From: Pseudisothecium myosuroides
Lineage: Eukaryota; Streptophyta; Bryopsida; Hypnales; Lembophyllaceae
Length of the DNA: 64,000 nt
Direction of reading: 5' to 3'
Assembly: GCA_951799445.1 (NCBI GenBank)
Contig: OX637287.1
Span: 37,849,724 to 37,913,723 of the forward strand
In this document: in pieces, positions 1-64,000 of the stretch
Position numbering within the stretch: position 1 is the stretch's first letter
Layout of the letters: every line of letters starts with the position of its first letter
Made by a program: the position numbers and the translations under genes
The notes under the pieces: model-generated
Told to the model about the DNA's origin: nothing
Seen by the model: only the letters and a program-made list of their open reading frames with translations
The model's database searches: none

Positions 1-1284
1 GGGGCTTCGTTGGCTAAGAATCAGAATCTTCATATAATTTCGCTCTTGCTCATTACACGCATCCACACGCCGCTCTGTCTCGTTAAGATGTCGCCGCAAC
101 ACGGACCCGAGCGCCACGCACTCTTCTCGCAACATGCTCAGAAAGAGCTCGTTATCCCGGCCGGAGTACGCAGTGCCCGACCTCAGCAACCTTGACACCG
201 TCCCCCGGTGGAGCCGCAGCACCCACACATCCAGGGAACTCAAATGCTCATCAACATACCCCAGCAGATGCTTCGACTTGTTCGAGTTCAATTCCTCGTT
301 CGCATAAGCATAGCAGCGAATAAGGTAATTGAAAAATCTCTCCGGGGGATCACATTGTCGTGTGCAAATCTCACGAAGATACTCCTCCAACTTGCATTGC
401 CGATACGCCTGACGATCTTCGGAGGCGATGCTCTTGAGTTTTGGGTCATGGTCCCAGTCCAGCGGACTGCAACAGGGCTCATATTTCCGGCAATCCTCCT
501 CCTCCAAAAGCTCCTGATCGTTATCTTCAAAACTCTTGTAGGATTGCGTGCTACAAGATGCTGCGTCCCCGTCGACGCGGTTGAAAAGAATGTTAGGGTG
601 TTGTGCATGCGGCCGCAAGGACGACTTCGCTGGCGGACGGCGTCGCCCAGGATTGTACATGCCCTTCCACCAAATCGCGTTATCTCTTTCGTCGTACTTG
701 TCCACGACGCTGATCGGGCTGCCCATGTAGGAACTACCGTAAGGACCTCTGCCTACACTCTCCAACACCTTCTTCTGCATCGGAGCTGTCTTCTGTCTAC
801 TTGGAGGAGTATACTCCTCACTCCCGCCCAAATAACAACCCTGCTGCTGTGATCCTGCAGGCGAATGGCTCATTGCAGAACAATGAGGAGAAGTCCCCGT
901 ACTCTTCGTCCTAGGCGATAAGGCTCCAACGGAAGAAGACCCCACATCATCATTCACCTTCGGGCTCTTCAAGATCGATTTCGGCATTGTAATGTGGGGA
1001 GAACTTTGAGGCCTTTGGCTTTGCACGTTCTGAATCTCACATGATACGCCCTTCCTGAGCAGCGGTGAAACCCTAGGATGAGGTGAAACCCTAGAACTGG
1101 GATTCGGTCTTCTCCTGGGAGTATTGTTGCGCGAGGAGCCAGGGCTCTTGAGAATTGATCGCGGCGTCGTTCGCTGCGGGGGTGAGACGATCTTCTGCCT
1201 ACTCTTAGGCGGGATGTAGCCATCGGGTACGAAATGGTTATGTTTTCTTGGAGGGGCAGCACTCCGACCATAGATACTTATCAT
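1..1284 (-). CDS. Unrecognised protein, 3' end cut by window edge
   Basis: Reading the minus strand from an ATG at 1,284 there are 428 codons without a stop, running off the left edge, so the gene is incomplete and its stop is not visible. The first ~150 residues are basic and Ser/Pro-rich, with two SILKSP-type motifs (PRSILKSPG near residue 40, MPKSILKSPK near residue 100) and repeated RVSP; this looks disordered. The following part contains a charged stretch (DNDQELLEEED) and then a helical, Cys-containing region (LEEYLREICTRQCDPPERFF onward) rich in Leu and Arg that could be a folded domain. I do not recognise the family. The start is uncertain: a different minus frame is open immediately upstream (1,241-1,415) and reads like a short RNP-type domain, so the true 5' end may lie further right through an exon or a frameshift. 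Confidence 0.6.
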   Translation of the reverse strand, partial: MISIYGRSAAPPRKHNHFVPDGYIPPKSRQKIVSPPQRTTPRSILKSPGSSRNNTPRRRPNPSSRVSPHPRVSPLLRKGVSCEIQNVQSQRPQSSPHITMPKSILKSPKVNDDVGSSSVGALSPRTKSTGTSPHCSAMSHSPAGSQQQGCYLGGSEEYTPPSRQKTAPMQKKVLESVGRGPYGSSYMGSPISVVDKYDERDNAIWWKGMYNPGRRRPPAKSSLRPHAQHPNILFNRVDGDAASCSTQSYKSFEDNDQELLEEEDCRKYEPCCSPLDWDHDPKLKSIASEDRQAYRQCKLEEYLREICTRQCDPPERFFNYLIRCYAYANEELNSNKSKHLLGYVDEHLSSLDVWVLRLHRGTVSRLLRSGTAYSGRDNELFLSMLREECVALGSVLRRHLNETERRVDACNEQERNYMKILILSQRSP

Positions 1285-1849
1285 CTTTCTCCGTGAACAA
1301 CAACCCTGTTATCTCGCCACACTCGGCAAATGTGACAAATGCTTCCTCACTCGCGATGCCGGACATGTAAACACGAACCAGAATCCTCACGGAAAGATTT
1401 TGAACAGAACATGCTCATGAAACCATTACTTGTGCAACATGAAAGAACTGAATTGAATCTGCCCACCATGTGATTGTCTCCGGCTCTAAAAACAACAACC
1501 TGCTCTTGCATTGTTTCTTGCGCTAAGAAACAACCTGCTCTTGTTTCTTGCGCTAAGAAACAATCTGCTCTTGTTTCTGTAAATTGTCTGAAGAACTAAA
1601 AGTAATGCGCCAGTGAGCACGCAGTGGGCGTGAAGAAGCTGAAATGCTCCGAGCAGCTGCAGCGCTCACTGCGGGGGCGAAGACTAGATATCAAACGGCG
1701 CTGTCTGCATTCCTTCGGTAAGGAGCAAAGGTTGGATGAAATCATCCATTGACGATGAATAAAAAGGGATTTCATCTGAGTCCTCCGAAGTTTCATGTGA
1801 TTAACCAAGATATAGTGTTTTGACTTTGGTTGCATAAAGAATCAATACA
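1285..1849. other. Upstream region of the edge gene, no clear gene
   Basis: Contains a short open minus-strand segment (1,241-1,415) that may be an earlier exon of the edge gene, and a three-fold direct repeat of a ~30-base sequence ending TTGCGCTAAGAAACAA and close variants at about 1,490-1,580. Nothing else coding is convincing. Confidence 0.4.
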
Positions 1850-2075
1850 TTTTTCTTTCTTTTGAAACATATGACCTTTGAGGGCCACAGCTAGGACATA
1901 CCTAATACAACCATGGCAAACTATGGACCTAATCCTTGTCAAGAACAAGTGGAGGAACAAACCCTCTCCTTGTGCGCCAGCATGAAGAGCCCCCACGTGA
2001 GCAATGTCAACATGGGGAATTGAACCGGGAACCTAATGGATTCCATTGGAAGTCCCTACCATCAGGCCATCATCT
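1850..2075 (-). mobile_element. tRNA-derived SINE (copy 1)
   Basis: On the minus strand there is a Pol III internal promoter: an A-box-like TGGCCTGATGG at about 2,070-2,060 and a B box GGTTCAATTCC at about 2,027-2,017, with tRNA-like spacing. The sequence does not fold as a tRNA, and similar heads recur three more times in the window, so this is a SINE head rather than a tRNA gene. The body seems to run leftwards to about 1,850, but the 3' end is not exact. The head resembles the Au-type SINEs known in plants; that assignment is from memory of the consensus and is tentative. Confidence 0.55.
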
Positions 2076-3738
2076 AGGGTAATTAAGGTCATTTCGGACC
2101 GGAAACAATACACTTTGGCTAAGAGCATTCCATCAATTTTTGCCTATCCTCATCCCCATCTGGATGAAAAGGGAGCAAATATGGAGACAGGGAATACTCT
2201 TTTCCACCAATATTCTTCTTCTCACAAGTATACAAAGAAGTAATTTCAAGTTCCCTAAACTTATTCCCCTATATCAAATTAGGTCTATCTTTCCAAAATT
2301 TCTAGGAATACATAATCTTGGTGGGGATTCTTCCCTATCCGGATGAAATAGATCTGGATAGAAATAGGAAGCACCCTTGGTAGGAATGCTCTAAGTGAGG
2401 TATAAAATATTCAATAACATAAATTAATGAAATATACACTGCAAAGTTGCATGAAGCTATAAAGATGTACTTTCATGCATTCTTTTTTGTAGGCATTTTT
2501 ACATCCAAGTTTAGAATATTTCAAATATGTAGGGATGCATGTAATGAAAAAAATATAAAGTAGAACCTCTCTTAGTGCATACTATTTTAGTGCATAATAT
2601 GCAGTGAAAGAGGTCGTGATATTTATGAACAGTAGTTGGAGGCCCCATAGTGAGAGGCCACGTTAGCCAAACTACTGTTAAAAACCCCTCCAACTGCATA
2701 AACCTCTCTTAGTGCACAGTCCCGGCACTATGCACTAAAAGAGGTTCTATTGTATTCACATTTGATCTCACTATTAGAAATTTTCAAAAACTGTAGAGCT
2801 GAGAATTCACAACTAGAAACCAAGATTCATGCTCCTTCCTATCATAACAAAGGTCAAGAATTTTTTTGAACCACAAGCCTTTGAAAAAATGGCACCTCTG
2901 CAATCAATAGCCTTGTGCTTGCTTTTGCTTTTGAAATGAGGAAACCAAAGGAGGAGGTTAATGGCACTTGATTTACACTTGGATCAATTGATTGTATTGC
3001 ATTAGAAAACAAAAATTTTGCTACATTCATGAATACCAACATTAGCACTTTAGTGTCATACTCATCTACCACCTACTTTGCACTTCATAACCAATATAAT
3101 CGTATTGAACTTTTAATCTTTTGAAATGTAGGTGTAGCATCAAAGCAAGCATGTTGTGTATTTTTTTCTTATCAAATTTTCAAACAAAGGTTAGAAATGA
3201 CTTGAATACACATACTCACTATTTGCCTTGCCATCTTATTTTAGAGATGTGCAACTCAAAGTCAAATTTAGTGCACTCCAAAAGTGGTTCATTTTAGTTA
3301 TGTGCAAGTTATTGAGCTCCTACTTTCATTGACATTTAATTTGACATCAATATACACAACAAGAAAACAATGTTGCAATTGACTAACTATGTTCGAATTA
3401 ACAAAAAAATGTTCAAATTGATACTGTTCTTTTGTAGTGATAGCTCTAATAAGTGCATCTGACAAAAGTTAACCACAACAAAGATATCATAATCCAAGCA
3501 AGACATCTACAAATCAAATGTTATTGTCATTATTTCAAAGTTGTTTACAAAAAATATATAATGTTCAATTGTTGTTGCAAACATGTGTTGAATGTACTCC
3601 TTGACAAGTTTAAGTGATGATGTAAAAATTAACTCTAGAAACGCACCTCAACACCAATTGCAAGAATCACGCCCATAATCACAAGGTTTTCACCATTGTA
3701 AAATGAATGTAGACTTTTGCAAGCAACAATACCAACAT
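2076..3738. other. AT-rich intergenic DNA, no gene seen
   Basis: Only short open frames without recognisable domains. A small inverted pair is visible at about 2,562-2,745 (AGAACCTCTCTTAGTGCA on the left, its complement TGCACTAAAAGAGGTTCT on the right), so a short TIR element of ~185 bp probably sits there. Confidence 0.4.
2562..2747. repeat. Short TIR element (~185 bp)
   Basis: TAGAACCTCTCTTAGTGCA at the left is matched in reverse complement by TGCACTAAAAGAGGTTCTA at the right, near the end of the interval. An internal copy of the left motif (AACCTCTCTTAGTGCACAGT) lies close to the right end. No coding potential. Confidence 0.5.
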
Positions 3739-3952
3739 CAGGAAAGTACCCCCCTATTGCTTCAACACTGCTGCAATACTATTTTAGTCGCTACGCAGTA
3801 TAATACCCAAAACATACTATTGCAGTACTGCATCAATACTCTTTCAGTTAGGGATCTAACAAGTATTGTTGCAGTACTGCAATAGTATGTTTTGGGTATT
3901 ATACTGCGTAGCGACTGAAACAAAACTGCAACGGAGGGGGGCTTTTTCCCGA
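3739..3952. repeat. Foldback MITE with near-perfect ~60-bp arms
   Basis: The left arm (about 3,784-3,840) and right arm (about 3,863-3,920) are reverse complements over the stretch running from AGTCGCTACGCAGTATAATA through the CAGTACTGC core. The outer ends are more diverged (left GGAAAGTACCCCCCTATTGC, right complement GGGAAAAAGCCCCCCTCC). The element is about 213 bp with a short loop. Such structure is typical of a recently amplified foldback or MITE; a miRNA-like hairpin role is possible but there is no direct sign. Confidence 0.75.
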
Positions 3953-4576
3953 TGAAATCTTCAAAGAATTTAATATATCATGCTTCAAACTTCTTGCATG
4001 AACAAGCTAAAGAGAAAAGTCAATTATTACGAAGGAAGGAACGCCATTTGCTTCTTGCCCTTCTCTCAATTTGTTGCCATAGCATCTTCTAGCTTTGTGC
4101 ATGTTTGTAGAAGTGAGTATGTTCTACAATATACTCTCTTTTGACATGTTTCATAACACCTAAAAGTTGGTGTCTATGTTTCACAAAAAAACACTTCAAA
4201 ATTGCCATTTCTAGTGCGAACAGTAAAGATGAAAGTAAACTATTTTTTTTTATATTTAATTATAGGATCTTATAGTAGACTTGTATGAAAATGTGACAAA
4301 AAAAATTTAGACACTTTTGCTATATGGATTGTAAGATATTAAAGTTTGAAGTGGAAATAAATAAATTTTGCACTTGCTTGATTTGGCTTTCAAACTTTGG
4401 ATCCCCTGTACTCAAATTTTTTGCACTACAAAGTTCTGAGTTTTAAACCTTCATGATAAAAAATTGAGAAAGCTTAAGATTTTTTTTCTTAAAAATGATA
4501 TTTTTTATTTTAGAAGGATAATTTAAATCAATAATAGATAATTCTCAAATGGAATTGAAACATGTAAATCCTAACA
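3953..4576. other. AT-rich intergenic DNA, no gene seen
   Basis: No coding signal. The part around 4,200-4,500 resembles sequences near 7,700, 9,250 and 31,500 (shared phrases such as 'ggattg(t/g)aagatatta' and 'tcttgtactcca'-like), so it is probably a decayed member of a dispersed repeat family. Confidence 0.4.
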
Positions 4577-4862
4577 CATTAGAAGAAATTTGAGGCCTGC
4601 AAAGGGTTGTTTCAGGGCTGTTCCCGCAGTTGGGAACAGTCAGAACATTAAAATAATTTTTAAAAATAAATTAAAATATTATTAAAAATATTTAAAAATA
4701 TTATTATTAATTTTTTTTTGAAAAAAAATATTAATTTTTTTGAAATTTTTTTTTGACGTGGCACTCTTGTGACCACGTCAGATTACTGTTCCCAGGGCGT
4801 TCCTAGAGTTCCCAGGGCCTGATAATTCACAGTCTCTTGGAGGCCTCAAAATTCTTCTAATG
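4577..4862. mobile_element. MITE, CATTAGAAG family (copy A)
   Basis: Terminal inverted repeats CATTAGAAGAAATTTGAGGC (left) and its near complement at the right (GCCTCAAAATTCTTCTAATG). Inside are a hairpin-forming pair around GGGAACAG, an A/T homopolymer-rich centre, and a GACGTGGC..CCACGTCA pair. Two more elements with the same ends and inner layout occur at 36,172 and 43,453, which makes this a defined non-autonomous family. Target duplication is unclear; a TA dinucleotide inside CATTAG/CTAATG is the simplest reading. Confidence 0.75.
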
Positions 4863-6617
4863 GTGAGATTGTTGTAACAAGTAATCTACATCCTATGGTA
4901 TTTTTTGTAATGAAAAGGGATAAATATTCTCAATACCAATTTTTGATTCTCCTCAAGTTACTTTCAGTATCTTCACATGCACGTAGCCTTGAGTTAATTT
5001 AGCATATACCGTATAATGTACACAAATTCAACATTCAACAATCGTAGAATATGCAAGTATGCTAATAAAAAATAAATTACAATACCTTAAGTGATCAATA
5101 TGCAGTGGTTTTACAACTTCATGCAACTAGCATTTTATCAAGACATAAAAAATTCACAACCTTTAATTATATTTCAAACATGTTCAAAACAGAGTGTAAT
5201 TAGCAAAAATAACCACTTTCTTATAAAGACACAACCACTAGTCTTGTGCATTAATTAATATTATGATCATAGCGGAAATCCCCTACTAAAAAATTGTGAA
5301 TTATATTTCAATTGCTATACGTTTTGATGCATCATACTTAATTAAGCATGAATCAAACCTCATACTTCATAAATAATTAATATAATGTTCTACTTTACTA
5401 GTATAGTATAATTGAATTATCAAGAATGCCTAAATAGTACACGTTTATGCACATTTTTATAAATGAACCCAATACAAATATTTGAAGTTTGTCCCTTTGT
5501 TATGACCACCGCAGTAAGAATTTTTCCAAAGATGTGCACAAATGAGACCCACCTATTTGTGTATACAGAACCAATGCACATCCTTGGACCTCATACTTGT
5601 TTGAATTGGACATATATAACATTCATACAAACAAGATCCACTCTTGTAACTTGAAAGTTTAGACAATTAAATATATCATGAAGTTTTTAATTTAAAGTCA
5701 ATTACAATTGAATAATTAGGATGCAGTAAACTTGAGCTGAAAATGGTGTAAATATGATAATTAGAGTTCAATATGTATATATATTTTTGCAATCAACATG
5801 GTTTGGGATTGGAAATGAATATCAATGGAACATTTTAAATACATTTCTAGGAAATGGAATTAGGGCTAAAAAACAAATAAAATCCTTCTTCAATCAATAA
5901 TTTGGGAGGGACTCCTACAATATCTAATTTCAACTACAAATCTAAAATGATTCATATAATCAAATAAAAATTCAACAAAAGGCTATTAGATTGGCACCTG
6001 GCCTATTTGATTAGGACAACTTTGTTTGCAAAGCAAAGGCTACCTTTCATCTAACCTTGTGTGCCCGACTCCAATTTTTTTTCCTTGCCAGTAGAAAAAT
6101 GCAAATTTATTATCTACCAAGAATGGATCTCATTTGGTCTTGTGAACTTAACTCCAAGTTTTTTTCACAAAGAATATTGAAAGAATTTATTATTTGTTAA
6201 GAATGCCAAAATTTGAAAAACTTGAATTTGTATTTCAAACCAAAGAGCTTGATTTGATTATTGATTGATGAAAGGTCAAAAATACAAAATTAACCAAATA
6301 CAAATAGGGTCAAATTTCTATTGAAGTAAAATTTTGGAGTGGGTTTATAAGATCGGATGAGATCCATTACAAGAAATTTAAGGTCTGAAGATGGTTGTCA
6401 GTTGACTTAGTTCTTGGACAGCGAGGAACATTGTCTCAAAAAAACAAACCAAACCAAAATCAGCAAATTGTAGGGCCTGAATTGCAATAAACAATTTTAA
6501 TAAATAATTGAAAGATAAAATTTAAATGAATTTTTTTTTAAATTTTAATGTAAATCCAAAATTAATTTTTTCTGAAATATAATGTAGCACTATTAGTGCC
6601 ATATCATATTTTGGTTA

Positions 6618-6649
<32 letters not shown>

Positions 6650-7076
6650 GCGACATTTGAAGTCCCTTTCTATTTTAAGATTAAGAAAAGTTTAAAAAAT
6701 CCTTAAATTCACAAGAAGAGGGCAAAAGAAGTGGAATTGGATGATGGTACTCAATGGAGTGTAATTGCGATTAAAGTACTTAAGTACCAATATATGATAG
6801 ACCTTTAAAAACCTTAATAAAATCTATTTTTTTATTTCAAAATACGTGTCAAATAATTTATTAAGTTATGAAGAGAAAACAGTGAAAAATACCAAGTAGA
6901 TGTTCTTTTAGAATTTTGAAATAATTTACAATAAAAAAATTTAAACTAAAAAAAGATTGTCTAAAAAATCATCTAGTCGTTTGGAAAGTGAGTTTAAGTA
7001 TTCTCAATCCACAATTGGATCAAGGATTCTAGAACTCACCACATGGACGACGAGAGGTGTTTCAAGCACATCGAGG
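4863..7076. other. AT-rich intergenic DNA with an (AT)n tract
   Basis: No convincing coding frame. Holds a pure AT microsatellite at 6,622-6,649 and dispersed homopolymer runs. Nothing else recognised. Confidence 0.5.
6622..6649. repeat. (AT)n microsatellite
   Basis: About 14 uninterrupted TA dinucleotides. Confidence 0.95.
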
Positions 7077-7145
7077 GGATCGAACCCTAGTCTTCACGGT
7101 GGCATAGTTTGTTTTGAACCATGAGACCACCCAGGCGCTTCGCTG
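7020..7145 (-). mobile_element. tRNA-derived SINE head (copy 2)
   Basis: Minus strand: A-box-like TGGTCTCATGG at about 7,129-7,119 and a perfect B box GGGTTCGATCC at about 7,088-7,078. Same head layout as the copies at 1,850, 35,050 and 38,020. The body to the left is not delimited. Confidence 0.5.
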
Positions 7146-9154
7146 CAATTACCAAGATTTGCATGGTATTTATGCAACAAAAACTATTGCAAGTCCACAT
7201 CCCATAGTCCACGAGGGGTGCTGGCAAGCCGAGAGACCGTGAGGAGTGCGAAGGGGTGCTTGTAACGTAATAAATTTAAATTACTAAAAATTTGGAAGGT
7301 CTAGCCCTTTTGAACCTAAATGGTGAAACAACACCTTAGAATTTACTTTTAAACGCTTTGAGATAAAATTAAGATTCAATATAACTCTTCAAATCTTAAA
7401 ATAAGTGCCACATCATTAAAGAAAAAAATTGGATATCTACTTCTTGAACATTTTCCTATCTTCTATCCTCTCTCTATTTCCTAATCCAGTTTGCAATTGT
7501 TTTTCAATGTGAAGCAAGTGAAAGGGTGAAACAACTTCCTTCTATGCCTCTTGTAATCTTAAGTGAAAATTATAAAATAACCTAACCAACAATGCGATAG
7601 TTTACATTCTATTTGGACTAGTGATGAGAAAGTTATGTACAATCTTGTTTTTTGGGCAATCTAAGTAGTTCTTGAAAACAAACTTTTTGCCCAACTTTGA
7701 ATGCTAATATCTTCCAATCCGTATGGTCAAATTTGATGAAATTTTTACCATATGATTGTAGACAAGTGAAGTAATGAATGCAGCAGAGATGGCAGTTTTT
7801 AGTGGTTTTTGAAAAGAAATGGCCTAAGGACTATAAGGGGTAAAATAACACAATTCTAAAAGTAAAATTGAAAATACTTTTATCTTGAAATTGATATTTA
7901 AAATAAAATTATGTGAAACAATAATGAAAGGGACCTAACATGTGACTTTTTAGAAAATGTTTAATGAACTAACTTACAATCTCATGTGTGGACATACATG
8001 AATGAACTTCGAAGGTATTCTCCGTAAATCAACAACAAAGATTGTTGTATTTTGTACTAGCAATAATATATGGGGGGCATTGCCGCAATTTCTCTAAAGT
8101 TTGCAAAGTCCTAAATTTATATCAATTTAGCTTAATCCCTAAATGCCCAAGCCTTTTGAAGTGTGTTTTTCCTATAAAAAAAGAGCATGGGCTTATAGTT
8201 ATCCCTAATGAAGCTACTTTTCAAAATCTAACATAGATGTTTAAAGAGCTTGCTAATTACTAAGTATGAAATTTTGAGTATGAAATTGCATAGGAGTTGC
8301 GAGATTATAACAAGAGAAATATAATTATCTTTTTTTTTAGTATGATGCCCTTCCCCACAATGTTTGAGAAATTTGCATGTAAGAGTTTTTGGGGATAGGA
8401 GGTGACATTGAACCACTAACAATATTGTTAGCACACTAAAATACACTTTTGAAAATCTTAAGTTCAAATGAAGAGCTATCAAACTCATTACGCAATCCAC
8501 CATGCAATTGTTGAAATGCAATTTTTTTTATAAGTGAAATTTAAAAATAACTCTAAATAAACACTTAAGTGTTTAAATTTTCAATGTATATATGTTTGAA
8601 AATCCTAAGAACACTATACTATTTCCATTGGGATCATTTTCAAAGCAAATGGATATGTATATTTTTTTAGATCTCAAATAAGTGAGATTGGCAAACTTTG
8701 CTCAAAGTTGTGAAATCGGAATTAAAATTGGCAAGCTTTAGTCTTCACTAATGTTACATATATGTATTTGGGGACCTCTCAAAAATAAAATATTTACCAT
8801 TTTCAAAGATAAGAAAGTCTAACAAGTCATAATTTTTTTATCCATCCATCAATTTTATCTTGCTTGATGTATTTTAAAATTAACTAATGTCATTAAAACT
8901 TTACATTGTACATAATAGGTATAATTTTTGCAAAACATTGCTCTAACAAAATTTCATTAGTCTTGGCCATGTTTTTTGAGTAGTTCATCTTTACCCTCTT
9001 CTTATGTTTAGAATTTGTTTAATCATTGAAGGGTAATGAAGATGACTTGACTTTTAATTAAGGTAAATAGCCCCACATCAAATATTCTCTTCACTTAGGT
9101 GCATACCTTAAGTTACAAGGAGTGATCTCCCCGAGAAAGACCCAAGTTGGGCAT
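7146..9154. other. AT-rich intergenic repeat DNA, no gene seen
   Basis: Stretches near 7,650-7,860 share wording with 9,250-9,450 and 31,480-31,680 ('atcttccaatccg..', 'aaatggcagtttt..ggttttg', 'aggggttaa' ends), so this is a decayed copy of a dispersed non-coding repeat family. No protein domain recognised. Confidence 0.45.
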
Positions 9155-9733
9155 TTAACCCCTAAATCCCCAAGGCATTTTCTGGCTCCAAAACGACTGA
9201 AAACTACCATTTCTGTTGCGATCACTCCCTAAATCAAAAAAAACTTTTTTTTAGAATCTCACCGTAGGATCTTGTACTCCACTTGTCTTGAATCATGTGG
9301 TAAAAATTTCATGAAGTTTAACCATATGGATTGGAAGATATTAGCATTTGAAATTGGAGAAAGAAGTTTTTTTTTGAAGATGCTTAGATTGCTCGAAAAA
9401 CAAGATTGTCCATAACTTTCTCATTTTGAGTCCAAATAGAATGAATCAAAGCTTCAAATGTAGACACAAACATTATCTTCAAGGGGGAGAACAAATTTAA
9501 TTCAATTTAAAAAAATTTTTTTTTTTTGGCCCGGCGAACTGCTTTTTTGACTTTGAGTGGCATAACTTTTGCTCCCAGGCACCGATTGAAAAAAAATTAT
9601 AATTTTAGAAAGCTAATGTGATTCCCTATCTTCAAAAAAAGTTAAAAAAATCAGGTCAAAATTTGAGGTCACATGGGCCTACCTAAAATCCCAAGTGTCC
9701 CCCGAGGGGACTTTGGGGATTTAGGGGTTAACA
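9155..9733. repeat. Non-coding repeat with inverted ends
   Basis: TTTAACCCCTAAATCCCCAA near 9,156 is mirrored by TTGGGGATTTAGGGGTTAA ending near 9,731. The inside is non-coding and resembles the interior of the 30,643-31,711 TIR element, whose sub-terminal sequences also contain TTAACCCCTAAAGG. It is probably a related element whose true ends lie a little outside. Confidence 0.5.
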
Positions 9734-11080
9734 ATGCTTGATTTGAGAGAACAGTGGCATATCACCCAAACCCAAGGGGACTACTACAAGTAGATGATTG
9801 TTAAAAAAAAGGGAAGGTTGGAATAGTAGTAATATAATGCATTGCAATTTGTTTCGAGTAGAAAGATAGAGACATATTTGCAACTTAGGCTTTGGTGGTC
9901 ATAGCTCTATCGGCAGCAATAGATGTTGCCTATTGTCTATGCTCTTGTCAATTTCCTTTACGCTTCTTGTTGGAAGTGGCAAATTTGAATCTTTAAGCCA
10001 TTTGGCCTAACCATGAGAGTGGATCTCTTCATATACTTCTTGAAGAAAAGGATTACGATCAATCCATCTTAGAATTCTAACATTATTTTTGTAAAATAAA
10101 TGGCACCACTTCCATTGTTTTTTTTGTAGTCTATAGTAGGTGGACCTAGACCCTTTGCATCAAGGTTGTGAACATAGAAAATCCTCACATAGACAAACAA
10201 CAAGTTTTGCCATTTAATGCAGTGTGGCTCTTTGTATGTCAACAATTCATTTCAAAAATTCATTTAACAAATACTAGAATTGACGGAATGATTGTAGCAA
10301 GAGGTGCACAAAAGTTGGAAAACAGTGGGAGTGCCATGGCAATGGCAAATTCTCCTTTCATAAAGAACTAAAGATGGAAGAGCTATGAAACTTGCAATTT
10401 TCTTTGAAGTTTAGTAGACACCATTGCAGACAACTAATCTTCAAACCATGTTTAATTTTGATGTGCTTTCAGAGGATTGTGAAAGACCAATGATAATTTC
10501 ACAAACTATTTTTTTATTTGACAAATTTTAACAAACAAGGGCAATCTTTATCTAGGCATGTCTATTGTTCACTAGACCCTTCAGAATACTTATTTTGAAA
10601 ATGTTGGAACTCAACCTTGCAATGGTGGATATTTTGGAAAATGAATGTGTGATTTTTTCTTTCACCTTCCTTCCTAAACATGAGCTCGAATTCCTATTGG
10701 CCAAAAAAATTCTCGTCTTCAACCCAAAATGCTTTGAATTCTTGTCGTAAGTGATTGACTTTGAAAAATTGTAGAGGCCAGAGAATTAATCCGAATACAA
10801 AAAAAAGGGTGGATATGAAAAAAGACTTGTTCTATGATATGAAATTATTTTGGCAGGGGTCTAATTCAAAATATTCTGGTCCGGGCAGCCCTCTAAAAGG
10901 CGGGCAGCGAACAGAAAATGACTCTTCTGGCACTTTCAGTGTGAACTTCGGGAACGACTTTGGGAACGTTTCTACTGATATCGACGGTGCGGATCACAAG
11001 ATACAGATCCGATGGCGAAAAGGCTCGCGACGCCACCTTCTCTACCACTGTCGATGCCACTGAGCTCGTGCGACTCGTCG
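9734..11080. other. Intergenic region upstream of the bS6 gene
   Basis: AT-rich until about 10,850, then GC content rises towards the bS6 promoter. Short open frames here carry no recognisable domain. Confidence 0.45.
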
Positions 11081-11095
11081 CTAAACCCTAAACCC
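11081..11095 (+). promoter_or_regulatory. Telo-box motifs in bS6 promoter/5' leader
   Basis: CTAAACCCTAAACCCTGAGC lies about 70 bases before the ATG of the bS6 gene. AAACCCTA boxes are well known upstream of plant ribosomal-protein and other translation genes. Their place here fits a plant ribosomal-protein promoter. Confidence 0.65.
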
Positions 11096-11156
11096 TGAGC
11101 TCGGAAGGCCTTTGGGTCCGATTTGGGAAGCAGAAGCGAAGAATCGGTAGGTCGCC

Positions 11157-12354
11157 ATGCCGCTTTACGATTTCGTGGTGATGGTGAAGCCCGCCGTGGA
11201 CCGGCGTGGCATGGTGGATCTCATGAAACGGCTCGGCGAGCGTGTGTACTCCCGCAATGGCGTCGTCACCAACATCAAGTCCTTTGGTCGCGTCAACCTC
11301 GCGTACGGGATTAGGAAGCGTGATGGCCGATTCTTCGAGGTATTGTGAACTCTAATCTGTTTTGAGCTCGTTGTCAGTCCGCATTCAGAGGATTTCTCCC
11401 CATCACGAGTTTTTTGTATGCGTCGACATGAATTGGTGTCGTCGCATTCTTTGAGCTCCATCGCTACTACCTGATTTCTCTCTTTAGATTTTGTCCATTT
11501 TGGTGTAGGATCCGGTCGTTGTAGTGCGATTAGGGTTCGTGTTTCGTCTGGAGTGTGGAATTCACACACGGGATGGGAAACCCTAACTCTAAGTAAAAAA
11601 TTTGGAGTTGAGCACTTAAATTCTATTCTCGCGCAATTTTGAAGCATCAGATCCAATTAACAGGAGCATAATGCTGTGCTGGAAAATAAAATGGCAGGAT
11701 TTCAGATTTTGCCTTCTTGTGCCCTGTTTATCATCTGAGGTAGAGGATACTATTTAAGCGATTTAACCAGTATGTAGGAGTGGGAAATCAATCTGGATCG
11801 AGAGACAAATCTGTTTAGATCTATTTCTTTATCACTTTGTGTAAATTTCTTATGCAATAATTAATAGTGGGAGGTTGTCGACCACTATAATTGACAGTTA
11901 AGAACTTCATTTCTATTCAAAAATCGGTAGCCATAGACATGTAGCCAACTCATGCCTATACCACTTGGTAAGGCCAATCGAGTTTATGAATGAATGAGTT
12001 GCTTTTGGTAACAGGGATCATTATAGTAGACGGGATCAGGTCCCTAACGGTTTTAGGTTCCTCTACCTGAATTGGTCTCACAAGTTTTTTTCTTTTGAGA
12101 ATGTTAATTTTTAGTGTATTTTCCTGAAATTTTAGTTCTTCTGTTTCGTAAATCGCAAGTCTGGTTTCACATGTTTCTGACTCTGGGAATCACGTGCATC
12201 GCTTGTGCAGGGACAGATGATGCAAATGTCAATCATGGTCCCGCCAGAGTTTCCTAAGGAACTGCATTTCCTAAATAAAGATGAGAAGCTTTTGCGATGG
12301 ATGTTGATCAAGAACCGAGGCAATAACTGGACTAAAATAACGAAGGAGACATAG
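11157..12354 (+). CDS. Ribosomal protein bS6, organellar (probably mitochondrial)
   Basis: Two exons: 11,157-11,339 (61 codons) and 12,211-12,354 (47 codons plus TAG), with an 871-base GT..AG intron in phase 0; total 108 aa. The protein starts MPLYDFVVMVKP, reads VYSRNGVVTNIKSFGRVNLA in the middle, then GIRKRDGRFFE|GQMMQMSIMV across the intron, and ends with a NKDEKLLRWMLIKNR segment. This is the bacterial-type bS6 fold of the small subunit, which binds next to bS18. Lack of an N-terminal transit peptide and the MPLYD start match my memory of the plant mitochondrial-type bS6 rather than the chloroplast one. Telo-boxes upstream fit its class. Confidence 0.88.
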
Positions 12355-14919
12355 TTTTGGGGAGAGATTAGATGAGGTGCTAATGATTTGATAACACCAC
12401 ATTCTTTTGATAGTTAGTGACGGAAGGAGGATGGTGCCCTCAGGCTGTTTGTTCCTTGAGTGCACACTGCAGTATTTGGTCATCTGTTCCTGTGTGCTGC
12501 TGTTCATTCAGCTTGAACAATTAGATTATGTAGACTGCACCCAGCAATACACTTGTACAGTTTTGGAAGTTATTGTTCCTGATATCAATTACAACATGGG
12601 ATCAGAGTTTACCTTAAGTTGTTATCTCCTTGCTGTGCTTTTGGCTTTTGGAATTCTGTTGATGTTGCCTTCAGACGTTTCTTTGAGTGTACGTGAGGAC
12701 ATAATCTTGGCTTGGCATATTTTCCAGGCTAAGATTGAGAAATGGTCCTGGTGTCATGACAGGAAGATAGCACTGCCCAAGGAACATTTCTGTACGCTTT
12801 TGACACCGAGGTCCAGGTCCAAGGCGAGAGGCGATGCCATGGGCTGAGAGTTTGATAGCAAAGGACATGGGAATCCGACACTGCGAAGCAGTAGAGGCGG
12901 ACATGCAAGGTAGAGCGTTCAATTCTTCTCTGGCGCCTTCAGTGATGGAAACAAGGCCTTCCAAGATAAGGATAATTTTTGAAATAATGAAACACATCAG
13001 AATTGAACGAAATTTCCGGCCGCCCAATGCATTTTAATGTCAAAAACGAACTGAAAACATAAAGGATTGAGAATTAGGGGCAGTGGAGTTTGAGTACGAA
13101 TACGACTGGCTATGGAATTTCTTAAGCCTCCCAAAATGATTTATATAATCAAATTTTATGAAAGTTCGGTAACGCTGCACTGTACCAAGTACTCGTGAAG
13201 ACTCTAGAGTGGCGGCAGCTTCAGTGACATGACACGTGTAATGCTACATTGTTGCCCCCACCATAGTGAAACAGATAGAGTAAAAGTTAAACCCAAAATG
13301 GCGCTTCCACCTTCAATGCACAAACAACTAAGTTAAGTTACAAGCAATGGGTACAATTCATTGAGAGTTGGACGTGCTGTGCTGGTCATAATGACAAGAA
13401 ACGGCCCAAGTATTCCATAAAACACAACCTCAGCTTTGTCCAAGTCTTTTCCCGTACAAATTTATAGTGAGAACTGAGAACTTATGTAGCACAGGAAACT
13501 TGTATCTGCCATTTTGGCAGCCAAGGGCAAGTACAATCCATCAATGCAACAATATTGCGTGCAACAATCCACGACATTCTATTCTATGCAGTATTCTATG
13601 AAGAAGACGGCTGCTCATTATACAAATTTCTTAAGCACATTCGTATAGAGTAGGACGTGAAATTCTTGTCCTCAAACATGCCGTACCTAGTCTTGTGATT
13701 AGTGTTATATAGTCAATTGAGATTGAGATTAGCCACTCCCTTATTCTTTATCCTATGCGATTAACACCCTGGCAATGGGATTATTAACAATTAGTCATTT
13801 CTTGATCAACCAAGTGTACCCATGTTCTGTATATAAAATCTCATTTCCTCTTGTTAACGCCAAATTCACTCGTTTAATCTCAATTTAGGTAGGAAGCCCA
13901 TTGTCGATTGTTTGGTTACTGTGCGTAGATGAAGTTATTGGATTCACAAATTTTTTCATGCGAAAGAATTGCAAATTAGGGTTTATTTCAGATGTATTTT
14001 AATGAAATCATTTTTGGAAAAAAAATGACACATTATAGATAGGCTAAGCAAAAACATATAGCTTTTCATTGTGGTCCCTAGGGGAGGATTATTTTTGTCC
14101 TTTTGGAGTCTAATATGGCTCCCTTACTTCCTTACATGGTTCCAATGGAAATCCAAAAGCACCCCTTTATATAGTGAAACAATTCTGCCATGTGTAGAAG
14201 GTGCATGAATGTGTTTGTTGAATTCATAAAATGGTGACTTTCAATTCTAACCCAATTCTAACCCAATTCTAACCCTTTCATTCCGTCCCAATTCCAAAAC
14301 TTTGAGCCCCAATTGCACACTCAATACAATAAGTTAAAAACTACAGAGCGCATTAGAATGCAACAAAACCAAATTAGATCCAAAAGTACAGCTCTGAATT
14401 GGGGGCTGCAGTCCATAATGGGTATGCTTACCTTACGTGTCTAGGTCTCTCTGTCTCGAAGACCAAGAGTCTGTACGCTGAGTAGCCAGAAGGCTAGAGG
14501 TTATTGTCTCCAAAGACTCATAAAAAACTAGAATTCCAAGAGATCGGCGCAAGGTAGAGAATTTAGTGTAAGCTTAAGTTAGCCATCGGTTGTTCAACCC
14601 CCACAGTATCGCAACCACCCCGAGAGTCCACTCCGTTGAATGCTGAAAAATTCCCGCATGTAAGGAGTGAATCTGTGCTGCATGTGGTGCCTGACTTGGT
14701 TTCTTTAATTTGTGATGATTCTATTGTTGCATTGTGTGCATTCCTTCTGCTATGAGAATCAATCAGGAATGCCTGTCATGTTTAGATTAAATTTTTAGTC
14801 AATGATATGTATCCTGCTTAAAAAGTTCATGATCTAGCAGGTTGGAAGCTAAGTAGTGTGAGGTTTGCTTGAATGTGATTGTTTTCTGTAGGCGTGAGAG
14901 AGTTCTGCCATCCCAGATA
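12355..14919. other. bS6 3' flank and region upstream of the dynamin gene
   Basis: The first ~600 bases are GC-richer and are probably the 3' UTR of bS6; open frames there look like chance. A pyrimidine-rich stretch ending TTTTCTGTAG at 14,891 looks like a splice acceptor just before the dynamin start, so a 5'-UTR intron is likely. No other gene is supported. Confidence 0.4.
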
Positions 14920-16938
14920 ATGCGGACGAGTCCTGTTAGACGTACAAAGATGGGGACCGGCACGTCGGCGAGCATGAAGGAAATTGACACTTTGGAATCC
15001 ACGTTCCAAAGAGACATTCGGCCGATGCTGGACGTGGTGGACAAAATTCGAGCACAAGGTGTAACCGAGGAGAATATTCAGCTCCCAACAATCGTCGTGG
15101 TGGGAGATCAAAGCAGCGGAAAGAGCAGCGTGCTTGAGTCTCTTGCAGGAATCACACTCCCAAGAGGTCAAGGAATTGCGACTCGTGTGCCGCTGGTCCT
15201 CAGGCTCCAGTCATGCGGATCTGAGAAGGAATCCATCATCAAGATGGACTACGGAGATGTGAAGGACCAAGTGATAGTCGGGGAGGATCGGATCGAAGCT
15301 GCTATCAATTCTGCAACGAACTCGCTCGCCGGTACTAACAAAGGTGTGCGCGACACGCCGATTCAACTACTCATACGAAAGCCGAATGCTCCAGACCTAA
15401 CCATGGTCGATCTTCCAGGAATCACTCGGGTTGCTGTGCATGGCCAACCCAAGAATATTTATGAACAGATACACCACATGATCATGCACTACATCAAGCC
15501 CGAGGAGAGCATCATTCTGAACGTTCTCTCGGCACAAGTGGATTTTCCTACTTGTGAATCGATTCGCATGTCGCAGCATGTGGACAAAGAAGGGAAGCGC
15601 ACGTTGGCAGTGGTGACGAAGGTGGACAAAGCGCCGGAGGGGTTGCTGGAGAAGGTGACGACCGATGCTGTTAACATCGGCCTGGGCTACATTTGCGTGC
15701 GCAATCGCACGGATATGGACGACTCCATAGCCACTGCAAGGCTCCGCGAGAAACAGCTCTTTGAGTCGCATCCTGCGCTCAAAGAGCTCGATGGGAGTAT
15801 GGTCGGCATTCCTGAGCTTGCACGCAAGCTGACGCTGATCCAGTCGGACATGGTGAAGGGATGCTTGCCCAGAATTCAGAAGCAGATGTTTGAAGCGCTG
15901 AGCAAGCGCACTCAGCAGCTGAACAAGCTTCCGAAAGGAGTCAAGAACAGCAGTGACGCCAGGGCGGTTTTTTATCACGTACTTAACAAAATTCTTACGA
16001 CGTTGACTCAGATTGTTTGTGAAGGGAACTTTGCGGAGTTTCCAGACGATGCAAATCTCCGTTACACAGCAAGATTGCACGAGAAGTTTCTTAGATTTGC
16101 CGATGAGCTTCACGAAGCAGGAATGAAGTTCAGGGACGAATCACAAACCCAAGAGATTCGGTCACTACTCGTGGAACACCAAGGAGTGGCTCTTCCTGAT
16201 TTTTTGCCTCATCCAGTGTTGCATTATCTGATGAGGAAACAGATCAAGAGCATCACCGAAACATGCACGTTGCTTGTCGAGGAGACTTTCGAGTACGCCA
16301 CCGACGTTGTGCTCAGTGTCAGTACCTTCTATGGCCAAGGGTATCCTCGTCTAGTGAAAGTCTACAAACAGATAGCAACTGAGGCCTTGGAGGAAGTCAA
16401 GAACTCAACCCTGGCGTTCGTCGAGAAGATGCTGGAGAAGGAAAGCTCGATCATTTTCACGACGAACGATTACTACACCACCACACTGGAGAAAATGAAT
16501 GCCGCTATGGGGGAGGTTAAGCGGAATGCACAAGGGTTATTCTCTCAGGCAGTCAACCAGTATGGATCCGCATTGCCGGCACCGACCGTGACGCTCGGAG
16601 CAGTGGAAGACGCGATATCTGTCAAAGAGATGTTCAGCAAGGATCGCACCTTTCAAGATGCTTGGAGGATGAAAGTGAGCGCGGCTGCTTACTGGAAGGT
16701 TGTGCAGAAACGGCTTGCGGATGAGATTCCTCTTGAGATTAGGTTCGAATTACAGCGAGCCATTGTGGACGAGCTTCATCAGAAGATGATGAATCAGCCA
16801 TGGTCGACTGGCGGCGATGAGGATCTCCGAGCGCTTATGGAGGAGGATGCACTCGGTGCATCCAATCGTTCCCGTCTGCAGCGCCGTGTTGACGCTCTAA
16901 AAGAGTGTCTTCAACTCTTGCATGGATTAATGCACTGA
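14920..16938 (+). CDS. DRP4C: Dynamin-related GTPase, DRP4C-like (Mx-like)
   Basis: Intronless, 672 aa from the ATG at 14,920. This start was chosen because a likely splice acceptor (TTCTGTAG) lies between it and the upstream ATG of the same frame. Dynamin-type GTPase motifs are complete: P-loop GDQSSGKSS at about residues 62-70, switch-I Thr in GIATRVPLVLRL at about 85-96, DLPG at 164-167, TKVD at 233-236. A helical stalk follows and the C-terminal ~95 residues form the GTPase effector domain, ending RRVDALKECLQLLHGL. There is no PH or Pro-rich domain, and the length is that of plant DRP4C/Mx-like proteins. Such proteins self-assemble on membranes and hydrolyse GTP; the physiological role of plant DRP4 is poorly known. 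No membrane segment or signal peptide. Confidence 0.92.
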   Translation: MRTSPVRRTKMGTGTSASMKEIDTLESTFQRDIRPMLDVVDKIRAQGVTEENIQLPTIVVVGDQSSGKSSVLESLAGITLPRGQGIATRVPLVLRLQSCGSEKESIIKMDYGDVKDQVIVGEDRIEAAINSATNSLAGTNKGVRDTPIQLLIRKPNAPDLTMVDLPGITRVAVHGQPKNIYEQIHHMIMHYIKPEESIILNVLSAQVDFPTCESIRMSQHVDKEGKRTLAVVTKVDKAPEGLLEKVTTDAVNIGLGYICVRNRTDMDDSIATARLREKQLFESHPALKELDGSMVGIPELARKLTLIQSDMVKGCLPRIQKQMFEALSKRTQQLNKLPKGVKNSSDARAVFYHVLNKILTTLTQIVCEGNFAEFPDDANLRYTARLHEKFLRFADELHEAGMKFRDESQTQEIRSLLVEHQGVALPDFLPHPVLHYLMRKQIKSITETCTLLVEETFEYATDVVLSVSTFYGQGYPRLVKVYKQIATEALEEVKNSTLAFVEKMLEKESSIIFTTNDYYTTTLEKMNAAMGEVKRNAQGLFSQAVNQYGSALPAPTVTLGAVEDAISVKEMFSKDRTFQDAWRMKVSAAAYWKVVQKRLADEIPLEIRFELQRAIVDELHQKMMNQPWSTGGDEDLRALMEEDALGASNRSRLQRRVDALKECLQLLHGLMH

Positions 16939-19155
16939 TCCAATGGGAAGTATGATCATTTTCGCTGTTACAGTAGTCTTAATCCCCGTTGTAGAAGTAA
17001 ACATATTCACTCATAGTCAAAGGCTCTTCCATGAGATATCTCGTAATTGCAATCCCTGTAGTTCACGTTTTTGAGGTTTTTTGATTTGGACCCTACTGCT
17101 TCAAACTTTATTTCTTGATCCTTTTTTTGAGTTTTCCCTTATATCTATGTACACATATGTATAATTTATCTCAATTTCAGGTGTTACTCATATGCTAGTA
17201 CTTCAGTTTAAACTTTGGTGCATTGTGTTTGTATTGGTATTGGGCATTGGTTTTTTGAAAGCGTGGATTAGTAATGCCTGGTTCAGAAGTTCGATTAGGT
17301 TTTTTTCCAAAACATCCTGCATTCTTTACAATCATATGACATAATCATTCCAAAGTATTCACATATCTTGGAATAGTCCACCCTCACCGCTGTGCATTCG
17401 GCAGTTTCAAGGTGCAAATTATATGAGAATCATCACTGACACATGATGCGACACCAACACAAAAGGATCTCATATATCGACAGGTCCTTCATGGATGATC
17501 AAGTGTAAAGACTCTGGGTCTAACTTCTCCCGAAATTGACAATTGCAAACAACGTGCAATTTGCAATCTCCTTTTTTAGAGTTTAATTCCAGGTCCATCA
17601 TCCTGTGATCACAGTTTTTTTGGAGTAAACTTCCGAGGAAAATCAATTAGTTCATGACCACCCTCTCCACTTGCCCAGGGATCAAGCTCACCTCGATTGT
17701 ACGCATATGATTTGAGCTGAGTGTCAAGCACAATTTTCTTCCACTATTCACTCACAGCCCATGAGTTCTCCATGTGAGATTGTAATTGTAATTCTCGTAG
17801 TCACGGACAGTCTAGGCTGCTTTCGATTGGGACCCTACTGCTTCAAATTTTAGAGGGATTATAGTGTAAAATCTTATTAACTCCATGCAGTACGAAGTTG
17901 TACCTCTACTTTTAATTCATTCATGGTGTACAATGTTAATATAGGACTCGTTCGATGTATTACTGAAAACACAAAATCCTTAAAACAAATCCCGACAGTT
18001 GAGAAAACATCTTTTCCTACATCAACAAATAAGTAACAAGAAGATTTGTATCTATTATCTGTATCTTTGAACACTTTCCAATTTTAAATTTGTTTACAAA
18101 TTGTAATATTTCATATGTTGTACTGTGCAGTACAAGTACACTGTTAGAAAGGAGGCTTGGAAGACCAAGCTACACTGCTCCTACTAATGGTATCACTAAA
18201 TAAGCAAGTATAATATGTTTGCTACAAGAGGGTCTTCATTTTCTCCTAAAACCATAATATAAGCACCACAAAATGCATCTTCCAAACAAAATGTTTGTTC
18301 TTGTTGTATACGTCCCTCCAAAAGATATTGTGTATTTGAGTAATTGACCATTGGGATTTGATGCAAAAATCTCAGAATAAACCACTGCCTACTTTCTAAG
18401 TAGGTAAGTTACAATAAAATGGGACAAGATCTTAGTAGTGATGAATTCTTCATGGCATGCGGTCATATTGGTCTTAGCCCTTGACAACTTCTACAAGTAA
18501 AAGTTGGTTTGTTGATATAAGTCAACAAAACATCCGATTAAGGGTTTGAGCACAGTTGATATAAATCAACACCACTTAAAAATGTCCAAATAAGGATTTG
18601 AGCACAATTGCTATTATTGTACTATACAAGTTTTGTTGAATCTTGTTGACAATCAAATGGAGATTCTAGATTCTTTTAGAGGGCATTTTTTGGACTCCGC
18701 AAGAATAACTAAGAATTTTTGAAGTGCTGAAAATAGGAATACCCAAACCAACCCTCAGCTCTCATGAATAGAGTTTGTACATTTTAGGCCAGATTCTGAA
18801 GGGATCAGTTTTGGAAATAGGTCATAATTAGGTGCAAATACCTTAAGAGCAATGTTTCTGATAGCATTTTCCGTGGACGTTTGGGGTTTTCAAAACAATT
18901 TGAAACAAAATTTGAAACGGGGTTGCAGCTTGGGTTCAGGCAGGCCCGAGTGAACTTGAACTATCGGGCGTGATCTGCGTGAGTTGGAAGAATTGAGAGG
19001 CTAGTAGAAAAATCAGCTATCCAAGAGGTGGTACAATGACAAGAGAAAGAAGCAGGAGACATCAAAGGCATCCCAACACAAAGGAATGAAAGTTTCTGTA
19101 ACTTCATTTGAAGAGTTAGATTCGGAAAAATATAAGAGCCAATGCTAAACCTATC
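16939..19155. other. Intergenic region between DRP4C-like and FCA-like genes
   Basis: Two similar sub-regions (17,040-17,110 and 17,790-17,860) share 'gggaccctactgcttcaaa' and 'attgcaatccc(t/..)gtagt', a dispersed duplication in the 3' flank. No coding signal. Confidence 0.4.
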
Positions 19156-22100
19156 CTAACACTGCTGCTGCTGATACACCTGAGTTCCATTTTCTTCACC
19201 TCGCTTCCGTTCAACCTGCCAAAGACCAATCAGGACTCAGAACTGTCCTACTTCAAGGCATCAGCCCGGGACATGGAGAAGGCAATGAAGAAGGCAATAA
19301 AATACCAGATATATGGAATCACAAATAAACGGCAGTGATAATCCAGAGACATATACACTACAAAATTGAAGGACTGAATCAGAAAACGAAGTTCCCAGAA
19401 CCACGTCACTTATTCAACATTAGGAAATGGCATCTTCGCTTTGTGAACATACGAAACAAAATATTGTGAAGAGACCAAGTCGCCAATACCTTAAGCCTAC
19501 GACCTCCAACAGCAACGTTGTTCAGTCCCTGAATTGCAGCCTCGGCAGAAGCTGCGCTGTCAAAACTCACGAACCTATTGCCCAAACCGAACAGGTGAAC
19601 TAACCAAGTCAGTTATCAAGTCATATGCAAGGAGTTGAATGACGAGGTTGCAACGCTCAGGAAGAATCAACTGCCTTACCCGAATCCCCTGTTCCGGCCG
19701 CTTTCCCTCTCCACGCCCACTCTGGCACTGATGATGTTCCCTGCGTGAGCAAAACAGTTGCGTTAATAGTTGAGCATTATTCCTTTCAAAACTTATGAGT
19801 TGAGACTCAGTCATGGCCTGAGCCACAAGGTGCACCCAGTGCTAGTGATGGATGGTATCTCAAACCAACCATGGCCAGGTTCTCCCCCAGGTATCTTGAT
19901 ATGAACAGGTTTTGGACGGAGCAGTACAAATTATTTGTACTACATTGTGGCAGATAGTTTGTGTAGCCATGACTCTCACTCTCAATGCAAGAGGATCAAG
20001 AAGATTACCGAAAGGGGCAAAAGTATCTTTCATGCTCTCATCTGTGAAGTCATCAGGGATGCGAAACACAAACAAGTTGGCACCAGGGGGTCCCTGCATA
20101 GACCACGGCCAGAATGAGCAAGCACTCCCACTCCTGAGGGAGGGACGGCTACACTTCTGACGCTTGAATGCCCTCATTCATTACGCTCTTCTGCGCTCTA
20201 TTATCGACCTCTCTCCACTCTCAGCACACCCTTTATGCGGGAGGATTTCATGGTATCCTGAGGTCAAGGACGTAGAATTCCTATTTTGCATCCAGGACAT
20301 GAGTACTGGCTTGTTGATCCCTCGAGTATAACTCGAAGGGATCAAGTTCCACTAATATCAAGCCATCAAAAGACTCGACCTATAGAACATGATCATGATC
20401 CTTCGTAAGAGGACAACTCATGCTGAGCTCGGTGCACACCCGAGCTCAACATTGAAGCGAGTCGACACCTTTCAACTGCAACGAAGTGACTCACTTCGAC
20501 AAAGCAGAAAGGCATCCGAATGCCTAGATAGGGCAGCACAGTAGCAGTAGATACAAGAGCAAATCAAGGCTCATGCTAATTTACTGATAGGTTTCACTCC
20601 AACCGCGCAGTAGACGGAAATTTTAAAACGTCATTCAGACAAAACATGAAGACAGAAAAGCAATGGCAACACGAAGTAATCAACATAGAAGTAGGAGGAA
20701 GACGTTCTTGTGAATGGTGAAATCCACCCACCAGAGGTAAATATGTGTACGGTCCACAAACAATTACACCTAATATCCTCAGCACTACTGTCCAAGTGCT
20801 AAACAGGAAGTCTCCCCCAAACACCAGGTTTTCAAATTTTAGTCCGTTTTAAGAATGACAATGCTCAAACAAAATACACGTTGATTAGAGCTATACCTGC
20901 TGTCTAGGCTGTTCAACAGAGCCATTGCTACCAGGTTGGGGCTGCATGTAGCTCATTCCCTATCCAACAAATGAAAACTTTAGACTACTGAATAAGTTGA
21001 AACATAATTTCGTATCAGGAACAATATTCAACAGGGATAATGTCAGAAAAGAAAAACAGTACCAAACTACGCAGGGTATCATACATAAGCGACAGGATTT
21101 TACCGGCAAACCCTGCTGAACAGTTGGTGAATTGGAAAACTGCTGCTGAGCCTTCGCAAAAACATGAGAATTTTTAGAATTGACTTTCCAAAAGCAAGTC
21201 ATCAAAGATAGTGTTCTCAAGTCTGTTCATTATAAAATCAAACCCTAAATGAAATGACTTTGTCCAAAGATACAGAAAGGTTAATTTGTTAACTTCGCCC
21301 TTTCATTTGAGCAACGCTCTCGCCCACAGTGAAAGTTCATAATTAGCCCAAATGACGCAAGCATACAGCAGTTTCTGGGATACGTATGCAAGCATGCTAT
21401 AAAAATGATAGCACATGTTTTCACTTTCAGGAAAATTGCTTATACCAGGAAGCTCAACCACATAGAGATTTTAACATTACTTACAGGATTGCCAGTAGTT
21501 GCTAATGGTGTCTGCGCCTGCTGCTGTTGCTGTTGCTGTTCAAAGTTCTTCAGCTCCTCCGGTTTTTCCCACTGTCACAATTCAATAAATTCAACTACGA
21601 TAACTTTCTCTGCATGTTAAGAGCTGCTCAATTGCACCCCGGATCGACAGTAACCATCAACACTCTTTTCGACTATCATACAAGGGCAATTTTCATTCTG
21701 CTTCACAAAAGTGAATGAGATGACTCAATTTTACGAATGTGAACATGACAATATAACAAATGATTAATCTACTTAAAACTCTTTTATCCTTTCCTTTAAA
21801 ACATTCCACTTAACATGTGGAGTTAGAAATGATGATCCAGAGAACTAGAGTTGACATCCAAAGAACCCCAAAGCCAAGTCGACCAGTGCTCGGTGTCAGT
21901 GGCATACCTTACTCTCTCCACTAGTGCTGTTGTAATAGTACTTGTAGCCTTCAGGAGAAGTGTGCTCTGACCAATCGCAAGTGAGTTGAGGGGCTGGAGG
22001 TTGAGGAGCAGGTACAGACACAATAGGTTGCGGCACAGGCAAATAGTAGGGCCCCTGCACGATAACCTCGGCAAACTGAGATCGACCATTTACATATATA

Positions 22101-25100
22101 CCCAACAACTTGCTCACCAAATGATTAGAAAAACGAACAAGATTGGGATCGCATCTAAATCCCACACAGGACTTCACACCAGAATTTCTGTAGAAAAGGA
22201 CCTCCAGAAAAAAAACTCCAATCCAACTTCCGCAATGTTCTCAGAGTCTAGTACCTGCTGAAGCTGCTGTGCAGCGAGGGGAACCTGATAATACACCTGC
22301 AGATCAATCATGACACGTTTAGGATAAGTAAGTTCAAAAACATATACATCGTAACTTTATTTCAATTTAACGTATCTCGATGTGCCAAAATCAGACTAGG
22401 TAGAAAATGCCAAACAGACTCCGAAAACTCTGAAACGCAACGAGACAGATGCCATGAACACCTCAACAAAAAATGACTCCAGACAAAGCAATGACGATAC
22501 AAATGAGAATGCATACGAAACCTCTAATCTCAGGTATCAAAAAAAGGAGTATCTGCAGCAGGAATGAAACGTAAACAAGAAGGCACAATTATTCAGAGAC
22601 TCGTGTAAAAGATACCGGCTGTAATTGCTGCCCAGGCTGGGCTTGTTGCTGAAGTTGCTGCTGCCCAGGCTGCAAGGCTTGTAGCTGCCCCATGGCCTGA
22701 GGCGCAACCTGCTCAGGAAGCTGCCGTTGTGGCTGAGCAGCTTGTGACTGCAACTGCATCAACACTTGTGGCTGTTGCGACTGTTGCTGTTGCCCAGGTT
22801 GCACTTGCATTATTGGTCGCGGAGGAACCTTAAGAGAGAATCCAATTCGCGCAATCAAACAAAAGGCGAAGTATAGTATAAATTCATAGCCACAGATCTC
22901 ATCAACATATGTACATATCAACAGGCGCAAAACTTTTGCAAATGTGTCTGGCAAATAAGTTTACAAACACAATAAAAGATTGGTACCTGTTGCTGCATGT
23001 AAGTCTGAGGCTGCTGCGGAGGAGGCATTTGTACGTACGTTGGCTGCTGCTGCATTTGTTGCATCTGCTGCTGCTGTTGTGCAGGCTGCAAGACATACTG
23101 TTGTTGAGGCCTTTGCTGAGTAGCCTGCTGATAATACCCTTGGCTTCCCTGCGCAAGGAGAGTAATAATGTGTGGAGTGCAAGGTTAGTGGAACAACAGA
23201 AAATTTTAAAATTTACACGCATTTCTACAAAAGAGTTCCGAACGGTTGTGGCCATAACATTACTAAATGATAAGTGGAGTGCACTCTTCGGCAGAGTTTA
23301 AAAATTTACTAACTCTTTTAAATGTTTTTGGCCAACATACACTTTGCTAAAGAGCTCCCAAAAATAAAACTGAAAACATATTTGATCAGAATACCTGCTG
23401 CTGTGAAGGGGCCAGCATTACTGGAGTAGCAACCTGACCAGAGACTGGCATGGGACCTTGGAGATGTCCATTCATCATTGGGCTCACCATCATACCACCC
23501 TGCTGAAGCAAAGGAAATTTCACTATTGGTCCTAGCGCAATCATAAAGCAGAACAAAATACAAGCTCAAAAGCAACTTTCAAATAGCTGACACGCTGTGA
23601 TTTACAAGATCGGTTGCTTGACTCACGAGAACTACATTGTCAAGCTTTCAGAGACGATACCAAAATAATTGCCTTACCATTTGGGGCACACCGGTCACAG
23701 GCCCTCCCCTAGGCCCAGTAGGAGCTCCATACGGACTTTGTCCTACTTGAGAGTGTCCAAGTCCAGGTCCTCCCTGGGGTCTCCAGCCCATAGGCGGACC
23801 TCGACCAGCTGGGTGACCCATTTGCGCATGCATTGGCCTAAGTTAACACCGTACACAAACTTCAGCGTCAGCAATCTAAACCTTCATAACACTAGACATT
23901 ATCAGAAAGATACGACGGAGCACTCTAGCAAAAGATAATGCAGATGATTAGGAAACATTGTCGCTGAATTTCATAAAAATCAGATTTCCAGCTTACACAA
24001 ACCTTGGTCCACCTGGTCCTTGTTGTCCTTGTGATCCTTGGCGAGGACTAAAACCTGGGCCACCAGCACCTGGACCACCAACTCTGCGACAATACAGAAA
24101 ACACGATATTTTTGAGTTCTTAAAGGGAGAAAACGAGTATCAAGCAGACGTTATTCTTTACTATGTTGTGCATCACCTACATAATCAGAGAAGACCAACT
24201 GCACTGGATGGCTGTACATGCCATTCTGGATTGAAAAGAAACTGAATCACCGTCCATAGTAACTTCTGAAAGCAATGCAAGGATAGCACCCTAAATTTAC
24301 AGTGCATTTCAGAAAACCCATGTACGACAAAGAGATCATAGTCCCCAAACCGTAACCAACTTGAAGAGCTGAACACAAAAACTTCAGATCCTGTTTGACT
24401 GATCTATCCTATTAGCTACACTATTTAAATTAGTGTCACAGGATTTATTCACTTTGGTGGAAATTAGTACAATACAGTACTATTTTAGCCAGCAATTATT
24501 TGAATATTTTACAAATTGTGTAACTTTGGCAAATTAAAGTCACACGCATTGATTGGACAAATCAGTGTAGTTCACGATGACCCCAAAATATGACAGTATT
24601 GCACACGCTGATATCCTCAGTACGTACCTAGCATCCCCACCCTTGGGTCGCTTGGGATCCGCAAATCGTACAGCCAATGGCTGATCACAACCCTGCACAT
24701 CTCAGACAAGTCGGAAAACAAACATCTCATACTCAATAATATAAATAACACACAAATAGCTAGAGGACGCACAAAGGATTCACAAATACTCATCGAATAC
24801 ATCTGACCCTAACCCAGACAACAAATATTTCCAGTATTCGAAGTAACATTTTGAAGGAACCTCAACAAATGAGGACAAGGAAATTCAGCCCGAAAGAGTA
24901 GTGATAACGCTCAATCAACCTTGAAAATTCTCAAAGTCTTTAAAACGTCACCTTGCAGAGAACAATGAAACTGAAACTGAGCAAATTTCACTACTCCTTC
25001 ATAATGAACGAATCTTACATCCATGACGCAAACTCCGTTCAATGCATTAATAGCTGCTTGAGCCTGATCCCTTTGAGAATACTTGATAAAAGCACAACCT

Positions 25101-28100
25101 GCGCCACTCATGAAAGGCCGGCATAAGACTCTTAGCTCGATCATTATGTCAAAATCGACCAACTATGCACAAGAGACAAAGGCCTACAAGTGCTATGAAC
25201 AGCATGCAAAATATTCCTAATTGAGGTAAACATGCCTCCTATACACATAAAATAATACCTTTTGCTTGATTCCCAATATTCAATATTACTGTGTAACATA
25301 ACATATGATACAACAGAAATCCCTATTCATAGCCTAAACTACGAAGATCGTCACAAAGTCTGATATTAACAATCAAGACACAGGAATGATCCAGACAAAC
25401 CTCGGCTCTGCTTCTGCTCATCTCTCATGATGTAGACATCGTCAACTCGACCGTAGGGCAGAAAAAGCTGCAACCAAAACATGTACCCATCTACTGAGAC
25501 CATGCATCCTCCACGTGAAAATTGATGGATATAATAGCACCAAGAGGGGAAACAATTACATCTAAAAGTGAGCACCAATCTTCAAACAAAGACTCAAACA
25601 TCCATGATCAGCAGAACAGTAAGGATTAAATCATAACCTCACCTCTTCTATTTCCTTCTCAGAAGCCTGCTTGTTTAATGAACCAACAAACAGCTTATGC
25701 TCCACCGCCCCTACACCAGTGGAATGTGTAAAGAACAAGTTACTCGACACATTGCAACATTAAAATGGGAAGAAAAAATTAACAGTAATAACAGAGAACC
25801 TAAGTGAATCGAGAACATCCTTTACTACATAAAACCAAAAGGACAAGACAACAATCAATAATCACCATGGCAAATCATGGCAAATCAGCGCTACGTAGCA
25901 AACAAAAGGATCGCAACCATTCACCCAAGAATGCCTTACACAACAAACGACGTTCTTGAAATTCCTTATCTATAGGGCTTCCTAACTTACTTGCTTCAAA
26001 AGAACACTAAGTACGGAGGCAATTTACTAAATTCTCATAAACACATTCCAATACTATATTTGCCAAGAAAAAAGTGACACAAATCCATACCAAGTCGTTC
26101 ACGCTCTCCATCCGCGTAACGCACTTGCACTGGAGCAACTCCCTGCAGAGACGTTTAATTCATACATACGCGTCATAAACTGCAATCATAGTAACAACCA
26201 CCCTCAGGGAATACATGCAAATTTCAGATTCCAGAGTCCACTCTTCGGTTAATTTTATGAGTGGCTGGAATCTCAGCAATATGATAATAGAGGTTCTGGA
26301 ATGCATATAAACTTGTCGACAGCAGCATCCATGACAAATCAAGACGAAACCCATGAGCGACAAAGTACTATGGGGTTCATACCCCTGGCAACGTTTTCTG
26401 ATTATGAAGAGCCCTGATTGCTCTCTCCGCCTCCTCGACAGTAGAATACTTAATGAAGCAACATCCTGCAACACTCAACAATTACAGGCAAGTCAAGATG
26501 TCAAGCTCGTCATGGCGTGCAGAATGATTCGCAGCTCATCTGACAGAGAAAGTTGCAAAGATCGATATCATACAAATGGAGCAACCATAGATAAAAAGTG
26601 GTTTCCCTGCATCCAATTCTCTTGCTACCTCTAATAATTAACATAATGAGCATACTTTGCGTTAAATACATGAGAATATCCACACACAGCCAACAAAGTA
26701 ACTTCATGAGTACATTCCATGAAAAACGTAGCATGTTTACAGCTCAAAGTTGCAAAAATCATAATCACAATCATGATCATTATCATACTGCTAACATTGG
26801 AGGAAATAGAAGATCTAATAACCATCCACTAATTAAGCATCCATCAACCAAACTGGCAGATAAATTTCAGTTGGCAGATCGCATTCAGGGTTTTGAAATA
26901 CTCGTAAAAAAACAATATCGAGTCAACTGGACAACAGCGGACTCTGTTCAAGGGCTATTCGTCCAAGCCATAGACACAACAACTCTGTAACCATGCACAA
27001 CCAGCAACTCTCCCATAAACCTCTACATAGACATTCATAAGCCCGTACCCAACCATGGTCAATGGCATTCACAACATTGCCACCAAGAAAACACTAGACC
27101 TACACCATAATCTAAGAGGACTAGCTTCACACACATAAGAAAGGGCATTCATGAACTCATGATTGCAACATCGTTCATGGTTAGCAGCTGTAGCGTGAAA
27201 GCAACAATGTGGTACAACATTACACTCATTCTCATGCCTACATACAAGAGCATTCCACATGCCAAGAAACGATGTGTGAGATCGCACACATGTTGGTGTC
27301 ACAAGACACACATACGCAATACTCACTCACAGGAGCTTTTTGGCCTGTATGATGAGGCGCGCCACCTGGCACCTTTCATAAATCTGACCGAAGGCCACGT
27401 CTGCTCAGTGACATTCAGCATATAATGTCTTGTCCGTGTGGAGTGAATCCTCTACCGACTGAAAGGCTAAAGTCTAGGCAGAAGCAATCGCTGCGAGGGC
27501 TTCACGAAGCAGTGATCTGTGGACAAGGTTGTTGAGGGAAAATAGAACCCTCAATTAGAATGACTGATTAGTAGCACCGCTAGAACCATTGCGCTCCATA
27601 ATCATCATAGCACATTCAGGGATGTTCCAAAAAGAATCACAGGTATGCTATTCACGGAATTCATAAGCAGAAACCCTAAAAGGAACTACACTCAATGGTT
27701 GACACCAAATGACCAAAGCACTACACCCAAACAAATGCATGGACAACACCTATGAACAAAAACGAATATATGACAAGCAAAGCAACAAAGCAAAATCCAA
27801 GAGAAGATTCTCCAAGCAATTATTGGACCAACCACAGGAAGTCATATAACCTCTACATTCACGTGAGAATGACTCGAGACGATGGAATTTTTCATCCACA
27901 ATGGATTGAACCAATATTAAGAAGAATAAATTTCCTTCAGTTAGAGAGGAACCTAAGACATGGAAAGTCTTACAAATAAATAGAACGTCGTTATTTCTAC
28001 CCTTCATTCCTCGATCCCTATAACTACTAATACCACCAACCAACGCAGCTTGTTGAAAACTAACAACACCTACGAGAATTATTAAGCGAAGATAACGAAG

Positions 28101-29738
28101 AACAGGGAAAAGAAATGCGGTGCACATCCTTACCATGTGTGCAAAGATAATACGATGCGCAAAAATAAACTGTAAGATTTTGCACTGCAAATGAGAATCA
28201 ATATTAATACATAAACATATAAAGACGGCACAACAAGCACCTTGTTGATTTCCAGTCCTTTTGTCCTTGATAATGGCTACTTCGAGAACATTTCCATGCT
28301 CGGCAAACATCGGTCGCACCTGTAACATAATTGTATCAGCATCCAATCAAGAAGTAAACCCAAAAGGAACAAAACCGTCGGTAAATTTCAAACACGACAA
28401 ATGCAGTTAAGTCACTACCGGTATGTGCAATGCATTTAACCTAAAAGAAAATCGTCTGCTGCAACAAGAGTCAGCTGCTAACCTCATCTTCGGTGATTGT
28501 CCGTGGCACAGAACCAACAAAAAGTTTGACGAAGGCACCATCATTCGAATCTGTCAAAAAAACAGCAGCTCGATTAACTGTTTATGCAAGTGTCAAGATG
28601 ATATTTTCTCAAACTCAAAGCCTCAATCGTTATGTGATACACACAGATCAAGATGATGACCTGCGCACTGCTTCAGAACAAGCACTCGCCACCACGAATA
28701 CCAAGCAATATGTGAAAAATGTCAGGTACTATCCATGGCTTCTAGAGTAAAATCGAAAAAAATAACCAAGAATCCCTATCAAAGTGCTCAAGCTCCATCC
28801 TCCAGGGAAACTGACTATAAAAGTTCATTAGAAGCCCACCAGATCAGGAAAATAAAAAAGCCAATACCGTAATTCGAGTACGAATTCAGACCACCGAAAC
28901 GAGGAAAAGGTCATTTTCCAACCAAAAGTACTCAACACATTTCATATCGTTATCGAAGCATCTCACTTTCCAACTATAATAAAGCCATTTCCCGGTCTCT
29001 TTTACTAGGAGTCAAAATTTCGCAACCAAAACCTAAACAACTAAAAGCATTTCCAAGCTCGTAGCTCAGAGAGACTGCCGCAGTGTAGCTCGAGAGAAAA
29101 TGAGACGAATAGGTTACCTTAGTCTCAACTAGATCTTGCAATCACTCCTAAGCGATGTAGTGAATAAGGCTAGAGTATCCTCTTAAATGTGAAGAATTAC
29201 AATATTCGCCTAACGCAAAAATTAGGGCAAACTACTGAAAGAATCGTAGCTCTTGACCCATGCACTTAATCGAAAACGCACACCGGCACCAAAGGCACGA
29301 ACCAAAGCAATCTAAGCTCAAAAGCATCTCCGAACGACACTACTACCGCTACCTGAAAACAGAGTTGAGTACAACTTGAAGATTGCCACGACACAGAGTA
29401 AGCCTATTGCATAGTCTAATGCAGGAGCAACTAACCACAAAATATCGAAAGAAAGCCAAACCGCATCAAAAGCATTCCACAGAAGGCGCAACCGAATCCG
29501 AATTAGAAACTAAAGAAATGCGACGCACCATGTCCACCATGCACAGGAGCGCCCGAGCTGTCCCGCTTCTGCCCAGACAACGAAGGCGGAGTACTATGGT
29601 TGAAGCTATTCACGGGCGGCATTGAATGAACGCCTGCTGCAGCAGCTCCATAGCCGACGTGCGGAACCGCAGCCGGCATCTGCGCCGGCGCTGGACCCTG
29701 CCCCGGCTGTTGATGTTGCAATACTTGCTGAGGATACA

Positions 29739-29772
<34 letters not shown>

Positions 29773-29844
29773 AGGCGTCGTCGTCGTAGCTTGCATTCCA
29801 GCCGGAAACGGAAAAGGCACCACCGTCGCAGGAGCCGCTTGCAT
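19156..29844 (-). CDS. FCA: FCA-like RNA-binding protein with two RRMs, WW and a third RRM
   Basis: Twenty-three exons, all with GT..AG borders: 29844-29529, 28550-28483, 28319-28241, 26465-26383, 26142-26091, 25710-25643, 25467-25401, 25098-25019, 24692-24628, 24083-24003, 23837-23678, 23499-23395, 23148-22987, 22828-22616, 22296-22255, 22054-21908, 21571-21485, 21145-21104, 20959-20897, 20093-20009, 19740-19680, 19574-19490, 19215-19156. They sum to 2,271 bases (756 aa plus stop). Domains: poly-Gln N-terminus, RRM1 (about 108-185; KLFVGSVP, GCCFIKYST), RRM2 (about 200-285; KLFVGSLN, CAFIKYSQ), long Gln/Pro-rich linker, WW (about 571-601; CDWSEHTSPEGYKYYYN, ESKWEKPEE), then RRM3 (about 661-735; NLFVFRIPDDF, GFGFVSFDS). 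RRM1-RRM2-WW is diagnostic of plant FCA, a nuclear factor promoting proximal 3'-end formation with FY; the extra RRM resembles CELF/Bruno RRM3. The region upstream of the ATG stays open for a short way, so the start could be slightly earlier. Confidence 0.92.
26466..28240 (-). other. Long third intron of the FCA-like gene
   Basis: At 1,775 bases it is by far the largest intron of the gene; most others are 100-400 bases. It splits RRM1 at QQG|CCF. In Arabidopsis FCA, negative autoregulation uses a proximal poly(A) site in a long intron 3. The position and number of this intron match that arrangement, which is an inference; no poly(A) site is proven here. Confidence 0.55.
29740..29772 (-). repeat. 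CAG repeat coding for poly-Gln in FCA-like exon 1
   Basis: An uninterrupted CTG (plus strand) run encodes 11 Gln near residues 24-35 of the FCA-like protein. It is likely length-polymorphic. Confidence 0.85.
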
Positions 29845-30642
29845 GGCAGGAGCCAACAAATCCCTCCACTTCGAAACCTGAGAACGGGGCGGCTGCGGCT
29901 ACTCGTCAAGGGACGCTTCTTCCCTTCCCTTCTAGCAGACGAAGCAGCAGAACATGAACCGTCAAACCCTCTCTTCTAACAAAAAACAACTCAAGAAGAA
30001 GAACCTAAATAAGCTTATCAATTCGAAAGAAGCTTAACAAGCTCGGGCTGCTCGGGCTATGGTGGTGTGTTGCGCGCAGGCTCTCTCTGTCGCAGGCGAG
30101 CGAACGTCGGAGACACCGTCTTCCGGCGCGGACGCGGCCAAGTCTACGGCCCCCCTCGCTCGCTGCTCTTTTGCCTTAAGCCTTTTTCTTTTTCTTTTTC
30201 GAGATTCAACGGCTGCGATGGTTCCATCTCTTTTACCCCCCTGTTCCTTCTTTCACGCTCAATGGATGAGATTGTGTTTACATCCGTTTTGATCACGCTC
30301 TTGGTCCCTCGAAATGGATGAGATAGTGTTCCGTCACTGAGATGTTCATTGTTCTTTTACCCTTTGCAGCTTTCTCTTTCTGCAATCGACGGCTACGATT
30401 TTTTCCATCTGAGTTTCACTGTCGCAGTTCGTGTGTGTGGGTTTATACCGTATCTGGTCTGGGTTTGACTCGTGTCTGTCTACACGTGAGCGGGGTAAAC
30501 TGCAGTTCAAGCTCTCTAATTGCACTGTCTCAGGATAAATAAATGCATCTATAAATGCACTTTGATATTGGAAATTGATCAACTACTGTAGATTTTGTGC
30601 AGGATGGAAAGATGACAAATAAACCAAAGTCAATTTTTTGTA
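29845..30642. promoter_or_regulatory. Promoter/5' region of the FCA-like gene
   Basis: GC-rich up to about 30,160, including CTCTCTCTGTCGCAGG-type CT tracts and TTTTTCTTTTTCTTTTT pyrimidine tracts at about 30,185-30,200. No TATA box stands out. No separate gene seen. Confidence 0.4.
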
Positions 30643-31711
30643 AGGTAGGAGGTCCTTAAATCGAGCGGGTTCTAAATGCGTCCCCTATCTAGGAAGGTGT
30701 GACATATTCTCTGAAAAATCTACTACAATCATTGATGAGGTAGGTGGGCTTAACCCCTAAAGGTCCAAACACCATTTTTTGACAACATAGCGATTTTGGG
30801 TAGCTCATTACGAGTGGAGTTTTTTTGTTTTTTTCTTTTAAATTTTCACACAAGATGTGCCCAAGGAGTAGCTGTAAGCCCCAACAATTTTCATAACTTT
30901 TGACTACATGGTTTAAAAGTTATTGTATGATATGTAATTTTTTGTGTACGGCGGGCAGCCCAGGCAGCTCAAAAAAATCTTTTAAAATCATTTTTTTTAA
31001 AAATAAAAATTTGAAATTGGTTCTTTAGATTTATATGTACGTGGAAAGATTTAAATCATTCCATTTGGATTAATGAGTCAAAAGTTATGAGGATTCTTAG
31101 TTTGAAGGTAGTTATGGAATCTCTACTCTAAAATAAACTTTGAAGTCCTTTATTTCACTCAATTTTCAATATTTTTGAAAAAAAATAAAAACATTGGATG
31201 TGGATTATTTATTACAACATTACAACCGTTGGGATTGGCATTTTTCAATTCCATAAATAAATTCTTAACAATTTAGTGTTTTGAATCATTCTCTACTTCT
31301 TTCTACTTACTATTTTTTTCCTATATGTTCTGCAATTCCAAATGATCTGAAATTTTTCAAGCATGTAGCCAACTTGCCTAGAAGACCGAATCCAAAGAGT
31401 AACCACTATTTTGGGCATTTTTTCATACAAGTGTGACCTTGTGAAGTGCAGCTGCCCGGATTTTCGCAGGGACAAAAAAGGATTTTTGTTAATTCAAACG
31501 CTAATATCTTCCAATCCGCACGGTGGAAAATTCTGAAATTTTTTCCACATCAAACCAGTGTTCTATAAGATCTTACGGTTACATATATCCAAAAAAAAAA
31601 AATTCTAAAGTTTGGTACTTGTATTAGAAATGGCAGTTTTGGAGCGGTTTTGGTGAAAATATAGTCTCTGACCTTTAGGGGTTAAATGGTCAATTTAAGG
31701 ACCTCCTACCT
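30643..31711. mobile_element. 1.07-kb TIR element flanked by TA
   Basis: Perfect 19-bp inverted ends AGGTAGGAGGTCCTTAAAT / ATTTAAGGACCTCCTACCT, each directly flanked by TA, as expected for a Tc1/mariner (Stowaway-like) insertion. The inside is non-coding and carries sub-terminal inverted TTAACCCCTAAAGGTC sequences shared with repeats elsewhere in the window. It is therefore a non-autonomous element. Confidence 0.8.
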
Positions 31712-34637
31712 TATTTGTTTTTGTTTTTTTGTTTTTTTAACTAGAGGTGGAAATTTTAGGGGTTAAAAATCTTATTCAAATTTTTTTTTTAAATAAAATT
31801 TAGAGGTTTATATCTTAACCATGGAGTTTATAGATATAGAAATGTAGAGATACAGAGATACATGTATATATTCATATACACATATGTGTATGTGTATGTA
31901 TATTTATATGCATGCACCAGCACTTGCACATGTGTAAATAAAGCAAATTGTGTCACAAATCTTGTCGCCTTTTCATTCCAATGGATGGTTACGTTCTCAT
32001 CCATACACAATTTCATCCAAATTTTGGAAGCACTCTTAAATATAAAATTCAGATTTTGACAAATAAATCACAATATATAAAAGGAGTATTGTTGCAAAAT
32101 GTTGTTGCATATGGTTGTACTCCTAGTATAATATTAAGTACACAATGTTGCAAAATGTTGTCACATTTTTATTTAAAATTTTGGATAGTCATATTTTCAT
32201 CCTTACAAATTTTCATTCAAATTTTGCAAGTATTGTTGAGTTTAAAATACATAAAACTAAAGAAAATACTAAAGAAAATATTACGTTTTTTCTTATGCAA
32301 TAGGTTGTTGTTGCAAATGTTGCAATAGTTGTGGTACCAATATATAATTTTTAATGCAAATTGTGTGGCAATTTCATCCACCATGTTTTTAACCTAACAT
32401 TTTTTCATCCATTCATTCTTAATGACATCCATGTAGCTTCACAATGAACTCATATGGTTTTATGAAACTTTTTATGGGCAGTTACATTGCAATAAGATTC
32501 ATTCCAACTCTTCATATTGTATGCAAATTGTGTTACAATTTTATCCATCACGTTCGCATCCACATGTTTGCAAAAAAATTCATTCATTTGTACTTACAAA
32601 ATAATATTACCATGAAGTTTGATAGAACCTTTTCAGTGCTATTGCTTGCAGAAACAGCAAGTGCCGTTCTAATATACTTATATATTTCTGCACACATTGC
32701 ATTTATACAAATATACATGTATATAAGAATGTTCACAGTGTCATATACAACATGTTGTCACAATTTTCTCTATGTAGATGCTTTTGTATACATCCTTATA
32801 CATTTATAATTTCATCCAAAATTTAGAAGCACTTTGACTTAAAAAATCCAACTTTGGCAAACGTAAGAAAACACTCTATTTCTTATACAATGATTTATTG
32901 TTGCAAGTATTTTTAATGGTTGTACTACTACTAAATACATATATATTTATATATAAAGTATATAAATATGCATGTGTATATATACCGTATCTAGTTGCAG
33001 GAGTTGACATTTGTATTAAATAAATAAGTAAAGTGAAAACAGAATTAAAAATGAACTACAATATTCACCTCTATAGTCCCATTGTCTCCTTGGAAAACAA
33101 ATCCATTTGTGTTTAATTTTTTAGTTCTTTTTTTAAATTTAAAATGCATTTTCTTTTAGAGAATGTAGTTTTTGTTTTGATTAGTGCCCAAGAGCAAAAG
33201 TTATGCCACAATAAGCTCAAAATAGGAGAGACCTGGCAACAAAAATTTGAAATAATATTTTTAAATTTTTTTCTCTTAAATTATATATTTTCTACATAGA
33301 AAGATTTGATTCATTCTATTTGGACTAGCAATGTGAAAATTATGGAGCTTATTGTTGTACAGGCAATCTAAGAGGCAATCATAAAAACTTCTTGTAAAAA
33401 TAAAGTATTGGATTTCTTTTTGAACTCAATATTCACAATTTTTTTTAAAGTTCTACAAGGTTAAATATGCCTGCTACTACAATCTCATTGCTAGAATTAG
33501 CATGTTTCAATTCTATTTTAAAGCTATTGACAATCTAATTTTTTTTCTATCTTATACCAACTTATACTTAAGAATTTTTTAAAGAATGAAAATCACATGT
33601 GTTTTTTTGAAAAAAAATTCCTAGATTTTCAATTCAAATCTTCAACAAAAAAAATTTAATTCAAAATCTATATTGCAAAAATTTTAAGCTAGGAAGATTC
33701 AAAATCAAATAACCTAATCATCAATTGTGTTCAAAAATCTCTTTTTTAAACACCAATATCTTACAAGACACATGGTGAAAGTTTCTAAATTTCTTCCACG
33801 CATTCTTAAACTAGATTTGTGCAATGGATTTTACAATTAATCCCTTAAGGACCATGAGTGCAAATTTTGAACAACAAATAACCGGAAACACATCCCAAAC
33901 TCACCGAAATGTATTTTTTCATCCATCAATTTTTTTTAACATTTGTATAGTATAGATTATGAAGATTTTGCTTTGCAAATGTTCTATAATTCAAAGGATA
34001 TTGGTAGGTCTAGCCTCAAAAAGTACCTTTTTTGGTTCAAAAAATTACCCTTCAAAAATGAATAAAATAAAAATAAATAAAAATCTTAAAAAGTCATTAT
34101 GATTAGAACTTAAAATATTGAACCTTTATAAAAATAATTTGGTAAAAATCATAAATATTCAGTCTACAATTGTTTTTAGATTGAATATTCAATTTTTGGC
34201 TTCAAATTTTATTATAAAATATTGGTTAGTGTATTTGTTGATCTAACCGTATGGATGTGATCTATAAATCATATTTTACAACTATTGTTTGAGAGTCATC
34301 ATTAAATATTGTTTTAAGTTGCATTTTATAATAGATCTTCACAATTTTGGAAATTTGGACAACTCCTTGGTCCTTCAGGAGTTAAATATGCAAAAAGAAG
34401 CAATTTTAAAGTTTTTTGTTCTTTGTAATAGAAATGGTAGTTTTGAATGATTTTTGATGAAAAAAAGGCTTTGGGACTATAGGCATTAGGTAATTTTGAA
34501 AGCTATAGTGCACTTGCACTTGGGAGGACAAATCATGGATCAAGATGCTATAGTTTTCTTATAGGGAATGAAATAGTTGTTTTAGCACCTAGGAATGATG
34601 AACCGCCACAAAGTTTGCAAGATATTGTACTTTGTGG
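31712..34637. other. AT-rich repeat DNA, no gene seen
   Basis: Contains repeated phrases such as 'tttcatccaaattttg(g/c)aag' at about 31,985, 32,205 and 32,810 and a second decayed copy of the 'ggacc..aggggtta' family near 33,200-34,500. Open frames are low-complexity. Confidence 0.45.
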
Positions 34638-34789
34638 ACTAGAAGAAAACTGCGTTGGTTTCAACAAAAATTACTTGATGTTTATTTTTGTTTCCAACAC
34701 AGAAACTGTGTTGGAATTTGAAATTTTGCATTGGATACAACAAAAACATCAAGTACTTTTTGTTGAAACCAACGCACTTTTCTTCTAGT
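34638..34789. repeat. Foldback MITE with ACTAGAAGAAAA ends
   Basis: Arms ACTAGAAGAAAACTGCGTTG (left) and the complement of AACGCACTTTTCTTCTAGT (right) pair almost fully through TTGGTTTCAACAAAAA and on to the loop. The termini resemble those of the CACTA element at 47,827 (CACTAGAAGAAA), apart from the first base. Confidence 0.7.
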
Positions 34790-35049
34790 AGACGTCTTAA
34801 GGATGAACACTAGTAAAAAAATTAGCGACGGAAACAACCAAAAAGTGTTGTTTGTGCCTGTTATTTTGGTCGCGTTGTATTGTTCAAAATTCTACTCAAA
34901 TCTGTTGATTTATTTTGTTGATTCAGTCAAATCAACAAAATAAATTTTAAAAATTTTAAATTTTAAATTAAATTTTTTTTTCCAGCTACCCAAAATATCC
35001 GGGCAACAAAACTTTTATTTACACTGCTCGAGAATTTCGGGCAGCCATG

Positions 35050-35130
35050 AACTAGCCCTTAGTTTGATCCAGATTTGAACTAGAGACCTTAGGCTTGTGA
35101 ACTGAAGGCCTTTAGCCATTCCACCACCAT
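35050..35130 (-). mobile_element. tRNA-derived SINE head (copy 3)
   Basis: Minus strand: A-box-like TGGCTAAAGGC at about 35,120 and a B-box-like AGTTCAAATCTGG at about 35,080. Same layout as the other SINE heads, more diverged. Not a foldable tRNA gene. Confidence 0.4.
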
Positions 35131-35159
35131 TAACCTTTGCATGCACGTGAAGGTATATT

Positions 35160-35555
35160 TCTCTTACTTATGCACTTGCAATTCAGTTTTTTACAATTTA
35201 GTAGACTTCAGAGTTAATTTTGGCATAGTAAAACAACTTTTTTCAAAAAACTTTGAACTAAGAAAAGTTGTCAAATCAAACTACCTTTCACCTCCGAAAA
35301 CCGTTTGCAATTTTGACTCTCCAATCAAAAGTTATGGACTAAATTCAGAGCGCATATTTGAAAATGTCAATAACTCTCTTTGAATTTTGTTCATAACTTT
35401 TGATTGAAGAGTCAAAATTGCAAACGCATTTTTGGAGGTGAAAGGTAGCTTGATTTGACAACTTTTTTTTAGTTCAACGTATTTTGAAAAAAGTTATTCT
35501 ACTATGCCAAAATGGCCGCCAAAGACTGCTGAATTGAAAAAACACTGAATTTTGA
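35160..35555. repeat. Large foldback element (~390 bp)
   Basis: The left arm (about 35,163-35,340, from CAATTCAGTTTTTTAC through TTTGACTCTCCAATCAAAAG) is mirrored by the right arm (about 35,390-35,545), giving arms of roughly 150-180 bp with small mismatches. No coding role. Confidence 0.7.
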
Positions 35556-36171
35556 ATGATTAAGTTAAAAAAAATAAAAATCATTACAATTAAAATTCTA
35601 ATTGTGGTGTTTGAACTCCTAAATGCCTAAGGCACCAAATTTTGGTGTCAACAACATTTTGAAGTTAAATTAAAAGTCATCAAGTTACTATTTTTAAAAA
35701 ATTATTTTTGAAATATAGTTATAGCATTGGAAATTTGATTTTGAAAATGACTGATTTTGTTTTTTTTACTTAAGATTTTATTCAACGGTGTGTCCATTGC
35801 TTATCTTCATTTTCTAATGTTAAACACTCTTGGAATTGAGTGTCAAATACATTGGAACATGGAGAAAAATTGTATGCTTATATGCCTTTTAACTTTGTAG
35901 ATTTTGTAGATTTTGTAAACAATTTTATAGAAAGTGTACGTGTAAAAAGAAATTCAAACATATTACATCTATTGTTTATGGCTGCCTCCAAAAACTCTAT
36001 ATGCCTAAAGATTTTCAAAGATTCCAAAAAGATTCCAAATTCAACAAAAATTTGTTAATTTGGTCATTGCACTATTCAAATCAACAGAAAGTAAACATCA
36101 TTTTGTTGATTTTCACAAAAAGTTCAAAAGTAGTCATTCTAGTGCCCCAAACAACGGAAATCAATTGATTT

Positions 36172-36437
36172 CATTAGTTGAGAAATCAGCCTTGTGGAGG
36201 GCTACGTGTGCCCAGCCTGTGGGAACTACCAAATTCAGGGCCGTGGCAGCTCGCTGACGTGGCCAAGCGACTGCCACGTCGGAAAAAAAAATGATTTTTT
36301 TTTTAATTTCAAGAATAATTTTTTTTTTTTTTTTTAATTTTTTTGTTGGGAACAGCCGTTCCCTGAAACTGCGGGGGGGACTAGCATCGGGAATGGGCTT
36401 GAAACGGCCCTCCCGACCCTCCAAAACTCATCTAATG
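36172..36437. mobile_element. MITE, CATTAGAAG family (copy B)
   Basis: Ends CATTAGTTGAGAAATCAGC and CTCCAAAACTCATCTAATG, with the same inner layout as copy A: GACGTGGC..GCCACGTC pair, homopolymer A/T centre, GGGAACAGCCGTTCCC hairpin. The left arm is more diverged than the right. Confidence 0.65.
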
Positions 36438-39400
36438 TTTGTTGATTTGGTCATGGTTTTCTGGTAGTGGAAGGTCATAGTCTGGAACATATATGTAAAT
36501 GTCGCGTTGTGTATCTGCCATTGCATTGTATGCTCCTTTTTCATATGGTGAGCTTAGATGGCACAAGCTTTTAAGCCTTTAAGGACTAGGGGGTAATCCT
36601 CATTTCCAAAATTGTGAAGATGTCAAGATTGGACGCCTCAAGCTAGCCCTAGTATGTTCGAAACTACTAGAGGAAGCTGCTTTTCTTCTATGTATTTAAG
36701 GACTTATGTGATGTGTACATTTGTTACTTCCTTATAGTGCGTCCGGTTGATGATGGCTAATGGCCAATTTGGCTTGCTAGAGCACTTACAAACCCAAATC
36801 CAGACTTGGGACCTATTAAGTCTATTCAAATGCAATATTGAACACGTGCTTCAAGTCAATACATTGACATGAAGACATATTTTGGGTACGATGGAACATG
36901 AAGGAAGGGATTGTGTGGTGCATGGATAGGATTTTCCACTCGAATTAGTTCTTTGCAAATTGTATTCTGACAACGTGAAAGCCATATATAAGACCATGGA
37001 CTTCTGAACTAAGAACTAAAGTCCTCAAAGTATAAATGAACATCATCAAAGCATTGATAAACTCATTTGTCTATGATTTGGGCAACAATGCATCCTTGCG
37101 AGGATGATGAATAGTTTTTAGGCATCTTTAGGGATTAGACCTACTAAGGATCATTAGAATGTGATCTTCATTTGGACCTGCTTCTAATATTAGTTTACAA
37201 TGATGTAGCTGAATTTTAACATTTCAATATATTTTATAGTATTTTTGAAATTTACTGTGAATCATGAATTTTTTATATTCTACATTGTTGGTATTATTTT
37301 ATTTTATTTACAAAAGTGGGTCTGATTATTCTTTACAATGTGACTAATTAAAAACATAATCATTAAGTATTGCAAAGCCATAATTATGCTCTAATATTGG
37401 TGTACACCAAAATTCTTACACCAAAAAACTTCAAGAAGCTTTCTCAGACTGTTTTTGACAAATGGATAAATTTTGATCAATATAAATGGGCTGCATTTTC
37501 AAAAAAAATCACACAAAGAACTTCATCTTACACTAATGGACATTGAAGTAGTGCTTAGGCAATTCATCTCCTAGTTACTTGATGATCCTTTGACTTCTTA
37601 TTTGGTAGAAGATCCATGCTTCCACTCTCAAGTTTGTGCTTAATGCCAAGGAAGTGGGTCACCTACAGCAAAGATAAAACTAATTACTTCATCTATGGGT
37701 CAAAATCATCATTGACCCTAAAACCACTACTTCCTAAGAACATGAAAGATGAAAAAATAAGTGACAAAACCTCGGGGGGGGTCACTTCCCGCATTTTAAA
37801 AACAACTTGCGGCTTAAAATAGAGAGGATTTTATTCATTTTGAGTAAAAATTATAAAAAATTTACAAATAAAGTAGGGAACATTCAAAGTTACAAATCCA
37901 TTATAAATAATATAGGTAGCCTACAAATCTGGTCCATTAAAAATTTAGTACATATAATTTAGGGTGCAAAGAATTGGATTCTAGGAACTGTATTTAGTAT
38001 AGTCAATGAATACAAGTGGTTGTACAGCTGGGTGAGAAGTGGAGTGGATGGAAAATTGTCTGTTGGCTGTAACCCTGTGGACAAAGCAACGATGTGGAAG
38101 AACCTCGCTTAACCATAAGGCCACCACATGGCTTCTACAACTACATTTGTAAAAGATTTGATATGTGAACCTCACTAATAGTTTGTAAGCAACAAAGAGA
38201 CCCTAGATGATTTTCTCTGTTGAGTCCATCAGCGCAATCCGATCGAGAAATGATTGAGTGTGCAATTTTGGGTGATTTTTTTAAGAATGGAAAAGGCATT
38301 GCGGGTTGTTACTTCACATTCTCATATCTTTTTTTCTACACCTCAAAATGATTTGAAAAAAATTATACATCAATATTATGATGATATACATATGTGGGAA
38401 AAAATCAGAATTTTTGGAGCACTTTTGAGCATTCCGATTCCAACATTTTGATTTCAGCGTACATAGAAAGTACTCCCTAACCAAACATCTTTCATCAATC
38501 TTGTCAATGGTGGCATTTTCTCAAAAATTGTGCGATTTTGTTGATTTTTTTTCCATAGGAAAGCTAAATAAGTCTTGTTTCATTTCAACAGTGGAGATCA
38601 TCAAAATTATTTAACACAAATGAGGAATTATGCTTGTTACAAGAGCTAGTCAAGAAAACAAGGACTATGCTCAAACACTCCCGGTCCTTTAGGGGTTAAG
38701 GTTTTGAGTTGCCATTGTTGTGTTTGAGTTTTGTTGCCGCGGTGGTCACAATTCAAAAGTGGAAACAATTGTGGAAGCAATTTGAAGGAATTGCAAGGTA
38801 ATTTCTAAGCTCAGGGTTTCAATGTGCATGTGAGGATTCATATGTGTGGATTTTTAAGACATCGACTGCGGTTTATGAATAGGTTTGGTCACTGCTGCAA
38901 ATTGAAAATTGGACAATTTTGTTGGGGTGCTGTTGCTACCGAGACCGCAAGCATTTGGGAGTTATTTCTAACTTACGATATGTCTTCTCCCAATTCTGTT
39001 GTTTGGTTCTTACTCAATTGAAAAAATTTGAATCCAGGTTAGGGATTAATTCATCAAGGTGAACTTATATGCTCATATTGGGTTGGAGTTAGGGTTCAGG
39101 TTTTGGGGCTCATGGCAACACAACTCACACAAGTGAAGATGTGGACAATGGAGGGTGATTTTGGCATTTCAACATTCTACAGCAAGGTGAAGTTGTTGGA
39201 AAACAAAACTTATGCTTCACTTCTATTATACTTGACTTCCTAAACCTTGTGTATTTAGAGACATGCAAATGCTCATTGCAATTCGGTTTCATTCAATTTG
39301 AATTTTAGTTCTATGTGCAGGTTTGTTACAGTTTTGATACCGTGCTTCACTTTTTTAGATCTCAACTGAAATTGTTGAACGGTAAGCACATGTAATTGGT

Positions 39401-40063
39401 CATAAACATTTTGAGTACAATTCCAGGATTACCTTGTGTTGCTAAACACATGTCAATAACAGTTGCATAGTATTTGAATTCAAATAATATTTGAGTTCCA
39501 TTTTTGTAGTTCTTATATTCAAACCCTGTATGGCAGCATTTTGTATCAATTGTGACTTATATTTGTATAGGTTATGTGTAGTAGAAGCTGGTTTTTGTTT
39601 TCATTAAAATCCAAACATTGCCTTGTATTTTTTAATACATGTAAATGGAAAATTTGTGCAAGTCTTCTCCCTAAATGAAGTTTTACTTTGATGTGTTTGT
39701 ATCTATCTGTTTGGAAGCCATATTCTCTTGCTTTCCTTGGTTATTTCATGCTTTTGAAAGTAGGACACTCATACAGCTTAGATTGAATTTTAACTACAAA
39801 CTATTTTGCATGTTCGTTCTATATGCATGACCACATTGAAGTTTGATCATTGTTTGAGAAAGCAAGAAGATAGGTCGAATTCCAATCACATTTTTTTGGG
39901 ACTTTTTTTGTAACACTTTTGCTTTCACATTACTTTCAATTAACTTTTTTTACTTATAATGAATATAGCCTACAAAAAAATTCACTGACCTTGGCAATAT
40001 AAGTAATGATAGAGTGCAATAAAATGGGCCATTTTTCAAAATTAACTAATTATAGGGACCCTT
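36438..40063. other. AT-rich intergenic DNA, no intact gene
   Basis: Apart from a SINE head near 38,050-38,140 nothing is recognisable. Several short plus-strand frames look like chance. Confidence 0.45.
38020..38145 (-). mobile_element. tRNA-derived SINE head (copy 4)
   Basis: Minus strand: A-box-like TGGCCTTATGG at about 38,123-38,113 and B-box-like GGGTTACAGCC at about 38,075-38,065, with the same GTGGTGGCC preamble as copy 2. Confidence 0.45.
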
Positions 40064-40749
40064 TTAATGGTGCCTTGGAGATAAATAGCCCCCCAAAAAA
40101 TACCCCCTTGCCGCACATGGTGCACAAAATATACAAAGAGTGACCCACCCGAGATCTCCAATAATGCTACAAGTCATATTGTTATAAGAAAATTGCACCA
40201 AGTGTAGCCACTTATCCTTAGCTAGAGTATTCTTTCTTACCAACGTATATCTTAAGCATATTCTCAAAATTCTATTAGTTCATTCAATTTAACCATGATC
40301 AATTCTCAAGATGATAAGCTATACATAGTTGAATTTTTGTTCCATATAGCTTAAAAAGATATGACCAAAATTCACTTATAAACCTACAATCTCTATCACC
40401 TATAAGCTTTGAAGGTAATCCATGATTCATTAAAATATATTTAATGTCCAAATTGGCTATATCAAAAGCAGTTAGAGTGATTACTGTACAAATAAATAAG
40501 GCAAACTTTATCAATCGATCTACTACAAAAAATAAATTAGATCATACCTTGTTTGAGTTCTAGGTTGATCCACCATAAAATCCATAAAAATAGACTCCCA
40601 TTTTAAATTTGGAACTCCAAGAGATTGCAACAATCCAAGACTTTTAATTTGTTCACTCTTTGAAATTTGACACTTCAAACACCTCTCTACATATTTTTAA
40701 TTGTCATTTTTCATTTCTTGCCAATAATAGTGGCGTTTTATAGCCACTT
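40064..40749 (-). pseudogene. Ty3/gypsy integrase remnant
   Basis: Across frames and stops the minus strand reads a zinc-binding H/C module (YYWQEMK, YVERCLKCQ), then the integrase core with KWESIFMDFMVDQP (first acidic residue) and GLPSKLIGDRDCRFISEFW (second), followed by GTKIQL..AYHLEN. The order is that of a Ty3/gypsy (chromovirus-like) polyprotein. Several stops and frameshifts show it is dead. No LTRs were found next to it, so it is an internal fragment. Confidence 0.8.
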
Positions 40750-41004
40750 AGGTCTTTTGAAATTTGGAAGGCCCACAATAAGCATCCCATAAAGATCATG
40801 CATGACATTGGGTCTAAATTCCTTGTGTTTGGACATGCGAATTAACTCATCCATTTTCTCTTCTAGTCCAAGTTTTAGATTGTCAATTTCCTTGAGTCAC
40901 AACTACAATCACATGGATGCTTATGAGATTATTGTTTTCTCATTAGATTTCAATTCTCACAATGTGAACAAGAACATTGAGTATTAAAAAAAAACTTTAA
41001 TTGT

Positions 41005-41865
41005 TGGAATGTGCCCAAAGGGCATAAAATGTAAAGATATAGCTAAACTAATGCAAATGCCCTGGTCCACTTTGTCTACTGCTCTTACAAAGTGGAAAGT
41101 CTTTAGATGCCTAGAAACTTAAAAACTAGGCCATTGACTTTGAAAATTGTTTGCTCATGCATTGCAAGTTTTGGCTCAGCTTGTCAATTATGACCACCAA
41201 CTAGCACCCACACTGCTTGTAGCCAAAATTAAAGTGCATTAGAATACTATACACACATATGTCGGCAAGATTGATTTTGGGAATCAAATTGCATGTAGCA
41301 AACCTTATCTCAGTATAAAATACTGAGCTAAGAGGTTAGCATTTGCTCTTAAACATTGTCACTGGATAGAGCATAATTGGAGCAATGTCATCTGGATAGA
41401 TCAATCATCATTTGAACTTGGAAAAACTTCTCGGCAAATTTGAATCTAGCGGAAGTTTCATGAAAAATATGCAGTAAATTGTTTAGTACCCACTTTTAAG
41501 TCCAGAAGAATATCAGTGATGGTTTGTGGGGCCTTCATTGGTTTTGACAAATGCCCTTTGGTCATCATACTTGAAGGTGAAATAACAATAATAAGTACTT
41601 ATTGTTCATAATGTTTACTAGGGTACATTGAACATGTTTTATTCTCATGAGTTCACGCTTATGGAAGATGATGGTGTGGCCATTGCAACAAGTTTTTAGA
41701 GAAGTGGAGGAAAGCTCATGGTATACAAAAGTTGGAGTGGCCTCTAGATTCATTGGATCTAAATCCCATCAAGAACTTGTCAAAAATAGTAAAAGTTTTG
41801 TGCGATACCACAAATGGTTGAAGGACAAACAAGAAATGATACAAACAATTCAAGCAATATAAGAT
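41005..41865 (+). pseudogene. Tc1-type transposase remnant
   Basis: The plus strand gives, with stops and small gaps, an HTH segment (KDIAKLMQMPWSTLSTALTK), then VIWIDQSSFE (first catalytic Asp), ISVMVCGAF (typical W/CG strand), and LEWPLDSLDLNPIKNL near the end, matching the Tc1 SPDLNPIENLW signature (second Asp, third acidic position changed to Lys). This is a Tc1/IS630 transposase of DDE/D type. Multiple stops, so inactive. TIRs were not identified. Confidence 0.75.
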
Positions 41866-43452
41866 GAGGTATCTATGGAGAAATTGCATAAGCTCATTTC
41901 AAATATGCCCAATCAAATGCAAGCAGTGATTTTGGCAAAGAGTGGAAGCACTAGATTCTAGGTAGTGTATAGAAAGCATCCAAATTCTTTTATGATTTTC
42001 AAATTTATAACTTTAAAGAGTGTTATTTATTAGAAGTTCTATATTAATAACCATTTTAAGAACTACAAAGTGGATTGTGTCTTTTACAAGTCTCAAAATG
42101 TTGTAAAAGTCTAAAGGATTTATATTCCCAATTACATACTCATTAAACTGCAAGAGAAATTTTTTCCCAATACACTATGAAAGCTTATTTTTACTAGTGG
42201 AAGCCTGGCAACAATAACAAATTTACTTTAAAGATTGAAGAGCCTACCACTCTATAATAGAAACATGTAGCAAATTGCTATAGGAACTCTTGAATGGTGT
42301 TCCTTCAACAAAAATACTACTTTTGCAAATTCATCCATTATTTTGTGATTTTGAATGATAATTGTCATTCAATCACCAATCCGCACTCTCAAATGTTGCT
42401 TACAAATGTTATATAAGTATTTTATATGTAGTAAGATAGGAAGTCCATAAAGCAACCATTTTACCAACCGATTGCTCTTTTGGAAAAGCTAAATTCCTTG
42501 AACTATTTTTTGTAAATTTTCATCAAAAGAGAATGGAATTGGCAGCTTGACTGAAGCCAAATGGTTACATATTTTTTGAACTTGCATAGAGTTAGTCATA
42601 AATTTTTGAAGTTCTTGAAGTTGAATTGCAGTGGTTACAAAAAGTGTCCACCTCTTGAAATGTATACTATTTGTGCGTAAATTGTGCATTGAAAAATTAA
42701 ATTGTACCTCTATGTTGAAGGATAGTTTTAGAGCATGAACTATTCATCTCGAACTTGAGGGAGGACGATTTTTCAACAGATATCGTATTGAAGTTGTGAA
42801 TTCATGCCTACGTACCATAATCGTACATATTACGTACATTTTTACGCACTGAATCAGTGTCGTTAAAATCTTTATTAAAAGTGTACAATTTATGTACTTT
42901 AATTGTACAAATGTGGTATCCAAAATGCACCTAAACTGTACTGACATCAGTACAACAATTGTACGTTATTGATAAGCATTATTTACGCACTGATTTTATC
43001 TTGGGAAGATAAGGCATAGAAATTTTTTCTAAGTATGAGAATTGAAAAGTGCAAAATCTCAAGAAAATAGATATTTTGATGTTCTAATTTATAAAAAATA
43101 GGAAAAAAATTAAAAATTAAAATTGACTATTTTTAAGAATTCTATAGAGATGTCATTTTCCAAAGAAACCACCAAAATAATATTTTACATGTTTTGAAAT
43201 GCAAGCAAAAAAGAGCTCACTTTGTAGAATTTCATACAACTTACAATTAACTATTATTAGAATTCCTTTTAATAATAGCTATACATGCTCCTAGTAGAGC
43301 ATCCCCTCCAATTTTTAGCTCCAAATTTATTTTTTTGGGGTACTAAATGGTACTAATTGACCCCCCAATTGGCAAGTAGAACAAAAATTGGGGGCTATTT
43401 TTGGACATTAAAACATTTTTGAAAAATGCAAAAAAATTATTTTAGGTGTACA
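41866..43452. other. AT-rich intergenic DNA, no gene seen
   Basis: A cluster of short inverted GTAC-containing words lies at 42,800-42,970 (CGTACATATTACGTACATTT, TGTACAATTTATGTAC, AATTGTACGTTATT), perhaps a decayed palindromic repeat. At 43,294-43,400 a short segment (GAGCATCCCCTCCAATTTT .. AAAATTGGGGGC) looks like a truncated element end. Confidence 0.4.
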
Positions 43453-43750
43453 CATTAGAGAAAATTTGGGCCCTCTAAAGGGCCACGAGCTCCCATAAGT
43501 TCTCTACAAGTTTTGCGCACTTCCCGACTGCTGGAACTACGCCACTGGAGCAAGGTGACATGGTCGAACTTTGGCCACATCAGATTTAAAAAAAAAAAAA
43601 AAAAAAATCTTAAAATGAGATTTGGGGGGGAATTTTTTTTTTTGTTGAAAATAATTTTTTTTGACAGCCCATACCACTGTTCACAACATGCGGACAGATT
43701 GGAGAATAGGCCTGAAACGGCCCTTTCTTGGCCCCAAATCCCTTCTAATG
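43453..43750. mobile_element. MITE, CATTAGAAG family (copy C)
   Basis: Ends CATTAGAGAAAATTTGGGCC and the complement of GGCCCCAAATCCCTTCTAATG. Contains the homopolymer A/T centre and CTGAAACGGCCC as in copy B. It lies about 140 bp outside the left end of the 20-kb element. Confidence 0.7.
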
Positions 43751-43892
43751 ATAGTCATGAGTACCTTACTTATGAATCTTGAGTCATTTGGAGCCAAAAT
43801 GCAAAATTCATGGCCAAGTTTGAAAGAACAAATCAACATGTTGAATGTGATAGAAAATAGTACAGGTGTTTTTTGCAATCACCTTGATCCCA

Positions 43893-44315
43893 CCTTAGGC
43901 CATCCTCAATTTGTCCCTCCAAACTTCTAAGTTTCACTTGTTTATAATTAGAACTTGAAATTTTTATCATTAGAGGCACATTTAGAGTACTTTGAAGAGG
44001 AACAAGAAAATTCAAACTTAAACATTTGACAATGGAAATTCATTTCTTCAAAAGTTAGCTAAAAGTAAAAATTATAGAGATTTTCGCAAGTCATGCTTAC
44101 CAAAGCAAGTTGCACTCCAAAATTTGGAGTGCAATGAACTAAATTTTGCTTTGGTAAGCATGATTTGTTAAGACCTCTATAATTTTGTTTTTTAGCGGGG
44201 GTGCTATTTTGTGAGCTTTGGAGCAAGAGCCCAAGAGCTGGAGAGCCTGTGAGCCTCGAGTCAAAAAAAAAAATTTTCCAAATTTTTTCGAAGTGCACCT
44301 ATAACCGTGGATTAA
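43893..44315. repeat. Left terminal inverted repeat of the 20-kb element
   Basis: Pairs in inverse orientation with 63,500-63,879. The best block is 43,940-44,062. It is interrupted at 44,067-44,187 by a hairpin insertion. Confidence 0.75.
44067..44187. repeat. Hairpin insertion inside the left TIR
   Basis: A ~121-bp foldback: AAAATTATAGAGA..CAAGTCATGCTTACCAAAGC pairs with GCTTTGGTAAGCATGATTT..CTCTATAATTTT, with an inner GCACTCCAAA/TTTGGAGTGC stem. Absent from the right TIR, so it inserted after the element formed. Confidence 0.8.
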
Positions 44316-47300
44316 GAGAATAAGCGGTTCCAGAGTTTCTGAAAAAAACATTAATAAAATAGGAGGCATTTTGAGTGCAAACTATGCTCAGTGATATCAC
44401 AGACTAGGAAAAAAAGACAACATATCGTGCATAGAGAATATATCATAAGTATATAGATATGTATATGGAAATACAAAAGATACGGTTAAGATTATCCACG
44501 GGCTTAGGTACTGCTAGAAGATCCGGATGCAGAGCTCTCATCAGTGGCTAAGGACTCATTGCTAGACTCTCTAGTAGTATCATCTATAAAAACTAAAACT
44601 CGTAGATCTAGCGTATGGGCTCTAGAAGCTGGGTTTGGGTTTAGGATCTCTGGCTGCCTAACTACTGCTTTGGCATACACTGGCAACTGAAAAGCTTTAG
44701 GGGGACTGCGGAAGAAGGCCGGATTTGCAAAGAATGGCTGATGTAATGGCATCTTCATTTTTGCACTTTGCCTACAAAAGACAGAAAACCTTACATGAGA
44801 TAGGATCCCCAAATAAAACCTCACATTTGTGGTTAAGGAGTATAAGGATAAACTTACTTACAAAAACGGGATGTCTTCTTCAAACGTTGGATTGGCACCA
44901 CCTCATCGTCCAAATCAACCAAAGTAGCTGTAGAGCTTTGCGGTTTAGGCTCTGGAATTGTGACGGGGCGGACAAATGGAGCAAGGAGAGCCTCATAAAT
45001 AGGCTTATCCTCCTCCAAAGCCACTATATGGCGCCCCGTCGCCTGACAGGCATAAATGCTGGCACCTGCAGAGATAGATAGATGTTAAAACGACAATGAG
45101 TAGAGTTTCATAGATCTAAAGTAATGTGAAGTAGCAATTGTAGAATTAAGTTGCAAAAAAGGAACTAACCTGTGGATGCTGTGCAGTCCAAGACAACGTC
45201 ACCGGGTGAGGTAGTCCCTTCAATAAGCATTTGCATGAAGGGGCGGGCCTTTTCACAGGCCCCACGCCAGGGAACATTGCCATTCATGGTCTGATCCTCC
45301 TTGTTGCAAAAATTCTGGAGAAGGTCATCCTTCCCCACATCAATGTCTATTGCTTTGTGAGCTGGGACAAATTGGAATGCGAAACTAGAGGGGGATGGGC
45401 TAGTGTCAGCCTTCACGTACAACAACATTTTGAACCGCAATGTCTGCAGAACGATTCAAATTAGTATTGGCCTTACCAAACAAATGCACTTTAAAATGAA
45501 CAAAATTTAAGAACATTGACCAATATCCATGGTAGATGGCTTACCGTGCCAGAGGGGTCCATGGGCGATGTCAAATGCAGTCTATTTGTGCCCCACCACT
45601 CCATTTTAGACTTAAATCCAAACGATTCGCAAAATCCCAAGAGGTAGGACTTAATGTCCCGGCTGAAAGGATAAATCACAAGAAGTGCACCAGCATCATG
45701 TAGATAGTTCTCAGCAAAGTCAAAGACGGCTTGAAGACCTACTTCCGAGAACTGGTTCCACTTTGGAACAGATGTTTGTGGAATGGAAACGCTGGGGACT
45801 AGTAAACCCTCTGGGACATCAACAATAATGAGGTTCACAACTGCTTCTCCGGTAACCACCCCATTAAAGAATCGTTTTTTGTCCGAGGCATGCTGCACAC
45901 ATGTAAGAGTGACAAAGACGGTTATGAAGATCTCAATAGACAAATCCATTGGCATGCAAAGGAGTGCACATCGGGATCATTTTAAAAAAAGCATGGCCAT
46001 AAATGCGAAGACAATCAAATTTTGCCACGGATGTATAGTATACCTTCTCCAAGAGAGTGATGACGTCCTGAAACGGCTGCGTAACTGGACCTTTCTCCAA
46101 CCCCATGAGACTAGATACTGAAACATTTAAGATACATTGATCAACAGCGGCAGCCGCACTGATGTCTGGAATTAGCGGTGGCAGGCTATGCAACAGATGT
46201 GACCGGGTGAGAGAGAAGCCTGAAGAAGTGTCCTTCATGGCTGCATCACTCGTCGCTTCAGCCACAACCAGAGTTTCCGCTTTCTGCTTCTTCCCCTTCT
46301 GCTTGCCTTGGGCATCAGCTTGGGCCTTCTCTGCTCTCCGATCTCTCTTCTTATTTTCGGACTCCTCTTGCTTCTTCTTAGCGGTTTCCAACTTCTCGTC
46401 TTTCTTCTTGTCAGCTATTTCTTTCTTCTTCAAGGCCTTCTCACGGGCGTCATCATCTAGCCCAACAAATTCCGGTACCTTCGACTCAAAAGTGGGGCTC
46501 TCCTTTATGCTTTTGAAAAGTGCGTCTTCCTTTGGCGGTATGAATAGGCCGCTGCATTCTAAGTACCAGGAGCCGGATTGAAGATGAGTAGTGGGCCAGT
46601 TCTTGTCTTGGGCAAGGGAGAACATACAAGCGTCGGAGGAGCAGTCCAACCATGTATTCAGAAAAGGCAGTAAATCAGCCTTTGAAATAGCCTTCTTTGT
46701 GTACAACTCCAATTTGAAATACCTAATCCAAAATCAAAATTTCAACTCTAGAGATCAACATTCATATCATCCACAATATAGTCATGAGCTGATTGGGAAG
46801 CTAAAAAATCAGACACGTGAAAATTTGACCTGGCTAGGATTAAACTGCATGACTTGGTTGACCGAATTGGTCTACCAGGCGAGAGAGGACAAAGGCTAAA
46901 ACTCTCACCTAATGGGCAGGGGGACATCAAAATAAAGGTAAACATGAACATAACCGCTAAGAACTAATTGAGTCAACTGTAAAAGAAAAACAAAGGCAAA
47001 CCTGTATATGGTCCTCTTCACCACAAGGTTGGAGTTCCTGAAGTCTTTGAAAGAGTCTCCCTTCTTGAAAGAGTCATTACTCTTGAACGCACCAGCATAC
47101 GCATGCTCCCAAATTTTCATTCTCCAGGCCTCAATGTAGTCGGAAAGTGACAGCGGCTCCTCAGGCACATCCATATTCACTTCAATATTGTCGGCCTTTA
47201 TAATACCCTCATATATGTCGAGAGCTGCGTCCTTGATCTGAAAATCAAAACAAAAGGCGAAGAAGATTAAAAGTAGTATACAAAATAAGAATCTAGAAAA

Positions 47301-47826
47301 CCGCAAGGTTGTATGCTATAAAAACGAACTTATCGCTGCATACCAGCAAGCCTTCGAGAGGAAGCTAGACAGTTTCTCGTCATTTGCTGGTCTTGGTGGA
47401 ACACGACGTGCCTCCCTGGTAGGTGGGGAAGAGTTTATCCACTTCAGCCACTTCACCTTATGCCGGGGCTCTGCAACTGCGGTGGCAATGAGCTGGAGCT
47501 TGTCCAAGGTCAACTCCTGGACAGCGTACAAGCTCCAATGCTGTTCAATCTAGAACACCACAAATGAAATTTAGTGCGGTCACCACGGATTTATCAACAA
47601 AAAATTCCCCCCAAAATGACAGAAGCATCAAGTACCTTGTGAAGCCATTCATTCCCCAGAATTGGAGTCGCCACAGATTGAATCTTCGATAGTTTCTGGT
47701 AGAGAAGGCGCACTGCTTCATTTGATGCGTTACGCATTGCTGCTGCAATACCTGTTGGAGTGACATCCCCCGGTGCTGTATCCTCGTGGTATTTTCGAAC
47801 AGCAGCATCAGCTGTTAACGAGATTT

Positions 47827-50127
47827 CACTAGAAGAAACCCGTGTCTTTTTTGATGTCAAACCAAAACTGCAATGTTGAAGGCAAAACATACGGTGTCTA
47901 TGGGGACATCAAGATGTCTAAAAGACGGATTGTGGTTTTGGTAGAATTTTAGAGATGTTTCACATGACAATGACAAATTTGAATGAAAACAAGTTGGTGT
48001 TACCATTAACGTCGAGGTTTTTGATGACATATTTGATGACGAGCTGATGTCCTCAAGATCATCAGCAAAAACATCGAGAGCCATGTCAGCTTTATTGACC
48101 CATTTTCACTGCGGATAATTTTCCAAAAATTACTACAATTTTGGATAAAGCATTGCCCAAGGTAAAAAAAAGGGGATCGGGCAGTCATGGGGCAGTCTTT
48201 GAAAAAATAAATGATGATGTGGCAGATGATGTGGCTTGCCACGTGGAAATTGACTGACGTGGCATCGAATAATGATGACGTGGCATGCCACCTGGAAATT
48301 GACTAACATGGCATCGAATAATGATGACGTGGCATGCCTTGTCAGCATATGAGGGCTGCATTGTAGGTATTCTATGCTTATTTCAGAGATGTCTACGGAG
48401 ACGTGGAGACATTGTATGAAACATTGAGATGTCTACCAAGACGTCACCTAAAATGTGACAATGTATTTGGAGACGTAGTTAGAGACGGCAAAATGTTTAT
48501 GGAGACATCTATGGAGACTTGAGGACGTTTCAAATGACACAACTTCAATTAACATAGGATACATTTGCATTTCAATGTGACTTTGTACCTTATGCATTTA
48601 AGTACATTCTTTGGAAGTTCAACGAGTAATTGAAGGTGTCGTCTTACATGTCCAACAGTCTAGGTCATGATCAAAAACCATGTTTTCAACAAGATCAACT
48701 TCCATCACGGATTTTCGATGTATATGGCTTGTCTTGGGCAACGCAAAATTTTGGATGTCTATGTAGACATTTGAAGACATCAGACAAGACATCAAGACGC
48801 AAAATCTAGCAATAAAATCAAATATTGTTTTCTTATAGTGTCATGTGCATAAGTTGTCATGTATTAATTTTTCATCTTTCAATTGCAATGTATAGGATCA
48901 ATCCCTGAATGTGAACTCGTGCCTTCTCCCTCCCCTAAATGTGTAAAAGACACCGATATGCCTTGAGACTTCCTCCATCACTATTTGGCAGACACTAATA
49001 CGCTTCAAGAGACATACATGCAGACAAACCATTGTATCTTGCAGACGTCCTCTCAAACATCTGTGTGTTGGCCCACTGAAATATATAGGACCGACAAGTG
49101 CTAAGCTTCATCTTCCAACGCAACATTGTCTCCTTGTATGTCTCTAAAACCTTTGATAATCTTCAGAGGGACATAGAAGTAAACAACCCACTTTATCCTC
49201 TGGACGTCATGTCAGACATCTGAGTGTTGCCCCATAGAAATTTAATTCACACATTTTAAATATCCCATATAATTTGTCTTCCCTCCTACCACCCTACCGG
49301 TATAAAGAGACTATCTTCTTTCCTCTGTATACTCACATGAAGTGGCTTGTAAAGCCATGTGATATAGTTTTCAAATTTGGTGTATTTTGTATGGCGTATT
49401 TTGTATGATGTATTGTATATTATGTACTGTATACTATGTATTGTTTACTATGTATGATATATGGTGTACTGTGTATGATATGTTGTATTAGACATTGTGA
49501 AATGCACATGAATGTCATGTAGGATACCTACGTCTAATATGACATCATTATGTTTCTCTAAATCATCCTAAGCATTGCAAGAGGAATTCATAGTGAAATG
49601 CAGACGTCTACATTGATGTCACAAGATATGTAGATGTTAAATTTAACATCTCAAAAAACATGTGGATGTTAAAGTTGACGTCTCAAAAAACATCTAGACG
49701 TCTAAGATGACGTCTCCAAAAACGATACTAAAATTCTTAGACAACAAAAAACTATGCTGACGTGGCATGCCACGTCAGCCTTGTTGGATGCCACGTCATT
49801 TTTTCCGCTGCCATGTCAGGTGCCACCTCAGATGCCACATCATGGACAAAATTGGATGAAAAAAAATCCTACGTGGCTGCCCGTGCACGCGTGGCGCTTA
49901 GGTGGCAGCCACATGGCGGCCTTTGAGGACCCCGTTGACCCATGTCATTTCTGATGTCTGCTGAAATCACGGTGACATTAGGCCATGTTATTTTAGATTT
50001 TTGATGTTTTTGGCGTGTCAACTTTGACGCGAAAAAAGTGACATCCACGATGACGCCCCGTGACATCGTCATGGACGTCCCGGTGTCCAAAATCGACGAT
50101 CTGCGAAGATGCGGGTTTCTTCTAGTG
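47827..50127. mobile_element. Non-autonomous CACTA (EnSpm-type) transposon
   Basis: Termini CACTAGAAGAAACCCG at 47,827 and its exact complement CGGGTTTCTTCTAGTG ending at 50,127, flanked by a 3-bp TTT duplication, the hallmark of CACTA elements. Sub-terminal inverted repeats (GATGATGTGGCAGATGATGT.. on the left; GATGCCACATCATGG on the right; many TGACGTGGCATGCCACGTCA words) and palindromic AGACGTCT motifs fill the ends. No transposase is encoded. It sits inside an exon of the methyltransferase-like gene; removing it and one TTT rejoins the exon. Confidence 0.9.
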
Positions 50128-51294
50128 TTTGAGTGTTTCTTGCTGCCAAAACAAGATTGAGGACAAGAATTCAAATAAAAAATCTTATCACATTGTACTC
50201 AACTATACAGACATACAACATCATACGGCAACAAAATAAAGGGGATAAGTACAAGCTTACTTGGTAAATGAATGAAGTCAACACCTCCAAGGGCATAGGG
50301 TACCAAGACTTCTGCACGTAGACTTCACATGCCTTGACATCCTCCGGACTCACTAATTCGTTGAACCTCTCTAACGGCATCGAACCGTACTTCCGAACAC
50401 GATATATGGTGTGAACAAGGTTCGTCTTCACGTGCGAGTTTTTGGTGTGCTTAATAAAACAGTGGCAAGAACATTGTTAGAAATTAGTGACGAAACAGTA
50501 GACTGGAAATAAAATTGAAGAAGAGGAAAAAAACTTACTGATTGATATCATGCATGACCTGCATTGCTGCAAATTGTTTGTCTTTGGTATCCAATACTAT
50601 AGAATCAACACGGATGTGCCACTTTGGGTTCGTGTTGTAGAGGCGCTGAATATGTCGCATCCACGCTATACGGCGATGGTTGTCGTCGCAAATAAAAAAC
50701 TTGGCCCCCACCAAGTGTTGTAGCTCAGGTTTACATCTCAGGAAATCATCAAACTCATCGTTGACGGTATTCCAGAGGGGGCCCCATTCAGATTTCTTTG
50801 CGCTAGAAAACACACCAGAATTGCCTCCTTCGTCCGAAACTGAAACGTAGAACACTCAAGCTCCGACTTCATAGCCGTGGACGAAATCCATCTCAAGCTG
50901 GATCAAATCACACTCTAGGATAGGCCTAACCATGGGCATAGGAACCAGACGACACAAAGGTATGTCCATCCTTGAAAGATGTTGTGGCCTAATGCGCATA
51001 CTGGTAATTGCTGTAACATAATCCAGCTTCTGCGTCCTCCGAATATCGTCCTCATTAAGGAACTCCTCACCACCTTCCTGAGCTGGGACATCCTGGATGC
51101 GACCATCCCGCCCCCCATCAATTGAATTTGTGGTCTCAGCAATACCAATTGACGGAGCAGTATCTGATGTCATTTCGACAGGGATGGGATTGATATCGGA
51201 TGTCATGTCCTGGAATAATAGAGGCAGAAATGTGAGATCGAAACTACTGACATTTGAAACTGGGAAATTAAACAAACAAAGGGAAGGGAATTCA

Positions 51295-53800
51295 TCCCCC
51301 CTCCCCGACTAGACCAACTGCCCAGCCTGAATTCTGACCACGACCACAACCCTGGTGAGCCTTTGGGAAAGCCCTCGGTGGCGAGAGGGCTCCCCCCACA
51401 ATCCCAACATGGAACTAAAAAAAAATTGGGAGGGGATTTCGTCCCCCTCCCCAATTTCACCACTGCCCAGCATGATTTCGGACCACGATCGCAACACAAG
51501 TGAGCATATGAGGGAGCTCTCGGTGGCAAGAGGGCTCCCTCCACAATCCTGACTTGCAAATGATAAAAAAAGGGAGGGGCATTCATTCCCCCTCCCTAAT
51601 TTTACCAGACTGCCCAGCATGATTTTCTCACCAAGATCGCAACACTGGTGAGCATATGGGGGAGCTCTCGGTGGCGAGAGGGCTCCCCCCAGAATCTCGA
51701 CTTGGAAATGTTTAAAGAAAAGGGAGAGACTTCATCCCCCCTCCCCGACATGACCAGACTGCCCAGCATGAATCTCTGACCACAATCGCAACAATGGTGA
51801 GCAGTTGGGGGAGCTCTCGGTGGCGAGAGGGCTCCCCCCAGAATCCCGACTTGGAAATTAAAAAAAATTGGGAGGGGATTTCATCCCCCCTCCCCGACAT
51901 CACCAGACTGCCCAACATGAATCTCTGACCACGATCGCAACATTGGTGAGCAGCTGGGGGAGCTCTCGGTGGCGAGAGGGCTCCCCCCAGAATCCCGACT
52001 TGGAAATGTTTAAAGAAAAGGGAGGGGACTTCATCCCCCCTCCCCGACATGACCAGACTGCCCAGCATGAATCTCTGACCACAACCGCAACAATGGTGAG
52101 CAGTTGGGGGAGCTCTCGATGGCGAGAGAGCTCCCCCCGGAATCCCGACTTGGAAATTTTTGAAACATTGGGAGGGGATTTCATTCCCCCTCCCCGACAT
52201 GACTAGAGTGCCCATCATGATTTTCGGACCATGATTGCAACACTGGTGAGCAGATGGGAGAGCTCTCGGTGGCGAGGGGGCTCCCCACACAAACCCGACT
52301 TGGAAATTAAAGATAATTGGGAGGGGATTTCATCCCCCATCCCAGACTTGACCAGACTGCCCAGCATGATTCTTGGACCACAATCGCAACACTGGTGAGC
52401 CTCTGGGGAAGCTCTCGGTGGCAAGAGGGCTCCCCCCGGAATCCCGACTTGGAAATTAAAAAATAATTGGGAGAGGATTTCATCCCCCCTCCCCGACATG
52501 GCCAGAGTGCCGAGCTTGAATCTCTTATCACGATCGCAACACTGGTGAGCCTCTGGGGGAGCTCTCGGTGGCGAGAGGGCTCCCCCCCAAAATCCCGACT
52601 CGGAAATTTTAAAAAAAAGGAGGGGACTTCATCCCCCCTCCCCGACTTGATCAAACTGCCCAGCATGATTCTCCGAGCTCGATCGCAATACTTGTGAGCA
52701 GCCGGGGGAGCTCTCGGTGGCGAGAGGGCTCCCCCTAGAATCCCAACTTGGAACTTTCTAATGAAAAGGGAGGGGACATCATCCCCCCTCCCCGACTTGA
52801 CCAAACATTCCCGCATGGATTCTGACCACAATCGCAACACTGGTGAGCCTCTGGAGGAGCTCTTGGTGGCGAGAGGGCTCCCCCCGGAATCTCGACTTGG
52901 AAATTAAAAAATAATTGGGAGGGGATTTCATCCCCCCTCCCCGACATGGCCAGAGTGCCGAGCTTGAATCTCTGATCACGATCGCAACACTGGTGAGCCT
53001 TTGGGGGAGCTCTCGGTGGCGAGAGGGCTCCCCCCACAGTCCTGACTTGCAAAATAAATAACAAAAGGGAAGGGACTTTGTCCCCCCTCCCCGAGATGCC
53101 AAGACTACCCAGCATGATTCTCCGAGCTCGATCGCAACATAGGTGAGCAACCGGGGGAGCTCTCGGTGGCGAGAGGGCTCCCCCAAGAATCCAGACTTGG
53201 AACTTTTTTAAAAATAGGGAGGGGACTTCATCCCCCCTCCCCGACTTGACCAATCTGCTCAGCATGGATTCTGACCACAATCGGGACATTGGTGTGCCTC
53301 TGGGGGAGTTCTTGGTATCCAGAGGGCTCCCTCCACAATCCCGACTTGGAATTTAAAAAAAAATGGGAGGGGATTTCATCCCCCCTCCTCGACATGACAC
53401 CACTGCCTAGCATGAATCTCTGACCACGATCGCAATACGCATGAGCAGATGGGGGAGCTCTCGGTGGCGAGAGGGTTCCCCCGGACAATCCCGACTTGAA
53501 AATTAAAAAAAAAATGGGAGGGGATTTCGTCCCCCCTCCCCGATGTGACCACAGCCCAGCATGATTTCGGACCACGATCGCAACACTGGTGAGCAGCTGA
53601 GGGAGCTCTCGGTGGCGAGAGGGCTCCCCCGGACAATCCCGACTTGGAAATTAAAAAAAATTGGGAAGGGATTTCGTCCCCCCTCCCCGATTTGACCACT
53701 GCCTAGCATGATTTCGGACCACGACCGCAACACACATGAGCAGCTGGGGGAGCTCTCGGTGGCGAGAGGGCTCCCCCGGACAATCCCGACTTGGAAATTT
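51295..53800. repeat. 149-bp satellite, 17 tandem copies
   Basis: CCCCCTCCCCGA-type boxes start at about 51,295, 51,441, 51,586, 51,735, 51,883, 52,033, 52,183, 52,332, 52,481, 52,630, 52,780, 52,929, 53,080, 53,229, 53,378, 53,528 and 53,678, i.e. a steady 145-151-bp period. Each unit holds a hairpin GGGGGAGCTCTCGGTGGCGA..GGGCTCCCCC and a GGGAGGGGA/TCCCCCCTCCCC inverted pair. It lies in intron 2 of the methyltransferase-like gene. Long open frames here are only a by-product of the repeat. Confidence 0.95.
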
Positions 53801-54015
53801 TGCAGTACCGATTAGCTGGGGCTTCATCTTTCGAATTCAGAAACGTACCTCCGTGGCTTGAGGTTGTGCTGCCTGCTCGGAAACTTGGGCAACTTCTTTC
53901 CGTCCTAGGTCCCGTCCGCTCCTTGTCTCCATTGGATCGCTCTCAGGAATCGATGCAAATCTCTCCCCAAGACTGCTCTGTAGAGCAATAACAATTTCTA
54001 AAGAGAGAAGCTTGA

Positions 54016-54256
54016 GGTTTCGGCACCTACAAGTCCGATCCGAACCCTAAATCCTAGCCTGCGTTTGGAGGTGGCGGCTGGGTCGGTGGTGCCATCGACC
54101 TAATCCTCCCTATCGGCAAGCGGGAGCGGGAACGGATTTTCCAAGGACTTATCGGGCTGTTTGGTCGGCAATCGAATAGTGGTATAATATTTGGAATTCA
54201 AATATTACTAATTTATTAGGTAGTATATAAAGTACTCTATTATCTTCTCTACGCGT
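54016..54256. repeat. Direct repeat DR1 (promoter-like)
   Basis: About 90% identical to 57,387-57,639. Includes GAACCCTAAATCCTA (telo-box-like), GGCTGGGTCGGTGGTGCC, and near its end a TATATAA in the plus orientation. The two copies could be LTR-like ends of an insertion or a duplicated promoter. Confidence 0.85.
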
Positions 54257-54463
54257 TGTTGTGTTGCAAATGCAGACATTATATAGAATATGTATATACA
54301 TATGATTTAGATAGATTTAAATATTTGTAATATTATATAGGGGATGACGTCATTTGAGATGGCTTCAAGGTAACGCCTTTGCTTTTCGACTATATAGAGA
54401 AGGATTCACTTGAAAGCTTCATCTCATTTGATATTCTTCTTCTTCGTGTTTATTTAGATTACT

Positions 54464-54922
54464 ATGTCAAACTGGAGGGTTTTTTTTGAGTCTCAAGATG
54501 AAGAATCTCAACTGGAGCGTGAATTTGAATTTTCTTTATCGCAACTGCCGGATCAGCCACAATAGCCACTGGATCTTTCATTGCAACATGGGCGACCAAA
54601 AGATGAAGCTGGGCCGTCTCGACCACCGAAACAACCTCGCGTGGAGAAATGATGGCACGGTAACCTTCAACGTGACGCTCGAGCATTGGTGATTTTGTTG
54701 CAGGTTGGATGTGTTGAGCCCGGCAGCCGTGAAGTCACATTTGAAGGATGTTTTGAAGGCTTAAACGACGAGCAATACTATTGCATGGTGAGGAATATCG
54801 AAGGGAGTCGTGGTCACCAACGATGGTTGGAAGGGCCAGTCAATTCCTTAACCAAGGCAAATCGTGCTAATTATGTTGTCGCTATCGTCAAACGCATCCT
54901 CAAATTCTTGCAGATGGAGTGA
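54464..54922 (+). pseudogene. Small unknown gene between the direct repeats
   Basis: From an ATG at 54,464 (about 240 bases after the TATATAA of DR1) the frame reads 33 codons rich in Glu/Gln (MSNWRVFFESQDEESQLERE onward) to a TAG at 54,563. Past the stop the same frame continues with GRPKDEAGPSRPPKQPRVEK, a plausible nuclear-localisation-type stretch. A second open part (to 54,922) preceded by TTTTGTTGCAG reads FEGCFEGLNDEQYYCMVRNI and ends ILKFLQME. It looks like a two-exon gene inactivated by a C-to-T stop. Family not recognised. Confidence 0.35.
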
Positions 54923-55259
54923 CATTTCGATTGGAACTTTAGTTTTTTTACCTCTACTAGGTATATGTTGGATTTTAGTTGTTCATTCCATAGTTGAAGT
55001 GATTTCTTAGAATAAATTTGTACTTGTGAAGTAGTATGAGGGAAATATTTAATTAGTTTGCCTTTCAGGTGAACTTGTAGTGAATTTTCTTCAAAGATAA
55101 AGATAAGAAAATAGTTGTGGGGCCAAATAAATGGTCAATTATTGTTGTGATAGCTTTGGGAGTGAGTTAGGGGCTGACCCCACTTGTTTGTATGGTTAGA
55201 ATGAAGATAAGGTGGAGAAAAAGGTGGATACTATTCATCTTCTTCCCCGTTGTGAGTTT

Positions 55260-55925
55260 AGGAAGGACCCGAATGTTTGGAGGATCATTGTGTGTTGAGT
55301 TTTTGGAGTTTGGTAATAAAAATTGGAAGAATTGTTTATCATATTGTTAGCTTTTCAAATTGTCATCTCTTGCTCTGTTTGAAGTTGTGAGTTGAGATTT
55401 GTGCTTGTTTGAGTGGAGGTGAGTCTACTGCCTCCTATGAAGAGGGCTGAGACTTTGACCAACCATAGAAGACGGACAAGTCTTTAATTTGCATTGAATC
55501 TTAAAGAGGATGTGGAAGATTTTATTAGCTTTTCAAGTAGATATCATTTGTGTTATTTGAAGCATTTATGAATGAGTTGTGAGTGTGGGAGTGAAGGAAG
55601 GTTTGCTGCCTCCTATGAAGAGGGGCTGAGACTTCGACCGACCATAGTAGACGGACAGGTTTTTAGTTTGTATTGAATTTTGGAGAGGTTGTGGAGGATT
55701 TTGTTAGCTTTCTAAGTAGCTATCAGTTATTTTTTTTTAAGCATTTATGAATGAGTGGTTAGTGTGGGAGTGAAGGAGGGTCTGCTGCCCTTACATTTAG
55801 AGGCCGAAACTTTGAACGGCCATAGATATTGGACAAAGTGTTGAAATGAGTTGAAACTTGGAGGAATTGTAGAAAATTGTGTTAGCTTTTCAAAAAGCTA
55901 TCATTTGTATCATTTGGAGTTGTAG
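55260..55925. repeat. ~180-bp tandem repeat, about 3.7 copies
   Basis: Blocks containing CTGCCTCCTATGAAGAG, GACTT(T/C)GACC(A/G)(A/G)CCATAG and TTAGCTTT(T/C) recur near 55,428, 55,607 and 55,785 with a ~179-bp step. Confidence 0.8.
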
Positions 55926-55979
55926 AGCGACAGTGGCGTTAGTTCAAAGTTCGACTTTGAAATTGGAGTTGCGGTTTTG

Positions 55980-56678
55980 AAGTTTGGAGTGAAGATTTGG
56001 AGTTTGAAGTGAAGATTTGGAGCTTGAAGTGAAGATTTGGAGTTTGGAGTTGAAGATTTGGAGTTTGGAGTTGAAGATTTGGAATTTGGAGTTGAAGATT
56101 TGGAATTTGGAGTTGAAGATTTGGAGTTTGGAGTTTGGAGTTGAAGATTTGGAGTTTGGAATTGAAGATTTGGAGTTTGGAATTGAAGATTTGGAGTTTG
56201 GAATTGAAGATTTGGAGTTTGGAATTGAAGATTTGGAGTTTGGAATTGAAGATTTGGAGTTTGGAGTTGAAGATTTGGAGTTTGGAGTTGAAGATTTGGA
56301 GTTTGAAGTTGAAGATTTGGAGTTTGAAGTTGAAGATTTGGAGTTTGGAGTTGAAGATTTGGAGTTTGGAGTTGAAGATTTGGAGTTTGGAGTTGAAGAT
56401 TTGGAGTTGAAGATTTGGAGTTTGGAGTTGAAGATTTGGAGTTTGGAGTTGAAGATTTGGAGTTTGGAGTTGAAGATTTGGAGTTTGGAGTTGAAGATTT
56501 GGAGTTTGGAGTTGAAGATTTGGAGTTTGGAGTTGAAGATTTGGAGTTGAAGATTTGGAGTTTGGAGTTGAAGATTTGGAGTTTGGAGTTGAAGATTTGG
56601 AGTTTGGAGTTGAAGATTTGGAGTTTGGAGTTGAAGATTTGGAGTTGAAGATTTGGAGTTTGGAGTTGAAGATTTGAA
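55980..56678. repeat. 21-bp minisatellite, about 33 copies
   Basis: Unit GAAGATTTGGAGTTTGGAGTT with a few point variants (GAATTTGGA, AGTTTGAAGTT) and some 15-bp short units. Because 21 is a multiple of 3, both strands stay open for hundreds of bases; these frames are not genes. Confidence 0.95.
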
Positions 56679-57064
56679 AAATTTTGTATGTTGTGGCTTG
56701 TGGTCCATTGTTTTGTTATTCCTAGCCAGATTTGGAGGCTCGTTGTTCTTTTATTGTTATTCCTAGCCGGTTTTGGAGGCTTGTTGTTTTCATTTTTGCA
56801 TCGTAATCCTGTTGCGGGCTATGCGGTAACTCAGGATTAGCCCCTTTTTGTGTTTGTTGATGACGAAGTGGGATTGATCACGCACATGGTCACTTTTATG
56901 TTGTTCCCATTGGTGAGGCACGATTGCTGGTCACCGTGGGTTTGAAGTTTAGGAACCATTCTTTCGGACGGTCAGCTCGTGGTTTGGTCGTCCCGTTTTA
57001 CCCGTCCGAGGCCTTGTTTCTTATCACCTACCCTTACCCTGGTCTTTAGAGAGCCACCACAGGA

Positions 57065-57155
57065 TAGGCCAACGAGGTGAAGATTGAAGACTGAAGATTG
57101 AAGATCGAAGACTGAAGACTGAAGACTGAAGATCGAAGATTGAAGACTGAAGATA
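57065..57155. repeat. Short GAAGACT/GAAGATT tandem repeat
   Basis: About nine units of TGAAGACTGAAGATCGAAGA-type decamers. Confidence 0.85.
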
Positions 57156-57386
57156 GTATAAAAGATCCTAAGCGATTTCTTTGGCTCATAAGCCATCTCC
57201 AGTTAGTTTGGTGAATTTGCGGGTGACAAGATCACTTGCCTTCATCATTCTTACTTCATTTTGATAGTTAGATGCTTTTGCGAGTGACGAGCTCACTTGC
57301 CCTCATCCTTCTTGTCCTTAAGCCATCTCTGGTTGCAGCCAGAATCCCTGCGATTTCCCGAAGTAAACTCTCTCTACACGACATTT

Positions 57387-57639
57387 GGTTTCGGCACCCA
57401 CAAGTCCAATCCAAACCCTAAACCCTAACCCGCATTTGGAGGTGGTGGTGCAAAAGGCGGCTGGGTCGGTGGTGCCAAAGACCTAATCCTCCCTATCGGC
57501 AGGCGAGAGCGGGAGCGGATTTTCTTAGGACTTATCGGGCTATTTGGTCGGCATTCGAATATTGGTATAATATTTGGAATTCAAATATTATTAATTTATT
57601 AGGTAGTATATAAAATACTCTACTATCTTCTCTACGCGT
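57387..57639. repeat. Direct repeat DR2
   Basis: Second copy of the 54,016 repeat, with a 12-15-bp extra piece (GGTGGTGCAAAAGGCGG) and a better telo-box (ACCCTAAACCCTAACCC). It lies in intron 1 just after the first exon of the minus-strand gene. Confidence 0.85.
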
Positions 57640-57872
57640 GAAGTACGTTTTGAATAGAAATCGGGGATGAGTATTGGACTTACAATGCAAATATGTCGGC
57701 CGTGTCGTACAATTACTTCCTCGGTTTCCTCTTCCTCGGATTGAAGGTCAACAGCTTGTGGTTGCGTTTGACCACTCGGAGTTGCAGCATTGGAGCACTT
57801 TCGGGACTTACCCGGCTCGTTGAATTTTGGTGCCACTGGTACAACTCTACGTGAAGCTTTCTGATGATTCAT

Positions 57873-58722
57873 TTTGGATCACCTTAACTCTTTGCAACTA
57901 CGGAAGCGCACTGTAAAACAACCAACCTATCCGCCCTCTACCCTAGAATGCGGAAGCTGTGACTCCTATGGACTTGATATCACGTAGCTTATGGAATTGG
58001 ATCGTAAGGACCATTACATCTAATATTGGCTTGACAAGAATGACCTCTGGTTCAATGAAGGGATGATTTGACACAAAACGATGTGTAAGAATAAATAAGG
58101 TATGTTTCCTCGTTTTATATTGCAGTTAGTTGACATCCTTAATCACTACGGTCATTTTGATAAATTTTCAAATCCAGGTACTTAATGGTAAATATTTTAG
58201 TTTCAGGGTTGCTGATCTTTGTTGATTCAATTCGCGCGGTCAAGTGTTGTGCTTGCAAGTTTTAAGGTGCTTGATACCTGTTTTAAGGACTACTTATATA
58301 TGGAGAGCGTCAGAAAGTGACATGAAGTTTATACCACTTTCTTCAACGATCCTTTAAAATGATATTCTGCATATCGTTAACCGCCGTTCACTTTGAAATC
58401 ACCTACATATTTTGAATTTCTCTTTATTGCTTCGATATCGATATGAGCTTCTGGAAGGATTTTCTGATTTGGTATTTTGAAATTCTATTTCACAGTATCG
58501 TCCTTGAGATATGTCTATAGATATTGTGTAATAAAGGCTCTGACCTTAAATGATTCTAGTTTAACTGCATTAGGACCGTCATCCCGGACTTTCTGACGCC
58601 ATGTGACTCTGAGTTAAAAATGGTATACTTCAATATCCATTATCATTCCACCTTCTACAACCTCTGCGGTTCCTAATCATGTTCTGATCAGCACTTTTTT
58701 ATACTGTTATCATTCTTGCGCT
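57873..58722. promoter_or_regulatory. Shared divergent promoter region of the 20-kb element
   Basis: The 850 bases between the ATGs of the methyltransferase-like gene (minus) and the transposase gene (plus). A bidirectional promoter here would co-express both element genes. No specific box is convincing. Confidence 0.45.
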
Positions 58723-61700
58723 ATGGCTTCTATTAGAGCTGATGGTCATGATGTACCACTGCTTCTTCGTTTAAACGTCAATGGATTAGTCGATGTGTCA
58801 AGTGACCTCCTTCACGTCCGATATGGTTTCAAAGAGTCTTCAATCTATGTTGAGGAAGAGATTCAGTCGAATTCAGGGACTTTACTTCAGTTGATTCTCA
58901 TGCCTCGGACTAACAATGTTCATGGATACGTCTGGAACTTGTCAGCGGGTTCGTTTAGGGCTTTCGGCTTGTCTGATGATGTGATGGCCGCCTCAACGAA
59001 GATCTTGACCCCCTTGTCTAGAGCATCTACTGCACAGGTTCCTGTGTTTAGAGTTGTGAAGGTTGAGTCTGATGGACCATCTGAACCTAATTCTTTAGGA
59101 GGACAAAGTTATTGCAAATCAGTCGACAAGCAATTTCTAAGTCCAGTTGTTGAGTTATCTAGCGATTTGGAGGATGAGACCACGATTGTTGGTCGCCGTC
59201 TCTCTTCTTTATGTTCTTCCGACGGTTCACCAGGGTTACCTACAACTCTATCAACCGCCGGACGAGACAATAGTGCAGGGAGTTCTATCTTTTCGCGGCC
59301 GCCATTGTATCCAACAGAGCGCCAATTTCCTAGTGTCATGCAGTGTCTTAAGAACTTATGGAATATCCGAGGATGTAGAAACGAGTTGGCTACTCTTGAT
59401 TTCGAGGCCATATCGTCTAGGAAGGTCCAATTTCTTCCGACTAGTTTTGATGGTGACCTTGTCTTGGAGCTGCCACCTTGTCGGACATTAGCGTCCTCCA
59501 GTTCTTCAAGGAGTATGAGTGGAATGGACAAACGCTATGACAGCCATACATGGTGTCGTAGTATGACCTCGAACATTCATAATGACTCTGGCCTGAAGTT
59601 CAGGAAGTCTTCTTGTGCGGGTCACTTGATATGCATGAATGAGGCTTGTGACTATCTGAAGCGTTGTACGCGGAGGAACGAAACAAAGTGGTCCGGTAAT
59701 ACTGGCACGCCTTTCCACGTGGGGTGTATCCCTCCAAAGGATTCGATTAGTTTGCAAAGTCTGTAAACTTTTGCCAACCTGCGTAAATTTTTGCGATGGT
59801 AGAATTTACTATGTCATAGGTGCGCCTGATATGACGAGGGCCTGTATTCATTTGGGAACTCATAACCACCCCGTTGCTGATGGCCTTTGTCGGGATTCCA
59901 TGGACACCATATCAGGGCTCATTGCAAAAGAAGTAGAGAAGACCCCTACAGCCAAAGCCTCTGCAATTGCTCTAGCTGCTAGCAAAGAGTTCCTAGACAT
60001 GTTCTTGGTTCATTTGGGTGATGACTCTAAGGAAATGTTGAAGGGAAAGGCATTAGATGATGTCATGGACAAGTTCCAAGTACTTAGCTCACCAAACATT
60101 AGAAACATGATTGCATCGTTCCGTAGCACTAGAGTTGGAGGGGGGGAGATAGATCACCTACTGGTGATGAAGAAGCAAGCGAAGATAGAATTTTTTTCAT
60201 GATAGCGTGTTTCCAGGTCAGAGGCAAGAGAAAGTGTATATGTTTAAGATGCTTATTGATGGACCTGGGAGTGGAGTCGATCTTATGCGGCGGATGCAAC
60301 CAGGGGGTGATCTAGCTAATTGTTGGCTTATGTTTGACCATGTTAAGAGGGTCAAGGGGTGGACTACCATTGCATGCCATGTCTATGATGCTAGCTATTG
60401 TAAAGTCATGGCTATTGCAGTTTGCGATATGCAATCAGAGGATACTGATGGACAAGTCATTATGTGGAGATGTCTTAATAGAGTTATGGAGAAGAATGGC
60501 TTACAAAATCCCAATTTTGAAGGCTTCATGGCAGATAGTGCACAAGCCAACTGGAATGCTGTTCGAATCATTTACGACACCGGTGATCCTACTGTGAAGA
60601 TGGTGGACAGAGAACGCACCTGCCTCTTTCATTGGGCCACTTCAATGAAGCAACACATGGAAAGACTCATTAAGCGAGAATTTCAAAGCCAGCACATGAA
60701 GATCTGGAGAGACTACAAAGACGCGAAGAATCTTGACGAGGCAGAGAGCAGGTACCTTCAAATCAAGGCGTGGTGGTACTCCTCTGGTGCTGCAACGGAG
60801 GAGTCTTTAAAGGAGCTTGAGTTGTGGTTAGCCTTTTGGCATTTCATATATCGGCAATGGGATGGCTTCATGGAAACTGTAAGACCTTAGTTCTTATTTC
60901 CTTTACTTTCTAAGCAATACTATACTTGAAGATTCACTATTACTTCTGCTGTAAACCTAAAACGTTTTCTTTCAATGGTGCAGGATCTATCAACGGAGGA
61001 GTTGGCAGATATTCCGTCTTGCAATCTCTCGGAAACAATTCACAACAAGTGGCTGCAGGCATCAGGGAAACGTGGGACGGACTTATATGTTGCGACATGT
61101 GATGATTGGATACGAGCATTCATGCAAATGACGAATTATCGGATGTATCTCAACGGTGGCCCATCTGGATTCGGACCCTTGAGATAGGACTTGAAGTTGA
61201 AGAGAGCAGTGGCATCCATGGATGGAAAAAGAATTACCGATGCCTTGTGCAGCATGCCCGGTGTCGAGGAAGTATGCACACGCATACCACACTTAGAAGG
61301 GGAGGAAGTGTTTGGTTCCACAAAACGGAAATTAGACGTGCCCATTGGGTGTGAAGGTGATTCTCATCGTCCAGATAAGGTAATTTTTCCCATCCTAGAG
61401 TGCAATTACGGTCTGCCTTTGCCGCAGATGCCAATGTGGAGGAGATCAACCCCGGCTTCAGTCATACGATGCACGTTTTGGAGACGGATTGTAACCCTTC
61501 TGAGTGGCACATAGCCTGCATTTCTGTGAAGTCAAAGAAAATATGTCATGCCATTCAGTTTGCGATGAAGGTGAAGTGCAAGATGACCATAGTTAAGGGC
61601 TCTAAAGCCACCGCTGCTCCAACATATAAAGGTCAGAAACGAGAGTTCAAAGGAACAAGAGTGGAGACAATCGAGTTTTGGTTTTGTCCGGATGATATCA

Positions 61701-62356
61701 AATGTTGTGTGATGGGTCCCAGGAGGTCTCACGTCCTCAGTCGACCAAGAGTTCCTGATGTCTGGCCAGTCATGATAGGTACAGCCCTCTCTTCCGACGA
61801 GATTATTCTCTTCGAGGAGGCAGGCTTTCGCTTGCAAGAGCGACCGTCCTTGTCTCCACGACGACTCTTTACGTCCTCAAAACTTTTTGAAGTTGTACAA
61901 TGGACGTATGCAAGACCTCCTCATGCTGACAAGCCTCCATGCATCCGCAATGGAAAAAGCATTCGTAGAAATGAGAAGGCGCCAACTGATGATCACCGAA
62001 ACCAATGGGAGAGCGCCAGAAATGTTACAGGGAATATATTGGGTGTAAATATTTTGCCGTACCCGGGTCTTGGAGCTGTCATCACCCTACAGTCTGGAGT
62101 CGAACCTCATCATATGGTGTATTGAGTCACTATCTCCAATTTTCCAGCTTGTACGTGCTTGTATTTCACCGGAATGGTGTCTACATCCATTGGAAAGAGA
62201 GGAAAATATGTCAATTGCAAACATCTATATTACATTTTCCAGTATTTGTGCAAGGTGGACCACAAGAAAGACAAGTTCATTCACGCACCAAGCTTCAGTA
62301 TGGATGAAGTGATGAAACTACTTGAAATGGCAGGGATGATGAAAAATACGGCTTGA
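58723..62356 (+). pseudogene. Mutator-like (MULE) transposase, inactivated
   Basis: Starts at ATG 58,723. Domains in order: ~300-residue acidic/Ser-rich N-terminus; a Cys/His zinc finger (VCKVCKLLPTCVNFCDGRIY then RACIHLGTHNHPV, about 59,753-59,880); the MULE catalytic core (LMFDHVKRVKGW with the first Asp, GFMADSAQANWN with the second Asp, CLFHW, then an acidic helix, 60,240-60,878); and a C-terminal SWIM finger (ACTCLYF .. YVNCKHLYYIF, about 62,145-62,240), ending at TGA/TAA near 62,356. An intron 60,879-60,983 is clear (ACT|GTAAGA..GGTGCAG|GAT, phase 0). Lesions: frameshift near 59,745 (probably a 5-bp GATTC loss), frameshifts at a G7 run (60,140-60,146) and a T7 run (60,191-60,197), in-frame TAG at 61,185, a frame change near 61,380-61,430, and TGA at 62,123. 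The family is recognised from domain order, not a database search. Confidence 0.85.
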
Positions 62357-63499
62357 AATAGAAGTAATAACATCGAATACGTTGTTAGTGGATTAAATGA
62401 GTATTGTATTTGTATAAGTGTCAAAGTAGGAGCTTAGACTTTCAATATAGGAGCCTATGAATTAAAAGTCTACTTCCTTGAAGTACTATACGTGTATTCA
62501 AATTTCTAGATAATCACTTTCCTAAAAACAAAGTCCATGTATTTCAAGCAGTATATCAAATGCTCTATCTTGGACATATGAATGTATCTAGAACCTTTGG
62601 ATGATTTGGAAATGGAAGATTGTGGAGCCCTACATGAAGTAGTCCGGTCTTTGACTTGCACAAATTTGGCCGAATGAAGTGGGAGCCAAATCCTTTACAT
62701 TATTTATATATGGATCTCTTTGTTGGCCTTCACGATTTTGTGCTTTTAAAATCTTTGATATTTTGTAGTTCGGTCCGGGGGAGAGGCAAACAACTCTCCT
62801 CTGATATTATTAAGTTCCACTCTATGGCACCCTCGTGGGGCTCTCTCGCTACCGAGAGGTGTTTCTTGGGGTGCTGGTGTTGCAATTGTTTTGAAAAGAG
62901 ATGAAAGTGCGTTGGTTTCGGATAAGGGGAGGGAGATCCCTAAACCCTTCACGTTGTTGGGGTTCCAATGGGTGGGATCCAATCGTCTCTCTTGCTACCA
63001 AAAGCCCCTACTTGGTTTACCGGCACCGAGCTTTCATTTTTGGATTAAAGTACGTTGGTTTTTGATCAGCGGAGGGTCGATCTCCTTCCCTCCCCTTTTT
63101 TGGGTTATGGTTGGAGGCACCCTCGTAGAAGTTCATGGTGGTGGAGAAATACTGCATGGGGTGCCTGGTTTATATATTTCCTAAAATATATATTTAGGTT
63201 CGTTGATATTGTCACATTTCAATGTGGGGCACTGAGTTCCAGTAGTCTTCAGGCTTTGACATCATCGTACTCAAGTCCTCTAGTATTGGGCTATTTTGTG
63301 ACTCTTGATCATGAAGGTGAAATTTGTAGGTCAATCAAATATGTGTTGGTTTTGAAATTCAGAACGCAGATACCACTCTGCATTTCTGCTCCGCGGTCAT
63401 GGGTCGAAGGTCACTAAAATTGTGGTATTAGGTCGACACTGACTGATCCGCAAAATCAAGAGCACAGTCAACAGCTCACAGTCATAGGTCCAGAATCAT
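62357..63499. other. 3' region of the 20-kb element with degenerate satellite copies
   Basis: Around 62,770-63,180 two to three units of ~145-155 bp resemble the 149-bp satellite in inverted orientation (GGGGCTCTCTCGCTACCGAG at 62,836, CTCTCTTGCTACC at about 62,987; GGGGAGGGAGATCCCTA at 62,925, GGAGGGTCGATCTCCTTCCC at about 63,070). At about 63,420-63,520 short repeats of 'cataggtc' occur. No gene. Confidence 0.45.
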
Positions 63500-63879
63500 A
63501 GGTCCACGGTAATAGGTCTACATTAAATATGTTTTTTAAATCTCTAAAAAAATTTGAAACTCTAAACTATATTTAGTTTTCTTAAGCAATCCCTCCAAAA
63601 TGTCCACCTTTTTTTGCGGAGGATGTGAGGGCTCGCAAAACTTACGCTCGCCGCTCTCAAGCTCGCGCTTTTAGGCTCACAAACTAGCATCGTTGGTTTT
63701 TTAGCTTGCTTTTGAAGTGATTTATTTTCATTGTCAAATGTCTAAGTCTAAATTTTCTTGTACTTACTCAAAGTACTCTGGGATGCACTTGCAATGATAG
63801 AAATTTCAAGGTCTAATTATAAACCGGTGGAAAGTTAGTTGTTCATGTAGAGGGGCAGTTGGCAGAGTGCACTCTAAGG
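63500..63879. repeat. Right terminal inverted repeat of the 20-kb element
   Basis: Inverse partner of 43,893-44,315; best block about 63,703-63,822 (…TCTAATTATAAA). Confidence 0.75.
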
Positions 63880-64000
63880 ACACAATCTTAACCCCTCCCC
63901 AACCGAGGTGAACACCATGTCTTTTTTTTTCATTTTTGACGAAGTTCCAAAGTGGCAATACAGATGTTACAATGGTGCTCCAAATTTCAACATTCATCCA

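Follow-up and report, generated by a model that had tools for sequence, protein, structure and literature searches.

The window analysed here is a stretch of 64,000 nucleotides from Pseudisothecium myosuroides. Alignment of the sequence directly reveals terminal inverted repeats (TIRs) of about 200-230 bp, in inverted orientation, which flank two divergent genes. The left TIR (43912..44254, forward strand) was placed by local alignment and blastn, and its last bases by a cluster of GAGC motifs. The right TIR (63631..63857, reverse strand) was placed by local alignment and by five GCTC motifs, the mirror of GAGC, at 63631-63678. A methyltransferase-like gene with a ParB-like stretch occupies 44857..51206 on the reverse strand, and a transposase-like gene occupies 58723..62353 on the forward strand. 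Both were delimited by frame reading (in three frames for the former) and piece placement. The TIRs adjoin the 3' ends of these genes, just outside them.

Two tandem arrays, about 3.3 kb in total, lie between the genes. The first is GC-rich, with 17 copies of a 149-bp unit (51259..53800), and stands immediately upstream of the methyltransferase-like gene. The second has about 35 copies of a 21-bp unit (55963..56676). An earlier note on this DNA described exactly two divergent multi-exon genes between the repeats. Two such genes are readable, but that description omitted the arrays. The consensus of the 149-bp unit contains two imperfect palindromes. In conservation, the 32-bp palindrome comes first among 119 consensus windows and the 25-bp palindrome twelfth among 126; these ranks are suggestive at most, because the units of the array are not independent.

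Local alignment of the TIRs gives a score of 140, which rises to 155 without an insert nested in the left one. The null consisted of 60 random 1-kb segments, drawn from the window's first 43 kb and reverse-complemented (maximum 61, mean 27). By blastn, the pair shows 80% identity across 140 bp (E 2.5e-27). The gapped alignment stops near 44246 and 63653, and the GAGC clusters reach slightly beyond. The long inverted repeats claimed earlier at 43.9 and 63.8 kb are present, although their outer boundaries are best placed at about 43912 and 63857 and not at 43893 and 63879. The nested insert (44058..44196) is palindromic and MITE-like, with 51-nt arms that are 84% complementary. It is missing from the right TIR, and the TIR alignment runs across the insertion site. 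Two unrelated MITEs were also considered as the source of the ends. This was rejected, since the palindrome sits inside the left TIR only and the ends are otherwise non-palindromic.

A long-range inverted match does not by itself prove a TIR, because a dispersed repeat also gives such matches in the window. Three further inverted matches, each spanning more than 20 kb, are members of this repeat. The TIRs might likewise belong to a dispersed repeat, as two inverted copies of it, with the genes as unrelated neighbours: a dead transposase, and a separately acquired or host methyltransferase-like gene. We consider this unlikely. The three matches reach 60-85 bits, versus 120 bits for the TIR pair, which is the top-scoring long-range inverted match and has no other occurrence in the window at E 1e-4. 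The TIRs also stand just past the 3' ends of both genes with mirrored GAGC clusters, and a transposon-borne gene of like kind and layout is documented (PMC12477816). On the side of the dispersed repeat, the TIR ends show no target-site duplication of 8-11 bp when up to one mismatch is allowed; the ends are uncertain and the TIRs 20% diverged. The searched flanks share 15 one-mismatch matches of 8-11 bp anywhere, but in none of them do the two copies coincide with the TIR ends.

At its inner end, the left TIR carries six GAGC motifs on one strand (44213..44254, forward), with spacings of 8, 6, 8, 8, and 8 bp. The clusters are oriented, and they form mirror images at the inner ends of both TIRs. 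Their density alone is unremarkable, because 13 stretches of the window, among the matches listed, reach 5 GAGC per 101 bp. Two of these are the TIRs, five are in the 149-bp array, and the first three overlap. It is the orientation and mirror symmetry that count. The clusters are possible binding sites.

The transposase-like gene presents a zinc-finger-like N-terminus. Sequence reading places a DDE-like core at 60204..60887 and a C-terminal SWIM-like motif, CxCx20CxH, at 62126..62353 (both forward strand). This SWIM-like motif and this layout of the DDE-like core are features of the MULE family. On the same strand, the frame is broken by a frameshift at a T run (60190..60204), an in-frame TAG (61185..61187), and an in-frame TGA immediately before the SWIM-like motif (62123..62125). 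Against Pfam, no MULE match was obtained at E up to 10. The Pfam SWIM profile matched with E 0.14 (12.2 bits, cut-off 19.6), and the match was lost with a shorter piece and with the whole composite. A plasmid search with the core gave no match. A low-confidence model of the core (pLDDT 46) matched ISCth4 first, at insignificant E values of 0.34-0.51. ISCth4 belongs to IS256, a family with kinship to MULEs. The gene reads as MULE-like, with a visible CxCx20CxH, but this identity is weak: the SWIM-type MULE transposase named earlier has no Pfam MULE match and a sub-threshold SWIM match.

It is improbable that this element is a TIR transposon outside the MULEs, such as a Sola-1, KDZ, or EnSpm element. 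The SWIM-like motif together with the layout of the core argues against it, and so does the first place of ISCth4, given its presumed kinship with MULEs. Conversely, the missing MULE profile match, the missing 9-bp duplication, and the subterminal position of the motif clusters fit such a transposon. Moreover, the ParB-methyltransferase gene on record was documented in a Sola-1 transposon, and accessory genes also occur in giant elements of the KDZ and EnSpm types (PMC12477816).

For the methyltransferase-like gene, 11 pieces were placed and 1,033 amino acids modelled, with exon boundaries set by manual reading. A further exon may lie at about 44.5-44.77 kb, and an exon is probably absent from the model within the 50.26-48.10 kb gap. 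An in-frame TGA stop is present at 50856..50858 (reverse strand). The breaks in both genes, like the altered motif IV position described below, had been overlooked in the earlier reading.

The C-terminus of the protein is a beta-class DNA-methyltransferase domain, matched in five libraries: Pfam N6_N4_Mtase (E 1.4e-4, 22.3 bits, under the cut-off of 26.7), PHROG phrog_3008 (E 1.8e-7), NCBIfam CcrM (E 1.9e-4, 20.5 bits against an equivalog cut-off of 830), PDB CcrM 6pbd (E 7e-4), and PADLOC MTase_II (E 5.4e-6). These matches bear out the methyltransferase-like C-terminus proposed before. Most of them span the motif X/I end alone (about residues 168-233 of 277). Other records contain relatives, P0001 (E 1.2e-36) and P0002 (E 1.1e-9), on contigs of 4,168 and 2,887 bp. 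P0001 is 57% identical, and its match ends at the same exon end as the window gene. The whole reconstructed protein had no match in a protein search (7,994 candidates scored, words from the first 500 residues). Its final 277 residues, compared with proteins of full-length size (3,396 candidates), had no match either. Alignment A2 gave no relative in viral or genome contigs, and viral contigs also gave none with the methyltransferase domain or the transposase core.

Motif I, GDVVLDCTASTG, lies at 45168..45203 (reverse strand), within stretches matched by Pfam N6_N4_Mtase, phrog_3008, and CcrM 6pbd. The motif IV position, VNLIIVDVPEG (45806..45838, reverse strand), was located by alignment to the DIPYG, DLPYG, or DPPY of six bacterial and phage relatives. 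These relatives are weak tblastn matches (E 0.04-0.9), on which the motif IV alignment depends because most profile matches cover the motif X/I end only. The order of motifs is IV, X, I, as in all six relatives. It is the normal beta-class order, so the permutation noted earlier is not unusual. This order and the motif I region are shared with beta-class enzymes such as CcrM, DpnA, and the phage DIPYG/DLPYG methylases. Unlike them, the protein has a long N-terminal part, is encoded by a eukaryotic multi-exon gene, and carries Glu for Tyr in motif IV.

More precisely, motif IV reads DVPEG here versus D[ILP]PY in the six relatives. The canonical aromatic residue ([DNS]xP[YFW]) appears to be replaced in both element sequences, the window copy and P0001, which have DVPE. 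DVPEG could have been a product of decay in the window copy; this is ruled out, as the diverged P0001 carries it too. The aromatic residue thus seems to have been exchanged at the level of the lineage. What appears to be new is this Glu-substituted motif IV in a methyltransferase-like protein.

An active N6A/N4C methyltransferase that acts on its own element is possible, but we hold it to be doubtful. The Asp, Pro, and Gly of motif IV and the subsequent KW pair are retained in alignment with three phage beta-class enzymes, and activity of this kind has been proposed for the algal proteins (PMC12477816). Against activity, both element sequences have Glu at the aromatic position of motif IV, where all six aligned relatives have Tyr; motif I reads STG in the window and GSG in all six; and the window copy has an in-frame stop. 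Since Glu occupies the catalytic aromatic position, ordinary base methylation by the DVPEG lineage is doubtful. A role in binding or SAM-sensing would be at least as likely as methylation.

In the N-terminal part, we found by eye the motif FFICDDNHRR (50670..50699, reverse strand), which we take to be ParB-like from its family features. Searches for a ParB-like domain in Pfam, PHROGs, NCBIfam, PDB, phages, and plasmids gave no match; for phages and plasmids, there was nothing at E up to 10. The fold model of this part (pLDDT 38) is uninformative. From the motif, we infer that the N-terminus is ParB-like.

We also infer that the TIRs and the two genes form a single element. Our preferred reading, which we consider probable, is an old and inactive copy of a TIR DNA transposon of about 20 kb. 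It would be provisionally MULE-like, with a transposase and an accessory gene, ParB-like and beta-class methyltransferase, whose product would have bound the element and then marked, shielded, or re-activated it. The copy has decayed: the methyltransferase-like gene contains one stop, and the transposase contains a frameshift as well as two stops.

Given the TIR reading, one locus here has the accessory-gene layout of a giant TIR transposon, with the accessory gene and the transposase on opposite strands. In Ectocarpus, Sola1-1_Ec32 is a Sola-1 transposon of 21.5 kb whose accessory gene, on the opposite strand, encodes a ParB-like and N4C/N6A methyltransferase protein of 1104 aa. Its description (PMC12477816) proposes that algal ParB-like methyltransferases bind and modify their own element. 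It cites similar proteins for green and red algal transposons (Iyer et al. 2011; Petroll et al. 2025), and reports that the transposase gene is often pseudogenized in giant families. The moss element resembles Sola1-1_Ec32 in size (about 20 kb), in protein length (at least 1,033 aa), in strand arrangement, and in the DNA-methyltransferase domain. It differs in transposase superfamily and in host, which is a brown alga for Sola1-1_Ec32, and its ParB-like part is at motif level. Motif IV is altered here; the comparison with Sola1-1_Ec32 uses its published description. The accessory gene looks like the algal ParB-methyltransferase kind, in another transposon type and in a land plant.

The coupling of a MULE with a permuted methyltransferase-like protein had been called, to the earlier note's knowledge, undescribed. 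This holds in part: the algal Sola-1 element is a precedent; for a MULE or a land-plant element, no such gene was found in the literature searched, mostly outside subscription journals. VANDAL elements of Arabidopsis are described in a review as non-TIR MULEs with VANC anti-silencing proteins, and the word methyltransferase does not occur in that review (PMC13317346). The element of the window is like them in combining a MULE-type element with an accessory protein, which in VANC acts on the silencing of its own element. Unlike them, it is bounded by TIRs.

In the proposed mechanism, the two genes would be transcribed outward from the central spacer, giving the transposase and the accessory protein. 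The latter would bind the DNA of its own element, with candidate sites in the palindromes of the 149-bp unit and in the GAGC motifs clustered at the TIRs. Once bound, it would mark, shield, or re-activate the element. A bolder version, which we rate as quite unlikely, would give DNA transposons of plants a conserved pseudo-methyltransferase. It would be a ParB-like binder with Glu instead of the base-stacking aromatic residue, and it would load on the palindromes of the 149-bp array to prevent silencing or to gather the ends for transposition. Such a protein would amount to a VANC-like device against silencing, derived from a bacterial modification enzyme.

If the coupling is true in intact copies, unrelated transposon superfamilies in algae and plants would have acquired ParB-like methyltransferase genes. 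Such uptake would point to a repeatedly useful function, for example marking or protecting the DNA of the element itself. Two diverged copies seem to have lost the catalytic aromatic residue, which poses a clear question: whether these proteins methylate DNA or only bind it.

Self-comparison of the window found an inverted pair at 43927-44064 and 63699-63838 (80% over 140 bp, E 2.5e-27). It bears out the earlier note, which had described inverted repeats bracketing this region. Gapped alignment moved the starts of the pair to 43912 and 63857. The alignment scored 140, and under the identical comparison the best of 60 random segments from the window's first 43 kb reached 61. A 139-bp palindrome (44058-44196) breaks up the left arm only. 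With this palindrome left out by script, the alignment runs on to ~44246 (left) and ~63653 (right), with a score of 155. Each arm carries a one-strand GAGC cluster at its inner end: six on the left and, in mirror image, five on the right. For a target duplication, allowing one mismatch, the flanks gave 15 matches of 8-11 bp, and 0/15 have both copies at the ends of the terminal inverted repeats (TIRs). Three more inverted matches over 20 kb apart occur elsewhere in the window, with lower scores (60-85 bits). Because of these two observations, the reading of the pair as TIRs is probable and not proven.

The two divergent multi-exon genes that were claimed inside the repeats are readable. The methyltransferase-like gene is on the minus strand: joining its exon-sized open stretches, which run from 51206 to 44857, gives a product of 1,033 residues. 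The gene's 11 pieces were re-placed in the window by script, and the joints are our own reading. At 50.54 and 47.33 kb the joint looks damaged, and one exon is probably missing from the model in the gap at 50.26-48.10 kb. An intron-sized gap of this gene holds inverted repeats (48214-48349 and 49753-49843) with TGACGTGGCATG motifs, which may be a nested MITE. The plus strand holds the transposase-like gene at 58723-62353. Its stretches can be read as an N-terminus resembling a zinc finger, then a DDE-like core, and CxCx20CxH at the C-terminus.

Both genes are transcribed outward from a shared spacer. It contains a 149-bp tandem array of 17 copies (51259-53800), with a GC of 0.55 in an otherwise AT-rich window, and a 21-bp tandem array (55963-56676). 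The 149-bp consensus unit has two imperfect palindromes, GGGAGGGGA-N7-CCCCCTCCC and GGGGGAGCTCTCGGTGGCGAGAGGGCTCCCCC. When segments along the consensus were ranked by conservation, the 32-bp palindrome came at the top (rank 1/119) and the 25-bp palindrome at rank 12/126. A direct repeat of 253 bp (87% identical) lies between the two genes, at 54016-54256 and 57387-57639.

Outside the element, an uninterrupted dynamin-family gene of 693 aa (Pfam 1.6e-48) is present at 14857-16938, with dynamin N, M and GED domains. The start of a minus-strand open stretch (27750-28346) reads like the RRM of plant FCA, which makes a plant host likely; this stretch had no Pfam match. A 421-bp palindrome (35156-35576, 81% self-complementary) is a large MITE or hairpin, and smaller ones are found at 34638-34789 and 3782-3920. 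The inverted pair 7605-7773 / 9275-9443 (~170 bp, 84% identical, 1.5 kb apart) is perhaps a small TIR element. A dispersed family of ~200 bp, 68-70% identical, occurs in both orientations at 4154-4350, 9144-9352 and 31493-31696.

We used the last 277 residues of the methyltransferase-like protein as the domain query. It matched Pfam N6_N4_Mtase (E 1.4e-4; 22.3 bits, under the cut-off of 26.7), phrog_3008 (E 1.8e-7), NCBIfam CcrM (E 1.9e-4; 20.5 bits against an equivalog cut-off of 830), PDB CcrM 6pbd (E 7e-4) and PADLOC MTase_II (E 5.4e-6). Most of these matches are limited to about residues 168-233 of the domain, the motif X/I end. By tblastn, 255 phage records and 171 plasmid records showed weak matches (E up to 1). 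Among the matches listed, we picked six relatives that reach the catalytic motif IV (own E-values 0.04-0.9, weak). Their motif IV reads DIPYG, DLPYG, DLPYG, DPPYE, DPPYN and DPPYN, the last two being mutually close. The window has DVPEG. The Asp, Pro and Gly of the motif, and a KW pair after it, are common to the window and three phage enzymes. Motif I is STG in the window versus GSG in 6/6 relatives. The methyltransferase-like C-terminus stands. Its "permuted" order is not special, since all six relatives run IV, X, I, the ordinary beta-class order.

In a domain-only protein search, two of the 1,068 candidates had an E of 0.1 or lower. P0001 (164 aa, on a 4,168-bp contig, E 1.2e-36) has 57% identity over 117 residues; the match runs to the window's exon end and diverges after it. 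Its motif IV stretch is VDLIIVDVPEG, and therefore the motif IV glutamate is common to two well-diverged copies. The match of P0002 (170 aa, on a 2,887-bp contig, E 1.1e-9) spans only 42 residues, past motif IV. By eye, its tail resembles the window's next exon in a different frame. Both could come from other species, or from other copies within the same species. They are exon fragments and therefore uninformative on adjoining TIRs or transposases.

In the same gene product, a putative ParB/sulfiredoxin-type domain can be read in FFICDDNHRRIAWMRHIQRLY and in the likely strand and MHDINQ that come after it. Profile, PDB, phage and plasmid searches gave no support for it, and the structure model was uninformative. 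We retain this reading because a published algal protein has the ParB-like plus methyltransferase architecture. According to the available text of PMC12477816 (2025), the Ectocarpus Sola-1 element (21.5 kb) carries a gene on the strand opposite the transposase. Its product has 1104 aa, with ParB-like and N4C/N6A methyltransferase domains. The paper also cites similar proteins from other algal transposons and proposes that such proteins bind and modify their own element. So the coupling has a precedent in kind. The earlier note's view that it is undescribed for a MULE agrees with the literature searched, with partial coverage, in which we found no MULE or land-plant element with a ParB-like/methyltransferase gene. 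The main text of a MULE-evolution paper (PMC6446971) lacks the words methyltransferase, methylase and accessory, and the accessible part of a eukaryotic 6mA paper (PMC12695648) does not mention ParB. Among MULEs, an accessory gene with an anti-silencing role has a precedent in VANC of VANDAL, as given in the available part of PMC13317346.

The methyltransferase-like gene has a TGA in frame at 50856-50858. The transposase gene is interrupted in frame twice, by a stop at 61185-61187 and another at 62123-62125; it also shifts frame at a T run near 60190-60204. Assembly error may account for the stops and the frameshift, above all for the latter. As the sequence stands, this copy is non-autonomous.

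The best reading is a giant transposon, now decayed, that is bounded by TIRs and carries a methyltransferase-like accessory gene. It is probably of the kind lately described in algae: it is like Sola-1 in its accessory gene, and differs in being another transposon type, probably in a plant. The new point is the DVPEG common to the window and P0001. The aromatic residue of motif IV stacks on the flipped base. This position is Glu in both element sequences, so ordinary methylation by this lineage seems doubtful. Most likely, the accessory protein would recognize its own element and would alter its chromatin or DNA state. The two palindromes of the 149-bp unit, or the GAGC clusters of the TIRs, are candidate binding sites.
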